Shown here: positions 1-64,000 of the stretch, in pieces
Layout of the letters: every line of letters starts with the position of its first letter
Numbering within the stretch: the stretch's first letter is position 1
From: Flavobacterium oncorhynchi
Lineage (GTDB): Bacteria > Bacteroidota > Bacteroidia > Flavobacteriales > Flavobacteriaceae
Length of the DNA stretch: 64,000 bases
Direction of reading: 5' to 3'
NCBI RefSeq assembly: GCF_002217355.1
Contig: NZ_MUHA01000004.1
Location: 12,729-76,728, forward strand
Notes under the pieces: generated by a model
Seen by the model: the letters and a program-made list of their open reading frames with translations, nothing else
Told to the model about the DNA's origin: nothing
Database searches by the model: none
Translations under genes and position numbers: made by a program

Positions 1-24
1 CTCCTACGTCGAAATGACAATATT
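1..24. repeat. right end of a dispersed palindromic repeat (family A)
   Basis: The first bases end in the CGAAATGACAA motif that closes the family A inverted repeats found in full at 2502-2604, 5386-5487, 23291-23419, 24944-25045 and 57620-57721. Only the right arm is inside the window. It lies upstream of moaE and contains no gene. Confidence 0.6.
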
Positions 25-102
25 GCGGCTAACTTTCTTTACTATAGAATTTAATTAGTGAAAATTAGTGTAATTCGCAGCTATAAAAAAAACATATAAA
101 AA

Positions 103-534
103 ATGAGTAAAAATGTATTTGTAGAAGGACCAATTTCTCCTGAATTTATTGCTGAGTCAATCGCAAAACACCAATCGAAACATACAATTGGCGCACACAA
201 TATTTTTTTAGGACAAGTTCGTGCCGATGTAATTCACGATAATACAGTTGTTGCGATTGATTATTCCGCATATACCGATATGGCAAATGAGGCATTGCAC
301 ACAATTCGCGAGAAGGCTTTTGCTAAATTCGACTTAACCTGCATGCACATTTATCACAGTTTAGGTGTTGTAAAAGCGGGCGAAATCTGTTTGTTTGTGT
401 TTGTTTCAGCAACACGACGCAAACAAGTTTATGAAGCCACAGAAGCCATAGTAAACTGGATAAAAACTGATGTGCCAATTTTTGGTAAAGAAATGTTTGA
501 AAACGATACATTCACTTGGAAACAAAATAGTTAA
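103..534 (+). CDS. moaE: molybdopterin synthase catalytic subunit MoaE
   Basis: A 143-residue protein of normal MoaE length. MoaE is the large subunit of molybdopterin synthase, which with thiocarboxylated MoaD inserts the dithiolene sulfurs into cyclic pyranopterin monophosphate in the cytoplasm. The central HNTVVAIDYSAYTDMA stretch, the later VGE-like segment (VVKAGEICLFVFVSATRR) and the Lys-rich end VPIFGKEMF match the family core and active site. Its stop codon overlaps the start of the moaC-moaB fusion by one base, so the genes are translationally coupled. No moaD lies in the window; it would be expected just upstream, off the left edge. Confidence 0.93.
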   Translation: MSKNVFVEGPISPEFIAESIAKHQSKHTIGAHNIFLGQVRADVIHDNTVVAIDYSAYTDMANEALHTIREKAFAKFDLTCMHIYHSLGVVKAGEICLFVFVSATRRKQVYEATEAIVNWIKTDVPIFGKEMFENDTFTWKQNS

Positions 535-1448
535 TGGTAGATATTACGCATAAAATAAGCACATTACGAAAAGCAACAGCAACGGCAATTGTAAAAGTCA
601 GTAAACAAGAAACAATTGATGCTGTGGTAAATAATCTTGTGCCAAAAGGAAATGTTCTCGAAATGGCAAAAACAGCTGGATTATTTGCGGTAAAAAACAC
701 CCATTTATCCATTCCAGATTGTCATCCGATTCCAATTGAATTTACTTCGGTAGAATATAAAATTGAAGGATTAGAAATTCAGATTATCTTCAATGTAAAA
801 ACTGTTTACAAAACCGGAGTTGAGGTTGAAGCCATGCACGGCGCATCAATCGTAGCATTGACGATGTACGATATGCTGAAACCAATTGATAAAGAAATCG
901 AGATTTCAACTATTAAATTGATTACTAAAGAAGGTGGAAAATCCTCTTTCAAAAATAAATTTCCAAACGCTATAAAAGCGGCTGTTTTTGTTTGTTCTGA
1001 TTCGATTTTTGCAGGCGATAAAGAAGATCGTTCTGGAAAAATAATTGTAGAAAAATTAGATTCATACGGAGTTGAAACAGCACATTATGAAATTATTCCT
1101 GACGAATTAGATATTATTCAGGAAAGAACAAAAGCTTACACAAAAGAAAATCAGCTGGTAATTTTTACGGGCGGAACAGGATTATCACCGAGAGATGTAA
1201 CACCAGAAGCTTTGTTGCCAATATTAGAAAGCAGAATTCCAGGAATTGAAGAAGCCATTCGTGATTACGGACAGCAAAGAATGCCTTATGCAATGTTGTC
1301 TAGAACTGTTGCAGGAACTTTGGGCAAAAGCTTAGTTTTGGCTTTACCGGGCTCTACAAACGGAGCTAGAGAATCGATGGATGCAGTGTTTCCACATGTA
1401 ATGCACGTTTTTCACATTTTAAAAGGAAAAAATCATGACAGCCTCTAA
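534..1448 (+). CDS. moaC: bifunctional molybdenum cofactor protein MoaC-MoaB/Mog fusion
   Basis: A 304-residue two-domain protein. Residues 1-150 are MoaC (cyclic pyranopterin monophosphate synthase), with the CHPIPI motif and HGASIVALTMYDMLK helix near the active site. Residues 160-304 are a MoaB/MogA fold, with the molybdopterin-binding motif FTGGTGLSPRDVTPEAL, which adenylylates molybdopterin before metal insertion. The fusion joins an early and a late step of cofactor synthesis. Such MoaC/MoaB fusions are known in Bacteroidota, so it is not a sequencing artefact. It overlaps moaE by 1 base and moaA by 14 bases, giving a tight operon. Confidence 0.93.
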   Translation: MVDITHKISTLRKATATAIVKVSKQETIDAVVNNLVPKGNVLEMAKTAGLFAVKNTHLSIPDCHPIPIEFTSVEYKIEGLEIQIIFNVKTVYKTGVEVEAMHGASIVALTMYDMLKPIDKEIEISTIKLITKEGGKSSFKNKFPNAIKAAVFVCSDSIFAGDKEDRSGKIIVEKLDSYGVETAHYEIIPDELDIIQERTKAYTKENQLVIFTGGTGLSPRDVTPEALLPILESRIPGIEEAIRDYGQQRMPYAMLSRTVAGTLGKSLVLALPGSTNGARESMDAVFPHVMHVFHILKGKNHDSL

Positions 1449-2442
1449 CACTATTTTGACGGATGGTTTTGGACGCAGACACAATTATCTGCGTATTTCG
1501 CTGTTGGAAAAATGCAATCTGCGTTGTACATACTGCATGCCAGCCGACGGAATTGCACTTTCTCCAAAAGCGAGTTTAATGACTGCTGAAGAGATTTTTA
1601 GCATCGCCGAAACTTTCGTAAAAAATGGTGTTGATAAAATTAGATTAACCGGAGGAGAACCACTTCTACGAAAAGATTTTCCAGAAATTGTTTCAAAATT
1701 GGCATCTTTAGATATTTCGCTTTCTATTACGACAAATGGAATTTTAATCGACCGTCATATTGCCGTTTTAAAGCAATTTAAAATCAAAAAGATCAATTTG
1801 AGTTTAGATACTTTGATTTCGTCTAAATTTCATGCTGTAACACTCAGAAATCAGTTTGAGAAAGTTATTGATAACCTCCATTTACTTTTAAATAATGATT
1901 TTCAGGTAAAAGTAAATGTGGTTTTAATGAAAGGTTTTAATGATAATGAAATTGTTGATTTTGTGAAATTAACACAGTTTCTGCCAATTTCTGTACGCTT
2001 CATTGAGTTTATGCCTTTTGCAGGAAACGAGTGGGACAGAAGTAAAATGGTTTCACAAAATGAGATATTATCGTTGGTTGGAAATACTTTTTCTTCCGAT
2101 CAAATTCAAAAATTAGAAGACGAGAAAAACTTCACATCAAGAAATTATAAAATAAAAGATTTTCAAGGCGATTTCGGAATTATAAGTTCGATTACAAACC
2201 CGTTTTGTGATAGCTGCAACCGAATCCGTTTAACTGCTGACGGAAAAATAAAAAATTGTCTTTTTTCAAATTCGGAAACCGATTTATTGACTCCTATTAG
2301 AAATGGAGAATCAATTATGAATTTAATTGCAGCAGCTATCCAAAGTAAAAAGAAAGTCAGAGCAGGAATGGCGACAATTGACGAAATGAATGATCCAGCT
2401 AAACATTTTGACAATCGCAGTATGATTGCAATTGGCGGATAG
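1435..2442 (+). CDS. moaA: GTP 3',8-cyclase MoaA (radical SAM)
   Basis: A 335-residue radical SAM enzyme that rearranges GTP in the first step of molybdenum cofactor synthesis. The N-terminal SAM cluster motif is CNLRCTYC (CxxxCxxC). The C-terminal substrate-binding cluster is CDSCNRIRLTADGKIKNC (CxxC then C 13 residues later). The protein ends in Gly-Gly, the tail that MoaA needs for catalysis. It overlaps the preceding fusion gene by 14 bases and is the last gene of the moaE-moaCB-moaA run. The next bases are repeat DNA. Confidence 0.95.
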   Translation: MTASNTILTDGFGRRHNYLRISLLEKCNLRCTYCMPADGIALSPKASLMTAEEIFSIAETFVKNGVDKIRLTGGEPLLRKDFPEIVSKLASLDISLSITTNGILIDRHIAVLKQFKIKKINLSLDTLISSKFHAVTLRNQFEKVIDNLHLLLNNDFQVKVNVVLMKGFNDNEIVDFVKLTQFLPISVRFIEFMPFAGNEWDRSKMVSQNEILSLVGNTFSSDQIQKLEDEKNFTSRNYKIKDFQGDFGIISSITNPFCDSCNRIRLTADGKIKNCLFSNSETDLLTPIRNGESIMNLIAAAIQSKKKVRAGMATIDEMNDPAKHFDNRSMIAIGG

Positions 2443-2670
2443 TTTAATTGTGAATTGTGAATTGTCAGGCCGAGCGAAGTCGAAGCTTTTTTTGCCTAAT
2501 CTTGTCATTTCGAGGAACGAGAAATCGCACTCGTAAATCGACAAAAATTGGCAATCTTCTTTACAGAATTACTTGCGAAGATTTCTCGTTCCTCGAAATG
2601 ACAAACTAAGTGTAAGAGCTCAGAAATAAAAAAAGGTTCAACTTTTTTAAAGTCAAACCTTTCTCAATAA
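2443..2670. repeat. intergenic palindromic repeats (families B and A)
   Basis: The gap between moaA and the convergent Lys/Ala-rich gene holds a single family B arm (TGTCAGGCCGAGCGAAGTCG, 2463-2482). A full family A inverted repeat follows at 2502-2604: its left arm TTGTCATTTCGAGGAACGAG and right arm CTCGTTCCTCGAAATGACAA are exact reverse complements. I see no gene in it. Confidence 0.7.
2631..2662 (-). terminator. terminator of the Lys/Ala-rich protein gene
   Basis: On the minus strand, just past the stop codon at 2671, a stem AAAGGTTTGACTT pairs with AAGTTGAACCTTT across a short A/T loop and runs into a T tract. This is a typical intrinsic terminator. Confidence 0.65.
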
Positions 2671-3381
2671 TTATTTCTTCTTTTTAGCTTTTGCCTTTTT
2701 TTGAGACTTCGCTTTCTTTTTTGCAATTTTTTTAGCTTTCGCTTTTTCTTTCGCTTTTTTAGCTTTTTCTTTTTTCTTGGCTTTCGCTTTTAATTTTGCT
2801 TTTTTAGCTTTCTCTTTCTTTTTATCTTTCTTCGCTTTTTCTTTTTTCTTAGCTGCTTTCTTTTTCTCTTTTTCCTTTTCTTTATCTTTCACTTTTTTGG
2901 CTTTTTTAGCAGCTTTATCTTTTTCAGTTTTAACTGCTTGGTTAGTATTCTCTTTTTTAGGTTCAGTAATTGGTGTTGCAGCAATTGCCGTTTTTTCTTC
3001 TGGTTTTACTGCAGGAGTTAATACTTTTTTTGCTGGTGCTTTTCGTACAGCCGGTTTTGGCGTAGTTGCTGCCACCGATTTTACAACTGCTTTAGCAGGT
3101 GCTTTTGCTGTAGGTGTTGCGGCAGCTTTTGTAACAGAAGCAGCAGGAGCCTTGGTTGTTGTAGGCTTTGATGCAACAGGTTTTGCCACAGTTGCTTTTG
3201 TCGCAGTTGGTTTTGTCGCAGTTGGTTTTGCTGCTGTCGTTTTTGCAGGTGCAGCTTTGCGGACAGGTGCTTTCTTAACAGGAGTATTTTCTGGTTTTGC
3301 GTTTTCTGTAACTGGTTTAACAGCTTCAGGTTTTACAGAATCGATTTTTTCCGGGGTACTTTCTTCGGGTTTGTTTTCCAT
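2671..3381 (-). CDS. Lys/Ala/Pro-rich histone H1-like protein
   Basis: A low-complexity protein of about 236 residues. The N-terminal part is acidic-polar (MENKPEESTPEK). The middle has repeated APVRKAAPAKT / TKPTATKAT-type units like eukaryotic H1 tails. The last 80 residues are almost pure Lys-Ala-Glu with KKAKAKKK repeats. Such proteins usually bind DNA or other polyanions non-specifically; that role is inferred from composition alone. I chose the ATG at 3381 because the 12 codons upstream (to 3417) look like untranslated leader. Length and repeat number may vary between strains because the DNA is itself repetitive. Confidence 0.7.
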   Translation of the reverse strand: MENKPEESTPEKIDSVKPEAVKPVTENAKPENTPVKKAPVRKAAPAKTTAAKPTATKPTATKATVAKPVASKPTTTKAPAASVTKAAATPTAKAPAKAVVKSVAATTPKPAVRKAPAKKVLTPAVKPEEKTAIAATPITEPKKENTNQAVKTEKDKAAKKAKKVKDKEKEKEKKKAAKKKEKAKKDKKKEKAKKAKLKAKAKKKEKAKKAKEKAKAKKIAKKKAKSQKKAKAKKKK

Positions 3382-3805
3382 ATTAAATGCGCTTTTAGGT
3401 AAAGTTATTGTTAGCAATGTAACTAAATTGTTAATTCACAGTTAAGTAAAGATAATTATAAAACAAGTTACTCAATGTTAAGTTTTCTTATAAAAATTAA
3501 TATTAAGTAGTTGAAAGTGAATTGTTTGTTTTTTTTATCGGAATTTTTAACCAGAATCTCTTAACAATTCTACATGAAAAAATGAGATGTATTTCTGAAT
3601 TATGAATCGGTAATTGTGAATTGGGAAACTTGAAATATTTCTAATAAATTCAAGTGAAAACAAATGCTCTAACTCTGAAGAAAGGGATGTTTTATTGTCC
3701 TGCTCCCAATAACTATATGGATTCACATATGATATATCGGATAGCACGGCAGGAACGCTAGTGAACTAACGAAGCTAATAGATTCTATTAATACTTGAGA
3801 AGATA
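3382..3805. other. gene-free interval, possibly one spurious small frame
   Basis: This 424-base gap contains a 66-codon minus-strand frame (3547-3747) with no recognisable domain. Part of it overlaps a GAATCGGTAATTGTGAATTG stretch resembling the intergenic GAATTGTGAATTG motif at 2448-2463. I see no convincing gene, RNA or long repeat here. Confidence 0.4.
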
Positions 3806-5236
3806 CTAATTTGTTACAATCTCTAAAATTTTAAAATTGCTTTTCGGTGATTCACACAAAGAACAGCAATAATCCTCGCCTAAATCTGTAAACAAAATTC
3901 CTTTTGGAATGCCTTGACTTTCATCTCCATATTCCGGTTTATAAAGTGTTAGACATTCTTGACATTGGTAAATATCCAATTGTGGTTTTTCCTTTTTCTG
4001 CAGGTTTTCAGTGGTTTCAGCTGTTGCGTTTCCGAGTTCATCGAAATATTTTCGGCTTAATTCGATTAGAATAGTTGGCAGCTCAAGTTTGTCGATATCC
4101 TGAGAGTGAACGATATATTCTCGTGTATTCGGATCAAAATTCTTCGCAAACAAAACATTGTAGGTATCTCTGATTTTAATGGATTCTAAAGCTGCTGGAA
4201 GTTCATTTTTTTCGATAACAATCGAAGTAAAATAATGCCCGTCGCGATTGTATTCTGAAATACCAAAATTAAGTCCATATGTACTAATGTCAAATTGATC
4301 AAGCGTACGAACTAAAAACGTTTTCAAGTTCAATGCCCATTCCATAGCAACAGGCAGATGCCAATTTAATTCTAATAAGGAATGACGAACATTAATCCCT
4401 CTTTTGCCTAAGAATTTTTCCCATTCTAATTTTCGGTCCTTCGGAATTCCTTTTATGATGAAAGATTTCCAAGGTGTTATACATATTTTACCGATTTTGC
4501 ATTCAAAACACAAATCGCACATTTCTTTCAGGAAATCTAAATCGTATAAATTATTTCGCCAATAAAGCCCAAGCCAGTATTGATCGATTCCCATTCGATT
4601 CATTCCTTCGTAATAAGGAAAAGGATAAAACGGAATATTTAAAGGTTTGTCGATTGTTCGATTATTAGTGTCTAAAGCTTCGCTTATCAGCGTAAAAAGC
4701 ATTTCGATGTCAAGTGTTGTTTCATCTGTAATTTTCTCGATTTCATAATAGGTTTTCGCTAAATCCCAAGTATAAATCAAGACAGGATAAACTTCCATCT
4801 TTTCCCATTTTGGAAGTCTGATATATAGATACCAATAATCTTCATGTTCTGAAGCTATAAAGTTTAAATGTCCTGTAAATAAAGGAACCAACTGTTGTTT
4901 TGGATCTGTAATGTTTACTTTTAGTTTGGGTTGTTCTTTAAATTCTTCTAAAACATACAAAAAACGATTTCCTGTCAGCCAATTGGTATTTCTAAAAATA
5001 TCCGTCGAAACATAAGAAGAAACAATATTGTTGCCGCTTTTTTGATCTGGATAAACAAAATGATGTTTTCCCAAAGTGGTTTTGTCTAAAGATTTAAAAC
5101 CCTTAGGAAAAATAATATCCTGTCTCGAACCAAAAGAAATAGAATCCAGACCTTCATCTAAAGCAATATTTACTACTTCTAGCAATTCTCCCGGTGAGAT
5201 AACGCCTCCTTTTACTATTAATCTTGTTAACTCCAT
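3806..5236 (-). CDS. rubredoxin-domain protein with nitrite/sulfite-reductase-like half domain
   Basis: A 476-residue protein from the ATG at 5236. The first 40 residues (MELTRLIVKGGVISPGELLE...) and the segment GKICITPWKSFIIKGI resemble the ferredoxin-like half domain of nitrite/sulfite reductases. A Cys cluster C-x2-C-x2-C-x4-C (CDLCFECKIGKIC) sits beside it. The C-terminal 54 residues are a rubredoxin, with CQEC and CSLC as the two iron knuckles. The gene follows the nitrate reductase on the same strand after 276 bases of repeats. I infer an electron-transfer role in nitrate or nitrite assimilation, but no substrate can be named. A longer frame to 5305 exists, but its extra 23 codons are repeat DNA (GFDFAQPDK) and are unlikely to be translated. 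Confidence 0.75.
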   Translation of the reverse strand: MELTRLIVKGGVISPGELLEVVNIALDEGLDSISFGSRQDIIFPKGFKSLDKTTLGKHHFVYPDQKSGNNIVSSYVSTDIFRNTNWLTGNRFLYVLEEFKEQPKLKVNITDPKQQLVPLFTGHLNFIASEHEDYWYLYIRLPKWEKMEVYPVLIYTWDLAKTYYEIEKITDETTLDIEMLFTLISEALDTNNRTIDKPLNIPFYPFPYYEGMNRMGIDQYWLGLYWRNNLYDLDFLKEMCDLCFECKIGKICITPWKSFIIKGIPKDRKLEWEKFLGKRGINVRHSLLELNWHLPVAMEWALNLKTFLVRTLDQFDISTYGLNFGISEYNRDGHYFTSIVIEKNELPAALESIKIRDTYNVLFAKNFDPNTREYIVHSQDIDKLELPTILIELSRKYFDELGNATAETTENLQKKEKPQLDIYQCQECLTLYKPEYGDESQGIPKGILFTDLGEDYCCSLCESPKSNFKILEIVTN

Positions 5237-5274
5237 AGTTTTATTTGTTTCACGTTTCAAGTTTTTCTCGAGCT

Positions 5275-5336
5275 TGTCAGGCTGAGCGAAGTCGAAGCCT
5301 TTCACGTGTAGCCCTTCGACTTCGCTCAGGGTGACA
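5275..5336. repeat. family B inverted repeat
   Basis: TGTCAGGCTGAGCGAAGTCG is followed, across about 20 bases, by the inverted copy CGACTTCGCTCAGGGTGACA. It lies just upstream of the rubredoxin gene start and supplies the false upstream start of that frame. Confidence 0.75.
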
Positions 5337-5385
5337 TCACGTTGTTTTAGGTTTCACGTTTCAAGTTTCAAATTTGACCGCAATC

Positions 5386-5487
5386 TTGTCATTTCGACAT
5401 AAGGAGAAATCACACTCTTATTTCGACAAAGACTAGTTTGTACTTTGCGGAGTTTCTTGTGTGATTTCTCGTTCCTCGAAATGACAA
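5386..5487. repeat. family A inverted repeat
   Basis: It opens with TTGTCATTTCGACATAAGGA and closes with CTCGTTCCTCGAAATGACAA. The arms are imperfectly complementary, and the centre (AGACTAGTTTG...) is unrelated to other copies. It occupies most of the gap between the nitrate reductase and rubredoxin genes. Confidence 0.75.
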
Positions 5488-5512
5488 ACGGTAAGCAACT
5501 TGAAACATTTTT

Positions 5513-8500
5513 TTAAACTTTACATTTCGCCAATATCTCTTTAACCTCCGTTTTACAGCTTCCGCATCCTAATCCTGCACCAGTGTTTTTGCATAAATCA
5601 GTAAAATCGTTTACACCTCTTTTGATTGTTTCTTCAATGTTTCCGGCACCAACCTGACTGCAGGAACAAACTAATTTTCCTAATACAGGTTTTGCAGTAG
5701 AGCTTCCTCTTAAAAGCATATTTCGCTTGTCTGATAATTCGATTTTGCTTTCAATCATCGTTTTGAATTCGGCAAATTCATTCTTATCTCCCATTAAAAT
5801 TGCACCAACTAAGAGATCATCTTTTACAATGCATTTTTTGTAATAACGTTTTTTCAAATCAGTAAAAACAATTTCTTCATACGAATCATCGTTTTCTGGA
5901 ATTGTAATATCTCCGATGCTGCACAGATTTATATCTTCTAATTTTAAAATATTCATTAAAATCGAACCTTTATAATAACTGCTGATATCGCCCGCTAAAA
6001 AGTTTGCCAGAATATCCGCTTGTTCTTCGGCGGCAGAAGTAATTCCGAATAATTTATTATTGAATTCTGCTATTTCTCCAATGGCAAAAATATCAGGATT
6101 CGAAGTTTGTAAATATTGATTGACTTTTACGCCGCGCCCGCAGGCAAGACCACCTTCTCTCGCAATTTCGATATTCGGAATTGTTCCAATCGTATAAACA
6201 ATTGCATTTGCAGTTATAATTTTACCGCTTTTTAAGGCAATTTCAATTTCGTTTTCATTATCCGTTTCAAAAACGGTGCTGACTTCATTATCAAAATAAA
6301 TCTGAATATCACGAAGCTGTACTTCTTCGGCCAATAATTTGCTCGAAATTCGATCCAGCTGACGTTCCATTAAACGCGAAGCTCTCTGAATTATAGTAGT
6401 TTTTACTTTTTTATGTTTTAAAGCAGCAGCCAATTCCAATCCTAATAAACCTCCGCCAATAATAACAACATGCTGTTCTTCCGGCGGAAGATTGGTGCTG
6501 TCAAGATGTTTTTTTAAACGGTCAGCATCTTCTTTTCTTCTTACGGTAAATCGTCCCGGAAGGTGCAGTTGCGCATTTTCTGGAATAAAAGGGCGACTTC
6601 CAGTTGCTAAAATCAAAGAATCGAAAGTGTGTATTTCGCCCAAACTATCTTTTATAGTTTTTGTATTGGAGTCTATTTTTTCAATAGAAATTCCCGCTTT
6701 CATGGTAATATTCAGCTTGTTTAATGCTTCGCCGTCTTTAACCTTTAAAAGTTGTTCCCAAGTGAATTCTCCTGTCATGTATTCGGGTAACAAAACACGA
6801 TTGTAAAACGGATTTATTTCATTCGAAAAAACAATAATTTCATCAGTGGTATTGAATTCACGATAATTTTGAATGAATCGGAATGAAGCTGCACCAGCAC
6901 CAACAATAGCAATTTTCTGAAAAGGTTTTACATATTTTTTAATCGAAACGGTCGTGTATTTAAAATCAGGTTCTTTTGAAATGGGATCTACAACGGTATT
7001 CGTTAAATTGTTTGTTCTATTCAAATCATTTTCAAGTTGTTTTCCCCAATGCATTGGAAGAAAAAGTACCTTTTCTTTAATAGAATCGGTCACTTTTGCT
7101 TTTACGCGAACTTCGCCATTTTTGCTTGTAACGGTAATAATATCGCCATTTTTAATTTCATTTTTAAAGGCATCAATTGGATTTATCTCTAAAACCGGAC
7201 TTGGAATATGGGTTAATAATCTCGAAACTTTTCCTGTTTTGGTCATAGTGTGCCATTGATCGCGAATTCGTCCCGTAGTTAAAATAAAAGGAAATTCGGA
7301 ATTGGGCTGTACCGATGTGTTTTCGATTGAAACTGGCAGGTTAAAAATTGCCTTTCCAGAAGGCGTATAGAATTTTTTATCTGTAAATAATCTAGGCGTT
7401 CCCGGATGTCCGTAATCTGGAACCGGCCATTGAAAAGTGCCTTCGGTTTTTAAACGATTATAATTTAAAAATGAAATATCAATATTAGTACCTTTGGTAA
7501 GTGCACAATGCTCTTTGTAAATTTCTTCGGCGTTATTGAAATCGAAACCATGGAAATTCATTTTTTTAGCAAAACGAATTAAAATTTCAATATCAGGAAG
7601 TGCTTCTCCCGGCGCATTAATTCCTTTTGGCAGATAAGAAATTCGGCGTTCAGAATTGGTCATTGTTCCATCTTTCTCTAACCAGCCGGCAGCAGGCAAA
7701 AGCAAATCGGCAAATTTTGCTGTATCAGCATTATGCGAAATATCTTGAACTACTACAAACTTAGCGTTTTGAAGTGCTTTTTCGATTCGACGGGAATCTG
7801 GCAAACTAACTAAAGGATTTGTACAAATAATCCAAACAGCCTTCATTTTTCCTGATTCTAAAGCTTCAAACATTTCTGTTGCCGTTAACCCCGGTTTATC
7901 TGAAATCTCGTCAACGCCCCAAAAGTCAGCCACTTCTTTGCGATGTGTAGGATTTGCAATGTCTTTATGCGCTGCCAAAAGTGTTGCCATTCCGCCCACT
8001 TCACGTCCGCCCATAGCATTCGGCTGACCCGTTAATGAAAATGGACCAGAACCTGGTTTCCCAACTTGTCCTGTTAATAAAGATAGATTCAGTAAAGCCG
8101 TATTTTTGTCAACGCCAACAGCACTTTGATTTAGTCCCATTGCCCAAAGTGAAATAAATCCTTTAGCCTTTCCAATAATATCTGCGGCGAGTTTAATATC
8201 GTTTACTGATATTCCGCATAGTTTTGATGCTTTTTCAAGCGACGTACTTAATACTAAATCTTTATATTGTTTGAAATTTTCAGCATTGTTTTTGACAAAA
8301 TCATGGTCAACATGACCTTTTTCAATTATGCGTCTGGCAATAGCATGATACAAAATAATGTCAGAACCTGGAAGAATTTGTAAATGCAAATCGGCGAAAG
8401 CGGCTGTATCAGTTCGCCTAGGGTCAATTACTATTATCTTCGTTTTTGGATTTTTTTCTTTATGTTTTTCAAGCCGTCTAAATAGAATAGGGTGACACCA

Positions 8501-9031
8501 AGCGGGATTTGCGCCTGTAATTAAAAAAGTATCAGCCAATTCAATATCATCATACGCAATTGGTACAGAATCTTCTCCGAAAGTCTTTTTATAACCCACA
8601 ACGGCAGAACTCATGCAGAGTCGTGAATTGGTATCGATATTATTGGTTTTCAAGAAACCTTTTACCAATTTATTTACTAAGTAATATTCCTCAGTTAAAC
8701 ATTGTCCCGAAATATAAAACCCTACACTGTCTGGTCCGTGTTTTTTTATAAAAGAAGAAAAAACTGCCGCAGCGCGATCTAGAGCTGTATCCCAGCTTAC
8801 ACGCTCGAGCGGATAAGATTTACTGCCTCGCATTTCAGGATATAAAATTCGGTCAGAAGTATCATTGACTACGTAATGCAGATTCATTCCTTTAGAACAC
8901 AACATTCCTTTATTTACCGGATGATCTTTGTCACCCTCAACCATAACGCCGTTTTTAGCATCGTTGGTTACGATTATGCCGCAGCCAACGCCGCAATAAG
9001 AACAGGTAGTTTTGATTTTGGTATTTTGCAT
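5513..9031 (-). CDS. nasC: assimilatory nitrate reductase fused to NADH/FAD oxidoreductase and [2Fe-2S] domain
   Basis: A 1172-residue fusion. Residues 1-60 bind a [4Fe-4S] cluster (C10, C13, C17, C45). Residues 60-690 are a molybdopterin oxidoreductase, with SRLCMSSAV supplying the likely Mo-ligand Cys139, and a C-terminal dinucleotide-binding domain. Residues about 706-1070 are a NirB/NasB-like FAD/NAD(P)H module (IAIVGAGAASFRF, then VVIIGGGLLGLELAAAL). The end is a BFD-type [2Fe-2S] domain, with Cys at 1122, 1124, 1156 and 1159. It should reduce nitrate to nitrite in the cytoplasm with electrons taken directly from NAD(P)H. In Bacillus these are separate NasB and NasC proteins. It has no Tat signal. 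It is divergent from the Crp/Fnr gene, and their shared 176-base promoter carries a strong inverted repeat. Confidence 0.93.
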   Translation of the reverse strand: MQNTKIKTTCSYCGVGCGIIVTNDAKNGVMVEGDKDHPVNKGMLCSKGMNLHYVVNDTSDRILYPEMRGSKSYPLERVSWDTALDRAAAVFSSFIKKHGPDSVGFYISGQCLTEEYYLVNKLVKGFLKTNNIDTNSRLCMSSAVVGYKKTFGEDSVPIAYDDIELADTFLITGANPAWCHPILFRRLEKHKEKNPKTKIIVIDPRRTDTAAFADLHLQILPGSDIILYHAIARRIIEKGHVDHDFVKNNAENFKQYKDLVLSTSLEKASKLCGISVNDIKLAADIIGKAKGFISLWAMGLNQSAVGVDKNTALLNLSLLTGQVGKPGSGPFSLTGQPNAMGGREVGGMATLLAAHKDIANPTHRKEVADFWGVDEISDKPGLTATEMFEALESGKMKAVWIICTNPLVSLPDSRRIEKALQNAKFVVVQDISHNADTAKFADLLLPAAGWLEKDGTMTNSERRISYLPKGINAPGEALPDIEILIRFAKKMNFHGFDFNNAEEIYKEHCALTKGTNIDISFLNYNRLKTEGTFQWPVPDYGHPGTPRLFTDKKFYTPSGKAIFNLPVSIENTSVQPNSEFPFILTTGRIRDQWHTMTKTGKVSRLLTHIPSPVLEINPIDAFKNEIKNGDIITVTSKNGEVRVKAKVTDSIKEKVLFLPMHWGKQLENDLNRTNNLTNTVVDPISKEPDFKYTTVSIKKYVKPFQKIAIVGAGAASFRFIQNYREFNTTDEIIVFSNEINPFYNRVLLPEYMTGEFTWEQLLKVKDGEALNKLNITMKAGISIEKIDSNTKTIKDSLGEIHTFDSLILATGSRPFIPENAQLHLPGRFTVRRKEDADRLKKHLDSTNLPPEEQHVVIIGGGLLGLELAAALKHKKVKTTIIQRASRLMERQLDRISSKLLAEEVQLRDIQIYFDNEVSTVFETDNENEIEIALKSGKIITANAIVYTIGTIPNIEIAREGGLACGRGVKVNQYLQTSNPDIFAIGEIAEFNNKLFGITSAAEEQADILANFLAGDISSYYKGSILMNILKLEDINLCSIGDITIPENDDSYEEIVFTDLKKRYYKKCIVKDDLLVGAILMGDKNEFAEFKTMIESKIELSDKRNMLLRGSSTAKPVLGKLVCSCSQVGAGNIEETIKRGVNDFTDLCKNTGAGLGCGSCKTEVKEILAKCKV

Positions 9032-9093
9032 TACAGTTCTTTTTTTAGATACTATTTCCTGAATCTGTAGTGACTTAGATAAATCACTTATAC

Positions 9094-9129
9094 AAAAATA
9101 AGTATTTTTACGTATAAATACTTATTTTT
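9094..9129. promoter_or_regulatory. overlapping Crp-type operators between nasC and the Crp/Fnr gene
   Basis: Two perfect 14-base arms, AAAAATAAGTATTT (9094-9107) and AAATACTTATTTTT (9116-9129), flank TTACGTAT. They can be read as two overlapping Crp-type 16-mers: TAAGT-N6-ACGTA at 9099-9114 and TACGT-N6-ACTTA at 9109-9124. They share the central TACGTA. A TAnnTTTG element for the regulator gene (TATTTTTG, 9144-9151) places the second site near -40. A minus-strand TATTTTTG for nasC (9093-9100) overlaps the first site. Confidence 0.65.
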
Positions 9130-9207
9130 TAGATTTATTTTTTTATTTTTGATGCAATAAAATGAGCAGCAACAAATTAGTTTTTAATCCAATAAAAATT
9201 AGGACTC

Positions 9208-9918
9208 ATGAAAGAAGAACAAACCCTTTGTTATTCTTGTGCCAATGAAAATTGCTTTATCAAGAAACATCTCCATTTAGAGCAAATGAATACTTATGTT
9301 TCTAAGAAACAGAATATAGTCTGCAAAAAATCAGATCAATTTATTGTGGAAGGTTCTTCTTTACAAGGACTTTATTTTATTTGCAAAGGAAAAGCGAAAA
9401 CAGTAAAAACGGGAATTAACGGACGTGAGCAAATTGTACGCTTAACGAAAAGTGGAGATATTATTGGTTTTCGCGGATTTGGAACTGGGAAAAAGTATTT
9501 AATTGGTGCTTATGCCTTGGAAGATACTGTTTTGTGTAATTTTAGCAATGAAACGATGCTGGAAATTTTACAGCATATTCCAGAACTTACCTATGCTTTA
9601 ATGTTGTTTTATGCTGATGAATTGAATAAAAGTGAAAACAACATTCGTAAAATTGCGCATATGAATGTTCGTGAACGTGTGGTTGATTTATTGCTTTATA
9701 TTCATCGTAAATTCGGACAAATCAATGATTTAATTGATATTGATCTTTCTCGCAAAGAAATTGCCGATTTTGCAGGAACGACCGAAGAACAAGCAATTAG
9801 GGTTATTTCAAGTCTTAAAAAAGAAGCTTTAATAAAAACGGTTGGAAAACGAATTGGGATTTTGGAAGTTTCAAAATTACGCTCTGAAATTATGGAACAT
9901 AAATATTTTTCTGTTTAA
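9208..9918 (+). CDS. Crp/Fnr family transcriptional regulator with N-terminal cysteine cluster
   Basis: A 236-residue regulator with a cyclic-nucleotide-binding-like beta barrel (about 30-150) and a Crp-type winged helix. The recognition region is RKEIADFAGTTEEQAIRVISSLKKEALI. The N-terminus has C8, C11 and C16 (CYSCANENC), with more Cys at 39 and 59. This resembles the Fe-S-binding Cys group of FNR but with different spacing, so O2 or NO sensing is possible and unproven. It is divergent from the nitrate reductase gene. The recurrent TA[CA]GT-N6-AC[GT]TA palindrome has the half-site spacing typical of this family, which makes this protein its best candidate ligand and implies autoregulation. 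Confidence 0.88.
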   Translation: MKEEQTLCYSCANENCFIKKHLHLEQMNTYVSKKQNIVCKKSDQFIVEGSSLQGLYFICKGKAKTVKTGINGREQIVRLTKSGDIIGFRGFGTGKKYLIGAYALEDTVLCNFSNETMLEILQHIPELTYALMLFYADELNKSENNIRKIAHMNVRERVVDLLLYIHRKFGQINDLIDIDLSRKEIADFAGTTEEQAIRVISSLKKEALIKTVGKRIGILEVSKLRSEIMEHKYFSV

Positions 9919-9924
9919 TCTTAT

Positions 9925-9940
9925 TACGTAATTCTACGTA
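9925..9940. promoter_or_regulatory. isolated Crp-type palindrome TACGT-N6-ACGTA
   Basis: A perfect TACGT-N6-ACGTA site lies six bases past the stop codon of the Crp/Fnr gene and directly beside the 3' end of the convergent transglycosylase-like gene. No promoter is expected here. It may act as a decoy or terminator-linked site, or be a relic. Confidence 0.4.
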
Positions 9941-10516
9941 TTAATATTTACTTTTTGCTTGGCTATGTAATATACGTTTCAAGAGTAGAACTCTATTACG
10001 AACTACTTTTTTATTTCGTATTGGATCATAAAGACTTGGATTTTTTAACATTGCAATTAAAGTCAAAATTTCTTCTTCATTAAGTTGTCCTATGTTTTTA
10101 TTGAAATAGAACATTGAAGCTTCTTTTACACCGAAAGTTTTGTAGGTAGAGTCAGCATAGACGTGTTTAAAATCAGTATTTAGAAGAAGATATTTATAGC
10201 AATCCGTCTGTGTAAATTCTCTCTGTAATTTAAGTTTATAAAGTGATTTTGTAAATGAATATCCATGTCTGTATACAGGAATATAATCTGTAGCTCGATC
10301 ACAAGGACATTTTTCTTCTTTCATTTTTGTATTTATCTTTTCATAGATACCAGTAAATGTTTTGAGATTTTCTTTCTTTGCTTCATTTATTTTTTCTGTT
10401 AGATCAACAAACTTTTCATTTTTATAAATAGGATTGAAGCCACTTAGTAAAAACGTAATTGTAATTGCCAGGAAGGCAGCCGATATGAGGAATATTCTTA
10501 AAGTCTTTTTAAGCAT
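9941..10516 (-). CDS. short peptidoglycan transglycosylase (GT51)-like membrane protein
   Basis: A 191-residue protein with one N-terminal membrane anchor (residues 7-28). The C-terminal half, FGVKEASMFYFNKNIGQLNEEEILTL followed by LKNPSLYDPIRN and RNRVLLLKRI, matches the end of the GT51 glycan-polymerising domain of class A penicillin-binding proteins (yyFgK..L.l.EaAlLA.l...PS.YnP). The upstream catalytic EDxxFxxH glutamate motif is not evident, so it is short and may be non-catalytic. I chose the ATG at 10516, because the nine codons above it come from a hairpin repeat. Confidence 0.65.
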   Translation of the reverse strand: MLKKTLRIFLISAAFLAITITFLLSGFNPIYKNEKFVDLTEKINEAKKENLKTFTGIYEKINTKMKEEKCPCDRATDYIPVYRHGYSFTKSLYKLKLQREFTQTDCYKYLLLNTDFKHVYADSTYKTFGVKEASMFYFNKNIGQLNEEEILTLIAMLKNPSLYDPIRNKKVVRNRVLLLKRILHSQAKSKY

Positions 10517-10531
10517 AAAAAGGGTGTTTTT

Positions 10532-10559
10532 GTAGAGACGCATCTGGGTACGTCTCTAC
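10532..10559. repeat. hairpin repeat GTAGAGACG / CGTCTCTAC
   Basis: Perfect 9-base arms, GTAGAGACG (10532-10540) and CGTCTCTAC (10551-10559), are separated by 10 bases. The repeat sits in the short gap between the methyltransferase and transglycosylase-like genes. It could be a dispersed element or an attenuator hairpin. Confidence 0.6.
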
Positions 10560-10569
10560 TTCGAATAAT

Positions 10570-11190
10570 TTATTTTTTCCTACCAATAAATCGAATTACA
10601 GAACCCGTTCCGTTATGGAATAAACCTTCGTTTAATTCGATTTCTTTTTCTTCTAATTCGATGATTTCATAATTCGGAAAATCACTTTTTATTTCTTCTA
10701 TAGAAAATAGAGATTCAATATCTTTTGGTCCGCCAACTTTATCATTTATTGCAAGATATTCTAAATGCTTTTTGCTGAAAGCTTCAAAAATAATAATACC
10801 GTCTTTGCGTAATAGTTTATCAAGCTGTTTGTGAATTTCGGATTTAATTTCTGCAGGGAAATGAGCATAAATCAAGGCAATTACATCAAATTGTTCTTCT
10901 TTGAAATTTAGCGTTTCTAATTCGCCAACTTGATAATCAATCGAAACATTGTTGGCTTCAGCAAGTTTTAAAGCTTTATTTTTTCCTTCTTCACTAATAT
11001 CAAAAGCGGAAACGTTCCAACCCAATTTTGCAGCAAAAATGGCATTTCGTCCTTCGCCTTCGGCAGGAAAAAGAATAGTGCTGGGTTTTAATTTTTGAAT
11101 TTGTTCTTTTAAGTAATTGTTGGGTTCTTCGCCATATGCAAATTCTTCGTTGCTGTAGCGGTCATCCCATCTTTGGGTCCAGTTGTTCAT
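10570..11190 (-). CDS. class I SAM-dependent methyltransferase
   Basis: A 206-residue protein with a Rossmann methyltransferase fold. Motif I is degenerate ([15 protein letters not shown], instead of the usual DxGxGxG). Motif II is VSAFDIS, and the motif IV-like segment is [11 protein letters not shown]. The start [24 protein letters not shown] is typical of the TehB/thiopurine-like subfamily. Substrate unknown. It follows the nuclease/phosphatase gene by three bases on the same strand, so the two are probably co-transcribed. Confidence 0.8.
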
Positions 11191-11193
11191 TAT

Positions 11194-11907
11194 TTATAAA
11201 TTAAAATTAATTATTAAAGGTTTATGATCACTGTGTAAAGTCCAATCTTTGTAATTTCCGACTTCAACACTTTCTAAAACTTCCATAAAATCATTTGAAG
11301 CAAAACAATAATCTATATGATAAGGTTTGTTTTCGTGCTTATAAAGATATAAAGTTGGATGTTGTTCTTGACCTTGAATCTGATTAAAATATTTATGATA
11401 GGTGCTAAAAATATTTTTATCGGCTAATTTATTTACGACTGTCGTATGATTCCCTTTACGACGCGGTTTGTCCCAAATGGTATTGCTGTTGAAATCGCCA
11501 ATTAAAATTGTTTTGGTCTCTTTGATAAGATCTTCATAATAATTAATCGCTTTCCAAACTTGCGATATGTATGCGCCATCTTTATCTGCGGGATTATTTG
11601 CCCAAATAGCAAATAAGGTAAAATCAACTTTTCCGCCCGTAATCGCTATCGGTAAGATATTTTTGAAGTCCGGATTATGACAATTTAATAATTGAAAGTG
11701 ATAATTGCTGTAGGAGAGAACGCCAAGTCCTTTATTCGGATTTGTACCGTACCAAAGAATGTCATTTGGTGTTTGTACTTCATTTGAGAATTTTAATTTT
11801 TCAGGATTTTCACACTCAGAAATTATGACAATATCAGGGTTATGAGTCAGAATGAATTTTGCTTTTTTTCTGAATGCCATGTTGCAATTCCAAGCTATGA
11901 GTTTCAT
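11194..11907 (-). CDS. endonuclease/exonuclease/phosphatase family protein
   Basis: A 237-residue DNase I-like metal-dependent phosphodiesterase. Visible family motifs are the N-terminal LIAWNCNMAF (metal-site Asn), DIVIISECENP (metal-binding Glu), LIGDFNSN (catalytic Asp and Asn) and the terminal HSDHKPLI (catalytic Asp-His). No signal peptide, so a cytoplasmic nuclease or phosphatase of unknown substrate. It is transcribed with the methyltransferase 3 bases downstream. Confidence 0.85.
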   Translation of the reverse strand: MKLIAWNCNMAFRKKAKFILTHNPDIVIISECENPEKLKFSNEVQTPNDILWYGTNPNKGLGVLSYSNYHFQLLNCHNPDFKNILPIAITGGKVDFTLFAIWANNPADKDGAYISQVWKAINYYEDLIKETKTILIGDFNSNTIWDKPRRKGNHTTVVNKLADKNIFSTYHKYFNQIQGQEQHPTLYLYKHENKPYHIDYCFASNDFMEVLESVEVGNYKDWTLHSDHKPLIINFNL

Positions 11908-11949
11908 TGAAAATCTTTTATTTTGGGAATAATGTACTCAAATGTACGC

Positions 11950-11993
11950 AAAAAAAATCCCCTTTTTCTTTATTTAAAAGAGGGGGTTTTTAA
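11950..11993 (-). terminator. terminator of the porin gene
   Basis: On the minus strand the stem AAAAACCCCCTC...GGGGATTTTT (imperfect) ends in a run of T, 20-60 bases past the porin stop codon. It likely ends the narK-porin transcript. Confidence 0.65.
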
Positions 11994-12013
11994 TATTAAT
12001 TTTTAGAAAAAAA

Positions 12014-13273
12014 CTATTTCTTCCAGCTAAAAATCCTAGGATTTACAGAAATCATTAACCAAGCCCAATTGTTAGTATGACCTGCATCTCCGTTTTTCAA
12101 GAACTCTAAAGTTTTTGAACCAAACATTTGAGAATAACCTCCAGTTAGTGTAATGTCTTTTTTGAAATTGTAGCCTGCAGTAAAATCGACCTCAGTTCCT
12201 AAGTAAGAATCAAGTTTTTCATTTGTTGGAGTCACAACATCTGCGGCAGATAAAAATACGTGCGGCATTAACGCAAACTGCCATTTTTTGACATTATAAC
12301 TTAGTTTTAAGTAGGCATCTTGCAAACCAACGCTGTTTTGGTGATTTCCAACATAAAAATAATCCATATAACCATTAAAAGCATGATTGGTTCCAAATAT
12401 TGGATTGAACGATTTAATTACTGTACTGCCGTCATTTGTATCTTTTCCAGATAAAAATTCATAACCTAAACCAGCTTTAAAGGCATCAGAAATGTTGTAT
12501 CCTAAATAACCAGCGGCATTCCATGCACTTACCTGCTTGTCTGTACTTTTACCAGTTTGTCCATATAACCAGAAATTAGTATCTAATTTACCCGTTTTAT
12601 AGGTTAAATACGTTCCAAAAGTCTGTTTGTAATCTACCAATAATTTTGCGTCGGCATTGGCATATTCATATCCAGTATTTAGGGCTAATAAACTCATGCC
12701 TAAATTACTGAACGATGTGTGGTACCAAGCATATTGTATAGCTTTGTAGTTGGCGACAGTGTATGGAGTTTGCACTATATTTTCGGCATTTGAGTTGAAA
12801 GCAAATCCCATATCAAGCTGCTGGTTTTTTGGGCGGAAAGTAACCAGTACTGCATCGTGACTTTGTCCTTGTTGTAACCAATCGATTTCACCCATTATAC
12901 GCTGATTGTCATAAGAGAGTACTTGGCGCCCAACTCTTGCGCTCCATTTTTCGGTGAAGTTGTATTGTGCCCAAGCCTCAAAAACGGCAACTCCATTTTT
13001 ATCTGCGGTGGTTGTGGTTGGTACATCGCCCCAGGTTCTAATGTTTTGAAGAGTTAATTTAACAATCAAATCATCTTGCTTAAAATTTAAATTTAAACGG
13101 GAACGCTGCGAGATTTGCGAAGTTCCTTCTTGACCTTCTGGTAATAAAGTTTTGTATCCGTTTCGATATTCGAAACGTGGTCTTAATTGTAAGTTGGCAT
13201 CAAATTCTTGTGCTTGCATGGCAGCACCAAATCCTAGAAAAAGTAAGGATAGAATTATTCTAGTTTTTTTCAT
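12014..13273 (-). CDS. alginate-export-family outer membrane porin
   Basis: A 419-residue protein with a signal peptide (MKKTRIILSLLFLGFGAAMQAQ) followed by amphipathic beta strands alternating with short loops. The segment RLNLNFKQDDLIVKLTLQNIRTWGD and the WSARVGRQVLSYDNQRIMGEIDW motif are characteristic of the alginate_exp barrel family. In this family the ligand is often not alginate. Its place 99 bases downstream of narK, on the same strand, suggests an outer membrane channel that admits nitrate or nitrite, which is inference. The C-terminus ends in aromatic-rich strands, as expected for a barrel. Confidence 0.8.
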   Translation of the reverse strand: MKKTRIILSLLFLGFGAAMQAQEFDANLQLRPRFEYRNGYKTLLPEGQEGTSQISQRSRLNLNFKQDDLIVKLTLQNIRTWGDVPTTTTADKNGVAVFEAWAQYNFTEKWSARVGRQVLSYDNQRIMGEIDWLQQGQSHDAVLVTFRPKNQQLDMGFAFNSNAENIVQTPYTVANYKAIQYAWYHTSFSNLGMSLLALNTGYEYANADAKLLVDYKQTFGTYLTYKTGKLDTNFWLYGQTGKSTDKQVSAWNAAGYLGYNISDAFKAGLGYEFLSGKDTNDGSTVIKSFNPIFGTNHAFNGYMDYFYVGNHQNSVGLQDAYLKLSYNVKKWQFALMPHVFLSAADVVTPTNEKLDSYLGTEVDFTAGYNFKKDITLTGGYSQMFGSKTLEFLKNGDAGHTNNWAWLMISVNPRIFSWKK

Positions 13274-13372
13274 ATCTATGATGGTTTAATAAAAGACAAA
13301 TTTATCTTATAATGATTTTACTTTTAGTGATATTAATCATATTTGATAATTATTTTTAAACTTTTAATACGC

Positions 13373-14851
13373 TTATTTTCTGTCTATTACTTTTGCCAAA
13401 GCCAGTTGTTTTTCGTTCATGATTTTAGTTACGGTATAATGCATCCAAACGAGACAAATGGTCGAGAATAGTAAAATAAAAATCCATGAACTTGACCAAA
13501 TTCCTGTTGCGGTCAGCAAGTATCCAAAGATGATTGGACCTAAAAAGCCGCCCAAACCCCCAATCATTCCAACCATACCTCCAACAACACCAACCTCTGT
13601 AGGGAAATATTCTGGGATATGTTTGTAAACTGCTGCTTTGCCAATTCCCCAAGAAATTCCAATTAAAATTACTAAAATTAAGAATACCCACATATTAGCA
13701 TCGAATTTTATTACAGTAATTCCTTTTGCCAGCAGTTCCTTTTTCTTTACGGTTTGGTTCTGTGCGACAACAACTTGCTGCCAAGATGTTCGAGTTGGGA
13801 GAATTGTATTTTCAGAATTGTTTTCTTGTTTTTGCGCAATATTAAATTCTGTTTCACCTATTTTAATGTTGTCTTTTGCAATAGAAGTTACTGTTCCTTT
13901 TTTTGTTGCAAGAAGGCCGGGACCTGTAGTAGTGATTTCCATTTTCGGAACCATTAATAGAGCACTTAAAATAACAGAAGAACTTAAAACCCAATACATA
14001 ACTTTTCGCGCACCAAATTTATCTGATAAATAACCTCCAAAAGCCCTTATTACACCAGAAGGAAGACTAAACATTGTGGCAAATAATCCGCCCATAACCA
14101 AGCTGGTTTGGTAAACGTTCATAAAATTGGGCAGCAGCCATTGAGAGTACGCAACAAAGCAGCCAAAAACTAAAAAGTAGTAAGCTCCAAATCGCCAAAC
14201 TCTAGCTGATTTTAGCGAACCAAGCATTTGACGAACGCTTTTTGTATGGTTCTCAATTTTTTTATTTTTAGCAAAAATTAAAAAAGCAATTCCAATTAAA
14301 ACAAGGGAAAAAGCATAGATAATTGGAAGTATTTTCCAGCCATTTTGCGGATCCTCTAAAGAGAAATGATTTAATAGCGAAGGCGCTAAAAATGTGGTAA
14401 TTGCAGCTCCCGCATTTCCCATTCCGAAGATTCCTAAAGCGCGTCCCTGCCATTCTTTTGGATACCAGATTGAAGTATATCCTATTCCTACAGCAAAACT
14501 AGTTCCTACCATTCCAAATAAGAAACTGAGTAAAGCAAACATAAAAAAACTGTCAGCATAGGGCAGGAGAAACAGCGGAATTGAGCTAAGCAGCAATAAA
14601 AGTGAAAAGATATATTTCCCTCCAAATTTATCTGTGAGCATACCAATTGGTAAGCGCATAATTGAGCCTGTTAAAATTGGAATTCCCAAGAGCCATCCAA
14701 CTTGAACAACGCTCCAATGAAAAATTCCGTTATCGACCAAAAAGGTTACTAAAACCCCGTTTAATGTCCAGCAGGCAAAACACACAGTAAAAGCCAATGT
14801 GTTCAAAAATAAAATTTTGTGTGATTGAGATAATGAGTTTGTAGTTTTCAT
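13373..14851 (-). CDS. narK: NarK-type nitrate/nitrite MFS transporter with extra periplasmic loop
   Basis: A 492-residue protein with 12 predicted membrane segments. It has the nitrate/nitrite porter signature GIGYTSIWYPKEWQGRALGIFGMGNAG and the second-half motif GIGKAAVYKHIPEYFP...GVVGGMVGMIGGLGGF. It should carry nitrate in, or exchange nitrate for nitrite, at the inner membrane. Residues 304-383 form an extra loop between segments 9 and 10, predicted periplasmic. It is beta-rich, and its stretch VVVAQNQTVKKKELLAKG recalls a lipoyl/biotinyl-like hybrid hairpin. The typical NarK lacks such a loop. Two Crp-type palindromes lie just upstream. Confidence 0.92.
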   Translation of the reverse strand: MKTTNSLSQSHKILFLNTLAFTVCFACWTLNGVLVTFLVDNGIFHWSVVQVGWLLGIPILTGSIMRLPIGMLTDKFGGKYIFSLLLLLSSIPLFLLPYADSFFMFALLSFLFGMVGTSFAVGIGYTSIWYPKEWQGRALGIFGMGNAGAAITTFLAPSLLNHFSLEDPQNGWKILPIIYAFSLVLIGIAFLIFAKNKKIENHTKSVRQMLGSLKSARVWRFGAYYFLVFGCFVAYSQWLLPNFMNVYQTSLVMGGLFATMFSLPSGVIRAFGGYLSDKFGARKVMYWVLSSSVILSALLMVPKMEITTTGPGLLATKKGTVTSIAKDNIKIGETEFNIAQKQENNSENTILPTRTSWQQVVVAQNQTVKKKELLAKGITVIKFDANMWVFLILVILIGISWGIGKAAVYKHIPEYFPTEVGVVGGMVGMIGGLGGFLGPIIFGYLLTATGIWSSSWIFILLFSTICLVWMHYTVTKIMNEKQLALAKVIDRK

Positions 14852-14875
14852 AGCACTTATATTTTTATGTAAAAA

Positions 14876-14891
14876 TAAGTACTATAACTTA
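14876..14891. promoter_or_regulatory. Crp-type palindrome TAAGT-N6-ACTTA upstream of narK
   Basis: Exact match to TA[CA]GT-N6-AC[GT]TA, centred about 32 bases upstream of the narK start codon. It is the nearer of two such sites in this 98-base gap. Confidence 0.55.
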
Positions 14892-14925
14892 GTTAAAAGA
14901 TGCTAAAACGCAGTTTTTGGAAAAT

Positions 14926-14947
14926 AAATACGTATTAATACGTATTT
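14926..14947. promoter_or_regulatory. 22-base perfect palindrome containing TACGT-N6-ACGTA upstream of narK
   Basis: A perfect 22-base palindrome centred about 85 bases upstream of the narK start. Its core (14929-14944) is TACGT-N6-ACGTA. It lies three bases from the stop codon of the upstream response regulator gene, within the only non-coding space available to a narK promoter. Confidence 0.6.
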
Positions 14948-14949
14948 TT

Positions 14950-15609
14950 TTAAATCAAAGAATATTCAGCAGCTTTGTTAGAAAGTTCCATTAAGTTTTT
15001 AACTTTCAATTTTTTCATTAGATTAAAACGGTGTACTTCAGCAGTACGTTTGCTGATATCAAGCGCTTCGGCAATTTCTTTGTTTCCTTTTCCGGATAAT
15101 AAAAGAGTCAGAATTTCTTTTTCTCTTTTAGTAATCATCATTTCTTCACTTAGATTTTGTTTAGGTTCTAGTGATGTTGACGAATTTGTAAGCTGGCTTA
15201 TTAGAATAGAAGAAATATCACCACTAAAATATTTTCCGCCGGCAGCCACTGTGTGTAAGGCTTTCAAGAATTCTTCTTTACTTGAACCTTTTAGCAAATA
15301 ACCATCGGCACCAGCTTTTATAGATTTCAATACATATTCTTCAGATTCATGCATAGAAAGCATAATAATTTTTACATTGTTATTTTCGCTTCTAAGTTTT
15401 TCTACTACCTCGATGCCCGTTAAATTTGGCATACGAATATCTACTATAAGTAAGTCTGGTTTGCTTTCGGCAACAACATCAAGTGCATCAGCTCCATCAA
15501 TTGCTTCGCCAACGACTTCAATGTTTGCTTCATTTTCAAGTAAAGATTTAATTCCATCTCTTACAAAAACATGGTCGTCTGCCAGCACTACACGAATGAT
15601 ATTACTCAT
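14950..15609 (-). CDS. NarL/LuxR-family response regulator
   Basis: A 219-residue regulator. The receiver domain has DD at 11-12, phosphoacceptor Asp57 (LLIVDIRMPN), Ser/Thr near 84 and Lys at about 106. The LuxR-type helix-turn-helix lies at about 155-215 (TKREKEILTLLLSGKGNKEIAEALDISKRTAEVHRFNLMKKL). This is the NarL/UhpA architecture. The likely partner is the NarX-like kinase encoded on the same strand 700 bases upstream, beyond a block of repeats. It is followed by narK, which it may control. An 11-base inverted repeat sits in its own promoter region. Confidence 0.9.
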   Translation of the reverse strand: MSNIIRVVLADDHVFVRDGIKSLLENEANIEVVGEAIDGADALDVVAESKPDLLIVDIRMPNLTGIEVVEKLRSENNNVKIIMLSMHESEEYVLKSIKAGADGYLLKGSSKEEFLKALHTVAAGGKYFSGDISSILISQLTNSSTSLEPKQNLSEEMMITKREKEILTLLLSGKGNKEIAEALDISKRTAEVHRFNLMKKLKVKNLMELSNKAAEYSLI

Positions 15610-15637
15610 AGTTTACTTAAATTAGATTCTTGATTTT

Positions 15638-15678
15638 TTACGTATATTCATCTATAAAGAAGACGCTAATATACGTAA
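15638..15678. promoter_or_regulatory. 11-base inverted repeat upstream of the response regulator gene
   Basis: TTACGTATATT (15638-15648) is mirrored by AATATACGTAA (15668-15678) across 19 bases, 30-70 bases upstream of the start codon. The two TACGTA cores are three helical turns apart. The site differs from the 16-mer Crp-type operator, so a different protein, perhaps the response regulator itself, may bind. Confidence 0.5.
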
Positions 15679-16313
15679 TTTTTTAGATTTTAAATTCTAA
15701 CATTAAAATTTCTAATGTTGGAAATTCTAAATTATACAATTGTCAGGCTGAGCGAAGTCGAAGCTTACGTACGTTGCGCTGTAAAATTGTCGATTAAGAT
15801 TGCTTGGGCTTCGACTTCGCTCAGCCTGACAAGCTTATCTAGAATTTGATAATCGACTTTGACAAAGTTTGGCTTTCAATTGCCTCCAACTTTAGTCGGA
15901 GGTTTTTGTAGATATGAGAAAGGGCTTTAGCCGAATGTGTATGTATTTGGCTAAAGCCCTTTTTTATACTTGTCTGTATTCCACCAGCTAAAGCTGGAGG
16001 CAATTGATTTATTTTAAGTTTAATTAAAAGCAAAATATTTTTTGAAAGCGTTTACCCGCGAGAGGGATAGGAGCAAGCTACCGAAGTAGCGCGGATAGCC
16101 CGACAGTATTAGGGAAAGTGGGCGCATATAGACAAAGTTAAATTGCCCACTTTTTCTAATACTGGATCGCCTTGATAATTAGATAATTAGTAAATGTGGT
16201 AATTAGATAATGATTTTGTCGATTTACTTTGCAGGGTTTCGACTTCGCTCAGCCTGACAAGTAGGAGTTCGACGTTTGGGTAAATTATATAATTATCTAA
16301 TTGACTAATTTTC
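15679..16313. repeat. 635-base block of intergenic repeats
   Basis: No gene is apparent between the response regulator and sensor kinase genes. The block holds a family B inverted repeat (15740-15833). A longer nested inverted repeat (15877-16006) has CAATTGCCTCCA / TGGAGGCAATTG ends and GGGCTTTAGCC / GGCTAAAGCCC inner arms. A GAGGGATAGGAG...GGATAGCCCGACAG unit with GTGGGC / GCCCAC arms spans 16055-16160, and a lone family B arm sits at 16234-16260. Short frames here (15839-16033, 16187-16387) are translations of the repeats. Confidence 0.75.
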
Positions 16314-18122
16314 TCATTTGAGAATCGGAATATTAAAGGTAATCCTTGTTCCTTCGCCAAGAATTGATTTGATGAAAACACGCCCATTAATGTATTGGAT
16401 TCTTTCTTTCATAAACAACAAACCCATTCCAGATTCGCTGTTGCGTTTTTTGTCGACAGCATTGATGTCGAAACCTTTTCCGTTATCGTCAATTATAATG
16501 CTTAACAAAGTTTCACTGTGAGAAAGTTGAACAATGATATGGGACGATTCGGCATATTTTATGGCGTTGTTTATAGCTTCTTGAGTTAGGCGATAAATAT
16601 TGATTTCGATTAAAGAATCTAATCGTTGATTGAAATCGGTTTTGTTGTAGAAAAGAATTTCTTTTCCTGTTAGTTTTGAAAGTTCCTGCGTAAGTTTTGC
16701 CAAGGATGAAACAATGCCGTGATCACTTAATTCAGGAGGCATTAAATTGAAAGTTGCTGTACGGACGCCTTTTATAATGTCTAGTGAAAGTTTCTTTAGA
16801 TACTCAATTTTTTGTTCTGATTTTTCTCTGTCATCTAAATTGATACTTTCTAAGCTAAACTTTAAACCAGTCAGCATTTGACCAATTCCGTCATGAATTT
16901 CTTTGGCGATTCGGTTTTGCTCGTTTTCTTGGTTTTCGACGATTTTGCTTGAGATAATCTTTTGCTGATTGATTTTTTCAGTGCTGTTTTCAAGATTCAA
17001 ACGTTCGACCTCGCGTTGTGCTTTTTTGCGCTCGGTAATGTTAAAACAGACAATTAAAAGTTCTAATTCGTCTTTTTTAATCATAACGGGAACCATCGAA
17101 AGGTCAAGCCAAATCTCAACATTTTCTTTGGTAACAATTTTAATTTCGCCTTGCCAGCCGCTTCGTTGTTTTTCGAATATCAGTCGATCAAAGTTGATTT
17201 GTTCTTTTTCGTCTGCTGTTAAAACTTCAGAAAACTTCTTGTTGGATAAAAACTTGGTGTAATTCAGTAGTTTAGCAAATTTTTCGCCAATATGTATGAT
17301 TGAACCATCAGGTGCAATTCGGCAATAGAGCAATGTGTTTTCCATTGCATAATTAAGCGACTTTAATTCTTTAACCGAATTTTCCTTGATTTCGCTTAGT
17401 ATTTCAGTATCGTATGCGAGTTTTAACGCTTTCTTTTCAGAAGATAAAAGTTTGGCAATTAATCGTTCAATTTTTTTATTGGTTGGTCTAAAAATGAAAA
17501 GAAACTCTAAAAGCAATACCAAAAGTGTAAACCCGAAAATCCAGTATTCAATTCGGCGTTGTTCGGTTACTTTTTCGTGCGCTTCGAGATCGTATTGACT
17601 TACAATCTGATTCATTTTAGAAAGAAAAATGCCTTCGTTTTCTAAAATTATAGTTACTAATTTTTGATTTTCGGCTGCTTGCTTTTTCTGTTTTAAATTC
17701 AATAAAAAAGAATCAGTTGTATTTGCAATTTTATTGAAAATCGGATTGATTTCAAGATATAATTTAGAAAGTGTTTCTGATTTTTCTTTTGGAAAGGCTA
17801 AGCTGTCACTTCCGTTTTGGAGTGCATTTTGGTTTTTTTTCCAAAGTGATAAAACGTCATTTAAATGCGAAATTTGTTTTGCAGAAGCGTTTTCAGAAAC
17901 ATACTGCAGAATCAGAACTTCTTTTACGATTTTCTGACTCAGCATTCGTTGTTTTCCTGAAAAGTTTATGATTTTAGAATCGCTTAATTGCTGATTCAGA
18001 TTGTATTGCACTAAAATCTGACTGATAATTATAGTTACCGCAATAGTAAGAAGCGCAAAAAAATACAGTCGTCGTAAATTTTTGAAAGTGATTTTGTCTT
18101 CTTCCTGATTGCTTTTCTTCAT
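16314..18122 (-). CDS. NarX-like membrane sensor histidine kinase
   Basis: A 602-residue kinase. Membrane segments at about 20-40 and 193-211 flank a periplasmic PilJ/NIT-type helical domain. Its start, IINFSGKQRMLSQKIV (51-66), resembles the NarX P-box that binds nitrate. A PAS domain (about 255-370) is followed by a HisKA_3 dimerisation domain, with His410 in AKEIHDGIGQMLTGLKFSLE, and a GHKL ATPase domain (NAIKYAESSHIIVQL, DNGKGFD, GMGLLFMKERI). This is the NarX/NarQ class that signals to NarL-type regulators such as the one downstream. It begins nine bases after the DUF4202 gene, so the two form an operon. Confidence 0.88.
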   Translation of the reverse strand: MKKSNQEEDKITFKNLRRLYFFALLTIAVTIIISQILVQYNLNQQLSDSKIINFSGKQRMLSQKIVKEVLILQYVSENASAKQISHLNDVLSLWKKNQNALQNGSDSLAFPKEKSETLSKLYLEINPIFNKIANTTDSFLLNLKQKKQAAENQKLVTIILENEGIFLSKMNQIVSQYDLEAHEKVTEQRRIEYWIFGFTLLVLLLEFLFIFRPTNKKIERLIAKLLSSEKKALKLAYDTEILSEIKENSVKELKSLNYAMENTLLYCRIAPDGSIIHIGEKFAKLLNYTKFLSNKKFSEVLTADEKEQINFDRLIFEKQRSGWQGEIKIVTKENVEIWLDLSMVPVMIKKDELELLIVCFNITERKKAQREVERLNLENSTEKINQQKIISSKIVENQENEQNRIAKEIHDGIGQMLTGLKFSLESINLDDREKSEQKIEYLKKLSLDIIKGVRTATFNLMPPELSDHGIVSSLAKLTQELSKLTGKEILFYNKTDFNQRLDSLIEINIYRLTQEAINNAIKYAESSHIIVQLSHSETLLSIIIDDNGKGFDINAVDKKRNSESGMGLLFMKERIQYINGRVFIKSILGEGTRITFNIPILK

Positions 18123-18131
18123 AAAGTCAGT

Positions 18132-18716
18132 TTACAATCCTAAAGATGCTTTTATAAGATTGAGATTTTCTTCAGAATAGTTGATTTTTAAGGCTTCCTG
18201 ATGTCCTTTATCCGACATTTTATCCCAGGTTTTTTTGATGATGTTTTTTAGTTTTTCTTCATCGTGTTTATGAACAAAAGGATCTAAGTAATATTCTAAA
18301 AACACAAGACAGATAACATCTTCTAATAATTGTGTTTCGTGATCTTTTTTAAGTAATTTTTTCTCTATTAAAAATGAAACGCGATCTATAAAAGTTTCAT
18401 CGTAGCCTGCTTTTACTAGAATTTCGGCAGTTGTTTTTGCATGGAATTTTTTAAGTTCTTCTCTCCATTTCAAATAACCAACGCGATCCATTGGGTACGA
18501 TTCGCGGGCAACTTTCCATCGGCAGATGTGTTGTGCTTTTGACGCAATTTGAATTTCTTCAGATGCATTTGGTTCGAACTGCATCAATCTTTCGTACATC
18601 CTGTTTGAATACAATAATTCTTTTGGATATTCTTTGTTTTGGTGAGTTTCGATGTTTGGATCCTGTGCGTTTTCAGCATCAATCCATTCGCTTGCTTTTT
18701 GAAAAGGTGTAGTCAT
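18132..18716 (-). CDS. DUF4202 domain protein
   Basis: A 194-residue soluble protein matching the DUF4202 family by its QIASKAQHICRWKVARESYPMDRVGYLKWREELKKFHA core. The family has no established function. The His/Arg-rich core with repeated helices resembles an HD-type or metal-binding helical bundle, but a catalytic claim is not justified. It precedes the nitrate-sensor-like kinase by nine bases and stands between it and nirD, so a role in nitrate/nitrite control or tolerance is inferred from context. Its promoter has TATCTTTG (minus strand, 18739-18746) overlapping a TACGTA. Confidence 0.8.
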   Translation of the reverse strand: MTTPFQKASEWIDAENAQDPNIETHQNKEYPKELLYSNRMYERLMQFEPNASEEIQIASKAQHICRWKVARESYPMDRVGYLKWREELKKFHAKTTAEILVKAGYDETFIDRVSFLIEKKLLKKDHETQLLEDVICLVFLEYYLDPFVHKHDEEKLKNIIKKTWDKMSDKGHQEALKINYSEENLNLIKASLGL

Positions 18717-18738
18717 TTTTTGGTTTAATAATAGATTT

Positions 18739-18750
18739 CAAAGATACGTA
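18739..18750 (-). promoter_or_regulatory. -7 element overlapping TACGTA for the DUF4202-kinase operon
   Basis: On the minus strand TATCTTTG (18746-18739) fits the Bacteroidota -7 element TAnnTTTG, 23 bases upstream of the DUF4202 start codon. A TACGTA (18745-18750) overlaps its upstream edge. No full 16-mer operator is formed. Confidence 0.45.
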
Positions 18751-18757
18751 ATTAAGT

Positions 18758-18955
18758 TTTTTTTCGCCACGAATTTCACGAATTAGCACGAATTATTGTT
18801 TATGTTTTTTTGCCACAGATTAAAGGATTTTTTGGATTTAATCTTGTGTATTTTTTTTTTGCCACGAATTTCACGAATCTCCACGAATTAAATTAGTGTA
18901 ATTTGTGAAATTCGTGGCAAACAATTTTAATTATTTTAATCTGTGGCATATAAAT
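18758..18955. repeat. family C intergenic repeats (CACGAATT units)
   Basis: The gap between nirD and DUF4202 is filled by CGCCACGAATTTCACGAATT units. A near-perfect hairpin at 18861-18918, GCCACGAATTTCACGAAT...GTGAAATTCGTGGC, is followed by an ATCTGTGGC arm matching the GCCACAGAT at about 18811. No gene is seen. Confidence 0.65.
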
Positions 18956-19332
18956 TAGTCTGCAAATCCAACGAAAACTTCATTTTCGACAATCTTAATT
19001 GGGTAAGTTGCAATGCTATATTCTTCGCCGTTTAGATTCGAGCCATCAACTAATGAAAATGTTTTTTTATGCATTGGGCAGGCGATTTTCGGGATATCAT
19101 CGGCAGAACCTGTCATTCCTCTTGAAAGTACCATTTCCATTTTGTGAGGGCAGGCGTTTTGACAAGCGTACCATTCGTTTCGACGGGCAAAATTAAAAAT
19201 CGCAATCTGTTTGTTTTTGTATTTAATACAGCCGCCGCGATTGGTTGGAAAATCTTCTACTTTACCTGCTTTGAACCAAATTGTTGCATCGCTCGCATGA
19301 ACTGTTTCGTATTGATTTAAGATTTCTTCCAT
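18955..19332 (-). CDS. nirD: nitrite reductase small subunit NirD (Rieske-like)
   Basis: A 125-residue Rieske [2Fe-2S] protein of the NirD size. The cluster ligands are visible as CPH (in NACPHKMEMVLSRG) and CPMH (in KIACPMHKKTFSL). NirD pairs with NirB in the cytoplasmic NADH-dependent reduction of nitrite to ammonium. It lies downstream of nirB on the same strand, but 370 bases of repeat-containing DNA separate them, unusual for a pair normally in tight operon. Confidence 0.92.
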   Translation of the reverse strand: MEEILNQYETVHASDATIWFKAGKVEDFPTNRGGCIKYKNKQIAIFNFARRNEWYACQNACPHKMEMVLSRGMTGSADDIPKIACPMHKKTFSLVDGSNLNGEEYSIATYPIKIVENEVFVGFAD

Positions 19333-19702
19333 TTTGATTGAGTTTTGATTTCCTGTTTCTTAGCCCTCTTTTTACAATCAAGAGAGTTTGATGGCGCAGT
19401 AAAAAAGAGGGTAAGAAGGACAGCAAACGTTTAATGATTTTTTCTTTTTTTTGGAGCTTTATGGTGTTTTGCCACAAAGGCGTAAAGACGCTAATTCTTT
19501 TTTTAATCTTTCTAATCCTTTAATCTGTGGCTTTTATTTTAAACACATAGAAACATAGATTTTTTTGCTTTTTGTTTGAGAAATAGAAAATTAAAAGAAA
19601 CTAGTTTCTAACACATAGCTATACGTGTTTATGCAAGTTAAACGCCTTTATTAAGTTTTTAAAATCTATGTCTCTATGTGTTTAAAAATTTATGTCTTGA
19701 AT
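19333..19702. repeat. gene-free gap between nirB and nirD with family D inverted repeat
   Basis: No gene is apparent. From about 19540 to 19684, an AACACATAGAAACATAGATTT arm is mirrored by AAATCTATGTCTCTATGTG. This is the same family as 28112-28236. The nirD-proximal half (19345-19500) is AT-rich, with GCCACAAAGGCG and CTGTGGC fragments. A 71-codon frame here appears spurious. Confidence 0.6.
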
Positions 19703-22216
19703 TTACAACCAAGCTTTTGGCATTTTTTGATCTCTTAGCGGAACAAAAACAGCATTGTCGTCTTTTTCTTCTGAGTTTATAAAGTGATTGAAACGTTTTA
19801 ATAATCTTGGTTTTTCTAGAACTTGTTTCCATTCACATTCAAAAGTGTTTACTAAAGCTTGCATTTCAGTTTCTAAAGTTTCACAGATTCCTAAACTGTC
19901 TTCAATAATTACTTCTTTCAAATATTCTAAACCGCCATCTAATTTTTCTAACCAAGTTGATGTTCGAATCAGCGGACCGGCAGTTCTGATGTAATACATT
20001 AAAAATCTATCCATGTATTTGATTACTGTTTCTTTATCGATTTTTTCAGCTAATAAAACGGCGTGTTTTGGGTTTGCACCGCCATTTCCAGCGATGTATA
20101 AATTCCATCCGTCTTCAACCGCGATTAAACCGAAATCTTTTCCTCGGGCTTCGGCGCATTCGCGAATGCAGGCTGAAACACCGCCTTTTAGTTTATGCGG
20201 AGAACGAATTCCTTTGTATCTGTTTTCAAGTTCGATGGCAAATCCAGCGCTGTCGTCCATTCCGTAGCGGCACCAAGCGTTTCCAACACAGCTTTTTACG
20301 GCACGAAGTGATTTTCCGTAGGCATGACCGCTTTCAAAACCATTATCAATTAAGATTTTCCAGATTTTAGGCAAATCACTTAAATGAGCTCCAAATAAAT
20401 CGACTCTTTGAGCTCCGGTAATTTTAGTGTATAAATCGAATTGTTTTGCGACTTCGCCAATCACAATTAATTTTTCAGCAGTGATTTCACCGCCGGCAAC
20501 TCTTGGCACAACAGAATAAGTTCCGTTTCGTTGAATGTTAGCCAAAAATCTATCGTTTGTATCTTGAGTGGTTACGTGTTTATTTGCTGTATCATTGTAA
20601 ATACTTGAAAAAATTGATGCTACAACTGGTTTGCAAATTTCGCAGCCGTCGCCTTTTCCGTGGTGATCTAAAACATCGTAAAAATTCTCATATTTATTTA
20701 TTTTTACCAAATCGAATAATTCTTGACGATTATAATTAAAATGTTCGCAAATGACTTCTTTTACTTCTTTTCCTAAAGATTTTTGAGTGGCTTTTACCAA
20801 ATCGGAAACCATTGGTTTACAACCTCCACAGCCAGAAGTTGCTTTGGTTGCTTTTACAACATCAGAAAATGTAGTGCAGCTTTCATCTAAAATTTTACAG
20901 CAGATCGCGCCTTTCGTTACATTTTCGCAAGAACAAATTACGGCTGTATCTGGCAAATCCATAACACTTCCTAAACTTGAGCCTTCAGAGCCATCGCGAG
21001 TACCTAAAATCAAATCTTCTGGATTTTTTGGTAATGCCATTGCGTTGCTGTAAATCTGGAAGAGCGAATTATAATCACTTGAATCTCCAACTAAAATGCC
21101 GCCTAAAAGCGTTTTAGAATCTTTGGTAACGTTGATTCTTTTGTAAACACCGCTTAGTTTATTTTCATAAATAATGGCTGTTACATTTTCATTTTCGATA
21201 AAAGGATCACCAAAACTCGCCACTTCAACACCAATTAATTTTAATTGTGTTGACATATCGATGGTTTCTCTCATGGTTTTATCTCCATTTAAGATTTGCT
21301 CGGCGGCAACATCGGCCATTTCGTAACCTGGAGCAACAAGTCCGTAAATGTTTTGATTGTAAAGCGCCGCTTCTCCAATCGCATAAATAGAAGGATCTGA
21401 TGTCTGCATTTGATTGTTTACTACAATTCCACCTCTCACGCCGACTTCAAGTCCTGAAATTCTAGCCAATTCGTCGCGAGGTTTAATTCCTGCAGAAATA
21501 ACCAACATGTCTACTTTTAGTAATTCATCGTTGGCAAACATCATTCCGGTTATACTTTCTTTTCCGTCGATATATTGTGTTGCTTTGTTAAGATGAATTC
21601 CAATGTTTAATTCTTCAATTTTAGATTGAAGCATATCGCTTGCGCCTTGATCTAATTGCCTTGGCATCAAACGCGGAGCAAATTCCACCACATGCGGATT
21701 CAGTCCCAAATCTCTAACGGCTTTTGCTGCTTCAAGACCTAATAAGCCACCTCCTAAAACTGCCGCTTCGGTTGCGCCTTTTATTTTTATTTTTTTGGCG
21801 TAAGCCATAATCGCATCAAGATCTTCGATGGTTCTGTATACAAAAACACCTTCCTTTTCAACTCCGTCAATTGGAGGAACAAAGGCTGATGAACCTGTAG
21901 CTAAAACTAAGTAGTCGTACGTATGTGTTTTTTCTAAATGTGTATGTATTGTTTTTTCGGTACGATTAATATCTGTAATTAACTCTGATGTATTGAGAAT
22001 AATATTGTTTTCTGTGTACCAATTGCTTGTCGATAAAGATAAATCATCAGCTGTTTTTCCTCCAAAGTATTCACTTAAGTGAACGCGATCGTAAGCGCGC
22101 CTTGGTTCTTCACCAAATACAGTGATTTGATACTTTTCCTGTCCTGATTTTGCAATGAATTTTTCACAAAATTTATAACCAACCATGCCGTTTCCAACTA
22201 CTATTACTCTAATCAT
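19703..22216 (-). CDS. nirB: NADH-dependent nitrite reductase large subunit NirB
   Basis: An 837-residue protein of normal NirB length. It has FAD and NAD(P)H Rossmann domains (VGNGMVGYKFCEKF, then VLGGGLLGLEAAKAV), two BFD-like segments (VICSCENV...GCGGC; then a second with GCEIC) and a siroheme/[4Fe-4S] reductase module. That module has the ligands CVGNAWC and CIREC (C-x5-C, C-x3-C) in the KSCVGNAWCRYG and KGGVSACIRECAEA segments. It reduces nitrite to ammonium in the cytoplasm, completing assimilation of the nitrate reduced by the enzyme at 5513-9031. Crp-type palindromes lie upstream. Confidence 0.96.
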   Translation of the reverse strand: MIRVIVVGNGMVGYKFCEKFIAKSGQEKYQITVFGEEPRRAYDRVHLSEYFGGKTADDLSLSTSNWYTENNIILNTSELITDINRTEKTIHTHLEKTHTYDYLVLATGSSAFVPPIDGVEKEGVFVYRTIEDLDAIMAYAKKIKIKGATEAAVLGGGLLGLEAAKAVRDLGLNPHVVEFAPRLMPRQLDQGASDMLQSKIEELNIGIHLNKATQYIDGKESITGMMFANDELLKVDMLVISAGIKPRDELARISGLEVGVRGGIVVNNQMQTSDPSIYAIGEAALYNQNIYGLVAPGYEMADVAAEQILNGDKTMRETIDMSTQLKLIGVEVASFGDPFIENENVTAIIYENKLSGVYKRINVTKDSKTLLGGILVGDSSDYNSLFQIYSNAMALPKNPEDLILGTRDGSEGSSLGSVMDLPDTAVICSCENVTKGAICCKILDESCTTFSDVVKATKATSGCGGCKPMVSDLVKATQKSLGKEVKEVICEHFNYNRQELFDLVKINKYENFYDVLDHHGKGDGCEICKPVVASIFSSIYNDTANKHVTTQDTNDRFLANIQRNGTYSVVPRVAGGEITAEKLIVIGEVAKQFDLYTKITGAQRVDLFGAHLSDLPKIWKILIDNGFESGHAYGKSLRAVKSCVGNAWCRYGMDDSAGFAIELENRYKGIRSPHKLKGGVSACIRECAEARGKDFGLIAVEDGWNLYIAGNGGANPKHAVLLAEKIDKETVIKYMDRFLMYYIRTAGPLIRTSTWLEKLDGGLEYLKEVIIEDSLGICETLETEMQALVNTFECEWKQVLEKPRLLKRFNHFINSEEKDDNAVFVPLRDQKMPKAWL

Positions 22217-22248
22217 GATTTTTTTAATTAAGTATTACTACGCAAATA

Positions 22249-22264
22249 TAAGTATTTATACTTA
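22249..22264. promoter_or_regulatory. Crp-type palindrome TAAGT-N6-ACTTA upstream of nirB
   Basis: An exact operator match centred 40 bases upstream of the nirB start codon. It lies within a perfect ATAAGTAT-TT-ATACTTAT inverted repeat. The half-sites are identical to the narK-proximal site at 14876. Confidence 0.6.
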
Positions 22265-22313
22265 TTTAAATACGTAAAATATTTATTTTTTAAGTAGATA
22301 TAGATTTTGTTTG

Positions 22314-22343
22314 CTACGTATTTTACCGTAATGTATTACGTAG
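22314..22343. promoter_or_regulatory. second TACGTA-containing inverted repeat upstream of nirB
   Basis: CTACGTA (22314-22320) and TACGTAG (22337-22343) form 7-base arms. The left half also makes TACGT-N6-CCGTA (22315-22330), one mismatch from the operator consensus. It lies about 100 bases upstream of nirB. Confidence 0.45.
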
Positions 22344-22483
22344 TCTAGGTTTTTGGTAAATTTAAAGATTGTCAATTATTTCAAATTTGAAAAGATTCTA
22401 AATAGCGATTTCAAAAAAAAGTCGTAAATTCATAAGAATTTTATAGGTGTTTTAGTAAAAAGCACATTCCAAATAGAGATATT

Positions 22484-23263
22484 ATGAAAAAAATAATACC
22501 ACTTTTGCTTTTACTGTCTTTGATGGTGAGCTGTAAAACTTCAGCAGGCAAAAATTCAGAGACAAAAGAAACTGCTCAACAAGGAGTAAATCAGGACGAT
22601 TTGAACTATTATTTTAAAGCAACTGGAAATGAGCCATTTTGGGGAGTTAAAATAGGAAATGATAATATTGTTTTTACTTCACTAATTCCGGGTAAAGAGA
22701 GTATCACTTTTCCTGCAGTTGATGCAATCAGGGCTATGGATGCCAATGTGAAAATGTATAAGGTAAGCAATGATAATGTTTCTGGAATTATTACGATTCA
22801 ACAGTTAGATTGTCAGGATTCTATGTCTGGAGCGATTTCTCCTTATAATGTAAAAGTCGAAATCAAGAATAACTCTGAATTAGAATTTAAAAAACTCAGT
22901 GGATGCGGAAAATATATTACAGATTATCGACTGTATGATATTTGGGTTTTGGAAGAACTAAATGGTTATAAAGTTTTTGCTTCTGATTTTCAAAAAGAAA
23001 TGCCTAGAATCGAAATTAACTCAACGGAAAATAGATTTTCGGGCTATGGCGGCTGTAATGCTATAAGCGGACAAATTTTTTATGAAAAAGATATACTGCG
23101 ATTTACAAGAGTTCTTTCGACTCTTATGGCTTGTCCTCAAGGAAATAAAGAAAGTGAGTTTACAAAAGCGCTGCAAAGCACAACTACTTATTCTATAGGT
23201 AATAATCAGTTGATTTTGTCAAATCCTTCTGGGAAATTGGCTGTTTTTAAGAAGGTGGATTAG
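22484..23263 (+). CDS. META-domain lipoprotein
   Basis: A 259-residue lipoprotein with a signal peptide and lipobox (LLLLSLMVSCKTS, Cys17). Residues 45-135 are a COG3650-like domain (ATGNEPFWGVKIGNDNIVF...ISPYNVKVEI). Residues 145-255 are a META domain (WVLEELNGYKV, FSGYGGCNAISGQI, LMACPQGNKESEFTKALQ, YSIGNNQLIL). META/HslJ proteins are cell-envelope proteins of uncertain function, sometimes tied to stress or novobiocin resistance. It is divergent from nirB and shares its upstream region, though no link to nitrate is implied. Confidence 0.85.
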   Translation: MKKIIPLLLLLSLMVSCKTSAGKNSETKETAQQGVNQDDLNYYFKATGNEPFWGVKIGNDNIVFTSLIPGKESITFPAVDAIRAMDANVKMYKVSNDNVSGIITIQQLDCQDSMSGAISPYNVKVEIKNNSELEFKKLSGCGKYITDYRLYDIWVLEELNGYKVFASDFQKEMPRIEINSTENRFSGYGGCNAISGQIFYEKDILRFTRVLSTLMACPQGNKESEFTKALQSTTTYSIGNNQLILSNPSGKLAVFKKVD

Positions 23264-23290
23264 GTTTGTATTTTTGTTTTATCGCATTTT

Positions 23291-23419
23291 TTGTCATTTC
23301 GACGAAGAAGAAATCTCTACGAGAAGCTCTACAAAGATTTGCTTATAGGAACGGAGCTGCTTGCGAAGATTTGCTTCGCCTGTTCGCTATCGCTCGGGTC
23401 TCCTTCGTCGAAATGACAA
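23291..23419. repeat. family A inverted repeat, long version
   Basis: It opens TTGTCATTTCGACGAAGAAG and ends CTTCGTCGAAATGACAA. Inside is the CGCTATCGCTCGGGT segment also seen at 26097-26111. It fills the gap between the META lipoprotein and the convergent DUF2130 gene. Confidence 0.75.
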
Positions 23420-23457
23420 TATTGTGTTGAATTCGTTGCTTTAAACGTATTTCTTAA

Positions 23458-24744
23458 TTACTCAAACAATTCCTTAGGCTCTTCATCTTCCTGTTCTCCT
23501 TCAACAAAATCTAATTCTAAAGCTCTAACTGTTTGAACTGCATTTCCTGCAATACCACGAATCGAACCATACATTCCTAAGGTATTGTGAACTACTTTCT
23601 CGATTTGTTTTTCGCGTTGTTTCCAAATTCGCTGCATAGCTCTTTTTTCAGAATCTAAGTCGCTTTGCATTTGTGTAAAACCTTCAACAATGCCTTCAAT
23701 TTGCAAACGGAATTCGTTGCTGGTTAAAAAATCATACAGCATCGACATTTTATCGCCTTTGTTTTCTTGTGCCTGAACTGCCTGACTTACTTGAATTAGT
23801 GATTGACGTAAAACAGCGGTCAAACCTTTAAATTCTTCATAAGTACAAATCCAGATTCCGTCTCGCATTCCCATTCTTTCCATTCCGTTTGGCATTACTT
23901 CGGTCACCAAAACACCAATATTGGCTCTTTTGGTTCTAATGTCATTTTTGAATTTCTCAATCCAAGAAGGTTGAAAGGCTTTTGTTCTTTTGCTTTCGTA
24001 GTAAATCGAACCACAGTTTTGCAATTCGCGTGTATTGACAATTTGAAGACAATCGGCACCGTTAGCGCCTTTTTTAATTTCGTCGATAGTGTCAAGCGGA
24101 AAATTACTTGCCAGCCATTCTTCAATTGCTAATTCCATTACTTCGCCTTGCAATTGCATAGAACCTTGTTCTTGCTTGCGTTTCATTTCTTCGATCAACT
24201 TTTTTTGATCGTCAGATTGTTTTTGGTATTCTTTTATTTTCAGTTCGTTTTTCTCTTCTTCTTGTTTGCGAATTTTATCGCGTTCCAGAACTAAAGTAGC
24301 GTTTAACTGCTTTTGTGCTTCGGCTTCGATTGCTTCTTTCATTTCCAGTTTTTCACGCTGAAGTTTTGCAATTTCGCCTGTCATTTTATTCAATTCACGA
24401 AGTTTTTCTGATTTTTCAGAAAGCTCTTTTTCCATCAAAAGCATGCGATCTTTATTTTCTTCTTCGAGTTTGGCTTTTAGTTTTTCAGAAATTTCTTTTT
24501 CAGCAGTCTTTTTTTCGCGCTCCAAACGTTCGGCAAAAAGTTCATTTTCTTGTTTCTTTTTGGCTTCAAATTCGGTTTTGGCTTTTTCGAATTGCTCGCT
24601 TTTTAATTCCAGTTCTTTTGCCTGAGCAGCAGCTTTTTGTTGAAATTCTTTACGGATACTATCTTCTAACTGATGTTTTAAGATGTCGTTTACGTCGATA
24701 TTTTCTCCGCAGTTCGGGCACTGAATTGAAGATTGCTCAGCCAT
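23458..24744 (-). CDS. DUF2130 protein with zinc ribbon and long coiled coil
   Basis: A 428-residue protein. The N-terminal zinc-ribbon half CPNCGENI is followed by a charged coiled coil (about 25-200, Glu/Lys/Gln heptads). A DUF2130 domain (about 205-400) follows, with LAIEEWLASNFPLDTIDEIKKGANGADCLQIV and IYYESKRTKAFQPSWIEKFKNDI. DUF2130 is regarded as a nuclease-like fold (D...ExK pattern). The E-x-K in YYESKRTK fits that idea, but no substrate is established. It is a single gene with its own context. Confidence 0.85.
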   Translation of the reverse strand: MAEQSSIQCPNCGENIDVNDILKHQLEDSIRKEFQQKAAAQAKELELKSEQFEKAKTEFEAKKKQENELFAERLEREKKTAEKEISEKLKAKLEEENKDRMLLMEKELSEKSEKLRELNKMTGEIAKLQREKLEMKEAIEAEAQKQLNATLVLERDKIRKQEEEKNELKIKEYQKQSDDQKKLIEEMKRKQEQGSMQLQGEVMELAIEEWLASNFPLDTIDEIKKGANGADCLQIVNTRELQNCGSIYYESKRTKAFQPSWIEKFKNDIRTKRANIGVLVTEVMPNGMERMGMRDGIWICTYEEFKGLTAVLRQSLIQVSQAVQAQENKGDKMSMLYDFLTSNEFRLQIEGIVEGFTQMQSDLDSEKRAMQRIWKQREKQIEKVVHNTLGMYGSIRGIAGNAVQTVRALELDFVEGEQEDEEPKELFE

Positions 24745-25102
24745 TTTTGTATTGATTTTATTTGGTAGAATTATAATTTGCTAAGGTATTTAAAAGTTCT
24801 CTTTTTATTGTTGGGAATGCTGTGATAAATTGTAACGATTTTTTTATAGCCACGAATTGCACTAATTTTCACGAATTGTTTTTGAATTAATCTCGCAAAG
24901 ACGCAGAGGCGCAAAGTTTTTATTTAGAGTTTTTCCGAATAGTTTGTCATTTCGACGAAGGAGAAATCTCCACGAGAAGCTCCACAAAGATTGGCTTGTA
25001 GGAACGGAGCTACTTGCGAAGATTTCTCCTTCGTCGAAATGACAAAAATGAGAGAAAATCCTCTTAATGTTTTTAATCTGTGGCTTGAAAAAACTTAGCG
25101 TC
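24745..25102. repeat. intergenic repeats (families A and C)
   Basis: The first 70 bases are the DUF2130 leader. A fragment of the GCCACGAATTGCACTAATTT type lies at about 24849-24880, and a full family A inverted repeat at 24944-25045 (TTGTCATTTCGACGAAGGAG / CTCCTTCGTCGAAATGACAA, exact arms). No gene is seen. Confidence 0.7.
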
Positions 25103-25984
25103 TTAGCGACTTTGTGTCAACAAAAATTCAACAGCAGATCTTGTGATTTCAGAATCAGCTTCTTTTGAAGTTATAATCGAAACATTTGTAAAAAGATTCA
25201 CTTTTTTTAATTCAAGAAAACCAATTTCAGGATCTTGATTGTTTTTTGCAATGTTGGATGGAACAATCGAAATTCCTAAGCCATTTTTGACTAATTGTAC
25301 TATAGAATTTATGTTGTTCGCTTCATGAATGATCTTCGGCGTAAAGCCATAAAAGGCGCAAAGTTCTAGTAAAACTTCATGATAATGCGGCGCGTAATCT
25401 TTATTGAAGAACACAAAAGTCTCATCTTTTAAGTTCAATATCTCTTTTTCAGATTTCAATTGAATGTTCTTTTTATTAAAGACAAGTGAAAATCCATCCT
25501 TAAACCATAAATGAGATTGTATTTTTGGTGATTTTATTGGTGAACGAATAATTCCCATTTCGATTTTTCCTTGTTCTAAAGCGTCGATTTGTTTGGTTGT
25601 GGATACTTCAAAAAGTTTAAAATTTACATAAGGGAATTGTAATTTTAAATGCTTTATTAATTCTGAAATAACAGCTGAGTAAATCGAGCTGATGTAGGCG
25701 ATTCTGAATTCGCCCGAGACATTCTTGGCAATCTTTTTTGTTTTTATAGAAATACGTTCCAAATTCTGAAAAAGGACTTTTACTTCTTTTTCGAAATATT
25801 TCCCAGCTTCCGTTAGTTCTACTTTTTTATTGTTCCGAATGAAAAGCTTCGCTTGAAGTTCTTCTTCAAGTTCAATAATTTGGCGACTTAATGGCGGCTG
25901 CGAAATAAAAAGTTTCTCAGAAGCTTTGGTAAAGTTCAGTTCTTCGGCTACAGCCAAAAAGTATTTTAAGTGACGTAATTCCAT
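25103..25984 (-). CDS. LysR-family transcriptional regulator
   Basis: A 293-residue regulator. The N-terminal winged helix MELRHLKYFLAVAEELNFTKASEKLFISQPPLSRQI is the LysR DNA-binding signature. A substrate-binding-type effector domain covers about 90-290. LysR targets are often the divergent neighbour, here a SAM methyltransferase whose start is 260 bases away. An ATACTTTAAAGTAT-like palindrome (25986-25999) lies right at its start codon. Effector unknown. Confidence 0.9.
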   Translation of the reverse strand: MELRHLKYFLAVAEELNFTKASEKLFISQPPLSRQIIELEEELQAKLFIRNNKKVELTEAGKYFEKEVKVLFQNLERISIKTKKIAKNVSGEFRIAYISSIYSAVISELIKHLKLQFPYVNFKLFEVSTTKQIDALEQGKIEMGIIRSPIKSPKIQSHLWFKDGFSLVFNKKNIQLKSEKEILNLKDETFVFFNKDYAPHYHEVLLELCAFYGFTPKIIHEANNINSIVQLVKNGLGISIVPSNIAKNNQDPEIGFLELKKVNLFTNVSIITSKEADSEITRSAVEFLLTQSR

Positions 25985-25985
25985 G

Positions 25986-25999
25986 ATACTTTTAAAGTA
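25986..25999. promoter_or_regulatory. palindrome ATACTTTTAAAGTAT at the LysR start
   Basis: ATACTTTTAAAGTAT immediately precedes the LysR start codon, and another TTTTTAAAGTATTT half follows at about 26021-26034. Paired TTTAAAGTAT halves are compatible with a LysR self-operator. The evidence is sequence symmetry only. Confidence 0.35.
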
Positions 26000-26244
26000 T
26001 TGATGATTGATAAAAATAGTATTTTTAAAGTATTTATAAAAGAGATAGTTTTGGAAAAAGAAAACAGAACTCTCTCGCAGATGTACTTTGCTAATTCGCT
26101 ATCGCTCGGGTTTCAGATTGAGCAGATTATTAGTTTAGATAAAATCATTTTAACTACAATATTCCGATCAATAATAGCAAAAAGATTCGCTCAATCTGTT
26201 CCCGATAGCTATCGAGACTGCGAGAGATTTAAAAAATATAGACT

Positions 26245-26952
26245 ATGAAAAAATCAACTATTGCAGAAATCAAAGAACGATTTGATAACGATGTCGAACG
26301 ATTTTCGAATTTAGAAACGGGACAATTGTCTACTATTGATGCTAAAATTTCGTTGGAATTAATTACGGAAGCTTCTAAAAGAATTATTCCAAATGCCACT
26401 CATGTTTTGGATATTGGCTGCGGTGCAGGAAATTATACTTTAATGATGTTGTCTAAATTACCAGATTTAAATTGCACTTTGGTCGATTTGAGTTTGCCAA
26501 TGTTGGATAAAGCTTTTGAAAGAGTATCAGCAGAAACAAAAGGGAAAGTAGAAATCAAACAAGGTGATATTCGCGAAATTGATTTAAATGAAAATAGTTT
26601 TGATATTATTTTGGCGGGAGCAGTTTTGCATCATTTAAGAGATGATCAGGATTGGGAAACTACTTTTACTAAAATATTCAGATTATTAAAACCGGGCGGC
26701 TGTTTTATGATTTCGGATTTGATTACACAAGACACGGAATTGTTGAACGAATACACCTGGCAGCGCTATGGAGAATATTTGGAAGGAATAGGAGGGGCGG
26801 AATATCGTAATAATGTATTTGATTATATCGCAAAAGAAGATACGCCAAGATCAATGAATTATCAATTGGATTTGATGAAAAAAGTGGGTTTTAAAAGCGT
26901 CGAAATTTTACATAAAAATATGTGTTTTGGAGCTTTTGGAGGGATTAAGTAG
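26245..26952 (+). CDS. class I SAM-dependent methyltransferase
   Basis: A 235-residue methyltransferase. Motif I is VLDIGCGAGNYTL. The acidic loop is CTLVDLSLPML. Motif IV is FDIILAGAVLHHLRDD, and a LLKPGGCFMISD strand follows. The HHLRDD and LKPGG signatures are of the ubiquinone/menaquinone or small-molecule type. The C-terminal half is helical (YTWQRYGEYLEGIGG). Substrate unknown. It is divergent from a LysR gene, and the 260 bases between contain no other credible gene. Confidence 0.85.
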   Translation: MKKSTIAEIKERFDNDVERFSNLETGQLSTIDAKISLELITEASKRIIPNATHVLDIGCGAGNYTLMMLSKLPDLNCTLVDLSLPMLDKAFERVSAETKGKVEIKQGDIREIDLNENSFDIILAGAVLHHLRDDQDWETTFTKIFRLLKPGGCFMISDLITQDTELLNEYTWQRYGEYLEGIGGAEYRNNVFDYIAKEDTPRSMNYQLDLMKKVGFKSVEILHKNMCFGAFGGIK

Positions 26953-27071
26953 TTTTTTATTGCCTCGAATTGCTTCGCCTGTTCGCTATCGCTCGAGTCA
27001 CGAATCTATTCTTTAAAATTTATGCACAGAGCAATTAAAATAATTCGTGAATTCGAGGCAGAAAAAATATC
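26953..27071. repeat. family C hairpin
   Basis: TGCCTCGAATTGCTTCGCCTG opens and GAATTCGAGGCA closes an imperfect inverted repeat of about 100 bases. It contains the CGCTATCGCTCG segment also present in family A copies. Located between convergent genes. Confidence 0.55.
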
Positions 27072-27350
27072 TTATAAAACCTGTGCAGTTTTGTAAACCT
27101 GAATTGGAGCGGCAACAAAGGTTTCGCTTTTAGTAATGAAATCTTGTAAATGAGATTGGTTGTTATGAAGATCTAAGCCGGTTTGATCTTTCCATTCTTC
27201 CCAAATAATAAAAACATTTTCGGCATGATGAAGATCGTAGCGCACGCATGCAGCTTCTTTTCTAGTTTCGGTAACTAGGTCATTCAATAAGCTGTGAAGC
27301 TGTTGAGTGTTTTCTTTCTTGCTTTTTATAATGGCAGTTATAGATATCAT
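27072..27350 (-). CDS. antibiotic biosynthesis monooxygenase (ABM) domain protein, YgiN-like
   Basis: A 92-residue ABM-fold protein (MISITAIIKSKKENTQQLHSLLNDLV ... ACVRYDLHHAE...FIIWEEW). In E. coli the YgiN homologue is a quinol monooxygenase encoded beside mdaB. Here it likewise follows an MdaB-like gene with a two-base gap, so a role in quinone turnover is a reasonable inference. Dimeric ABM proteins are cytoplasmic and cofactor-free. Confidence 0.85.
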   Translation of the reverse strand: MISITAIIKSKKENTQQLHSLLNDLVTETRKEAACVRYDLHHAENVFIIWEEWKDQTGLDLHNNQSHLQDFITKSETFVAAPIQVYKTAQVL

Positions 27351-27352
27351 GG

Positions 27353-27955
27353 TTATATGGTTTTGAAAATTTCTGCTAAGTGGTTTGTGTATTCAGATTT
27401 AAAGATACTAATATTTTCAGATGTAGCACCTTTTTCGACATCATGAAAATGAAATCCGTCGAGTTTTTGCATTCCCACAAATTTGTTCATTTTATGAAAA
27501 CCAAACATAGCACCATCATCCACAGAAGTTTCTTCGAAAAATTCTCCCGGAAGTGTAAAAGCAGTTGCAGGCGCATTCCAACTTGTAGTCAGCATATATT
27601 TACGTCCATGTAAAAGTCCGCCGGTTCCGTAATTAATGTCCGGATTTGTTCTGGTTCTTCCGTCGCTTTTGTAAATTCCTTTATTGTGTCCAGCAGTGAA
27701 AACATCGTCGATGTATTTTTTGAAAAGATTTGGCAATTGAAACCACCAAACAGGTGTATGATAAACGATTACATCTGCCCAAACGAATTTTTCTACTTCT
27801 TCGTTAAGGTCGATTTCTTGTTTGATGTCAGTTGTTTTTATTTCGTAGTTTTTACTTTTTAAAAACTCAATTGTCCAGTCTGTAACGGTTTCATTGAATT
27901 TTCCGCCTGAATGAGCGAAGTTTTGACTTCCGTTGATAATAAATATTTTTTTCAT
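27353..27955 (-). CDS. mdaB: NAD(P)H-dependent quinone oxidoreductase, MdaB family
   Basis: A 200-residue flavodoxin-fold protein. The phosphate-binding loop is INGSQNFAHSGGKFN, and YHTPVWWFQLPNLFKKYIDDVFTAG is the signature of MdaB/KefF-type NAD(P)H quinone reductases that bind FAD. It reduces quinones by two electrons in the cytoplasm and protects against redox cycling. The two-base gap to the YgiN-like gene indicates one operon. Other NQO-type flavoproteins are possible, but MdaB fits best. Confidence 0.85.
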   Translation of the reverse strand: MKKIFIINGSQNFAHSGGKFNETVTDWTIEFLKSKNYEIKTTDIKQEIDLNEEVEKFVWADVIVYHTPVWWFQLPNLFKKYIDDVFTAGHNKGIYKSDGRTRTNPDINYGTGGLLHGRKYMLTTSWNAPATAFTLPGEFFEETSVDDGAMFGFHKMNKFVGMQKLDGFHFHDVEKGATSENISIFKSEYTNHLAEIFKTI

Positions 27956-28239
27956 TTTTATATGATTGTTTCTTTTGAAAATGGATGCGTGAGGGATTGA
28001 GGCGGTATCCTTTTATGAAGCGATAGCGGAATAAAAGATATAGCCGAAAGCCCGATTCGCCGCGGCGAACACGCCCAAATTCTAATTATTTAAATTTTGA
28101 GATTTTTTAAAACACATAGAAACAGAACTCTCAAAGTTTGTCATTCCTCGGAATGACAATATTGTGCTGACTATGTTTGTTAATGCAAGTGAAACGCCTT
28201 TTATGCGCAATAAAAACTATGTTCCTATGTGTTTAAATA
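27956..28239. repeat. intergenic repeats (GAGGGAT element and family D)
   Basis: From about 27988 lies a GAGGGATTGAGG...AAGCCCGA element related to that at 16062-16110. A family D pair follows at 28112-28236 (AACACATAGAAACAGAA / CTATGTTCCTATGTGTTT), with part of a family A arm inside (28138-28160). No gene is seen. Confidence 0.65.
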
Positions 28240-29226
28240 TTATTTTATTTTAGCAATTGCCTGATTAATAAAATCTAGTTCTGCAGCCGATAAATCAAAA
28301 TCCATTGCTTTTGCGTTTGAGATGGCTTGTTCAGCGTTTCTTGCGCCAGCCAAAACAATTGAGATTCCTTTTTGTAAAGTAGTCCAGCGTAAAACTAATT
28401 GTGAGATCGAAATGTGTTTAGAATTGGCTAATGAGCTTAATTCTTCTACTAAAGTTTTTACTTGTTGAATATCAAATTTTCCAAAATAACCATTACGATG
28501 ATCGTTTTCTTTTAATTTGCCGTCTGTAAAATATTTTCCTGTAAGCAAACCTCTTTCCATTGGGCTGTATGCTATGATTCCGATATTTTCTGCAATTGTA
28601 AATGGAAGTAAATCTGTTTCAATGCTTTTGTTGAGCATGCTGTATGCAACTTGATTGGATGCGATCTGAACTGTTTTTTGTGCTTCCTGAATTTGAGAAA
28701 CATTATAATTACTTACTCCAAATGCTCTGATTTTTCCTTGTTGAAGTAAGGTTTCAACGGCTTCCATTGTTTCGGAAATTGGTGTGGTTGAATCTGGCCA
28801 GTGAATTTGCAATAAGTCGATATAATCTGTTTGAAGACGTTTTAGACTTTCTTCAATTTCTTTTATGACGTTTTCTTTTGATGAATATTTGTAGACAGGA
28901 ATTTTTTTGCCATTATCGTCGGCATCAAAAAAGAAATCGCCTTTTCCGTTATTGCTTCCATCCCAAACTAAGCCGAATTTAGTTAACAATTGTACTTTTG
29001 AACGATCGTAAGATTTTATAGCTTCGCCAATCATTTCTTCGCTTAAGCCAAATCCGTAAAAAGGAGCAGTGTCAATTGTTGTTACGCCGTGATCGATAGA
29101 AGCGCGAACAGAGTCGATTGAATCTTTCTTTTCGTTTCCGCCCCACATGTTTCCGCCAATCGCAAATGCGCCGTATGTTATGGTTGATAATTCTAGTTGA
29201 GAGTTGCCTAATTTTCTATATTCCAT
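28240..29226 (-). CDS. aldo/keto reductase
   Basis: A 328-residue TIM-barrel oxidoreductase. Family landmarks are DHGVTTIDTAPFYGFGLSEEMIGEAI (catalytic Asp and Tyr), VQLLTKFG (Lys), DLLQIHWPD (His) and the NADPH-binding C-terminal part GARNAEQAISNAKAM. It reduces carbonyl compounds; the substrate is not evident. It is divergent from an AraC-type gene, with a 13-base perfect inverted repeat between them, so it is probably controlled by that regulator. Confidence 0.9.
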   Translation of the reverse strand: MEYRKLGNSQLELSTITYGAFAIGGNMWGGNEKKDSIDSVRASIDHGVTTIDTAPFYGFGLSEEMIGEAIKSYDRSKVQLLTKFGLVWDGSNNGKGDFFFDADDNGKKIPVYKYSSKENVIKEIEESLKRLQTDYIDLLQIHWPDSTTPISETMEAVETLLQQGKIRAFGVSNYNVSQIQEAQKTVQIASNQVAYSMLNKSIETDLLPFTIAENIGIIAYSPMERGLLTGKYFTDGKLKENDHRNGYFGKFDIQQVKTLVEELSSLANSKHISISQLVLRWTTLQKGISIVLAGARNAEQAISNAKAMDFDLSAAELDFINQAIAKIK

Positions 29227-29256
29227 GATATTAAATATTACGTTTTACAAATTTTT

Positions 29257-29303
29257 GACAAAATTATACCATTTTTTTGAGTGTAAAATTGTATAATTTT
29301 GTC
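29257..29303. promoter_or_regulatory. 13-base perfect inverted repeat in a divergent promoter
   Basis: GACAAAATTATAC (29257-29269) and GTATAATTTTGTC (29291-29303) are exact reverse complements 21 bases apart. Each arm carries TAATTTTG, a Bacteroidota -7 element: plus strand 29294-29301 pointing to the AraC gene, and minus strand 29265-29258 pointing to the aldo/keto reductase. A second plus-strand -7 candidate, TACATTTG, is at 29313-29320. This looks like a symmetric operator over two promoters. Confidence 0.55.
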
Positions 29304-29345
29304 TTTTTTAGGTACATTTGCAACTTCAATAGATTCTTTAAGATT

Positions 29346-30191
29346 ATGAAAAAAGAAAATTTATATGAACCGTTTACGGTTTCTTTTGAAACATTGGATG
29401 AATATCCAGATGTTGGGGATCGCCACAATTTCTTTGAATTGGTTTACATTTTGAGCGGAACGGGAAGACAGTGTATCAATAAAAATATCTTTGAATATGA
29501 TGCTGGACATATGTTTTTATTGACACCTGAGGATTGTCATAATTTTACTATTGAAACGAAAACGAAATTTTTCTTTTTGAGATTTAATGATATTTATTTG
29601 AAGAATTCGAGTCTTCAAAATGAAAACATTCAGCGTTTAGAATATATTCTGCAAAATGCAAATCATCAACCAGGTTGTATTTTAAAGAATGATGCTGATA
29701 AGTGTTTGGTTAAGGTAATGATCGAAGCGATTTGCCGCGAACACAATGATAAAGATGTTTATAATCAGGAATTGATTCAACAATTGGTAAATACTTTAAT
29801 CATTATTGTTGCCAGAAATATTGCGAAATATTTACCGGAACAGGTGAATGTGGGAACTGAAGCTAAAGCAATGGATATTTTACAATATATTCAAACGAAT
29901 ATTTATTATCCTGAGAAAATAAAAGCAGAATCTATAAGTGATTATTTCGGAATTTCGAATACGTATTTAGGACGTTATTTTAAGAAACATGCCGATGAAA
30001 CGATGCAGCAATATATTAGTAATTATAAAACAAAACTGATAGAGCATCGTTTGCAATTCAGTGATAAGCGCATTAACGAAATTGCATATGAATTTGGCTT
30101 TACGGACGAAAGTCACTTTAATAAATTCTTTAAAAAACAAAAGGGCAATAGTCCGTCAGAGTTTAGAAAGACGATTCGATTGAGTGCATAA
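29346..30191 (+). CDS. AraC-family transcriptional regulator
   Basis: A 281-residue regulator from the ATG at 29346. The N-terminal cupin-like sensor domain (HNFFELVYILSGTG...AGHMFLLTPEDCHNF) is followed by a double helix-turn-helix (ISDYFGISNTYLGRYFKKH, then INEIAYEFGFTDESHFNKFFKKQKGNSPSEFRK). The upstream start at 29277 would add 23 residues encoded by promoter DNA, including a -7 box, so it is rejected. It is divergent from the aldo/keto reductase, its probable target. Confidence 0.9.
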   Translation: MKKENLYEPFTVSFETLDEYPDVGDRHNFFELVYILSGTGRQCINKNIFEYDAGHMFLLTPEDCHNFTIETKTKFFFLRFNDIYLKNSSLQNENIQRLEYILQNANHQPGCILKNDADKCLVKVMIEAICREHNDKDVYNQELIQQLVNTLIIIVARNIAKYLPEQVNVGTEAKAMDILQYIQTNIYYPEKIKAESISDYFGISNTYLGRYFKKHADETMQQYISNYKTKLIEHRLQFSDKRINEIAYEFGFTDESHFNKFFKKQKGNSPSEFRKTIRLSA

Positions 30192-30284
30192 ACACGGATT
30201 TCACGAATTTATACTATTTTTTTGCTACCGATTACACTGATTAAAAGGATTTTTAATTTTTGATAATTAGTGCAATTCGTGTTT

Positions 30285-31046
30285 TTAAATGATTTTTTTG
30301 ATTACTCTAAGTTTATGAGTGTGTTTGTTTATTTCGGGATTGTAAATTCCGGTATGATCTAAACGATCGATACGGACTTTTCCACTTGCGTGAATGATAT
30401 AGTTGTTTTCCATAATGATTCCCACATGAGTAATGTTTCCTTCATCATTGTCAAAAAAAGCTAAATCTCCGGGTTCACTTTCTTCAATAAAGCTTAAAGG
30501 TTCGCCTTCTAGTGCTTGTTGAGAAGCGTCGCGATGAATTTTGTATCCGTTTAGTTTGTAAACCATTTGTGTAAAACCAGAACAATCTACTCCAAAAGGT
30601 GTTTTTCCGCCCCATAAATAAGGTGCGTTTAGATACATAAAAGCAGTATTTATAAGTGCGCTTTTGGGTTTTATACCGCTGGTTTTTGTTCCTTCAAAAT
30701 CAAAATTGGAGGTGTTGATTTCGTTATTGTTTAAAAACGTTAACGAAGCACCAAGCGGAATTGGCAGTAATAAATTGTTTGGAGAAGTGATATAATCAAT
30801 TAAATCAGCGTTTAGAATAATGGCTTCTTTACTTAATTGATTGTAGTTTTCTTCAGAAATTACCTGATATTGTTTTGAATCTACCCAGCCTTCATAATCA
30901 TCGAACTGAATTTTTATGCGCGCCCATTGCTTTTGGCGTTCTAAAATTTCGATATGTTCGCCAAACAAAAGTTGTGTAACGATTTCACTTCTGTCGCTAG
31001 GCTCAGATCGAACGGGTACTATGGCAAGATTGCAAATTCCGAACAT
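30285..31046 (-). CDS. NlpC/P60-family peptidoglycan hydrolase with SH3 domain
   Basis: A 253-residue protein. The N-terminal SH3-like fold (about 1-80) is followed by a C-terminal NlpC/P60 cysteine peptidase with GVDCSGFTQMVYKLNG (catalytic Cys), then GDLAFFDNDEGNITHVGIIM (catalytic His). It cleaves muropeptide crosslinks. No signal peptide is obvious, so it may be released by another route or act on muropeptides in the cytoplasm, as some P60 proteins do (inference). A thiolase gene lies upstream on the same strand, separated by a terminator. Confidence 0.87.
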   Translation of the reverse strand: MFGICNLAIVPVRSEPSDRSEIVTQLLFGEHIEILERQKQWARIKIQFDDYEGWVDSKQYQVISEENYNQLSKEAIILNADLIDYITSPNNLLLPIPLGASLTFLNNNEINTSNFDFEGTKTSGIKPKSALINTAFMYLNAPYLWGGKTPFGVDCSGFTQMVYKLNGYKIHRDASQQALEGEPLSFIEESEPGDLAFFDNDEGNITHVGIIMENNYIIHASGKVRIDRLDHTGIYNPEINKHTHKLRVIKKII

Positions 31047-31069
31047 TTAGGGTAATTTATAAGTTTAAA

Positions 31070-31107
31070 AAAATTAGGAGTCAAAAGTAGTTAATAACTC
31101 CTAATTT
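31070..31107 (-). terminator. terminator of the thiolase gene
   Basis: Perfect 11-base arms, AAATTAGGAGT and ACTCCTAATTT, enclose 15 bases, followed on the minus strand by a T run. It lies 14 bases past the thiolase stop codon. Confidence 0.75.
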
Positions 31108-31120
31108 AAAGTATTATTAT

Positions 31121-32299
31121 TTAAGCTCTTTCGATAACAATTGCTGATGCGCCGCCGCCGCCGTTGCAAATTGCAGCAGCTCCGATTTTAGCATTGTTTT
31201 GTTCTAAAACATTAATTAAAGTTACAATAACACGTGCTCCAGAGCAGCCAAGCGGATGTCCTAGTGAAACAGCGCCACCGTTTACGTTTACTTTATCGTT
31301 ATCAAGATTTAAGATTTTTGCATTGGCTAGACCAACAACAGAAAAGGCTTCATTGAATTCGAAATAGTCAACATCTGAAATTGAAACTCCAGCTTTGTCT
31401 AAAGCTTTTGGTAATGCTTTTGCAGGACTTGTAGTAAACCATTTTGGTTCTTGCGCTGCATCTGCATAGCCTTTTATATAAGCTAAAGGTTTTAAACCTA
31501 ATGCAATTGCTTTTTCTTCAGACATTAAAACTAAAGCAGCGGCACCATCGTTTATAGTTGAAGCGTTTGCAGCAGTTACAGTTCCGTCTTTTGTAAAAAC
31601 AGGGCTTAAAGATGGAATTTTATCTAATTTTACATTAGTGTATTCTTCATCTTTATAGAATATAATTGGTTCGCCGCGTCTTTGTGGAACTTCTACGGGA
31701 ACAACTTCATTATCAAATTTTCCAGCATCCCAAGCTTTTGCACTTCTTTCATAAGATTGAATAGCAAAGTTATCTTGTTCTTCACGGCTGATTTTGTATT
31801 CAGATGCGCATAAGTCAGCGCAAACTCCCATTGCGTTGTTATCGTAAGCATCTGTTAAACCATCTTTTTGCATTCCGTCCAGCATTGTTGCAGGACCAAA
31901 TTTGTTTCCAGTACGCATTTGCACGTAATGTGGAATCAAACTCATGCTTTCCATTCCGCCGGCAACTACGATTTCGGCATCACCGCAAGCGATTGCCTGC
32001 GCACCAAACATTACCGCTTTCATTCCAGAAGCACAGACTTTGTTAACTGTTGTGGCAGCAACTTCTTCTGATAATCCTGCAAAAAGGGCAGCTTGACGAG
32101 CTGGAGCTTGTCCAACACCAGCTTGGATTACGTTCCCCATGAAAACTTCATCAACTAATTTTGGGTCTAGGTTAATTTTTGAAAGTGCGCCTTTAATAGC
32201 GGCAGCGCCTAATTTTGGTGCGGGTACGGTAGATAACCCACCCATGAAACTTCCGATAGGTGTTCTAACGGCAGAAACAATCACAACTCTTTTGTTCAT
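31121..32299 (-). CDS. acetyl-CoA C-acetyltransferase/acyltransferase (thiolase)
   Basis: A 392-residue thiolase. The acyl-accepting Cys89 lies in VNKVCASGMKAVM. The GGMESMS, NEAF and C-terminal NGGAVSLGHPLGCSGAR (catalytic His and Cys) signatures are present, with a terminal CNGGGGAS. It condenses two acetyl-CoA to acetoacetyl-CoA or cleaves 3-ketoacyl-CoA; the direction cannot be judged from sequence. It is monocistronic, with a clear promoter and terminator. Confidence 0.93.
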   Translation of the reverse strand: MNKRVVIVSAVRTPIGSFMGGLSTVPAPKLGAAAIKGALSKINLDPKLVDEVFMGNVIQAGVGQAPARQAALFAGLSEEVAATTVNKVCASGMKAVMFGAQAIACGDAEIVVAGGMESMSLIPHYVQMRTGNKFGPATMLDGMQKDGLTDAYDNNAMGVCADLCASEYKISREEQDNFAIQSYERSAKAWDAGKFDNEVVPVEVPQRRGEPIIFYKDEEYTNVKLDKIPSLSPVFTKDGTVTAANASTINDGAAALVLMSEEKAIALGLKPLAYIKGYADAAQEPKWFTTSPAKALPKALDKAGVSISDVDYFEFNEAFSVVGLANAKILNLDNDKVNVNGGAVSLGHPLGCSGARVIVTLINVLEQNNAKIGAAAICNGGGGASAIVIERA

Positions 32300-32323
32300 T
32301 TTCTGTTAATATTAGTTATCTAG

Positions 32324-32353
32324 CAAATTTACTGTTTATTTGAATAAATTCAA
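32324..32353 (-). promoter_or_regulatory. promoter of the thiolase gene
   Basis: On the minus strand a TTG (32353-32351) is followed 19 bases on by TAAATTTG (32331-32324). This matches the Bacteroidota TTG-N17-20-TAnnTTTG promoter, about 25 bases ahead of the start codon. Confidence 0.55.
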
Positions 32354-32474
32354 ATTTTGCGTCAATTCGATTGGATTTTAAATTTAAGATGAAATTTTTG
32401 TTAATTCTATTCGTTTGATTGTGAAGTGTTTTAGAAAAAAGATTAAAAAAACTTTAAAAAAAGCGCAAAAATAG

Positions 32475-32505
32475 TTGTGAGATATGGAATGTTGTCTTAC
32501 ATTTG
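32475..32505 (+). promoter_or_regulatory. promoter of the three-tRNA operon
   Basis: TTG (32475-32477), 20 bases, then TACATTTG (32498-32505) fits the Bacteroidota consensus. The first tRNA begins about 33 bases further on. Confidence 0.6.
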
Positions 32506-32537
32506 CAACCGCAAAACAGAACACGTTTCTTGAGCTT

Positions 32538-32621
32538 GGAGAGGTGCCAGAGCGGTAATGGAGCAGATTGCTAATCTGTCGACGGGTAACCGTCGCCAGG
32601 GTTCGAGTCCCTGTCTCTCCG
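32538..32621 (+). tRNA. tRNA-Ser (anticodon GCT)
   Basis: An 84-base class II tRNA with a long variable arm. The acceptor GGAGAGG pairs with TCTCTCC plus G discriminator. The anticodon loop TGCTAAT gives GCT, reading AGC/AGU serine codons. GGTTCGAGTCC is the T arm. The CCA end is not encoded. Confidence 0.95.
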
Positions 32622-32636
32622 CTTAAATTTTGCCTT

Positions 32637-32711
32637 CGGGGTGTAGCGTAGCCCGGTTATCGCGCCTGCTTTGGGAGCAGGAGGCCGCAGGTTCGAATCC
32701 TGCCACCCCGA
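32637..32711 (+). tRNA. tRNA-Pro (anticodon TGG)
   Basis: A 75-base tRNA. The acceptor CGGGGTG pairs with CACCCCG, with A as discriminator. The anticodon loop TTTGGGA gives TGG, reading CCN proline codons. The T arm is AGGTTCGAATCCT. It lies 15 bases after tRNA-Ser. Confidence 0.95.
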
Positions 32712-32747
32712 CTTTTTTTGAGAGTTTTTTTATAAAAATCTTATTTT

Positions 32748-32821
32748 GGTTCCATAGCTCAGCTGGATAGAGCAACGCACTTCTAATGCGTAGGTCGAAG
32801 GTTCGAATCCTTCTGGGATCA
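32748..32821 (+). tRNA. tRNA-Arg (anticodon TCT)
   Basis: A 74-base tRNA. The acceptor GGTTCCA pairs with TGGGATC, with A as discriminator. The anticodon stem ACGCA/TGCGT has loop CTTCTAA, giving TCT (AGA/AGG arginine codons). It is the last of three tRNAs in a row and is followed directly by a terminator. Confidence 0.95.
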
Positions 32822-32825
32822 CAAC

Positions 32826-32854
32826 AAAAGCCACTCAATTTGAGTGGCTTTTTT
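32826..32854 (+). terminator. terminator of the tRNA operon
   Basis: The hairpin AAAAGCCACTCAA...TTGAGTGGCTTTT with a tail of T begins five bases after tRNA-Arg. A diverged second copy lies at 35906-35940, beyond the mod operon. Confidence 0.85.
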
Positions 32855-32927
32855 GTTTTGTACCATTTATCGAAACCTGAAAATTGTTCTTTTAGAGATC
32901 AACACTAAAACCTGTGGACTAGCAATT

Positions 32928-32967
32928 AAGTATAAGTATAAGTATAAGTATAAGTATAAGTATAAGT
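32928..32967. repeat. hexanucleotide tandem repeat (AAGTAT)n
   Basis: Six full AAGTAT units plus AAGT, perfect. It lies between the tRNA operon and modA. The repeat contains the half-site ATAAGTAT seen in the nirB and nasC operators, but all copies face the same way. It could be a slippage-prone regulatory repeat. Confidence 0.9.
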
Positions 32968-33137
32968 CAATCTGAAAAGAAAATAGTCTACATTTCAAAC
33001 GGAGAGAAAGGGATCGTTTAAAGTTATTAGGAAGATTTCGATTATTTGGACTGATAATTTTACTCTTAAAAACAAATTAGATTTTTCTACTCTGCCTTAG
33101 AATACTTACTTTTACAATACTAACAGAACAATTAGAG

Positions 33138-33908
33138 ATGAAAGCTAGTAAAAGACATTTGTTTATTGTAACAGCATTTTTAGTATTGACATTTGGAATT
33201 GTACGAGGACAGGAAAAAATTACAATTGTAGCGGCAGCCAACTTAAAAATTGCTCTGGACTCGATAAATACCGTTTTTAAAATTCAAAATCCAGGTATAA
33301 ATACACAGATTACCTATGGCGCCTCAGGAAAGTTCTTTGAGCAGATTTCTAACAGTGCTCCATTTGATTTATTTTTCTCGGCAGATATGGATTATCCCAA
33401 AAAATTGGAAGAGAAAAAATTGATCGGTTCTAAAATTAAAATGTATGCAACCGGAAAATTGGTGATTTGGAGCAAAAAAATAGATCCGAATAAAAGCAAA
33501 ATAAACAGCCTTCTAAGCGCAGATATTCGCAAAATAGCCATTGGAAATCCTGCAACTGCGCCTTATGGAGAAAAAGCAGTTGAAAGTTTGAAATTTTATA
33601 AAATTTATGACAAAGTAAAAAGCAAACTCGTTTTCGGCGATAATATTACTCAAGCCACTCAATTTATCACAACTGGAAATGCCGATATTGGAATCACTGC
33701 CTTATCGCTTGTTCTAACTCCAAATATGAAAAGAGAAGGAGGAAAGTACTATATTATTCCGCAAAAGAGCCATACACCGCTAGAGCAGGGCTGCGTAATT
33801 TTGAAAAATGCAAAAGGAAAGGCCGGTGCGGTCAAGTTTTATAATTTCATATCTTCAAAGAAAGCAATTGCTATTCTAAAGTATTATGGATATGATACAA
33901 AAGCATAA
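33138..33908 (+). CDS. modA: molybdate ABC transporter substrate-binding protein ModA
   Basis: A 256-residue periplasmic protein with a signal peptide (MKASKRHLFIVTAFLVLTFGIVRG). The mature part has the ModA core: VAAANLKIALDSI, YGASGKFFEQISNSAPFDLFFSADMDYPKKL, IAIGNPATAPYGEKAVESL and TGNADIGITALSL. It binds molybdate for import. Molybdenum is required by the nitrate reductase and for the cofactor made by the moa genes in this window. First gene of a four-gene operon. Confidence 0.95.
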   Translation: MKASKRHLFIVTAFLVLTFGIVRGQEKITIVAAANLKIALDSINTVFKIQNPGINTQITYGASGKFFEQISNSAPFDLFFSADMDYPKKLEEKKLIGSKIKMYATGKLVIWSKKIDPNKSKINSLLSADIRKIAIGNPATAPYGEKAVESLKFYKIYDKVKSKLVFGDNITQATQFITTGNADIGITALSLVLTPNMKREGGKYYIIPQKSHTPLEQGCVILKNAKGKAGAVKFYNFISSKKAIAILKYYGYDTKA

Positions 33909-34312
33909 TGAATATACTAAACGGAATCATATCGCAAATTCAATCTCATGAAGGTATTTCGCTCGTGAGAGTACAATCAAATAACGTTACTTTTTCTACA
34001 ATTGTTCTCGATACACCAGAAACGTCTGATTACTTAAAAATAGAGAATCCTGTCAAAATTATTTTTAAAGAAACGGAAGTAGTAATTTCTAAAGATTTAA
34101 ATCCAAATATTAGTACGCAGAATAAACTTTTGTGCCACATTGAATCTATTCACAAAGGAGTGATTTTGTGCCAGATTAATTTGATCAATGAGCAGCAGGT
34201 TATAAAATCTATTATAACAAGAAATGCTTGTGAACAATTAGATTTAAAAGAAAATGATACGGTATTGGCTTTAATAAAAACAAACGAAGTAAGCTTGTCT
34301 GCACATGATTAA
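33908..34312 (+). CDS. tandem Mop-domain molybdenum-binding protein (ModG-like)
   Basis: A 134-residue soluble protein made of two Mop (molbindin/TOBE) domains. The first covers about 1-65 (MNILNGIISQIQSHEGISLVRV...VKIIFKETEVVISKD) and the second about 70-134 (NKLLCHIESIHKGVILCQINL...ITRNACEQLDL...VLALIKTNEVSLS). Di-Mop proteins such as ModG bind molybdate oligomers and act in storage or homeostasis in the cytoplasm. It starts on the modA stop codon and overlaps modB by eight bases, so expression is tightly coupled to uptake. Its position between modA and modB is less usual than the order modABC. Confidence 0.85.
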   Translation: MNILNGIISQIQSHEGISLVRVQSNNVTFSTIVLDTPETSDYLKIENPVKIIFKETEVVISKDLNPNISTQNKLLCHIESIHKGVILCQINLINEQQVIKSIITRNACEQLDLKENDTVLALIKTNEVSLSAHD

Positions 34313-34979
34313 TTTAGAACCCATATGGCTTACGGCAAAACTGGCTTTGATTACCACAATAATACTTTTTATTGTGGCAATTCCGCTTTGTTATTGGTTG
34401 TCTTATAGCAGGTTTCGGTTCAAAGCGGTTATTGAAGCCCTGATAAGTCTGCCTTTGGTTTTGCCGCCTTCGGTTTTAGGTTTTTATCTTTTAATAGGTT
34501 TTAGCCCAGAAAATGCCTTTGGAAAATTTTTATCTGATTATTTTGATCTTCGATTGGTGTTTACTTTTCAAGGATTAATTTTAGCTTCGGTTTTATACAG
34601 TTTGCCTTTTATGGTAAATCCTATTTTGTCAGGATTGAAAAATTTGCCGCCTGCACTTCAGGAAGCTTCTTTTACTCTTGGGAAATCAAGGTTTGTAACT
34701 GTTACAAAAATTTTACTGCCCAATATACAAACATCGTTACTTACTGGAATTATAATGACTTTTGCACATACAATAGGGGAGTTTGGCGTAGTTTTAATGG
34801 TGGGAGGAAGTATTCCTGAAGAAACCAAAGTCGTTTCGATTGCCATTTACGAAGAAGTAGAATCGATGAATTATTATAACGCCAATGTCTATGCGGGAAT
34901 TTTGTTTGTGTTCTCTTTTCTTATTTTGCTTACTGTTCATTTAATTAATAATAAATCAAGAAAAACTACACTTTATTAA
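34305..34979 (+). CDS. modB: molybdate ABC transporter permease ModB
   Basis: A 224-residue permease with five membrane segments. The EAA loop is EASFTLGKSRFVTVTKILLPNIQ, the ModB/CysT-type contact with the ATPase. LISLPLVLPPSVLGFYLL and FAHTIGEFGVVLMVGGSIPEETKVVSIAIYEEVE are typical of molybdate permeases. It overlaps the upstream Mop gene by eight bases and modC by one. Confidence 0.95.
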   Translation: MINLEPIWLTAKLALITTIILFIVAIPLCYWLSYSRFRFKAVIEALISLPLVLPPSVLGFYLLIGFSPENAFGKFLSDYFDLRLVFTFQGLILASVLYSLPFMVNPILSGLKNLPPALQEASFTLGKSRFVTVTKILLPNIQTSLLTGIIMTFAHTIGEFGVVLMVGGSIPEETKVVSIAIYEEVESMNYYNANVYAGILFVFSFLILLTVHLINNKSRKTTLY

Positions 34980-35854
34980 TGATACAGTTTAAAGCCTATA
35001 AAATGCTTCAAACCGCTGACGGCGAACTGCCGTTGGATGTTTCTTTGACTTTTGAAAAAGGTCAGTTTATTGCTATTTATGGTAATTCTGGAGCAGGTAA
35101 AACCACTATTCTTAGAATATTAGCAGGACTTATTGAAGCAGAAAAAGTGCAGATAAAAGTAGGGGATGAAGTTTGGGATGATTCTTTAAAAAAGTTCCAT
35201 CTTCCAGTTCAAAAACGTTCTATAGGATTCGTTTTTCAGGATTTTGCTTTATTTCCGAATCTGACGGTTAAAGAAAATTTGGAGTTTGCGTTATCTAAAA
35301 ACGATTCAAAGGAAATTGTTACTGAATTAATAGAGCTGATGGAATTGGAGTCGCTACAAAACAGTAAACCGCAAAATTTATCAGGAGGACAAAAACAGCG
35401 TGTAGCGTTGGCAAGAGCGATTGTTCGTAAACCAGAGATTTTGTTGTTAGACGAGCCGCTTTCAGCCTTAGATGATGAAATGCGATTTAAGCTTCAGGAT
35501 TATATTTTAAAAATTCATCAAAAATATAAATTAACTACTTTGATGATCAGCCATTCGGCAGCCGAAATTTTTAAACTTTCGGATAAGGTAGTCGTTATCG
35601 ACAAAGGTAAAATTACTAAGCAAGGAACGCCGAATGAGGTATTTGCTGAAAAGAAAATAAGCAGTAAATTTCAAATAACGGGAGAAATAATCAGCATTAT
35701 AAAAAGTGATATTATTTATGTTGTACAAGTGTCGTCAGGAAATAACATTATAAAAGTCGTCGCGACAGAAGATGAAATTGTAAATTATAAAATAGGGCAA
35801 AAAGTGCTTGTGGCCTCAAAAGCTTTTAACCCAATTATTCAGATTTTATCCTAA
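34979..35854 (+). CDS. modC: molybdate ABC transporter ATP-binding protein ModC
   Basis: A 291-residue ATPase with Walker A (YGNSGAGKTTI), a Q loop (VFQDFALFPNLT), the ABC signature (LSGGQKQRVALARAI), Walker B (EILLLDEPLSALD) and an H loop (MISHSAAE). Residues about 225-291 are a C-terminal TOBE/Mop domain that binds oxyanion and inhibits transport. Last gene of the mod operon, followed by a bidirectional terminator. Confidence 0.95.
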   Translation: MIQFKAYKMLQTADGELPLDVSLTFEKGQFIAIYGNSGAGKTTILRILAGLIEAEKVQIKVGDEVWDDSLKKFHLPVQKRSIGFVFQDFALFPNLTVKENLEFALSKNDSKEIVTELIELMELESLQNSKPQNLSGGQKQRVALARAIVRKPEILLLDEPLSALDDEMRFKLQDYILKIHQKYKLTTLMISHSAAEIFKLSDKVVVIDKGKITKQGTPNEVFAEKKISSKFQITGEIISIIKSDIIYVVQVSSGNNIIKVVATEDEIVNYKIGQKVLVASKAFNPIIQILS

Positions 35855-35905
35855 AAAAAAAAACGCAGCTGATTAATTGGAATGAAAATGCTCTTTCTAA
35901 ATTCA

Positions 35906-35940
35906 TAACAAAAGCCACTCATATCGAGTGGCTTTTGTTA
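35906..35940. terminator. bidirectional terminator with perfect 15-base stem
   Basis: TAACAAAAGCCACTC and GAGTGGCTTTTGTTA enclose five bases. It serves the mod operon and, from the other side, the convergent membrane protein gene. It is a diverged copy of the tRNA terminator at 32826-32854, and the similarity continues for about 70 bases after it. Confidence 0.85.
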
Positions 35941-36055
35941 TATATATTTATCAAAACATGAAATTGTTCCTTTTGTTGAATGTAAAATCTGTACAGTGAC
36001 AAAAAGTATAAGTTTCTTTAAATACTAGAATTCTAGTTAATTTAGAATAGTAGTT

Positions 36056-36625
36056 TTAAGAAATGTTTTTTAAGAAACCTAAAAGCTGTATTTCTCTTTT
36101 TATTATTCTTACCATAAATAATCCAAAAAGCATTAAAAAAACAAATCCGCTTATCACGATATAAAGGTAAAAACCGCTAGACAAATTTTCTTTAAAAACG
36201 GGTAAAAGAAATGTAAAACCAACAACATAAGTAAGGTAGATTATTGGTGTGCAGATGTAGTGGATTTTTTTTCTCCATTGGTAAAATTGAGAAGCCAATT
36301 TACTGTATTCAATTAAGGTCGTGTCCGTTTTTAAGTTTTCCAATTTTTTCACACTAATCCATTCTAAGAGTACACGAAATAGGAGCATTGTGATCATAAT
36401 GCACAATCCAAAATTGAATAGTGTTTGTTTATAAGCACCTACCCAAATATAATAATAGATCAATATTACTGCGGTCAGACTCAAAATTATTCTAGTCCAA
36501 AAATGATTGCGTTTAATTTTTTTAGTGTGAGCCTCAGCTTTTTTAATAATATCTTCGGCTGCTGGCTTTATATTGGATTCTGCTTGCTGATTCCAAATAT
36601 TTTGTAATTCTTCAAATGTTTTCAT
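36056..36625 (-). CDS. four-helix membrane protein of the sigma factor operon
   Basis: A 189-residue protein. A soluble N-terminal region (MKTFEELQNIWNQQ...) is followed by four predicted membrane segments at about 43-62, 68-88, 121-141 and 151-173. No named domain is recognised. It overlaps the ECF sigma gene by 14 bases, a layout typical of an anti-sigma or sensor partner, which is inferred only from position. I preferred the ATG at 36625 over a GTG three codons earlier. Confidence 0.65.
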   Translation of the reverse strand: MKTFEELQNIWNQQAESNIKPAAEDIIKKAEAHTKKIKRNHFWTRIILSLTAVILIYYYIWVGAYKQTLFNFGLCIMITMLLFRVLLEWISVKKLENLKTDTTLIEYSKLASQFYQWRKKIHYICTPIIYLTYVVGFTFLLPVFKENLSSGFYLYIVISGFVFLMLFGLFMVRIIKREIQLLGFLKNIS

Positions 36626-37106
36626 TTTGTACACATTGAGTTAAACTTTTCTTGATTCGGTGGATTCTAACACGAAGTGTTTCTTCGGTTATTCCTATTA
36701 CTTTTGATATTTCGGGATATTCTATTCCGTCTAAAGTCATCAGTATGATCATTTTATTTGTTTCTTCAAGCTTTTGTATGCATTGATACATTTGTTGAAG
36801 CTGTTCGTCTTTTTCGTTTGAGTAGGTTTCTGTAACGAGCTGGGGCAGGCTTTCTGTTCTAATTTCTTTTTTAGAAGATGATTTTCGTAAATAAAGAAGA
36901 CAAGTGTTTACCGTAATTCTGTAAATCCAAGTGCTTATGCTGGATTCATTTCGGAATGTGTCTAATTTTTCCCATACCTTAATGAAAATTTCTTGAGCAG
37001 CATCAGAAGCCAGTGAAATATCTCCACAAAAATAACCTTTGCACAAACGAAACACTTTATTATAATGTTTGTTGTATATATCGTTAAATTGTTCTTTTTC
37101 AGCCAC
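36612..37106 (-). CDS. ECF RNA polymerase sigma factor
   Basis: A 164-residue group 4 sigma factor. Region 2 (ASDAAQEIFIKVWEKLDTFRNESSISTWIYRITVNTCLLYLRK) and region 4 (MTLDGIEYPEISKVIGITEETLRVRIHRIKKSL) are both complete. It has no SusCD-type anti-sigma neighbour. It starts one base after the alpha/beta hydrolase stop codon and overlaps the membrane protein, so the three genes form an operon. Confidence 0.9.
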   Translation of the reverse strand: MAEKEQFNDIYNKHYNKVFRLCKGYFCGDISLASDAAQEIFIKVWEKLDTFRNESSISTWIYRITVNTCLLYLRKSSSKKEIRTESLPQLVTETYSNEKDEQLQQMYQCIQKLEETNKMIILMTLDGIEYPEISKVIGITEETLRVRIHRIKKSLTQCVQNENI

Positions 37107-37107
37107 C

Positions 37108-37944
37108 TTATTGTATTTCTAGTTTTACTTTTTCTATAAACCACTCTGGTTGATCATACATTACAAAATGAGCCGAGTTTGCAGCGTAATAAATTTTAGC
37201 GGCTGGCAGATTTTCATACTGAGCTTTATATGTGTTTTGTACTGTATTAAGATCTGGATTTGTTGCAGCTAAAATTACTACTGGAATTTTAATTTTGGCA
37301 ATTTCTTTACGTAAGTCTAAATTAAGCATTTCGATATAACCATAAACATAGGTTTTTCTATCGGCAGCATTCATCCATTCGTTGATCGTTTTTTGCTTTT
37401 CTTTGTTCAAACACATATAAGAAGTCGATTGTGAATTCATTGCGCTAAATGTTTTTTGATCCATAGCCAGCAACATTTTGCTTTGCGGATTATCATAAGG
37501 AATTGTTTCTCCTTTGTAATTAGGAATCATTAAAGCTGCACTTGAGGGTAAGGCATCAACAATAATTAATTTTTTGAATAAAGTAGGTTCTTCAGCAGCT
37601 AACCATAAACTCAAAGTGCCGCCCAAACTATGACCAATTAAGGCAGCTTTTTTTAATTTTTTAGTTTTGACATAAGAAATAATTTGGTCTTTTATTGTAG
37701 ATAACCACGGATTTTCGATTGGAGGAACATTCCCAAATCCTGCAAAAGTAAAAATGTGACATTCGTAATTTTTAGAAAGTTCGGCTACTGTTTCATTCCA
37801 AACTTCTCCTGTGCAGCCAAAACCAGGAAATAATAAAACAGGTGCTCCTTTTCCTTTTACATCTACCTTAAAAGCGGTTTGAGAAAAAACAGATTTTGAA
37901 GCAAGAAGCATAAATGCGATAATTAAAATTGATTTAGTTTTCAT
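37108..37944 (-). CDS. secreted alpha/beta hydrolase
   Basis: A 278-residue protein with a signal peptide (MKTKSILIIAFMLLASKSVFSQ) and an alpha/beta hydrolase fold. The oxyanion region is VLLFPGFGCTGEVW, the nucleophile elbow GHSLGG (Ser), the acid LIIVDALPSS-type strand, and the late His is in ANSAHFVMYDQPEWF. It hydrolyses small esters or similar substrates in the periplasm; the substrate is unknown. It is co-transcribed with the ECF sigma gene, an unusual partner. Confidence 0.88.
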   Translation of the reverse strand: MKTKSILIIAFMLLASKSVFSQTAFKVDVKGKGAPVLLFPGFGCTGEVWNETVAELSKNYECHIFTFAGFGNVPPIENPWLSTIKDQIISYVKTKKLKKAALIGHSLGGTLSLWLAAEEPTLFKKLIIVDALPSSAALMIPNYKGETIPYDNPQSKMLLAMDQKTFSAMNSQSTSYMCLNKEKQKTINEWMNAADRKTYVYGYIEMLNLDLRKEIAKIKIPVVILAATNPDLNTVQNTYKAQYENLPAAKIYYAANSAHFVMYDQPEWFIEKVKLEIQ

Positions 37945-38256
37945 AACGTTAAGTTTTAAAGTTTACCTTTTGATGCAGTGCTATATTATTTGTTACCTCA
38001 AAAAGGACGTTTTTTTTAAAATAAATTGCAATAGCGCATAAATAGGCGCTTAACGAATGAAAAAAAATGTAATAATGGTTTTAATTAGCTGTTTTATAAG
38101 TGATTATTCATGTTGTTTAGCTAAACAATCTGAATTAAAAAAAACTAAGATTTTAGGAATGAAAGTGTTCATTTAAGCAATAAATACTGCCTTTTTGCAA
38201 AATCATTAATAAAGGAAGCAGTCGAAGTAGCATTGTGAACAAAAATATACTGACAT
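37945..38256. other. gap containing a possible 39-codon secreted peptide
   Basis: The 312-base gap has a plus-strand frame at 38057-38176, starting MKKNVIMVLISCFISD, with a hydrophobic leader, two adjacent Cys and a basic tail. Its expression is uncertain. The rest is AT-rich with no clear structure. Confidence 0.35.
38057..38176 (+). CDS. possible small secreted peptide (39 residues)
   Basis: ATG to TAA, 39 codons: a start MKKNVIMVLISCFISD, then SCCLAK and a Lys-rich tail. The hydrophobic beginning looks like a signal peptide, but the peptide is short and matches no family that I recognise. It lies alone between the hydrolase and LytTR genes, on the opposite strand to both. I give it low confidence. 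Confidence 0.25.
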   Translation: MKKNVIMVLISCFISDYSCCLAKQSELKKTKILGMKVFI

Positions 38257-38979
38257 TTATTTTTGTATTAAAGAGTTCAATAAACTAGAAACAGCAGAAT
38301 TATAAAAACGTCCAATTGGCAATTGCTTATTTTGAATGTTGATATGATTTGCATTATAGCCGGATATTTTTTTTATGGCAGCAAGAAAAGAGCGATGAAT
38401 TCTCAAAAACAAACCTTCAGGCAATTTATCTTCCATTTCGGTTATAGACTGGTAAGTTTTGTAGCATTCTGACAGTGTATAAATCAGTAAATAATTTCCT
38501 TGAGATTCAAAATAATAAATTTCATCAAGGAAAAGTTTAACCATTTTTCGTTCGCATTTTACAAAGATAAAAGCACGATCTGTTTCTTGACTTTTAGAAT
38601 GCAAAACTATCTCGTTCGACTCTCTTATTTTCGAGTATTTGCTTATGGCTTTTGTAAAACGTTCTAATGAGATTGGTTTTAGAATATAATCTACAGCTTC
38701 AATCTCAAAACCTTCAACGGCGTATTCTGTATATGCAGTTGTAAAAATTACTGCTGTTTCTGAGGGCAGACTTTTCGCAAATTCGATTCCAGATTTCCCA
38801 GGCAGATTTATATCTAAAAAAATAAGATCTATTTTGTTTGACTTTATTGCATTTTGGGCATTTGAGACACTGGTAAATTTACCTTTCAGATCTAAAAAAT
38901 CAAATTTGGCAATATGAAGTTCCAGCAAAATTGATGCAGGTAATTCATCTTCAATAATAATACAGTTAATTGCCGCCAT
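38257..38979 (-). CDS. LytTR-family response regulator
   Basis: A 240-residue regulator. The receiver has DE at 10-11, phosphoacceptor Asp56 (LIFLDINLP) and a Lys in LKPISLERF. A LytTR DNA-binding domain follows (about 135-238) with IYYFESQGNYLLIYT and FLRIHRSFLAAIKKI. It overlaps the upstream kinase by 14 bases. LytTR regulators bind direct repeats; targets here could include the divergent GH13 gene. Confidence 0.92.
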   Translation of the reverse strand: MAAINCIIIEDELPASILLELHIAKFDFLDLKGKFTSVSNAQNAIKSNKIDLIFLDINLPGKSGIEFAKSLPSETAVIFTTAYTEYAVEGFEIEAVDYILKPISLERFTKAISKYSKIRESNEIVLHSKSQETDRAFIFVKCERKMVKLFLDEIYYFESQGNYLLIYTLSECYKTYQSITEMEDKLPEGLFLRIHRSFLAAIKKISGYNANHINIQNKQLPIGRFYNSAVSSLLNSLIQK

Positions 38980-40021
38980 CTTTTATTTTTATTTTTAAAG
39001 AAACAAAAAAGCTTACCGTTTCATTTTTTATTGTCAAAACGTGTGTGTCTGGATACAAGAGTTCTAATCTTCTTTTTACATTCGAAATTCCTATGCCGCT
39101 GTTTACATTTTCAGGATACAGATTAGCGTTTTCAGAAAGGCTGTTCTCAATTTTAACGACTAACCATTCATCATTAATAGTAATAGAAATGGTTATCCAG
39201 CCTTGATTGTTTTCGTCTAAACAATATTTATAGCTGTTTTCAATAAACGGCAGTATCAAAAAAGGTTCTATCGAATGGTTTTCTACAGAACCATAAACAC
39301 TAAAACTCAATTGGAGCTGATTCTCAAAACGCAGTTGCTGCAGTGAAATATAATTTTTAAGGTAATCTATTTCATTTTCTAATGTGATGCTTTTGTTGTT
39401 GACATCGTAAATAGAAAATCGCAGGATATCGGATATTTTTAAAACAATTTCAGCTGAATCATCTGATTTGCTTAGAATTTTAGAATACAAACTATTCAGC
39501 ACATTAAACAAAAAATGCGGATGAAACTGATTTCGAAGAGACGAAAGTTCGGCTTGCAGTTTTTCGGATAAAATGGTTTGTACTTTATTTTTTTCTTCCG
39601 CTAGATAATAAAATAGTTTAAAAGCTATTGGTATCGTAACTACAAATTGAAGTTTACTCACATTATACAAAAAGACAGGTGCTGATAGAAGAGGTTCAAT
39701 TTTCCAGAATGTTAGATAATAACGCAGGATTATAAAATTGTCTATTAAACGCTGTAAAAAAGCAAAAAGCAGAATTAGAATAACGTAAGCGGTAATAAAA
39801 GTTATCGTTTTTTTCTTGAATAATAAACGAGGCATTAAAAACTCAACAACAATAGTTACAAAAAGAATCTTAGGTAAAATACTGTACCATTCGTTGCGCA
39901 ATGCCGTAATAAAATCATTGGCAGGCAGCCCTTGAATTAAACTAAAAAGCAAAATATACCCCAGCCAGTATAAGGTATACAATCTAATTATGAGCGATCT
40001 ATTTTCAAGATCATATGCCAT
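38966..40021 (-). CDS. LytS-type sensor histidine kinase
   Basis: A kinase of about 351 residues. The N-terminal membrane region has four predicted segments (about 15-140). A His_kinase domain with the FHPHFLFNVLNSL motif contains the phosphoacceptor His. A HATPase domain follows with LPFIENSYKYCL and the glycine-rich SGIGISNVKRRL. ATG at 40021 (MAYDLEN) is preferred to the ATG three codons upstream, because both give the same frame. It forms a two-gene operon with the LytTR regulator. Confidence 0.9.
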   Translation of the reverse strand: MAYDLENRSLIIRLYTLYWLGYILLFSLIQGLPANDFITALRNEWYSILPKILFVTIVVEFLMPRLLFKKKTITFITAYVILILLFAFLQRLIDNFIILRYYLTFWKIEPLLSAPVFLYNVSKLQFVVTIPIAFKLFYYLAEEKNKVQTILSEKLQAELSSLRNQFHPHFLFNVLNSLYSKILSKSDDSAEIVLKISDILRFSIYDVNNKSITLENEIDYLKNYISLQQLRFENQLQLSFSVYGSVENHSIEPFLILPFIENSYKYCLDENNQGWITISITINDEWLVVKIENSLSENANLYPENVNSGIGISNVKRRLELLYPDTHVLTIKNETVSFFVSLKIKIKDGGN

Positions 40022-40089
40022 TATCTTCATTTTACTTATTTGTTTTTCTGATACATGTAAAAATAGTGCTTTTGTTTGAAACCTAAATT

Positions 40090-40117
40090 GTTGTTTACAA
40101 CGTAAACAACGTTGTTT
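40090..40117. promoter_or_regulatory. overlapping palindromes between the two-component operon and the GH13 gene
   Basis: GTTGTTTAC (40090-40098) and GTAAACAAC (40102-40110) form an inverted repeat with three bases between. It overlaps the perfect 14-base palindrome AAACAACGTTGTTT (40104-40117). The site lies about 70 bases upstream of both divergent genes and could be their shared operator. The binding protein is unknown. Confidence 0.5.
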
Positions 40118-40190
40118 GAATAAGTTGCTTTTTTAGAATACTGAAGAAAAATACCTTTCGGCAGTAATATTAATCTAAAAATAGCTTGAG

Positions 40191-42044
40191 ATGAAAAAAA
40201 CATTCTTTTTTTACTTGGTTTTAATGTGCTTCACATGTATTGTTAATGCCAAAAATATTGACGTTTATCCTACCAATTGGTGGACAGGAATGAAAACAAA
40301 TTCGATACAATTGCTTATTAGAAGTACAGATGAAGTCTTTTCATCAGCTGATGTAAGTATAAATTATTCAGGAATAAAGGTTTTGAAAACACATCAATTT
40401 TCAAACAAAAAATATCTAGCTGTAGATATTACAATTTTACCGGAAGCCCTTCCAGGAACTGTTTTAATTGAAGTTGCTAAGAACGGGAAAAAACAGAAAA
40501 TAAATTGGCAGCTTAATGCTCGAAGATCAGGAAATGGCACCGAATATGCGCAAGGTGTAAATTCTTCAGATTTTATAGATTTAATAATGGTAGATCGCTT
40601 TAGTAACGGCGATCCGTCAAACGATCGAGTAAAAGGAATGAGAGATCAATCGTTAGACCGAAATCAAATGTATGATCGTCATGGAGGCGATTTGCAAGGT
40701 GTAATTAATAATTTAGATTATCTGCAAGGTTTAGGAATAACTGCTTTATGGTTTACACCTGTGATGGAAAATGATATGATGAACCGCACAGAACATGGCT
40801 ATTCGATTACAGATCACTATAAAATTGACGCTCGTTATGGCGGTGATAAAGCGTATAAAGAATTGAGCAGCCAGCTGCACAAACGCGGTATGAAACTAAT
40901 ATTTGATGCTGTTTACAATCATTTTGGACTGTATCATTTTTTAGAACAAGATCAGCCGGAAAATGACTGGGTACATCGCTGGCCAGAGTATACGCAAACA
41001 ATTTATAGAGAACAGCCGTTGTTTGATCCATACGGAGCAAAATCAGATCAGAAAAAAATGAGTAATGGCTGGTTTGATAAAATTATGCCGGATATTAATC
41101 AGGATAATCCATACATGGCTAATTTTTTAATTCAAAACTGTATTTGGCATATTGAAACATTTGGTATTGACGGTGTTCGCTTAGATACGTACACTTACAA
41201 TGATTTGAATTTTGCAAATAGATGTAATCAAGCCATTCTTAATGAATTTCCTAAGATGTCTATTTTTGGAGAAATCATGGTTCACGGCGTTGCCAATCAA
41301 GCTTATTTTGAACAAAATAATATAGAAACGCCTTTTAAAAGTAATCTGCCATCAGTTGTTGATTTTCAGAGTTTGTATTACGGAATTATTCCTGCGCTTA
41401 CTCAGCCATTTGGCTGGACAGATGGTGTAAATAAATTATATTATACTTTAAGCAGTGATTTTTTGAGTAAAAACCCAATGCAAAAAGTACTGCTTTTAGA
41501 TAATCATGACGAGCCTCGTTTTTTCTCAGTTGTAGGTGAGAATGTTGAGAAACAAAAAATGGGTTTTCAATGGCTGTTAACCTGTCGTGGAATCCCGCAG
41601 TTGTATTACGGTTCTGAGGTTTTGGTTAAAGGATTTAAAGCGCCTGACGGTTTGGTGCGCAGCGATTTTCCTGGCGGATGGAGTACTGATACAAAAAATG
41701 CTTTTACCGGAAAAGGTTTAACAGATGACGAAAAATCGACTCAGGATTTAGTTCGAAAACTAGCCAATTTTAGAAAAACATCTTCGGCATTAACCACAGG
41801 AAAATTGATGCATTATGTTCCTGTTGATGGTTTGTATGTTTATTTTAGATATGATGAAAAGCAAACGATTATGTGTATTATGAATACGAGTAATGATACT
41901 AAAGAAGTCGATTTTCAGAAATACATCGAGAGAACAGAAGGATTCAATTCAGCTAAAAACTTTGTGACAGATGAAAAGTTTTCATCGTTGAAAAAAACAT
42001 CGATACCTGCAATGAAAATGTGGGTTTTGGAATTAAATAAGTAA
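40191..42044 (+). CDS. secreted GH13 glycosidase (neopullulanase/cyclomaltodextrinase-like)
   Basis: A 617-residue enzyme with a signal peptide (MKKTFFFYLVLMCFTCIVNA). An N-terminal immunoglobulin-like domain (about 22-110) is followed by a GH13 TIM barrel. The catalytic set is nucleophile Asp332 (GVRLD), acid Glu361 (FGEIM) and stabiliser Asp440 (LDNHDEP). The conserved AVYNHFG is also present. The C-terminal beta domain starts near 530. The layout matches SusA-like enzymes that hydrolyse starch-type alpha-glucans in the periplasm. No SusCD genes are nearby. It is followed by a sugar kinase gene. Confidence 0.9.
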   Translation: MKKTFFFYLVLMCFTCIVNAKNIDVYPTNWWTGMKTNSIQLLIRSTDEVFSSADVSINYSGIKVLKTHQFSNKKYLAVDITILPEALPGTVLIEVAKNGKKQKINWQLNARRSGNGTEYAQGVNSSDFIDLIMVDRFSNGDPSNDRVKGMRDQSLDRNQMYDRHGGDLQGVINNLDYLQGLGITALWFTPVMENDMMNRTEHGYSITDHYKIDARYGGDKAYKELSSQLHKRGMKLIFDAVYNHFGLYHFLEQDQPENDWVHRWPEYTQTIYREQPLFDPYGAKSDQKKMSNGWFDKIMPDINQDNPYMANFLIQNCIWHIETFGIDGVRLDTYTYNDLNFANRCNQAILNEFPKMSIFGEIMVHGVANQAYFEQNNIETPFKSNLPSVVDFQSLYYGIIPALTQPFGWTDGVNKLYYTLSSDFLSKNPMQKVLLLDNHDEPRFFSVVGENVEKQKMGFQWLLTCRGIPQLYYGSEVLVKGFKAPDGLVRSDFPGGWSTDTKNAFTGKGLTDDEKSTQDLVRKLANFRKTSSALTTGKLMHYVPVDGLYVYFRYDEKQTIMCIMNTSNDTKEVDFQKYIERTEGFNSAKNFVTDEKFSSLKKTSIPAMKMWVLELNK

Positions 42045-42233
42045 TTCAGTTTTTTAGTGATGAAATTTTATTTTTAAGATTTAGAATTTAAGTCAGCACA
42101 AAATATTGTATTTTTAGGGTAATCTATTTTTATCAGAATAAAATAGAACTTAATTGCTGAAAGGAAAAATACAACCTGTTTCAGTATTTTACATTATACC
42201 ACTTGAATAACAATAATAGTAAACGAATTTAGA

Positions 42234-43139
42234 ATGAGTAATATAAAAAAACTTAAGGCAGTAGCTTATGGCGAAGTGCTTTGGGATGTTTTTGTCAATG
42301 AAAGAAAAATTGGCGGTGCACCTCTTAATGTAGCAATGCGAATGAAAACGTTAGGATGCGAATCGGCAATGATTAGCTGTGTAGGAAAAGACGCAGATGG
42401 AGAAACAATTATTGATTACGTAAAAAGTTTAGGACTTGAAACTGCGGCTGTTTTTAAATCGGAGGAATTTGCAACAGGATTAGTAAACGTAACATTAAAT
42501 GAGCAAGGATCGGCAAGTTATGAAATAAAATATCCATCAGCTTGGGATAAAATTGTATTGAATGATTCAGCTAAAGAATTAGCCGCTGATGCAGATGTTT
42601 TAATTTACGGAAGTTTAGTTTGTCGAGATGAAGTATCAAGAAGCTCACTTAACGAATTGCTGAAATCAAATGTTTACAAAGTTTTTGATGTCAATTTAAG
42701 GAAACCTCATTATACATATGAAATTATTGAGCATCTAATGAATTCGGCTGATTTTATAAAATTTAATGACGAAGAATTGCTAGAAATTACTTCCGTAATA
42801 AATTCTCCTTTTTCAACCTTAGAAGAAAACATGCAGTTTATTGCCGAGAAAACAAAAATAAAAGCCATGTGTGTAACTAGAGGTAAAGATGGCGCTTTAT
42901 TAATGTGGGAAGGACAATTGTATGAAAACAATGGTTATCCTATAAAAGTAGCGGATACAGTAGGAGCAGGAGATTCATTTTTAGCGGCCTTAATTACATC
43001 ATTACTTACTGGTAAAGAGCCTCAAAAAGCGATTGATTTTGCCTGTGCAGTCGGTGCTCTAGTTGCCGAGGCTCCAGGAGCAAATCCTGAAATTTCTCAA
43101 GCTGAAATTGAAGCTTTAATGAAAAGAGTTAGAGCGTAA
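42234..43139 (+). CDS. PfkB-family carbohydrate kinase (fructokinase-like)
   Basis: A 301-residue ribokinase-fold kinase. The N-terminal GGAPLNVAMRMKTLGCESAMISCVGKDADGE covers the substrate lid, and the C-terminal DTVGAGDSFLAALITSLLTGKEPQKAIDFA is the ATP-binding and catalytic Asp signature. The form GEVLWDVF plus GGAPLN is common in fructokinases. It follows the GH13 gene on the same strand and may phosphorylate sugars from that pathway (inference). Fructose is the best guess. Confidence 0.88.
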   Translation: MSNIKKLKAVAYGEVLWDVFVNERKIGGAPLNVAMRMKTLGCESAMISCVGKDADGETIIDYVKSLGLETAAVFKSEEFATGLVNVTLNEQGSASYEIKYPSAWDKIVLNDSAKELAADADVLIYGSLVCRDEVSRSSLNELLKSNVYKVFDVNLRKPHYTYEIIEHLMNSADFIKFNDEELLEITSVINSPFSTLEENMQFIAEKTKIKAMCVTRGKDGALLMWEGQLYENNGYPIKVADTVGAGDSFLAALITSLLTGKEPQKAIDFACAVGALVAEAPGANPEISQAEIEALMKRVRA

Positions 43140-43160
43140 AATATAAAATCTGAATATTCA

Positions 43161-43187
43161 AAGCCGTTCGATTGAACGGCTTTTTTT
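43161..43187 (+). terminator. terminator of the sugar kinase gene
   Basis: The stem AAGCCGTTC/GAACGGCTT with a four-base loop is followed by a T tract, 22 bases past the stop codon. Confidence 0.85.
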
Positions 43188-43296
43188 GTTTTCGACTTAA
43201 AAAGATAGTCTTTTTTTGATTTTGTAATGCTTTGTTTTCGTGTGTTTTAACTTTTTTTTATTAAATTTGATGTAAGAATTTCTAGCCAAGACCATT

Positions 43297-44400
43297 ATGG
43301 AAAAATTAAAACGCCCGGTGTATCTTAAAGCCGGTACTGATGATTTTTTTAAGAAGATGCGAACTGAAGTAAACGAAACAATTCTACAAAACTCATCCTT
43401 GTACCTGTTCAATATTATTAAATCTTTAGGTCTAGTAGCTCTTTTCTTTTTATCTTACAGCTGTATTTTACTGTTTGGAAACAGTACTCCTTTATTATTC
43501 TTTTTCTATATTTTGTGTGGTATAACCATGATCGTACTTTTTATCAATGCCTTTCATGACGCTGCGCATGGTGCCTTATTCAAAAAATCAAAACACAATG
43601 AATGGTTTATGTATATTCTGGAGCTTTTTGGCGGCAACCATTGGCTTTGGACTCGACGACATATCAATCTTCATCATGCATATCCAAATGTTCCCGATTG
43701 GGATATAGATATTAAACAAAGTGACATTATAAGGATTTTTCCAAACAGTCCGCTGTTTAATTATCATAAATACCAGCATATTTATATGTGGTTTATTTAT
43801 CCGTTGTACAGCTTAAATTGGATTTATATTAGGGATTTCAAAGACTTTTTTGGAAAGAGAAATAATTATGTAAAAAAAGTAGTAGACAACATTCCACAAA
43901 AAGAAATATACAAACTGTTTTTAGCAAAAGCACTTAACTTATTTTACCTGCTTTTTATTCCTATGATTGTATTAAAGCAGCCTTGGTATATAATTTTAGC
44001 AGGTTGGTTTTCGATGCATTTATGCGGCAGTATGCTGGGCGTTGTCGCACTTGTGTCAACACATGTCGATGAAGATGCAAATTTTCCAGAAACAGATGAA
44101 GATGGAAATTTATCAGCAACTTGGGCAATGCATCAAATGATTGTTACAAAAGATTTCAGTACCAATAGTAAATTGGCGAATTTTTTATACGGAGGCTTTA
44201 CGCATCATGTTGCGCATCATCTTTTTCCGGGTATCGGACATACTTATTATCCTTATATAACACCAATAATTATGCGTTATGCTGAGGAGTATGATCTTCC
44301 TTATACTTCGTATCCATTTTATCATGCAGTTCGATCACACTTTAGAATGCTCAAAAATAAAGGTGTGAAAGAAAATATTATGATGACAGGTGAAATATAA
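43297..44400 (+). CDS. membrane fatty acid desaturase
   Basis: A 367-residue integral membrane protein with the three di-iron histidine boxes: HDAAH (His87-His91), HINLHH (His122-His127) and HHVAHH near 310. Two membrane hairpins lie before and between them. This is the acyl-lipid/acyl-CoA desaturase family, which introduces cis double bonds in membrane fatty acids and is often induced by cold. The start is placed at the ATG 43297. Its genome neighbour, the RND efflux operon, is separated by its own promoter region. Confidence 0.9.
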   Translation: MEKLKRPVYLKAGTDDFFKKMRTEVNETILQNSSLYLFNIIKSLGLVALFFLSYSCILLFGNSTPLLFFFYILCGITMIVLFINAFHDAAHGALFKKSKHNEWFMYILELFGGNHWLWTRRHINLHHAYPNVPDWDIDIKQSDIIRIFPNSPLFNYHKYQHIYMWFIYPLYSLNWIYIRDFKDFFGKRNNYVKKVVDNIPQKEIYKLFLAKALNLFYLLFIPMIVLKQPWYIILAGWFSMHLCGSMLGVVALVSTHVDEDANFPETDEDGNLSATWAMHQMIVTKDFSTNSKLANFLYGGFTHHVAHHLFPGIGHTYYPYITPIIMRYAEEYDLPYTSYPFYHAVRSHFRMLKNKGVKENIMMTGEI

Positions 44401-44553
44401 AGATTCCCGAAAGTCAATCTTACAGGTATATTTTTCAATGAGAATGTAAATGAAAAGTTAACGATTTGTAAATACAATATACAATTAGAGGCTTATTCAT
44501 TAAAAAACCGTGTTTGACTTAGGTATTTTGCTTTTTTTGGAAAAATTTAAGAA

Positions 44554-44581
44554 TTGGTTACTTTTCAAATTACTATATTTG
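44554..44581 (+). promoter_or_regulatory. promoter ahead of the small secreted protein and efflux operon
   Basis: TTG (44554-44556), 17 bases, then TATATTTG (44574-44581) matches the Bacteroidota promoter. The first start codon (44646) is 65 bases downstream. Confidence 0.6.
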
Positions 44582-44645
44582 GCCCACCATCAAGAAAAGC
44601 ACAGCCTTTTCAAACAACAAATATGTAATCCTTCGCTTTGCGTTC

Positions 44646-45008
44646 ATGAAACAAATTAAGTTCATAAGTATTATTTTACTCTTTCTGCTCACTTTTACAA
44701 GCAGTGCAGAGTACTTTAAGCACCCTTCTGAATTTTCAGCTTGTCATGGTCAGGATTTTCTTTCAACATCAGAAATACCAGAGGTTTTACCTTCAGCACT
44801 AATTATATCCAAAGATCTGGATATACATTTTATAGTCAAAAAGAAGATGAAATCTCGTGCAGTCTCTTCAGACAGCAATATTTTAAAAAGTTTATTTTTT
44901 ACCAAATTAGTACATTTTAAGGTCTTTGAAGACAGCTTGATTTATGGTATAGCAAACATATATCAAATTCAGCGTCATACACATCTTCATTTGTACCAGC
45001 TTTTCTAG
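44646..45008 (+). CDS. small exported protein of unknown function
   Basis: A 120-residue protein with a signal-like start (MKQIKFISIILLFLLTFTSSA). A mature region of no known family follows, ending in a His-rich stretch (QRHTHLHLYQLF). It lies 229 bases before the RND adaptor gene on the same strand, downstream of a good promoter, so it may be the leader gene of the efflux operon, possibly a metal-related factor given the His cluster (inference). Confidence 0.55.
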   Translation: MKQIKFISIILLFLLTFTSSAEYFKHPSEFSACHGQDFLSTSEIPEVLPSALIISKDLDIHFIVKKKMKSRAVSSDSNILKSLFFTKLVHFKVFEDSLIYGIANIYQIQRHTHLHLYQLF

Positions 45009-45179
45009 ATTTCCCAATTCTCTTTTATTTTTATATACAGAAACAAGTTTCTGCAATACTGCTTTATATTTATTTATGAAGGTATTTGCGCTATAAAAAT
45101 ATGTCCTAAAACGGTACTGTTCAAAAGAATAAGCAGTATACGATAAACTCCCTATTTTCAATATTTAACCCATTTACCA

Positions 45180-45204
45180 CTCCCTATAAAATCAATATAG
45201 GGAG
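45180..45204. promoter_or_regulatory. 9-base inverted repeat upstream of the efflux operon
   Basis: CTCCCTATA (45180-45188) and TATAGGGAG (45196-45204) form a perfect hairpin with a seven-base loop, 34 bases before the adaptor start codon. A partial copy of the left arm (CTCCCTATTTT) occurs at about 45149. It could be an operator or an mRNA hairpin. Confidence 0.5.
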
Positions 45205-45237
45205 CCAGTATATTTATGTAATTTTTAAAAAACAATT

Positions 45238-46344
45238 ATGAGCATTAGTAAAAAACAATTCCTTTTGTACGCATTCTCTGTTTTATTTCTAGCTTCTTGC
45301 GGAGATAAAGCCGAAAAAAAATCCGCAAATATAAAAACACTGCCTGTATATAAGGTAACTGTAAAAGATACCATCGTTTCAAATCGATTTGTTGCTGATG
45401 TACATGCTAAAAATAATGTCGAAATTCATGTTCGTATACCTGGATTACTAGATAAAGTTTATGTAAGCGAAGGACAGAGAGTAAAAAAAGGACAAATTCT
45501 TTTTAAGATCAGCGACGTAGAACTTCAAATACAACTTTTAAAAGCTGAAGCTGTTTACAAAAGCACATTGGCAGACCTTCGAATTGCTACAGTCGAATTG
45601 GAGCAGGCTCAAACTCTTTTTAATAAAAAAGTAATTGCCGATAAAGAATTAGAATTATCAAAAGCAAAGCACGATGCCGCAAATGCTAAAGTTGCTCATG
45701 CTTCGGCAGAGAGAAAAGCGATAAAACAACAAATTAGTTTTACAACCATAACAGCACCTTTTGACGGAACTGTAGATCGTATTCCATTCAAAGAAGGAAG
45801 TTTAGTAGAAAATGGCTCTTTGCTGACAACAGTTTCACAATTAGACGATGTATATGCCTATTTCTCGATACCTGAAAATATTTACTTTCAAATGATGGCA
45901 GATAAAAGCCTTAATACCAAAGGAGATATAAAATTAGTATTGCCAAATGGTATGGTTTACGGTCAAACAGGAGAATTAAAAACAGCCGATGGGGAAATTG
46001 ACAGACAAACAGGATCAATTCAGTACAAAGCCAAATTTCATAATCCGCAAGGATTTATCAAACACGGTACATCTGGAAAACTGATTATTTCTGAGCCAAG
46101 AACCAATGTCGTTTTAATTCCGCAAAAAGCAGTTTTCTCTATCCAAGACAAACAATTCGTGTTTGTGGTGGATAAAGGAGGAATTGTAAAAATGACCAAT
46201 ATTGTTATTGGAAGCACTCTTGATGATGTTTACATTTTGAAAAAAGGATTAAAAAAGAATGATCTTATTGTACATGAAGGAACCCAATCACTTCGAGATG
46301 GAGATAAGATTAACATTAGAGACGCACAAAGTGTAAGCTTATAA
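45238..46344 (+). CDS. RND efflux periplasmic adaptor lipoprotein
   Basis: A 368-residue membrane-fusion protein with a lipobox (LFLASCGDK). The lipoyl-hybrid parts flank an alpha hairpin (GQRVKKGQILFKIS ... ADLRIATVELEQAQTLFNKK...ITAPFDGTVDRI). A beta-barrel and membrane-proximal domain follow. It joins the permease to the outer membrane factor. The 33-base gap to the permease gene indicates an operon. Confidence 0.93.
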   Translation: MSISKKQFLLYAFSVLFLASCGDKAEKKSANIKTLPVYKVTVKDTIVSNRFVADVHAKNNVEIHVRIPGLLDKVYVSEGQRVKKGQILFKISDVELQIQLLKAEAVYKSTLADLRIATVELEQAQTLFNKKVIADKELELSKAKHDAANAKVAHASAERKAIKQQISFTTITAPFDGTVDRIPFKEGSLVENGSLLTTVSQLDDVYAYFSIPENIYFQMMADKSLNTKGDIKLVLPNGMVYGQTGELKTADGEIDRQTGSIQYKAKFHNPQGFIKHGTSGKLIISEPRTNVVLIPQKAVFSIQDKQFVFVVDKGGIVKMTNIVIGSTLDDVYILKKGLKKNDLIVHEGTQSLRDGDKINIRDAQSVSL

Positions 46345-46377
46345 GCCATTACATAATTATTACTAAAAAAATATAAA

Positions 46378-49300
46378 ATGATAGAGTTGTTTATCAAAAG
46401 AAAAATATTGTCACTTATCATATCCGTGATGATAGTACTTTTGGGGTTATTGGCTTTGTTTCAATTACCCATAACGCAGTTTCCAGATATTGTACCGCCG
46501 TCTGTAACCGTAACGGCAAAATATACAGGTGCCAATGCCGAAGTTTCGGCCAATGCTGTGGCACTACCTTTAGAACGAGCTATAAATGGTGTACCGGGAA
46601 TGACCTATATGTCGACCGTTACCTCAAATGATGGTTTAACCCTAATTCAGGTTTTCTTTGAAGTAGGAACAGATCCTGATCTTGCTGCCGTAAACGTTCA
46701 AAACAGAGTAACAACCATACTAGACGAACTTCCGGAAGAAGTAATACGAGCAGGAGTTACCACCGAAAAGGAGGTAAATAGTATGTTGATGTACTTAAAT
46801 ATTACAAGTACTGATAAAACTCAGGACGAACAATTTATTTTCAACTTTACAGATATTAATATTCTTCAGGAATTAAAACGTATTGATGGAGTAGGTCGTG
46901 CCGAGATTATGGGACAGAAAGAATACTCAATGCGAGTATGGCTGGATCCACAAAAAATGCTTTCCTATAATATTTCAGCAAACGAAGTGATAAGCTCGCT
47001 GCAAAAACAAAACATTTCTGCAGCTCCTGGTAAAGTTGGAGAAGGATCAGGGCAGCTTGATAATCAGCTTCAATATGTAATTAAATACGGAGGAAAATTC
47101 TTTGAACCTAAACAGTATGAAGAAGTACCGCTTCGTGCTAATTCAGATGGAACAATCTTGCGATTAAAAGATGTTTCTAATATCGAATTTGGAGCAATGA
47201 GTTACGGAATGGTTTCTAAGACTGACGGAAAACCTTCGGCTTCAATCATGTTGAAACAAAGACCAGGTTCGAATGCCTCTGAAGTAATTGCCAGTGTAAA
47301 AGAAAAAATGGCAGAGCTGAAAATATCGTCTTTCCCTCCTGGAATGGATTATAATATTGCTTATGATGTATCACGTTTTCTTGATGCCTCAATCGATGAA
47401 GTTTTAAAAACATTAATAGAAGCCTTTATTCTAGTAGCTTTTGTTGTTTTTATATTCCTGCAAGACTGGCGTTCTACGTTGATACCAGTATTGGCAGTAC
47501 CTGTAGCCTTAATTGGTTCATTTGCCTTTATGTCGATGATGGGATTCTCGATAAACCTACTTACCCTTTTTGCCCTAGTACTTTCCATAGGAATCGTTGT
47601 CGATAATGCTATTGTAGTTGTAGAAGCCGTCCATGTTAAAATTTCTGAAGAACATATGGCGCCTCTGCCCGCAACAATTAGTGCGATGAAAGAAATTACA
47701 GGAGCCGTTATTGCGATTACAATTGTTATGGCAGCCGTGTTTATACCAGTTGCATTCTTGAGCGGTCCTGTTGGAGTTTTCTACAGACAGTTTTCACTTA
47801 CTATGGCAATTAGTATTGTAATTTCGGGAATTAACGCCCTAACATTAACACCAGCTTTGTGTGCCATAATGCTTAAACCGCATGATCCAAATAAAAAGAA
47901 CACATCATTATTAGATCGTTTCTTTGTTCGTTTTAATGCGTGGTTCGACAATATTACTTCAAAATACATCAGAGTATTGTCAAAATTTGCAGACAGAAGT
48001 TCTATGACTATCGGACTTTTAGTTTTGTTCTGTTTCCTTACTTGGGGAACTTCGAAGTTTTTACCTTCAGGATTTATACCTTCTGAAGATCAGGGAATGG
48101 TGTATGTAAACGTAACTACACCGCAAGGAGCTACCGTAGAACGTACCGAAAAAGTACTTGATGAAGTAACTCGCATTGCCAAACAAATTGACGGAGTTGA
48201 TAACGTAACAACTCTTGCAGGTTACAGCATTGTTACTGAAATTGCAGGAGCTTCTTACGGTATGGGAATGATAAACCTGAAAGACTGGAAAGATCGAAAC
48301 ATTTCTGTAAATGAATTTATTACAATGCTTACGCAGAAAACAAAAGGTATTGCCGATGCTCAAATCGAAGTTTTTGCACCGCCTACAGTTCCCGGTTTTG
48401 GTAATACCAGTGGTTTTGAATTACGTTTGCTGGACAAATCAGGAGGAACCATCAATAATACTGATGCCGTTACTAAAAACTTTATTAAAGAATTGAATGC
48501 TTCGCCAGAAATACAAAATTCATTTACCAGTTTTGATGCTACATTTCCGCAGTATTTAATACATATTGATTATGATCTTGCGGCTAAAAAAGGAATATCT
48601 GTAGACAATGCGATGTCTACCTTGCAAACCATGCTGGGATCGTTTTATGCTACAAACTTTATTCGTTTTTCTCAAATGTATAAAGTAATGGTACAAGCAA
48701 GTCCGCAGTTTAGAAAAAATCCAGAAAGTATTCTAGACATGTATCTTAAAAATGATGCAGGTGAAATGGTGCCATTTTCAACATTTATAAAATTAGAACG
48801 AGTTTACGGCCCTGAGGTTTTAACCCGCTATAATATGTATATGTCTGCCATGATTAATGGTGAGCCAGCTGAAGGATTTAGTTCTGGAGAAGCCATTGCT
48901 GCCGTAGAAAAAATCGCAGCCGAAAAGCTGCCAAGCAGGTTCGAACTCGAATGGTCTGGAATGACGCGTGAAGAAATTCTATCAGGAAACCAAACCATTT
49001 ACATTTTTGCCTTATGTATCCTTTTTGTTTACTTATTACTTGCCGCACAATACGAGAGCTTATTGCTTCCGTTTCCAGTGCTTTTAAGTTTACCAGTAGG
49101 AGTTTTTGGTTCGTACCTCGCATTACTCGCAGTGGGCTTAGACAATAATATTTATGCCCAAGTCGCCTTAGTCATGCTTATAGGACTCCTCGCCAAGAAT
49201 GCCATTTTGATTGTAGAGTTTGCGATTGCCCAAAATAAGTTAGGGCAGGGAATTACCGAAGCAGCAATTGAAGGTGCAAGATTACGTTTCAGACCTATTT

Positions 49301-49491
49301 TGATGACCTCATTTGCTTTTATTTCTGGACTTATACCATTGTGTATTGCTTCTGGAGCTGGTGCAATTGGAAACCGATCTATTGGTACTGCAGCTGCAGG
49401 AGGAATGTTAATAGGAACCATTTTTGGACTGGTAATCATTCCGGGGCTTTACATCCTGTTTGCAAAAATTGAAAAAGCTTGGAATAAATAA
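46378..49491 (+). CDS. RND multidrug efflux permease (HAE1 family)
   Basis: A 1037-residue permease with two repeats of six membrane segments and two large periplasmic loops. The start (FIKRKILSLIISVMIVLLGLLALFQLPITQFPDIVPPSVTV) is typical of AcrB-like pumps. The proton-relay Asp residues occur in GIVVDNAIVVVEAV, and LLAKNAILIVEFA marks the other half. It exports drugs or other amphiphiles using the proton gradient. The stop codon is followed directly by the ATG of the outer membrane gene. Confidence 0.95.
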   Translation: MIELFIKRKILSLIISVMIVLLGLLALFQLPITQFPDIVPPSVTVTAKYTGANAEVSANAVALPLERAINGVPGMTYMSTVTSNDGLTLIQVFFEVGTDPDLAAVNVQNRVTTILDELPEEVIRAGVTTEKEVNSMLMYLNITSTDKTQDEQFIFNFTDINILQELKRIDGVGRAEIMGQKEYSMRVWLDPQKMLSYNISANEVISSLQKQNISAAPGKVGEGSGQLDNQLQYVIKYGGKFFEPKQYEEVPLRANSDGTILRLKDVSNIEFGAMSYGMVSKTDGKPSASIMLKQRPGSNASEVIASVKEKMAELKISSFPPGMDYNIAYDVSRFLDASIDEVLKTLIEAFILVAFVVFIFLQDWRSTLIPVLAVPVALIGSFAFMSMMGFSINLLTLFALVLSIGIVVDNAIVVVEAVHVKISEEHMAPLPATISAMKEITGAVIAITIVMAAVFIPVAFLSGPVGVFYRQFSLTMAISIVISGINALTLTPALCAIMLKPHDPNKKNTSLLDRFFVRFNAWFDNITSKYIRVLSKFADRSSMTIGLLVLFCFLTWGTSKFLPSGFIPSEDQGMVYVNVTTPQGATVERTEKVLDEVTRIAKQIDGVDNVTTLAGYSIVTEIAGASYGMGMINLKDWKDRNISVNEFITMLTQKTKGIADAQIEVFAPPTVPGFGNTSGFELRLLDKSGGTINNTDAVTKNFIKELNASPEIQNSFTSFDATFPQYLIHIDYDLAAKKGISVDNAMSTLQTMLGSFYATNFIRFSQMYKVMVQASPQFRKNPESILDMYLKNDAGEMVPFSTFIKLERVYGPEVLTRYNMYMSAMINGEPAEGFSSGEAIAAVEKIAAEKLPSRFELEWSGMTREEILSGNQTIYIFALCILFVYLLLAAQYESLLLPFPVLLSLPVGVFGSYLALLAVGLDNNIYAQVALVMLIGLLAKNAILIVEFAIAQNKLGQGITEAAIEGARLRFRPILMTSFAFISGLIPLCIASGAGAIGNRSIGTAAAGGMLIGTIFGLVIIPGLYILFAKIEKAWNK

Positions 49492-51003
49492 ATGAAAACA
49501 ATGAAAAATAATTTTAGAAAATTTCTTAAACATACAGAGTCAATATATCTCATCACGAATAAATCAAAATATGTACTTGTAGTTGTGTTTTTAATGTTAC
49601 TTTCTGCCTGTTCTGCCCCGAAAGAGGCAGAGCAGCAGAAGGTAAAAACACTGCCTGAAAATTTTGCCTCAAATCCAAAAACAACAGACAGCCAGCAGAC
49701 ATTTACACCGCTAAAAACAGAATCGTATTTTAAAGATCCAGAGCTGGAAAAATTGTTAGACATAGCAGTAGCTCAGAATCCTGATTATTTGGCAATGCAG
49801 CAGAGAATTCTCATTGCAAATTCGCATCTAAAAGTGGCAAAATTAGCTTTACTGCCTTCGTTTGACATTGGTGCTGATGTTTCAGGAACACATTACGGTA
49901 AATATACTATGGATGGCGTAGGAAACTTCGATACTAATTTCTCACAGAATATATCAGAAAAACAAAGAATTAATACAGATGTAACTCCTAATTTATTTTT
50001 AGGAGGAAAAGTATCTTGGGAAGCTGATATATGGGGAAAATTAAGTAACAGAAAAAAAGCTGCTCAACAAAGATTTCTTGCATCACAAGAAGGTGTAAGA
50101 TTGTTGCAGACAAGATTATTGAGCGATGTTGCTGAGCTTTATTTTAAGCTTATTGCGCTCGATAAACAAAAAGTAATTTATGAGCGAAACTTAAAAACAC
50201 AGCAGCGTGCCCTTGATATTGTTTCGGCACAGCGTGCAGTTGGTAAAGCAACAGAATTAGCTGTGCAGCAATTTAATGCTCAAAACAATAGTATTTTGGC
50301 TGAAGCCGAAGAATTGAACCTTAGTATAGATCAAACGGAAAAAGCCCTACTGACTCTTTTAGGTGAATACGGAGGTAAAGTTACGAGAAGCAAAGATTTT
50401 CTATCAGGACATCTTGAAGTGCTGAATCAAAAAATGAGTGTCGATTCAATCATACATAATCGACCAGATGTGTCTCAAGCTTATTTCGAATTGCTTGCAA
50501 CAAAAGCGGATGCGAAATCGGCGAGAGCTGCTTTTTTTCCAACAGTAAACTTAGGAGGATATGTTGGTCTTAATTCATTTTCTTTTGCAACATTCTTCGA
50601 CAGCGGATCATTTGCTTGGCAGTTATTGGGCGGAATTACTGCGCCAATATTTAATAAAGGACAAATTAAACATGAATTTTTTACTGCCAATCGCAGACAG
50701 CAGATCAGCTTTTTAGAATATCAAAATTCGATCACTACTGCGTACAATGAATTGAGTGCGTTATTGTATCGCACAAAAGCGTTTGAAGATGTTTTAAAAT
50801 ACAAGTCAAAACAAGTTGAACATCTCGAAATTGCAGTAAATGTGTCAAATGATTTGTATTTGAGCGGTTATGCCAATTATCTAGAAATAATAAACGCACA
50901 AAAAGACATGCTGCAGGCAGAACTTGATTTTGTAGACATACAATTTAAAAATGTAAGCTCGCAAGTATTGTTGTACAAAGCTTTAGGAGGAGGAATAAAC
51001 TAA
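49492..51003 (+). CDS. RND efflux outer membrane factor (NodT/TolC family)
   Basis: A 503-residue outer membrane channel. A long N-terminal basic stretch precedes the lipobox VFLMLLSACSAP (Cys41). Two TolC-type repeats follow, with long helical hairpins (SWEADIWGKLSNRKKAAQQRFLASQ) and strands. The start codon directly follows the permease stop. Together with the adaptor and permease it forms a complete tripartite pump. Confidence 0.93.
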   Translation: MKTMKNNFRKFLKHTESIYLITNKSKYVLVVVFLMLLSACSAPKEAEQQKVKTLPENFASNPKTTDSQQTFTPLKTESYFKDPELEKLLDIAVAQNPDYLAMQQRILIANSHLKVAKLALLPSFDIGADVSGTHYGKYTMDGVGNFDTNFSQNISEKQRINTDVTPNLFLGGKVSWEADIWGKLSNRKKAAQQRFLASQEGVRLLQTRLLSDVAELYFKLIALDKQKVIYERNLKTQQRALDIVSAQRAVGKATELAVQQFNAQNNSILAEAEELNLSIDQTEKALLTLLGEYGGKVTRSKDFLSGHLEVLNQKMSVDSIIHNRPDVSQAYFELLATKADAKSARAAFFPTVNLGGYVGLNSFSFATFFDSGSFAWQLLGGITAPIFNKGQIKHEFFTANRRQQISFLEYQNSITTAYNELSALLYRTKAFEDVLKYKSKQVEHLEIAVNVSNDLYLSGYANYLEIINAQKDMLQAELDFVDIQFKNVSSQVLLYKALGGGIN

Positions 51004-51029
51004 AAACTTCTTCAATGCTATTTCTAATA

Positions 51030-51067
51030 AAATGCGTAAAGGTCTAAGACTTTTGCGCATTTTTTTT
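51030..51067 (+). terminator. terminator of the RND operon
   Basis: AAAATGCGTAAAGGTCT pairs with AGACTTTTGCGCATTTT (one wobble-type mismatch allowed) and runs into T8. Confidence 0.75.
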
Positions 51068-51171
51068 ACTGTTTATCTTTTGTATGAAAAAAACTTAGTT
51101 AAAGAAAAATATTTATATTTATCGAGGCGAATTGAATCTGGCTAAATAGTTAAGAAGTCAAATTAAATAGT

Positions 51172-51588
51172 ATGAAAAGAATATCCAGTAACACGACATA
51201 CTTTCGAAGAAAAATTATTCCAATAATTCTCTTTGTAAATTTGCTAGTAATGTTTTTGGGCTTTTTAATTTTTGATTTTACATTTAGAGATTTAGCATTT
51301 ATATTTTTTCCAACTTTAATTTTTTTTATTGCATGGATATTAAGATTTAGAAAACTAGAAATAGTGTATTTAGGAGATAAGTTTTTAGAAACTAATACTC
51401 AAAAGATATTATTTGAGAATATTATATCTGTCAATAAAATAAGTTCATTTTGTTATAAGATATCATATAAGGTAGATGATACATTTAAGTCTATTATTTT
51501 TATGATCGATTCATTTCCTTCTTATCCATCTTCTATTCCCAATTCAGTAAAAGAAATTACAGAGTTTGTAAAAAGTAATAACGGGTAA
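51172..51588 (+). CDS. small membrane protein of unknown function
   Basis: A 138-residue protein with two predicted membrane segments (about 17-35 and 43-60) and a C-terminal soluble part of mixed strands, in the style of small PH-like membrane proteins. No family is recognised. It is flanked by a terminator and a separate downstream gene, so probably monocistronic. Confidence 0.6.
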   Translation: MKRISSNTTYFRRKIIPIILFVNLLVMFLGFLIFDFTFRDLAFIFFPTLIFFIAWILRFRKLEIVYLGDKFLETNTQKILFENIISVNKISSFCYKISYKVDDTFKSIIFMIDSFPSYPSSIPNSVKEITEFVKSNNG

Positions 51589-51719
51589 ATTATATTTGCT
51601 TTGTAACGACTCGTTCAATTAATCAGCTAAAAGAAAATCAAAATTATCCATATGAAAACCGATTAAATAGGAGATTGGCGTTTTTTTGAGTAATTTCATT
51701 TTTTCAAAATTTAAAACTC

Positions 51720-52364
51720 ATGGTACAATTAACCAAAACTCTTTGTGTAATCGCTTTTTTTTCAATAATCTCTGCAAATGCTCAAAACGAAACATATGCA
51801 AGTCCCAAAGAAGTTGCAGATACAACTTTTGTAAATTTAAAAGACTATAGCAAAGATTTTGTGTACGATATGAAATACGCGACCGAAGACAATTTTTTGA
51901 AAGCAAAAGTATACGATTGTGCAGAATGTTTACTGCGTTACAAAACGGTTAAAGCTTTAATTGCCGCTAATAAAGATTTTATAGAAAAAGGCTATAGAAT
52001 TAAGCTTTTCGATTGTTACAGACCTTTATCAATTCAGAAAAAAATGTGGGAGATTGTTCCAAAACCTGAATATGTTGCAGATCCAAAAAAAGGATCAATT
52101 CATAATAGAGGAGGAGCCGTAGATATTACATTAGTTGATTCTAATGGCAAAGAGTTAGAAATGGGGACTTCTTTTGATTACTTTGGACTTGAGGCAAGCC
52201 ACAGCTTTCCAATACTTCCTAAAAAAGTAAAATCGAACAGAAAATTTCTAAAAAAAATAATGATTCAGAATGGGTTCAATCCGTTCGATTCAGAATGGTG
52301 GCATTATAATTTAAAAACAGGGCTCAAAGACCCTGTTTCTAATCAAAATTGGAATTGTGAATAA
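51720..52364 (+). CDS. D-alanyl-D-alanine dipeptidase (VanX-like, M15)
   Basis: A 214-residue protein with a signal peptide (MVQLTKTLCVIAFFSIISANAQ). M15D zinc ligands are visible: SIHNRGGAVDIT (the SxHxxGxAxD motif, His and Asp) and EWWHY (Glu catalytic, His). The LFDCYRPLSIQKKMW segment carries the conserved Arg-Pro. It hydrolyses D-Ala-D-Ala in the periplasm. Without van neighbours it is likely a housekeeping peptide recycler rather than a resistance gene. Confidence 0.9.
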   Translation: MVQLTKTLCVIAFFSIISANAQNETYASPKEVADTTFVNLKDYSKDFVYDMKYATEDNFLKAKVYDCAECLLRYKTVKALIAANKDFIEKGYRIKLFDCYRPLSIQKKMWEIVPKPEYVADPKKGSIHNRGGAVDITLVDSNGKELEMGTSFDYFGLEASHSFPILPKKVKSNRKFLKKIMIQNGFNPFDSEWWHYNLKTGLKDPVSNQNWNCE

Positions 52365-52368
52365 TTAA

Positions 52369-52935
52369 TTATTCAACACATCTTATGTTTTGCATAAAGT
52401 AAGTATTGGGTTGGTAAGTCTTGCCGTTCATTTCAGAAACCAACTCGCTTTTTACAATATAATCGTCGATATCAGTCAAGTACTTAATTCTCATGATCGA
52501 AACAGGTGATTTTTTCAATTCCTCAAAGTTATCTTTCATGAACATAAAAATTCCAGTATTTACACGGTTGTCAAAACCTTTATCGTCGCGAAGTAAAGTA
52601 CCGCAGTTTTCTTGATTGATATGTAGTAAAGTAACAATTTTACCATTTTCTAACTGCAAAAATATTTTTGAGTTTTTATCAAAACAGTTGGCTTTCATAA
52701 AATCTTTACTTTTTTGAATCAGCTGCACATTCAAAGTTGGAAGACCATCCGTTTGTGCCAGCGAAAAGAAGATATAGCTGGAAGTACCTCCAAAGTTTTT
52801 CTCGCTTACTAAATATTCATTAGTTATTTTATAAGTCCCAATAGAATCGGTAACATTAGTACTATATTCACATGGTTTTTGTGCAAATGCAGTAAAGGTT
52901 AATAGAAAAAAGGTTAGTGTAATTAAGTGTTTCAT
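52369..52935 (-). CDS. exported protein of unknown function
   Basis: A 188-residue protein with a signal peptide (MKHLITLTFFLLTFTAFAQ). The mature part is beta-strand rich with four Cys, possibly two disulfides. No family is recognised. It begins one base after the stop codon of the PG_1098-like methyltransferase gene, so the two are probably co-transcribed. Confidence 0.7.
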   Translation of the reverse strand: MKHLITLTFFLLTFTAFAQKPCEYSTNVTDSIGTYKITNEYLVSEKNFGGTSSYIFFSLAQTDGLPTLNVQLIQKSKDFMKANCFDKNSKIFLQLENGKIVTLLHINQENCGTLLRDDKGFDNRVNTGIFMFMKDNFEELKKSPVSIMRIKYLTDIDDYIVKSELVSEMNGKTYQPNTYFMQNIRCVE

Positions 52936-52936
52936 T

Positions 52937-54118
52937 TTAAATTATTTTTCTGCAAATTAAAACTATTTTGTTATCATTTTTATCAGTTGTAAAAAAACAA
53001 TATTTATTACCGCCATTTTTTATTTTCCATTTTTTTCGAATGTTCTCTACCGTTTCAGGAAAATTTCTAGTGGTAATATTTGCCTGCTCATTTACAAGCT
53101 CTGTTTTCATATCATTTTTATTGTACGGAATCACTTTTTCTATTTCGAAAGCACGCCCTGGAAAATCAATTAATTCGTTAGAAGTATATAAATGCGAATG
53201 TTTGTGAAGTTTACCAATTTTAAAAATCGAGCTTACTTCATCAAATCCGCCAGATTTCATTATTGCCGAATTGGGTTCGTAAATGTACTTTTTAGGTAAT
53301 TCATAAGGCATAAAATTCATTTCGTCATCCAAGACAAAATCAAAGGTTTCAATTTTATCCTTTAAAATATTAGCTGTTTTTAAAGTAATACTGCCTTTAT
53401 ACTGATTGTGAATTTCAAAAAGCAATTCCTTAACCTCGTTTTCGAGAGCAATTATATGAATGTTTTTTACAAATTTTAATTCAGATAAACCCGCAGAAAT
53501 ATCTAGTAAAGGAGCCGTTTTGATTAAAATTGAATTCGATTTTTCAAAATAAAAGTCTAATGATTCCGGAACATTTGGCAAACAGTCTTTCAACATAAAA
53601 ACCTTGCCTTTGGCATCATTTCGACGAGAAGGATCAATATAAATCCAATCCCACTTTATTTCAGATTTATCTAAAATATTTGCAGAATCAGCAGCGTAGA
53701 AATCACAGTTTGCAACTTTCAGCTGTTCAAAATTATGTTTTACAATATTGGATAAATCTTCATTGATTTCGCAATGCGCAACAAGTTTAAACTTTTTAGA
53801 AAAGTAATAATCATCAACTCCAAAACCGCCTGTAAGATCAATTAAAGATTTACCAGAAATTAAAGAAGCTTTATATTCAGCCGTTTTTTCTGATGAGGTT
53901 TGTTCAACAGAAACCTTGCTTGGATAAATAATGTTTTCAGTTGAGAACCAGGTTGACAGTTTATCTTTAGCTTTAGTTCTGGCTTCGATTTGATTTAAAA
54001 CTGCTATCCAGTCAACCTCAGGAAAAGGATTTTTCTGAAGCGCAAGTTTACTAATAGAAACACCAGTATTTTGAGTAATAAATTCTTGGATATTTTTGTT
54101 TAAAATCGAAAAGTTCAA
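52937..54118 (-). CDS. class I SAM methyltransferase with THUMP-like domain (PG_1098 type)
   Basis: A 393-residue protein. A ferredoxin-like N-terminal part (about 1-95) is followed by a methyltransferase domain (SLIDLTGGFGVDDYYFSKKF as motif I, WIYIDPSRRNDAKGKVF as the DPxR motif). The end (FPGRAFEIEKVIPYNKNDMK) is a THUMP-like RNA-binding domain. It is expected to methylate an RNA; the target is not known. It overlaps or abuts both neighbours on the same strand. Confidence 0.85.
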   Translation of the reverse strand: MNFSILNKNIQEFITQNTGVSISKLALQKNPFPEVDWIAVLNQIEARTKAKDKLSTWFSTENIIYPSKVSVEQTSSEKTAEYKASLISGKSLIDLTGGFGVDDYYFSKKFKLVAHCEINEDLSNIVKHNFEQLKVANCDFYAADSANILDKSEIKWDWIYIDPSRRNDAKGKVFMLKDCLPNVPESLDFYFEKSNSILIKTAPLLDISAGLSELKFVKNIHIIALENEVKELLFEIHNQYKGSITLKTANILKDKIETFDFVLDDEMNFMPYELPKKYIYEPNSAIMKSGGFDEVSSIFKIGKLHKHSHLYTSNELIDFPGRAFEIEKVIPYNKNDMKTELVNEQANITTRNFPETVENIRKKWKIKNGGNKYCFFTTDKNDNKIVLICRKII

Positions 54119-54120
54119 TG

Positions 54121-55212
54121 CTAAATTCTTTCAGTTAATACGGAGACAATTTTGTTGTCAGGGAAAAATTCTTTTAAGATTACTTTTACCATAGTAAAAA
54201 ATGGAATTGCAATAATCATTCCTACGATTCCAAAAGTGATACCGCTGATTACCGTAATTAAGAATATCTCTAACGGATGCGAATTTACACTTTTTGATGA
54301 AATTATAGGCTGGCTGATATTATTATCAATAGCTTGAACAAGTAAAAAGCCTATGACTACATATATTGTCGTAGGTAAAATCTCCGATTGAAAATCTTGC
54401 CCAATTAAGCTGATCATAGTTAATAATGCCGCCAGTATAGTGCCAATAATTGGTCCTATATATGGTATGATGTTTAAAATTGCGCATAAAAAAGCAATTA
54501 CAAATGCATTTTTGTTGCCAAAAATAAGAAGCACAATAAAATACAAAATAAATACGACCGTTAATTGAAGAAGTAAACCAATAAAATAGCGGGTTAAAAA
54601 ATGATTTATCTTAGCAATTGAGTTTAAAATTTTATCTTCATTAGTGTCAGGCAGAATTTTTCTTGCCGAAACTTTAAAGGCATCTTGATCTTTGATGAAG
54701 AAAAAAGTTATGAAAAATACCGAAACGAATCCCATACCCATATCTGCCATAAAGCTGAAAAGAGAGTTTAAGAAGCCTGTAAAATAAGTTAAATCCAGCA
54801 TGGAAGTTATTTTAGATTCTTTTAAAACTTTATTCAAATCTACATGCTGAATATTAAAGTAACTTTCGATACTTTTTTCTGTAGCAATAAACTGCTGCTG
54901 CAAGTTGTTAGTATCGAGCAGTGATAAATTATTGGCTTGTGAAATAATTAATGGAACAAATAGTAAAATAAAACCCACTAATGCTAATACAAAAAGGATA
55001 AGAGTGGTAGTGGCGGCCAATGAATTGCTGAATTTTAATTTGTTTTTCAAAAACTGTACTAACGGATTTGCAATCAGGCATAGTATTAAAGAAATACATA
55101 AGTAAACAATAACACTTTGAATTTCATATAAAAAATAGAGTCCCGCGCCTACAAGTAAGATTGTAGTTAAAGCTCTTAAAATTCCGTTTGAAATAGTTTT
55201 TGACGTCACCAT
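54121..55212 (-). CDS. AI-2E family transporter (TqsA-like)
   Basis: A 363-residue integral membrane protein with about eight hydrophobic segments. The region LCAILNIIPYIGPIIGTILAALLTMI is the family signature (PYIGP). It belongs to the AI-2E/TqsA superfamily of exporters; whether AI-2 is the substrate cannot be inferred. The methyltransferase gene follows two bases after its stop. Confidence 0.88.
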   Translation of the reverse strand: MVTSKTISNGILRALTTILLVGAGLYFLYEIQSVIVYLCISLILCLIANPLVQFLKNKLKFSNSLAATTTLILFVLALVGFILLFVPLIISQANNLSLLDTNNLQQQFIATEKSIESYFNIQHVDLNKVLKESKITSMLDLTYFTGFLNSLFSFMADMGMGFVSVFFITFFFIKDQDAFKVSARKILPDTNEDKILNSIAKINHFLTRYFIGLLLQLTVVFILYFIVLLIFGNKNAFVIAFLCAILNIIPYIGPIIGTILAALLTMISLIGQDFQSEILPTTIYVVIGFLLVQAIDNNISQPIISSKSVNSHPLEIFLITVISGITFGIVGMIIAIPFFTMVKVILKEFFPDNKIVSVLTERI

Positions 55213-55265
55213 ATTTAAATTTTAGATGATAAATATAGGAAAAAGCTTTTGAAAATTTTGGATAA

Positions 55266-55303
55266 ACAAAAAAAAGCAAGATGATGACATCTCGCTTTTT
55301 GTT
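55266..55303 (-). terminator. terminator of the metalloprotease gene
   Basis: On the minus strand a stem AAAAAGCGAGATG/CATCTTGCTTTTT with a four-base loop ends in a T run, about 20 bases past the metalloprotease stop codon. Confidence 0.75.
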
Positions 55304-55323
55304 TTGTAAATATGTTGTTTGTT

Positions 55324-56274
55324 TTAGATTCCAAAGGCCGCTCTTGGTCCTCCCGAAAGGAAAATAGCAGCCATTCTGCTTTTTTGTCCTTCTGAAAACA
55401 TATACATGGCATTATCATCAACATAATCCATATAATTCATTGTCATTTCTACAGGAGTTCCTGTGCATGTGCTGTAATGCGGATATGCTGGAACACCATA
55501 GTTTGCAGTATTGTGTGTTGGTGTATCGGTTACTAAATCACTTCCACAGCTTGCATCTCCCCAAATATGGCGTAAATTCATCCAATGACCCACTTCGTGA
55601 GTTCCGGTTCTGCCAAGGTTAAATGGTGCATTTGCCGCTCCGGATAAACCAAAATATCTAGAATCAATTACAACTCCGTCAGTTGCCGCAGCACCGCCGG
55701 GAAATTGTGCATAACCCAAAATTCCGCCTCCAATTGCGCAAGACCATAAATTAAGTTTTGTGGTTGGAGAAGTTGGTGCAATACCGCCTTGAGCCGTTTT
55801 TTTCATAGCGTCATTTGTACCCCAAGAAGTTTTGGTTGTTGATTTTCTGATTACTTGATCTAAAACAAATGTAATTCCTATATTGGCTTTAACTCCTGAA
55901 AATAAAGCAGGAACATTTCCGTAGTCAGAATTTTGTGCATTAAAATCTTTGTTTAAAACATCGATTTGTGTTTGAATTTGTGCATTCGAAATATTCTGTG
56001 CTGCGGTTTTGTACAATACATTCACAACAACAGGAATTTCGATTTTGCCATTCACTAAACGATTTGTAAGTAATTTTTGACTGGTAAAGGCTTCAATTTC
56101 ATTCATCCTAATGGCTAACATAGGATCTGCCTTTAATTGAGCGTCTAAAACTTCCTGAGAAGCACAAGCACGACGAGTTACGGCACTTGTATCTGAATTT
56201 GAGGATTCAGTTTGGTCGTTTTGACATGAAAACAGCACTAATGCTGTGATTGCGGTAATAATAACTTTTTTCAT
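55324..56274 (-). CDS. secreted zinc metalloprotease, pappalysin-like M43 family
   Basis: A 316-residue lipoprotein-type protease. The signal has a lipobox-like LFSCQND. Zinc-binding HEVGHWMNLRH (His226, His230, His236, with Glu227) is the metzincin HExxHxxxxxH. The Met-turn YMDYVDDNAMYMF follows at about 282. The C-terminus FLSGGPRAAFGI ends the domain. It cleaves extracellular proteins. The lack of a T9SS C-terminal domain suggests a lipoprotein on the cell surface. Confidence 0.88.
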   Translation of the reverse strand: MKKVIITAITALVLFSCQNDQTESSNSDTSAVTRRACASQEVLDAQLKADPMLAIRMNEIEAFTSQKLLTNRLVNGKIEIPVVVNVLYKTAAQNISNAQIQTQIDVLNKDFNAQNSDYGNVPALFSGVKANIGITFVLDQVIRKSTTKTSWGTNDAMKKTAQGGIAPTSPTTKLNLWSCAIGGGILGYAQFPGGAAATDGVVIDSRYFGLSGAANAPFNLGRTGTHEVGHWMNLRHIWGDASCGSDLVTDTPTHNTANYGVPAYPHYSTCTGTPVEMTMNYMDYVDDNAMYMFSEGQKSRMAAIFLSGGPRAAFGI

Positions 56275-56432
56275 AATACTTGGGGTTTTTGTTATAAAAA
56301 ATTAAATTTGGTTATTTATGTCGCAATTTTATAACAAAATGATGTTTTGACCAAAAAAATATAACAATTTTTTTGTCAGAATTTTACAAGCCCTTGTATA
56401 GTCTAGTTCTTACAAAAATGTTAAATATTTTT

Positions 56433-56927
56433 TTATGAAGTAAATTCGTATAAAGCTATACTTGCTGCTTGCACAACATTCATACTGCTGTTCTTTCCAA
56501 ACATATTTATGTGCACAATTTGATGTGAAATTTTTAAAAGCTCATCAGAAATACCGTTAATTTCATTGCCGATAATAAGTGCAATTTTTTGGTTTTCAGG
56601 AATTTGAACTTCTTTTAAAGGTTTGCTGGTACTTGTGATTTCAAGTGAGATAATCTCGAAATTGTTTTCTTTTAGAAAAGTGATTAGGTCAGAAGTTTCT
56701 TCAATAATAGTATGGGGTACGTGAAGATGTGTGCTGCGTGAGGTTTTGTTTATTTTTCTTGGAGTTAAAGGAATATCCTTGCCTAAGAAAATAATGTTCT
56801 CAACTCCCAGAGCTTCACCAATTCTAAAAAGTGAACCAATATTTTGCTGAAAATAAATATGATCGCAAACCAAAGTTATTGGAAAAGTTTTTCTTTCAAA
56901 TTGGTTTTCTTCGTGAGTAAGCTGCAC
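56433..56927 (-). CDS. TrmH-family RNA 2'-O-methyltransferase
   Basis: A 164-residue SPOUT methyltransferase. NIGSLFRIGEALGVENIIFLG, KIALIIGNEINGISDELL and SSMNVVQAASIALYE are the three conserved SPOUT blocks, knotting the C-terminal end to bind SAM. Size suggests a minimal TrmH/TrmL-like tRNA or rRNA enzyme. It follows the DUF4159 gene by 10 bases on the same strand. Confidence 0.9.
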   Translation of the reverse strand: MQLTHEENQFERKTFPITLVCDHIYFQQNIGSLFRIGEALGVENIIFLGKDIPLTPRKINKTSRSTHLHVPHTIIEETSDLITFLKENNFEIISLEITSTSKPLKEVQIPENQKIALIIGNEINGISDELLKISHQIVHINMFGKNSSMNVVQAASIALYEFTS

Positions 56928-56937
56928 TTTTTAGTCT

Positions 56938-57576
56938 TTAATTGGTAAAAATATAGTTGATGATATTTGCGCCCATTTTTAGCGCTTTATCTCGAACATT
57001 TGCGGGATCATTATGTACTTCTGCATCTTCCCATCCGTCACCTAAATCGCATTCGTAAGTGTATAATAAAACTAATTTATTTTCGACGAAAATTCCAAAA
57101 GCCTGTGCGCGAGTTCCGTCATGTTCATGAATTTTTGGAAGACCGTTTGGAAAAGGATAAGGTTTTTGAAAAATTGGATGATTGGCAGGAATTTCGATTA
57201 AATCATTATTTGGAAATATCTTTTTTATTTCCTTTCGAATATATTGATCCATTCCATAATTGTCATCAATATGTAAAAAACCTCCAGCAGTTAAGTAATT
57301 TCTAAGATTAGTAACATCAGAATCGCTCAAAACTACATTTCCATGACCAGTCATATGAACAAATGGATACGAAAGCAAATCAGGATTACTAGGTTCAACC
57401 GTTGATGGTTTTGCTTTTATTCTAGTATTAATGTTCGCATTGCAAAATCGTATTAAGTTTGGAAGCGATGTTGGATTTGCATACCAATCGCCGCCGCCGC
57501 TGTATTTAAGCAAAGCAATTTCTTGAGAGAAAGAAGAGAAAGAAAAAAGTAATATTAAGTAGAATATTTTTTTCAT
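56938..57576 (-). CDS. DUF4159 domain exported protein
   Basis: A 212-residue protein with a signal peptide (MKKIFYLILLFSFSSFSQ). The DUF4159 core (LSYPFVHMTGHGNVVLSDSDVTNLRNYLTAGGFLHIDDNYGMDQYIRKEIKKIFP) resembles a class I glutamine-amidotransferase-like fold. Its function is unknown. It is found widely in Bacteroidota. It shares an operon with the TrmH-family gene. Confidence 0.85.
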   Translation of the reverse strand: MKKIFYLILLFSFSSFSQEIALLKYSGGGDWYANPTSLPNLIRFCNANINTRIKAKPSTVEPSNPDLLSYPFVHMTGHGNVVLSDSDVTNLRNYLTAGGFLHIDDNYGMDQYIRKEIKKIFPNNDLIEIPANHPIFQKPYPFPNGLPKIHEHDGTRAQAFGIFVENKLVLLYTYECDLGDGWEDAEVHNDPANVRDKALKMGANIINYIFTN

Positions 57577-57619
57577 AATAGCAAATTATCGTATGATTTT
57601 CCTTTACTTACATGGCTTT

Positions 57620-57721
57620 TTGTCATTTCGACGAAGGAGAAATCTCCATAAGAAGCTCCATAACTATAAACCAATCTTTGTCGAGTTACTCGCGAAGATT
57701 TCTCCTTCGTCGAAATGACAA
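57620..57721. repeat. family A inverted repeat
   Basis: TTGTCATTTCGACGAAGGAG at the left, CTCCTTCGTCGAAATGACAA at the right, exact arms. It fills the gap between RsmE and the DUF4159 gene. Confidence 0.8.
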
Positions 57722-57729
57722 GATAACGG

Positions 57730-58437
57730 TTAGACTTCATTAAAAAATACAACACTATGACAAGCTACAACGGCAGCAGTTTCAGTTCGTAATCGAGTAT
57801 TTCCTAAAGTTACCGGTTGAAAGTTATTTTCAATAGCCAATGCAATTTCCTTATCCGAAAAATCGCCTTCAGGACCAATTAATAAAGTTACATCTTCGTT
57901 TGGTTTTAAGGCATCTTTCAAAGATCTTTTGTCTGTTTCCTCACAATGCGCGATGAATTGCAAACCTTTATTTTTTTGTTTAAGGAATTCTTTAAAAGAA
58001 ACAGCATCATTTAGTTTTGGAAGAAAAGTTTCATTTGACTGCTTCATAGCCGATAAAATGATTTTTTCAAAACGCTCTAAGTTGATAACTTTTCGTTCAG
58101 AACGATCGCATATAATTGGCGTAATTTCCTGAATTCCAATTTCGGTGGCTTTTTCTAAAAACCATTCAAAACGATCATTCATTTTAGTTGGCGCAACAGC
58201 TAAATGTAAGCGGAATTTTGGTTCTGGAGATTTTTTTATAGAAAGTACTTCAACAATACATTTATTATCAGAAGCTAAAGTTATTTCGGTTTCAAACAAT
58301 AAACCCGAACCGTTTGTAACATGAAGAATATCCGAATCTTTCTTGCGTAAAACTTTTATAATATGTTTGCTTTCTTCTTTATCAAAAGAAAAACTTTTTG
58401 TTGTTTCGTCTATATCAGGATTGTAAAATAACTGCAT
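57730..58437 (-). CDS. rsmE: 16S rRNA m3U1498 methyltransferase RsmE
   Basis: A 235-residue SPOUT methyltransferase. The N-terminal PUA-like part (MQLFYNP...FDKEESKHIIKVLRKK) and the C-terminal SAM-binding LLIGPEGDFSDKEIALAIENNFQPVTLGNTRLRTETAAVVA are highly characteristic. It methylates U1498 of 16S rRNA. It follows tsaD on the same strand with a three-base gap. Confidence 0.95.
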   Translation of the reverse strand: MQLFYNPDIDETTKSFSFDKEESKHIIKVLRKKDSDILHVTNGSGLLFETEITLASDNKCIVEVLSIKKSPEPKFRLHLAVAPTKMNDRFEWFLEKATEIGIQEITPIICDRSERKVINLERFEKIILSAMKQSNETFLPKLNDAVSFKEFLKQKNKGLQFIAHCEETDKRSLKDALKPNEDVTLLIGPEGDFSDKEIALAIENNFQPVTLGNTRLRTETAAVVACHSVVFFNEV

Positions 58438-58440
58438 AAT

Positions 58441-59463
58441 TTAAAATTGAATTCTCGCTTTTGAAACCACCGCAGAAGTTTCAAAACGTTTTGATAAGTA
58501 TTTTTGATAACCTACAATTCCAATCATTGCAGCATTATCTGTGGTATATTCAAATTTTGGAACAAAAGTTTTCCAGCCGTATTTACTTTCACTTTCTTTA
58601 AGTCTGGTTCTAATACCTGAGTTTGCCGAAACACCTCCGCCAATTGCAATTTGTTTAATTCCTGTTTCTTTGACAGCAAGTTTTAATTTGTCCATCAAAA
58701 TTTCAATAATGGTATATTGTATTGAAGCACAAATATCATTAAGATTCTCTTCGATAAAATTTGGATTTTCAAGTTTATTCTTTTGAATAAAATATAAAAT
58801 TGCCGTTTTTAATCCTGAGAAACTAAAATCTAATCCCGGAACTTTTGGTTTGGTAAATGCAAATGCTTTTGGATTTCCTTCTTTGGCATATTTATCAATT
58901 AAAGGCCCGCCAGGATAAGGAAGACCAAGAATTTTGGCACTTTTATCAAAAGCTTCACCAACAGCATCATCAGTTGTTTCTCCGATAATTTCCATATCAA
59001 AAAAGCCGTTTACTTTTACAATTTGAGTATGCCCGCCGCTGATTGTTAAAGCTAGAAATGGAAATTCTGGTTTATCAAAACCTTCTTCGTCTATAAAATG
59101 CGCCAAAATATGGGCATGCATATGGTTTACAGCAATTAACGGAATTTTTAACGCTAATGCTAACGATTTACTGAAAGAACTTCCAACCAATAATGATCCC
59201 ATTAAGCCTGGGCCTTGTGTAAAAGCGATCGCAGTTAGCTGTTCTTTTTGTACATTTGCCTTACGAAGTGCAGCATCAATTACAGGCACAATATTTTGCT
59301 GATGCGCCCTCGAAGCTAACTCAGGAACAACACCGCCGTATTGGTTGTGAATTAACTGGTTCGCTACAACATTTGAGAGTACTTTGTCGTTATGTAAAAC
59401 TGCGGCCGCAGTATCGTCGCATGAACTTTCGATGGCAAGAATAAAAACCTCTGGATTTTGCAT
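58441..59463 (-). CDS. tsaD: tRNA N6-adenosine threonylcarbamoyltransferase TsaD
   Basis: A 340-residue ASKHA-fold enzyme from the ATG at 59463. The start is FILAIESSCDDTAAAVL. It has the HMHAH metal motif (AVNHMHAHILAHF), SGGHTQ and the DNAAMIG end. It transfers threonylcarbamoyl to A37 of ANN-decoding tRNAs and is essential. The frame extends 11 codons upstream, but the ATG at 59463 matches the normal TsaD start. It is divergent from tamB. Confidence 0.95.
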   Translation of the reverse strand: MQNPEVFILAIESSCDDTAAAVLHNDKVLSNVVANQLIHNQYGGVVPELASRAHQQNIVPVIDAALRKANVQKEQLTAIAFTQGPGLMGSLLVGSSFSKSLALALKIPLIAVNHMHAHILAHFIDEEGFDKPEFPFLALTISGGHTQIVKVNGFFDMEIIGETTDDAVGEAFDKSAKILGLPYPGGPLIDKYAKEGNPKAFAFTKPKVPGLDFSFSGLKTAILYFIQKNKLENPNFIEENLNDICASIQYTIIEILMDKLKLAVKETGIKQIAIGGGVSANSGIRTRLKESESKYGWKTFVPKFEYTTDNAAMIGIVGYQKYLSKRFETSAVVSKARIQF

Positions 59464-59484
59464 ATAAAGGCACAAATTTTGAAT

Positions 59485-59492
59485 TATATTTG
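59485..59492 (+). promoter_or_regulatory. -7 element for the TamB gene
   Basis: TATATTTG fits TAnnTTTG. It lies about 120 bases before the apparent start of the TamB frame. No good -33 TTG is seen at the usual distance. Confidence 0.4.
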
Positions 59493-59607
59493 ACAAATCA
59501 AATTTTCAATTTTCTTTGATTGTAAGGAGAAGCCAAAATTAAAGAATTTTTATCAAAACAGTCGTCCTTTGTCTGTTCAAAATAAATTAATACAAAAACA
59601 ATAATAA

Positions 59608-62600
59608 AAAGCAGTTATCAAACGAATTAAGAAAATAGTATCCAGAACCCTGATTGGCTTAATTTTACTTTTGCTGGTACTTGCTATCACATTGTCGCTG
59701 CCTGTTGTACAAACAAAAATCGCACGATATATAACTGAAACTCTGAATACTGATTTTAAAACAAATATCAGTGTAGAGAAAACAGCAATCAATATTTTTG
59801 GCGGAGTAAAACTTAAAAAGGTCCTGATTTTAGATCATCATAAAAAGACTTTAATCTATTCTGATCTTATTACTACAGATATTTTAAGCATTAAAAGATT
59901 GCTTGACGGCGATTTAATTTTTGGAGATCTTCGTTTAACGGGTTTGATTTTTAATTTGAAAACCTATAAAAATGAAAATGAAAACAATATTAATAAGTTT
60001 ATTAAATTGTTTGAAACGGGAAAAAAAACACCGAAATCTGATAAGCATTTTCTCTTAACAGCTCGAAATGCTTATATCACCAATGGTAATTTTTCGGTTA
60101 TTGATGAAAATAAAAATACACCAAGATTCCTGGATTTTAAAAAGCTGAATGCTTATATCAGTGATTTTAAGTTGTATGGTCCTGATGTAAATACCACTAT
60201 TCATAGATTTTCCTTTTTAGATCATCGAGGTTTATATGTTTCAAACTTTGCGGGTAAATTTAGTTATACCAAAAAACAAATAAAAGTTGAAAATTTAGCC
60301 ATAAAAACAAAAAGGTCATGGATTTATGGAAAAGCAATTTTAAATTATAAAATTACCGATTTTCTTGATTTTACAGATAAAGTTCAGTTTGATGTAGCTT
60401 TGGATTCGTCTTCGATTGCTTCAAACGATATTCGTTATTTTTATGACGGACTTGGAAAAAATCAGCATTTTAGAGTTAGAACTAAAATAAAAGGGCCTTT
60501 AAATAATCTGAATTTAAATCATCTTAGACTTAGCGATTCTAATGGATCTAAAATTTTTGGAAATATTAATTTTAGAAATCTGTTAGGAAGCAAGACGCAA
60601 AAGTTTTCTATGAACGGAAAGTTCGATAAATTAATTTCAAGTTACGATAATCTAGTAGTTATACTTCCTGAGATTTTGGGTAAAAAACTGCCAAAAGAAC
60701 TTAAAAAAATTGGTAAGTTCAATATTGTCGGGAAAGCCAAAGTTTCGACTACAGATTTAGAAGCTGCTTTTAAAATGGCAACAGATCTTGGTAATGGTGT
60801 TGTCGATCTGCATATGAATAATATGGATTTTATCGACAAAGCATCTTACTCAGGGAATATTGTACTAGATAATTTTAATGTAGGTGCATTATTAGACCGA
60901 AAAGATATTGGTAAAACAACATTAAATATTGATGTTGATGGTGTAGGTTTTACAGAGAAATATTTAAATACTAAGATAAAAGGTGATATTGCAAAACTAG
61001 ATTACAATAAGTACACCTATAATAATATAGTGGTAAACGGGAATTTTAAATTGCCATATTATAAAGGACAGGTTTCTGTAAACGACCCAAATTTAAGTTT
61101 GACTTTTGACGGTATGGTCGATTTAAGCAAACGTGAGAGTAAATATGATTTTCATATAAATGTAGAGAATGCCGATTTAAGAAAACTTAGGTTTGTAGAC
61201 GATTCTATTTCTCATTTTCAAGGAGATGCCGTTGTCGAAGTTACAGGAAATTCAATTGAGAATCTTCAGGGGAATATTTTTATCAAAGATGCTGTTTATC
61301 AAAATCCAAAATCGACTTATATTTTTGATGAAGTTACTATAAATTCTGGCTTTGATGAAAATAAGCTTCGTACTATAACAATTAATTCTACCGACGTTGT
61401 TGATGGAGAAATAGTAGGTAAATTTCGTTTCGATCAGTTAGATAAATTGGTTATGAATTCCGTAGGAAGTTTATATACCAATTACAAGCCTTATAAAGTA
61501 AACAAAGGACAGTTTTTACGCTTTAATTTTCATGTATATAATAAGGTAGTTGAAATGCTGTATCCGGAAATGAAAATTGACTCGAGTACAGTTGTTCGTG
61601 GTAAAATTGATGCTGATCAAAATGAGTTTAAATTTAAGTTTAATTCGCAGCAAATTACAGCGGCCAAAAATACTTTTGATAATATAAGAGTCAGCGTTGA
61701 TAATAAAAATGCACTTTATAATGCTTTCGTAGAACTAGACAGCATTAAAACGCCTTATTATAAAATACGCGACTTTAATTTAATTAACGTTACTGCAAAA
61801 GACACTTTGTTTGTAAGGTCTGAGTTTAAAGGAGGAGAAAAAGGAGAGGATTACTTTAATCTAGATTTGTTTCATACCATTGATAAAAACAAGAATAACA
61901 TTGTTGGGATTAAGAAATCTGAAATGAAGTTCAAAGATTATCTATGGTATTTAAATGAAAATTCAGAAAAAGACAATCAGATCATTTTTGATCAGTTTTT
62001 CAAGAATTTTACCTTTGACAATATAGTTTTGTCGCATGAAGATCAAAAAATTGATTTAAATGGGGTGATAAAAGGCAAAGACTATAAAGATCTGGTTCTG
62101 AATTTTGAAGATGTTGATATTAATAAGATTACGCCTTTAAATTCGAAGTTTGTATTTAATGGTAATTTGAACGGAAATATAAATTACAAGCAGAATAAAG
62201 ATGTTTATCAACCCACCGCAACAATTTCGATTGATAAGCTGAATCTAAATGAAATAGATTTAGGGACTTTAAAATTTGATATTGCTGGTGACGAAAGTTT
62301 TAGAAAGTTTACCATAAATTCTTCTATTGTAAATGGTTTTGCGGAGTCGTTTAGAGCAAATGGTACTTTTGCTATAGAAAATAAAGAAACTTTTTTAGAT
62401 TTAAGTTTAAAGTTAGAAGGATTTAACCTCGCGACTTTAGGAAAAGTTGGCGGTGATGTTTTGTCGAATGTACGAGGTACAGTTTCAGGAAATGCAGCAG
62501 TAGTTGGAAATTTGAAGAAACCTGAAATCAACGGAAGACTTTATGTCGAAAAAGCAGGAATGACAATTCCGTACTTAAATACCGATTATGAACTTAGTGA

Positions 62601-64000
62601 TCGAACTGTAATTGATTTAACAGATGAGAAATTCTTGTTCAGAAACAATCAATTGACGGACACTAAATTTGGAACAAAAGGATTGCTTAATGGAACAATT
62701 GAGCATCATAATTTTGGAGATTGGAAACTAGATTTAACCATAACTTCTAAACGTTTATTGGCGCTGGATACAAAAGACAGCGAAGATGCGGCGTATTTTG
62801 GAACAGCTTTTATAAACGGAACTGCAAGTATAAAAGGCCCTGTAGATGGTTTGTTTATTAAAGTAGACGCTAAATCTGAAAAAGGCACCGAAGTCAAAAT
62901 TCCTATAAACAATTCGCAAAGCGTAGGAGAAAGCAGCTGGATTCATTTTGTGACACCAAAAGAAAAGTACAATTTAGAAAATGGTATTGTCGAAAGAGTA
63001 AAAAACTACAACGGATTAGAGTTGGAGTTTGATTTTGATATTACACCAGATGCTGAGGTTGAAGTAATTCTAGATCGAAATTCCGGCCATGGTATGAAAG
63101 GGAAAGGTTATGGATCGCTGTTGTTTAAGATTAATACTCTTGGTAAGTTTAATATGTGGGGAGATTTCCAGGCATACGAAGGAACTTATAATTTTAAATA
63201 CGGCGGTTTAATCGATAAAAAATTCTCTGTTAAAAAAGGAGGATCTATTATTTGGGAAGGAAACCCAATGAAAGCGCAGTTGAATCTTGAAGCGGTTTAT
63301 AAAACATCAGCAAATCCTGCGGTATTGCTTGATAATACCTCTTCATTTAATAAAAAAGTACCAGTAGAAGTAGTTATTGGTTTAAGAGGAGATTTAGCAA
63401 GCCCAGAGCCTAATTTTGATATTCAGTTTCCATCAGTAAGTAACGTGCTAAAATCTGAAATTCAATATAAGTTAGATGATAAAGATATTCGTCAAACACA
63501 AGCGCTTTATTTATTGTCTACAGGTTCGTTTATGAGTACAGACGGATTTAGCCAAGGTGATTTATCTGGAACGTTGACAGAAACCGCTTCGAGTTTATTA
63601 GGCGGAATTATAAAATCAGACAATGATAAGGTTAATATCGATTTAAATTATATTTCTGCAGATAAAAGGCTGGGGCAAGAAGCTGATGGTCAGTTTGTAG
63701 CTAATATATCTTCTCAGATCAACGAAAGAATTACAATTAATGGTAAATTAGGAGTGCCGGTTGGTGGTGTTAATGAATCTGCAATTGTAGGTGATATTGA
63801 AATTTTATATCGAGTGAATGATGACGGATCAATGAATCTTCGTTTGTTTAATAAGGAGAATGATATTAATTATATCGGGCAGGGAATTGGTTATACACAA
63901 GGAGTTGGTATTTCGTACGAAGTCGATTTTGATACTTTTAGCGAATTAGTAAACAAAATGTTTAAAAATCATAAATTAGAACGAGCCATTAAAAACTCTG
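59608..64000 (+). CDS. tamB: TamB/DUF490 translocation and assembly protein, partial, unusual start
   Basis: An open frame continues to the window edge, over 1460 codons with no stop. The N-terminus has a basic then hydrophobic anchor (KRIKKIVSRTLIGLILLLLVLAI). It is followed by repeated beta strands and the conserved DUF490/TamB C-terminal block (FQAYEGTYNFKYGGLIDKKFSV, PVEVVIGLRGDLASPEPNFDIQFPS, LYLLSTGSFMST). TamB spans the envelope and works with BAM-like TamA to transport lipid or assemble proteins. In-frame stop TAA at 59605 precedes a region with no ATG, GTG or TTG before the anchor; ATC at 59617, ATT at 59626 and ATA at 59635 are candidates. The start coordinate is the edge of the open frame. 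Confidence 0.85.

Follow-up and report, generated by a model that had tools for sequence, protein, structure and literature searches.

The nitrate assimilation cluster of Flavobacterium oncorhynchi raises the question of which protein reads a 16-bp palindrome that recurs in its promoters. The window (the whole stretch of DNA analysed, 64,000 nucleotides) had been described in a preliminary way from its letters, with the palindrome labelled a Crp-type operator and assigned to the Crp/Fnr protein of the cluster. We instead favour, at a probability of about 0.78, that the cluster's NarX/NarL-like system, whose response regulator (RR) would activate nitrate assimilation, has this palindrome, TAMGTAT-N2-ATACKTA, as its operator. 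The genes concerned are the following.

5513..9031, minus strand: NasC-like nitrate reductase fused to a NirB-like N-terminal reductase part; proposed target
9208..9918, plus strand: Crp/Fnr-family regulator with FNR-like cysteines C8, C11, C16 and C110
13373..14851, minus strand: NarK-like nitrate/nitrite transporter; proposed target
14950..15609, minus strand: NarL/FixJ-type RR (Pfam Response_reg and GerE)
16314..18122, minus strand: nitrate-sensor-type histidine kinase (PilJ/NarX-like sensor, PAS, HisKA_3)
18132..18716, minus strand: DUF4202 gene between the kinase and nirD (Pfam PF13875, E 2.9e-75)
19703..22216, minus strand: nirB, nitrite reductase large subunit; proposed target

The 5513-9031 protein scores under the NCBIfam equivalog cut-offs. 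The sites, their conservation, their tracking of the regulator, the sharing of the -7 box and the phasing of half-sites all come from sequence comparison; binding, nitrate as the signal, and activation in preference to repression are predicted from them.

A 16-bp palindrome is clustered in the nitrate genes

The sites of the window are listed below.

9099..9124, no strand assigned: two overlapping 16-bp sites, TAAGTA-N4-TACGTA-N4-TACTTA, in the divergent nasC/crp promoter region, the middle half-site being common to both
9925..9940, plus strand: exact site in the gap between crp (3' end at 9918) and the convergent 9941-10543 gene
14876..14891, minus strand: narK-proximal site TAAGTTATAGTACTTA, matching the loose pattern only and abutting TATTTTTA
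14929..14944, minus strand: narK-distal site TACGTATTAATACGTA, exact match
21908..21923, plus strand: exact site in the nirB coding sequence (pattern scan)
22249..22264, minus strand: nirB site TAAGTATAAATACTTA, 48 to 33 bases before the ATG
22315..22330, minus strand: one-mismatch site

All six sites that had been read by eye as exact matches to TA[CA]GT-N6-AC[GT]TA, starting at 9099, 9109, 9925, 14876, 14929 and 22249, were recovered, together with one that had been missed, at 21908 within nirB, which is probably a chance occurrence. Every one of these 7 exact matches of the window lies within the nitrate cluster, against a mean of 0.12 and never more than 1 in dinucleotide shuffles. When up to one mismatch is allowed, the window holds 15 matches against 7.2 expected (largest shuffle 13), so that one-mismatch sites such as 22315, which indeed differs at a single position, have no individual support. 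The genome scan that had been proposed as a check gave a divided answer: in the 4.73 Mb genome the loose pattern occurs at 19 places, 7 of them in the 13-kb nitrate stretch, against 43 for the reversed control pattern, showing strong clustering here without genome-wide enrichment. A stricter pattern occurs at 11 places in this genome versus 5 for its control.

In 58 nirB sites the motif reads TAMGTA-N4-TACKTA over 16 bp, with T at position 7 in 76% and A at position 10 in 71%, and the consensus takes the form of a 7-2-7-like inverted repeat, that is, inverted heptamers separated by a 2-bp spacer as in NarL sites. Half-site spacings peak at 10, 20-22, 31-33 and 42-43 bp, and additional half-sites at 22229 and 22239 stand in 10-bp register with the nirB site of the window. 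The 5-6-5 framing and the length of 16 bp are likewise those of Crp/Fnr operators (FNR, CRP, HcpR), but the half-site here is TACGT rather than TGTGA or TTGAT; in the nirB site alignment the GA core is missing and G-T stands at those places.

The sites are conserved at nitrate assimilation promoters

We collected Flavobacterium-type loci and analysed the best 80 of 108 found. A strict site within 260 bp upstream of crp was present in 75/75 nasC-linked loci and in 0/5 unlinked ones, and 61 of the 75 carried three tandem half-sites between nasC and crp. At narK, a site was found in all 57 scorable loci of the 80, with two sites in 51 of them. Across the Flavobacteriaceae, 58 of 59 scored nirB promoters have an exact strict site (shuffled mean 0.05). 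Thus the earlier reading of a motif marking the nitrate assimilation promoters holds as a real, conserved, operator-like site upstream of nasC/crp, narK and nirB, with the exception of 9925, which lies between converging 3' ends and so is upstream of no named gene. This site is possibly the remnant of a porin/nrtABC operon promoter situated here in other species: in 41 of the 80 loci a loose site occurs in the 500 bp that follow crp, a porin-like gene follows crp in L083-L085, L090 and L095, and nrtABC-like genes follow the porin-like gene in L083, L084 and L095, the three examined.

Sites were also found upstream of moeA, modE, cobA and nrtA. For moeA, an exact site is present in 4/4 further Flavobacterium; for the modE-like gene, a site is found in all four other Flavobacterium whose homologue is close (85-89%), 3 of these sites being exact and 1 having one mismatch, and in 0/13 of the more distant ModE-like genes. 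A further site lies at sucA, a gene named by eye where the script placed the site within a doubtful overlapping frame.

The response regulator tracks the sites more closely than the Crp/Fnr protein

In a sample of 249 Flavobacteriaceae genomes scored for nirB, RR and a close Crp homologue, nirB and RR were found together in the same 60 genomes, 44 of which have the close Crp homologue and 16 of which do not. An exact strict nirB site is present in 43/44 of the former and in 15/15 scored of the latter; the sixteenth, G265, was excluded from scoring by the start filter, and its site was read by eye, so that the nirB site persists in 16/16 genomes with RR and without the close Crp homologue. Among these 16, four have no Crp match at E<=1e-20. 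In addition, five nirB-bearing genomes from outside the Flavobacteriaceae, none with an RR match at E<=1e-45, have no nirB site at up to 2 mismatches within 200 bp, although in three of them a Crp/Fnr gene (32-36% identity) lies near nirB.

The assignment of the sites to the 9208-9918 protein is not supported by these observations, in which the site is present without the close Crp homologue, and we judged it unlikely that Crp is the binder. We regard it as very improbable that this protein binds the sites and is replaced, in genomes without it, by a paralogue of the same specificity, even though the 16-bp symmetric spacing suits the Crp/Fnr family, crp is linked to the cluster and itself bears a site, and the other 12 of the 16 genomes contain a distant Crp match, near 30%. 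AT-centred strict sites are also more numerous where Crp is present (4.98 per genome in the 44, compared with 2.88 in the 16); the 189 genomes without RR average 0.39, which favours the RR. An exact sdhC site was seen in 7/31 genomes with both RR and Crp, in 0/16 with RR only and in 0/14 without RR, a distribution that leans towards a link with Crp at sdhC. However, the protein retains the Glu and Arg that align with the FNR recognition helix, and this Glu (181 in the FNR alignment) is tied, in the excerpted text of PMC1274295, to an A where the motif has T.

In the phylum-wide sample, exact sites occur in RR-bearing G453 and G353. A third genome with RR, G438, shows several TACGTA half-sites, one pair spaced 5 rather than 4, and no strict site. 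Matching sites also occur in genomes without RR, at least one in 47/189 and two or more in 15, indicating that the motif has other uses or arises by chance; by eye, no common theme emerged among their neighbours in the five such genomes inspected (G225 with 4 sites, G176 with 4, G053 with 2, G139 and G213 with 1 each). Because RR and nirB co-occur completely, with the kinase and DUF4202 genes in linkage, co-occurrence by itself does not identify the RR as the reader. Another co-inherited factor might read the motif: the DUF4202 protein, a regulator encoded elsewhere in the genome, or an alternative sigma factor for which the site and a following TTTG form an extended promoter. The matching sites in some genomes without RR speak for such a factor. 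The DUF4202 gene is found in 27/34 fetched nirB-holding loci of other genera (some stretches being cut off) and in none of six nirB loci without the motif; yet its product has no match to any other Pfam domain, DNA-binding ones included, and the dyad symmetry with phased half-sites fits a dimeric regulator. We consider such a factor quite unlikely.

The RR and the kinase resemble the NarL and NarX families

The RR, for which the genome comparison argues, contains a receiver (PF00072) and a GerE/LuxR helix-turn-helix (PF00196), as NarL/FixJ-type regulators do. Its best solved relative is E. coli NarL (1a04, E 2.8e-39, phmmer, residues 6-208); with 163.4 bits against a cut-off of 250 in the NCBIfam NarL equivalog model, it is NarL-like and not a NarL orthologue by that model. 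The contact residues of NarL are not conserved, which we counted against the RR as reader. Its own recognition helix, S[KR]RTxExHRFN, is kept in 110 of 111 sequences (some genomes being represented twice). The exception, VRTVDNHRAN, belongs to G449, where an RR-like gene adjoins nirB and the site is missing; this protein has 42% identity and may not be an orthologue. G449 is the only case in which recognition helix and site change together.

The kinase scores 57.5 and 56.4 bits against the NCBIfam NarX and NarQ equivalogs (cut-offs 578 and 553) and has no Pfam match to HAMP or GAF. The N, G and R of the nitrate-sensor P-box, described as N..G..R in the excerpted text of PMC8199190, are each present in 78/78 homologues whose alignment covers the box (150 loci given). 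The same text describes Bacteroidetes nitrate/nitrite-sensing kinases that lack HAMP and GAF, contain PAS in Flavobacteriales and lie beside nitrate genes, as the 16314-18122 kinase does, and its excerpts mention no operator or regulon for them.

The system thus resembles E. coli NarX/NarQ-NarL/NarP in the closest solved relative of its RR and in the P-box of its kinase. The motif resembles the engineered NarL 7-2-7 site TACCCCTAAAGGGGTA (PMC4549865, in excerpt), a 16-bp inverted repeat with TA ends. The E. coli system differs in its recognition helix and in the HAMP and GAF domains not matched in this kinase, and the targets here are assimilation genes whose operator often shares the Bacteroidota -7 box. 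The half-site here, TAMGTAT (TAMGTA[TA] in the nirB site alignment), does not match the NarL heptamer, TACYYMT. The NreC site of staphylococci is TAGGGT-N4-ACCCTA. NreBC offers a second parallel, in which, according to the excerpted text of PMC8139620 and PMC5694512, the genes for nitrate reductase, nitrite reductase and transporters are preceded by a palindrome to which a NarL-type RR binds, as is predicted for the RR and palindrome here. Unlike the present system, NreBC has a GC-rich site, combines the oxygen-sensing kinase NreB with NreA and serves respiration.

The proposed operator often shares bases with the -7 box

The Bacteroidota -7 box has the consensus TAnnTTTG (consensus and position from the excerpted text of PMC9723704), and the TA of this box doubles as the last TA of the operator in the majority of nirB promoters and in many of the crp promoters. 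In the window this applies to two boxes.

9093..9100, minus strand: nasC -7 box TATTTTTG (TAnnTTTG), its TA common with the 9099 site
22243..22250, minus strand: nirB -7 box TATATTTG, its TA common with the operator

Across 58 aligned nirB promoters, TTTG stands at exactly this distance in 45 and xTTG in 53, which looks promoter-like and would favour a sigma factor; the sites at nrtA, nasC, cobA and sdhC, however, are mostly at other distances from TTTG, unlike a sigma element. With this geometry the operator spans about -26 to -11 in these promoters. Only 6/58 nirB promoters have a TTG near the -33 distance, at offsets -12 to -6 ahead of the site, which is what activator-dependent promoters would be expected to show.

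An operator lying in the promoter spacer would suit a repressor as well. Provided that the RR is the binder, it might mainly repress, covering the spacer and the -7 box and blocking the polymerase until it is released by the signal; NarL represses frdA from -4/+6 (PMC4549865, in excerpt). We hold this to be somewhat unlikely, as most sites at nrtA, cobA and sdhC have another position with respect to the -7 box, the -33 element is mostly missing, and it would make little sense for nitrate to repress its own assimilation.

A proposed regulon for nitrate assimilation

Taking the RR as an activator, the kinase would sense nitrate through its PilJ/NarX-type sensor and phosphorylate the RR, a dimer of which would bind the inverted half-sites, often in helically phased arrays, and would activate the promoters of nasC, narK, nirB, crp, nrtA, cobA, moeA and modE, acting from the spacer position in the majority of cases at nirB and in many at crp. 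More broadly, and tentatively, at a little less than even odds, a NarX/NarL-derived system may have been rewired for nitrate assimilation in Flavobacteriaceae and a few other Bacteroidota, with a changed recognition helix, a new operator, activation from the promoter spacer by half-sites fused to TAnnTTTG in place of the -33 element, and a regulon reaching molybdenum uptake and cofactor synthesis and feeding an FNR-type regulator of nitrate respiration.

Nitrate assimilation in a large bacterial family would thereby gain a regulon open to testing and a probable regulator; we did not find such a regulon described for Flavobacteriaceae among the matches listed in a search of titles and abstract openings, with subscription papers mostly outside it. 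Fusion of an activator site with the -7 box would help to show how activators work on the divergent Bacteroidota promoter, and the comparison corrects the easy error of assigning a 16-bp palindrome to the nearest Crp.

The Crp/Fnr protein itself is probably a target of the sites and not their reader, and would act further down the cascade, perhaps through an FNR-like site of its own at nap. C8, C11, C16 and C110 are invariant in 81/81 sequences and match the pattern of the four Fe-S cluster cysteines of FNR; at 75.7 bits against a cut-off of 228 for the NCBIfam Fnr subfamily, the protein is FNR-like and not Fnr by that model. No Crp motif was found directly before napA, as napA lies inside an operon and the TGA-N6-TCA matches counted there fall in coding sequence and carry no meaning; an FNR-like palindrome came from the operon promoter. 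Among 40 fetched loci with Crp, a script found 10 with moeA and nap head to head within 1.5 kb, and all 10 have the FNR-like TGAY-N4-RTCA before nap, a count that is no independent test because the pattern was chosen after viewing the same promoters. This palindrome, which speaks against Crp reading the operator, may be what the Crp/Fnr protein recognizes at nap.

A clustered operator at the nitrate assimilation promoters

The sites of the pattern TA[AC]GT-N6-AC[GT]TA noted in the preliminary description were all confirmed in place, and a search of the whole window gave 7 exact matches against 0.12 expected, every one inside the 13-kb nitrate cluster. Two of them are listed here with the regulatory genes.

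9208-9918, Crp/Fnr-family protein (Crp)
9925, exact site between converging genes
14950-15609, NarL-type response regulator (RR)
16314-18122, kinase
21908, exact site within nirB, absent from the earlier list

The genome scan proposed as a check showed no genome-wide enrichment of this loose pattern (19 places versus 43 for the reversed control); the signal therefore lies in clustering and conservation, not in total count. The strict form, TAMGTA-N4-TACKTA, occurs at 11 places in the genome versus 5 for the control: six fall in the window, one is inside a gene, and the other four each precede one gene, these genes resembling moeA, modE, sdhC and sucA (the last named by eye). Among loci containing Crp (the best 80 of 108), a strict site precedes crp in 75/75 nasC-linked loci versus 0/5 other loci, and narK has a site in 57/57 scorable loci, with two sites in 51. 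In other Flavobacteriaceae genera, nirB, nasC, crp, nrtA, cobA, RR and moeA genes are preceded by sites. Topic searches of the open-licence literature listed no paper whose title or abstract opening describes this operator.

Within the cluster, the nitrate reductase (5513-9031) is fused to an N-terminal reductase part like that of NirB (residues ~707-1169), and through this fusion it may work as a single-chain enzyme dependent on NADH. A DUF4202 gene (18132-18716) lies between the kinase gene and nirD, and is found in 27/34 fetched nirB loci of other genera; no open-licence literature was found on DUF4202 together with nitr- terms.

The operator accompanies the response regulator

Gene presence was compared for Crp, RR and nirB across one set of 249 genomes. 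Close Crp homologues (E<1e-70) were detected in 44, a distant paralogue (~30% identity) being widespread, while RR (E<=1e-55) and nirB (E<=1e-150) each occur in 60; the RR and nirB sets are the same, and the Crp set is contained within both. The 16 genomes with RR and without Crp serve as a test of which protein reads the site. All 16 have at least two strict sites in the fetched stretch, and the nirB site is exact in 15/15 scored and, by eye, in G265. Since the nirB site is kept in all 16, the earlier proposal that the 9208-9918 protein binds it is unlikely. Of 59 nirB promoters scored in all, 58 contain an exact site (0.05 on average after shuffling), and AT-centred sites number 4.98 per genome with both regulators, 2.88 with RR only and 0.39 without RR. 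We infer that a nitrate-sensing kinase and a NarL-like regulator would activate the assimilation genes.

Several observations fit this model less neatly: sdhC sites are confined to genomes with Crp (7/31; others 0/16 and 0/14), RR is confounded with nirB and its neighbours, and matching sites occur in genomes lacking RR, 47/189 of which have at least one AT-centred site. In some genomes lacking RR (G127, G079), TACGTAG-NN-CTACGTA-like palindromes recur, one sequence six times in G127 among the matches listed; they are probably repeats or sites of another regulator.

A second, phylum-wide draw contained nirB in 19/247 genomes, of which nine were read (all eight from outside Flavobacteriaceae, and G353 from within). 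The exact site is present in G453 and G353, both with RR; G438, also with RR, has several TACGTA half-sites in DNA of 61% GC, and G449, with RR, has no site. Five genomes with no RR match at E<=1e-45 (G299, G356, G364, G469, G484) have no site at <=2 mismatches in 200 bp at nirB, and in the first three a Crp/Fnr gene (32-36%) lies near nirB. The RR recognition helix is almost invariant across 111 sequences, some genomes being represented more than once; that of G449 alone departs (Glu to Asp, Phe to Ala). As the G449 protein is only 42% identical, a level also reached in nirB-less genomes, it may not be an orthologue.

Upstream of nirB in four of the five genomes without RR (loci L302-L305), a TTATGAC element was seen by eye, perhaps another regulator's site. 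Locus L307 of G502 is perhaps a decayed cluster: it retains one site along with DUF4202, RR and the porin gene, whereas no match to nirB, nirD or the kinase was obtained in this stretch, nor to nirB in the entire genome.

Position of the operator in the promoter

In 58 site-aligned nirB promoters, TTTG stands at a constant distance (its four bases occurring in 86, 100, 97 and 93%, in that order), exactly in 45 and as xTTG in 53, so that the operator ends on the TA with which TAnnTTTG begins. This box is placed at -12 to -5 (PMC9723704), so the operator would span about -26 to -11. TTG near the -33 distance was found in only 6/58. The main mechanistic rival to activation by the NarL-like regulator is repression from the promoter spacer. 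TA sharing occurs across genera in 21/32 nirB and 20/32 crp site-gene pairs, and in 46/173 pairs overall (mononucleotide-shuffled mean 1.4); being rare at nrtA (3/49) and nasC (1/19), it is therefore a feature of some promoters, not all. Distances between half-sites peak at 10, 20-22, 31-33 and 42-43 bp, the first a consequence of site selection and the others independent of it.

A candidate target of the Crp

Four FNR-like cysteines are invariant in 81/81 Crp sequences. In ten loci with Crp where moeA and a nap operon lie head to head near crp, TGAY-N4-RTCA occurs in the moeA/nap promoter of all ten (shuffled mean 0.11), nap being identified by eye from likeness to nasC and neighbours. At nirB promoters it occurs in 1/44 with Crp and 0/15 without. 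Crp may read this motif at nap; as the pattern was derived from the same ten promoters, their agreement with it is no more than suggestive. In one locus, L153, the napA-like frame (3360-5687) is broken by an in-frame stop near 4412, an error or a real break.

The same genome has another nitrate reductase cluster a short distance upstream of the window (locus L104, 484-8084), encoding a NarK-like transporter, a NasC-like reductase and a ferredoxin-like protein; an FNR-like palindrome, ATATGACATATGTCAT, lies at L104:390, 94 bp ahead of its first transporter gene.
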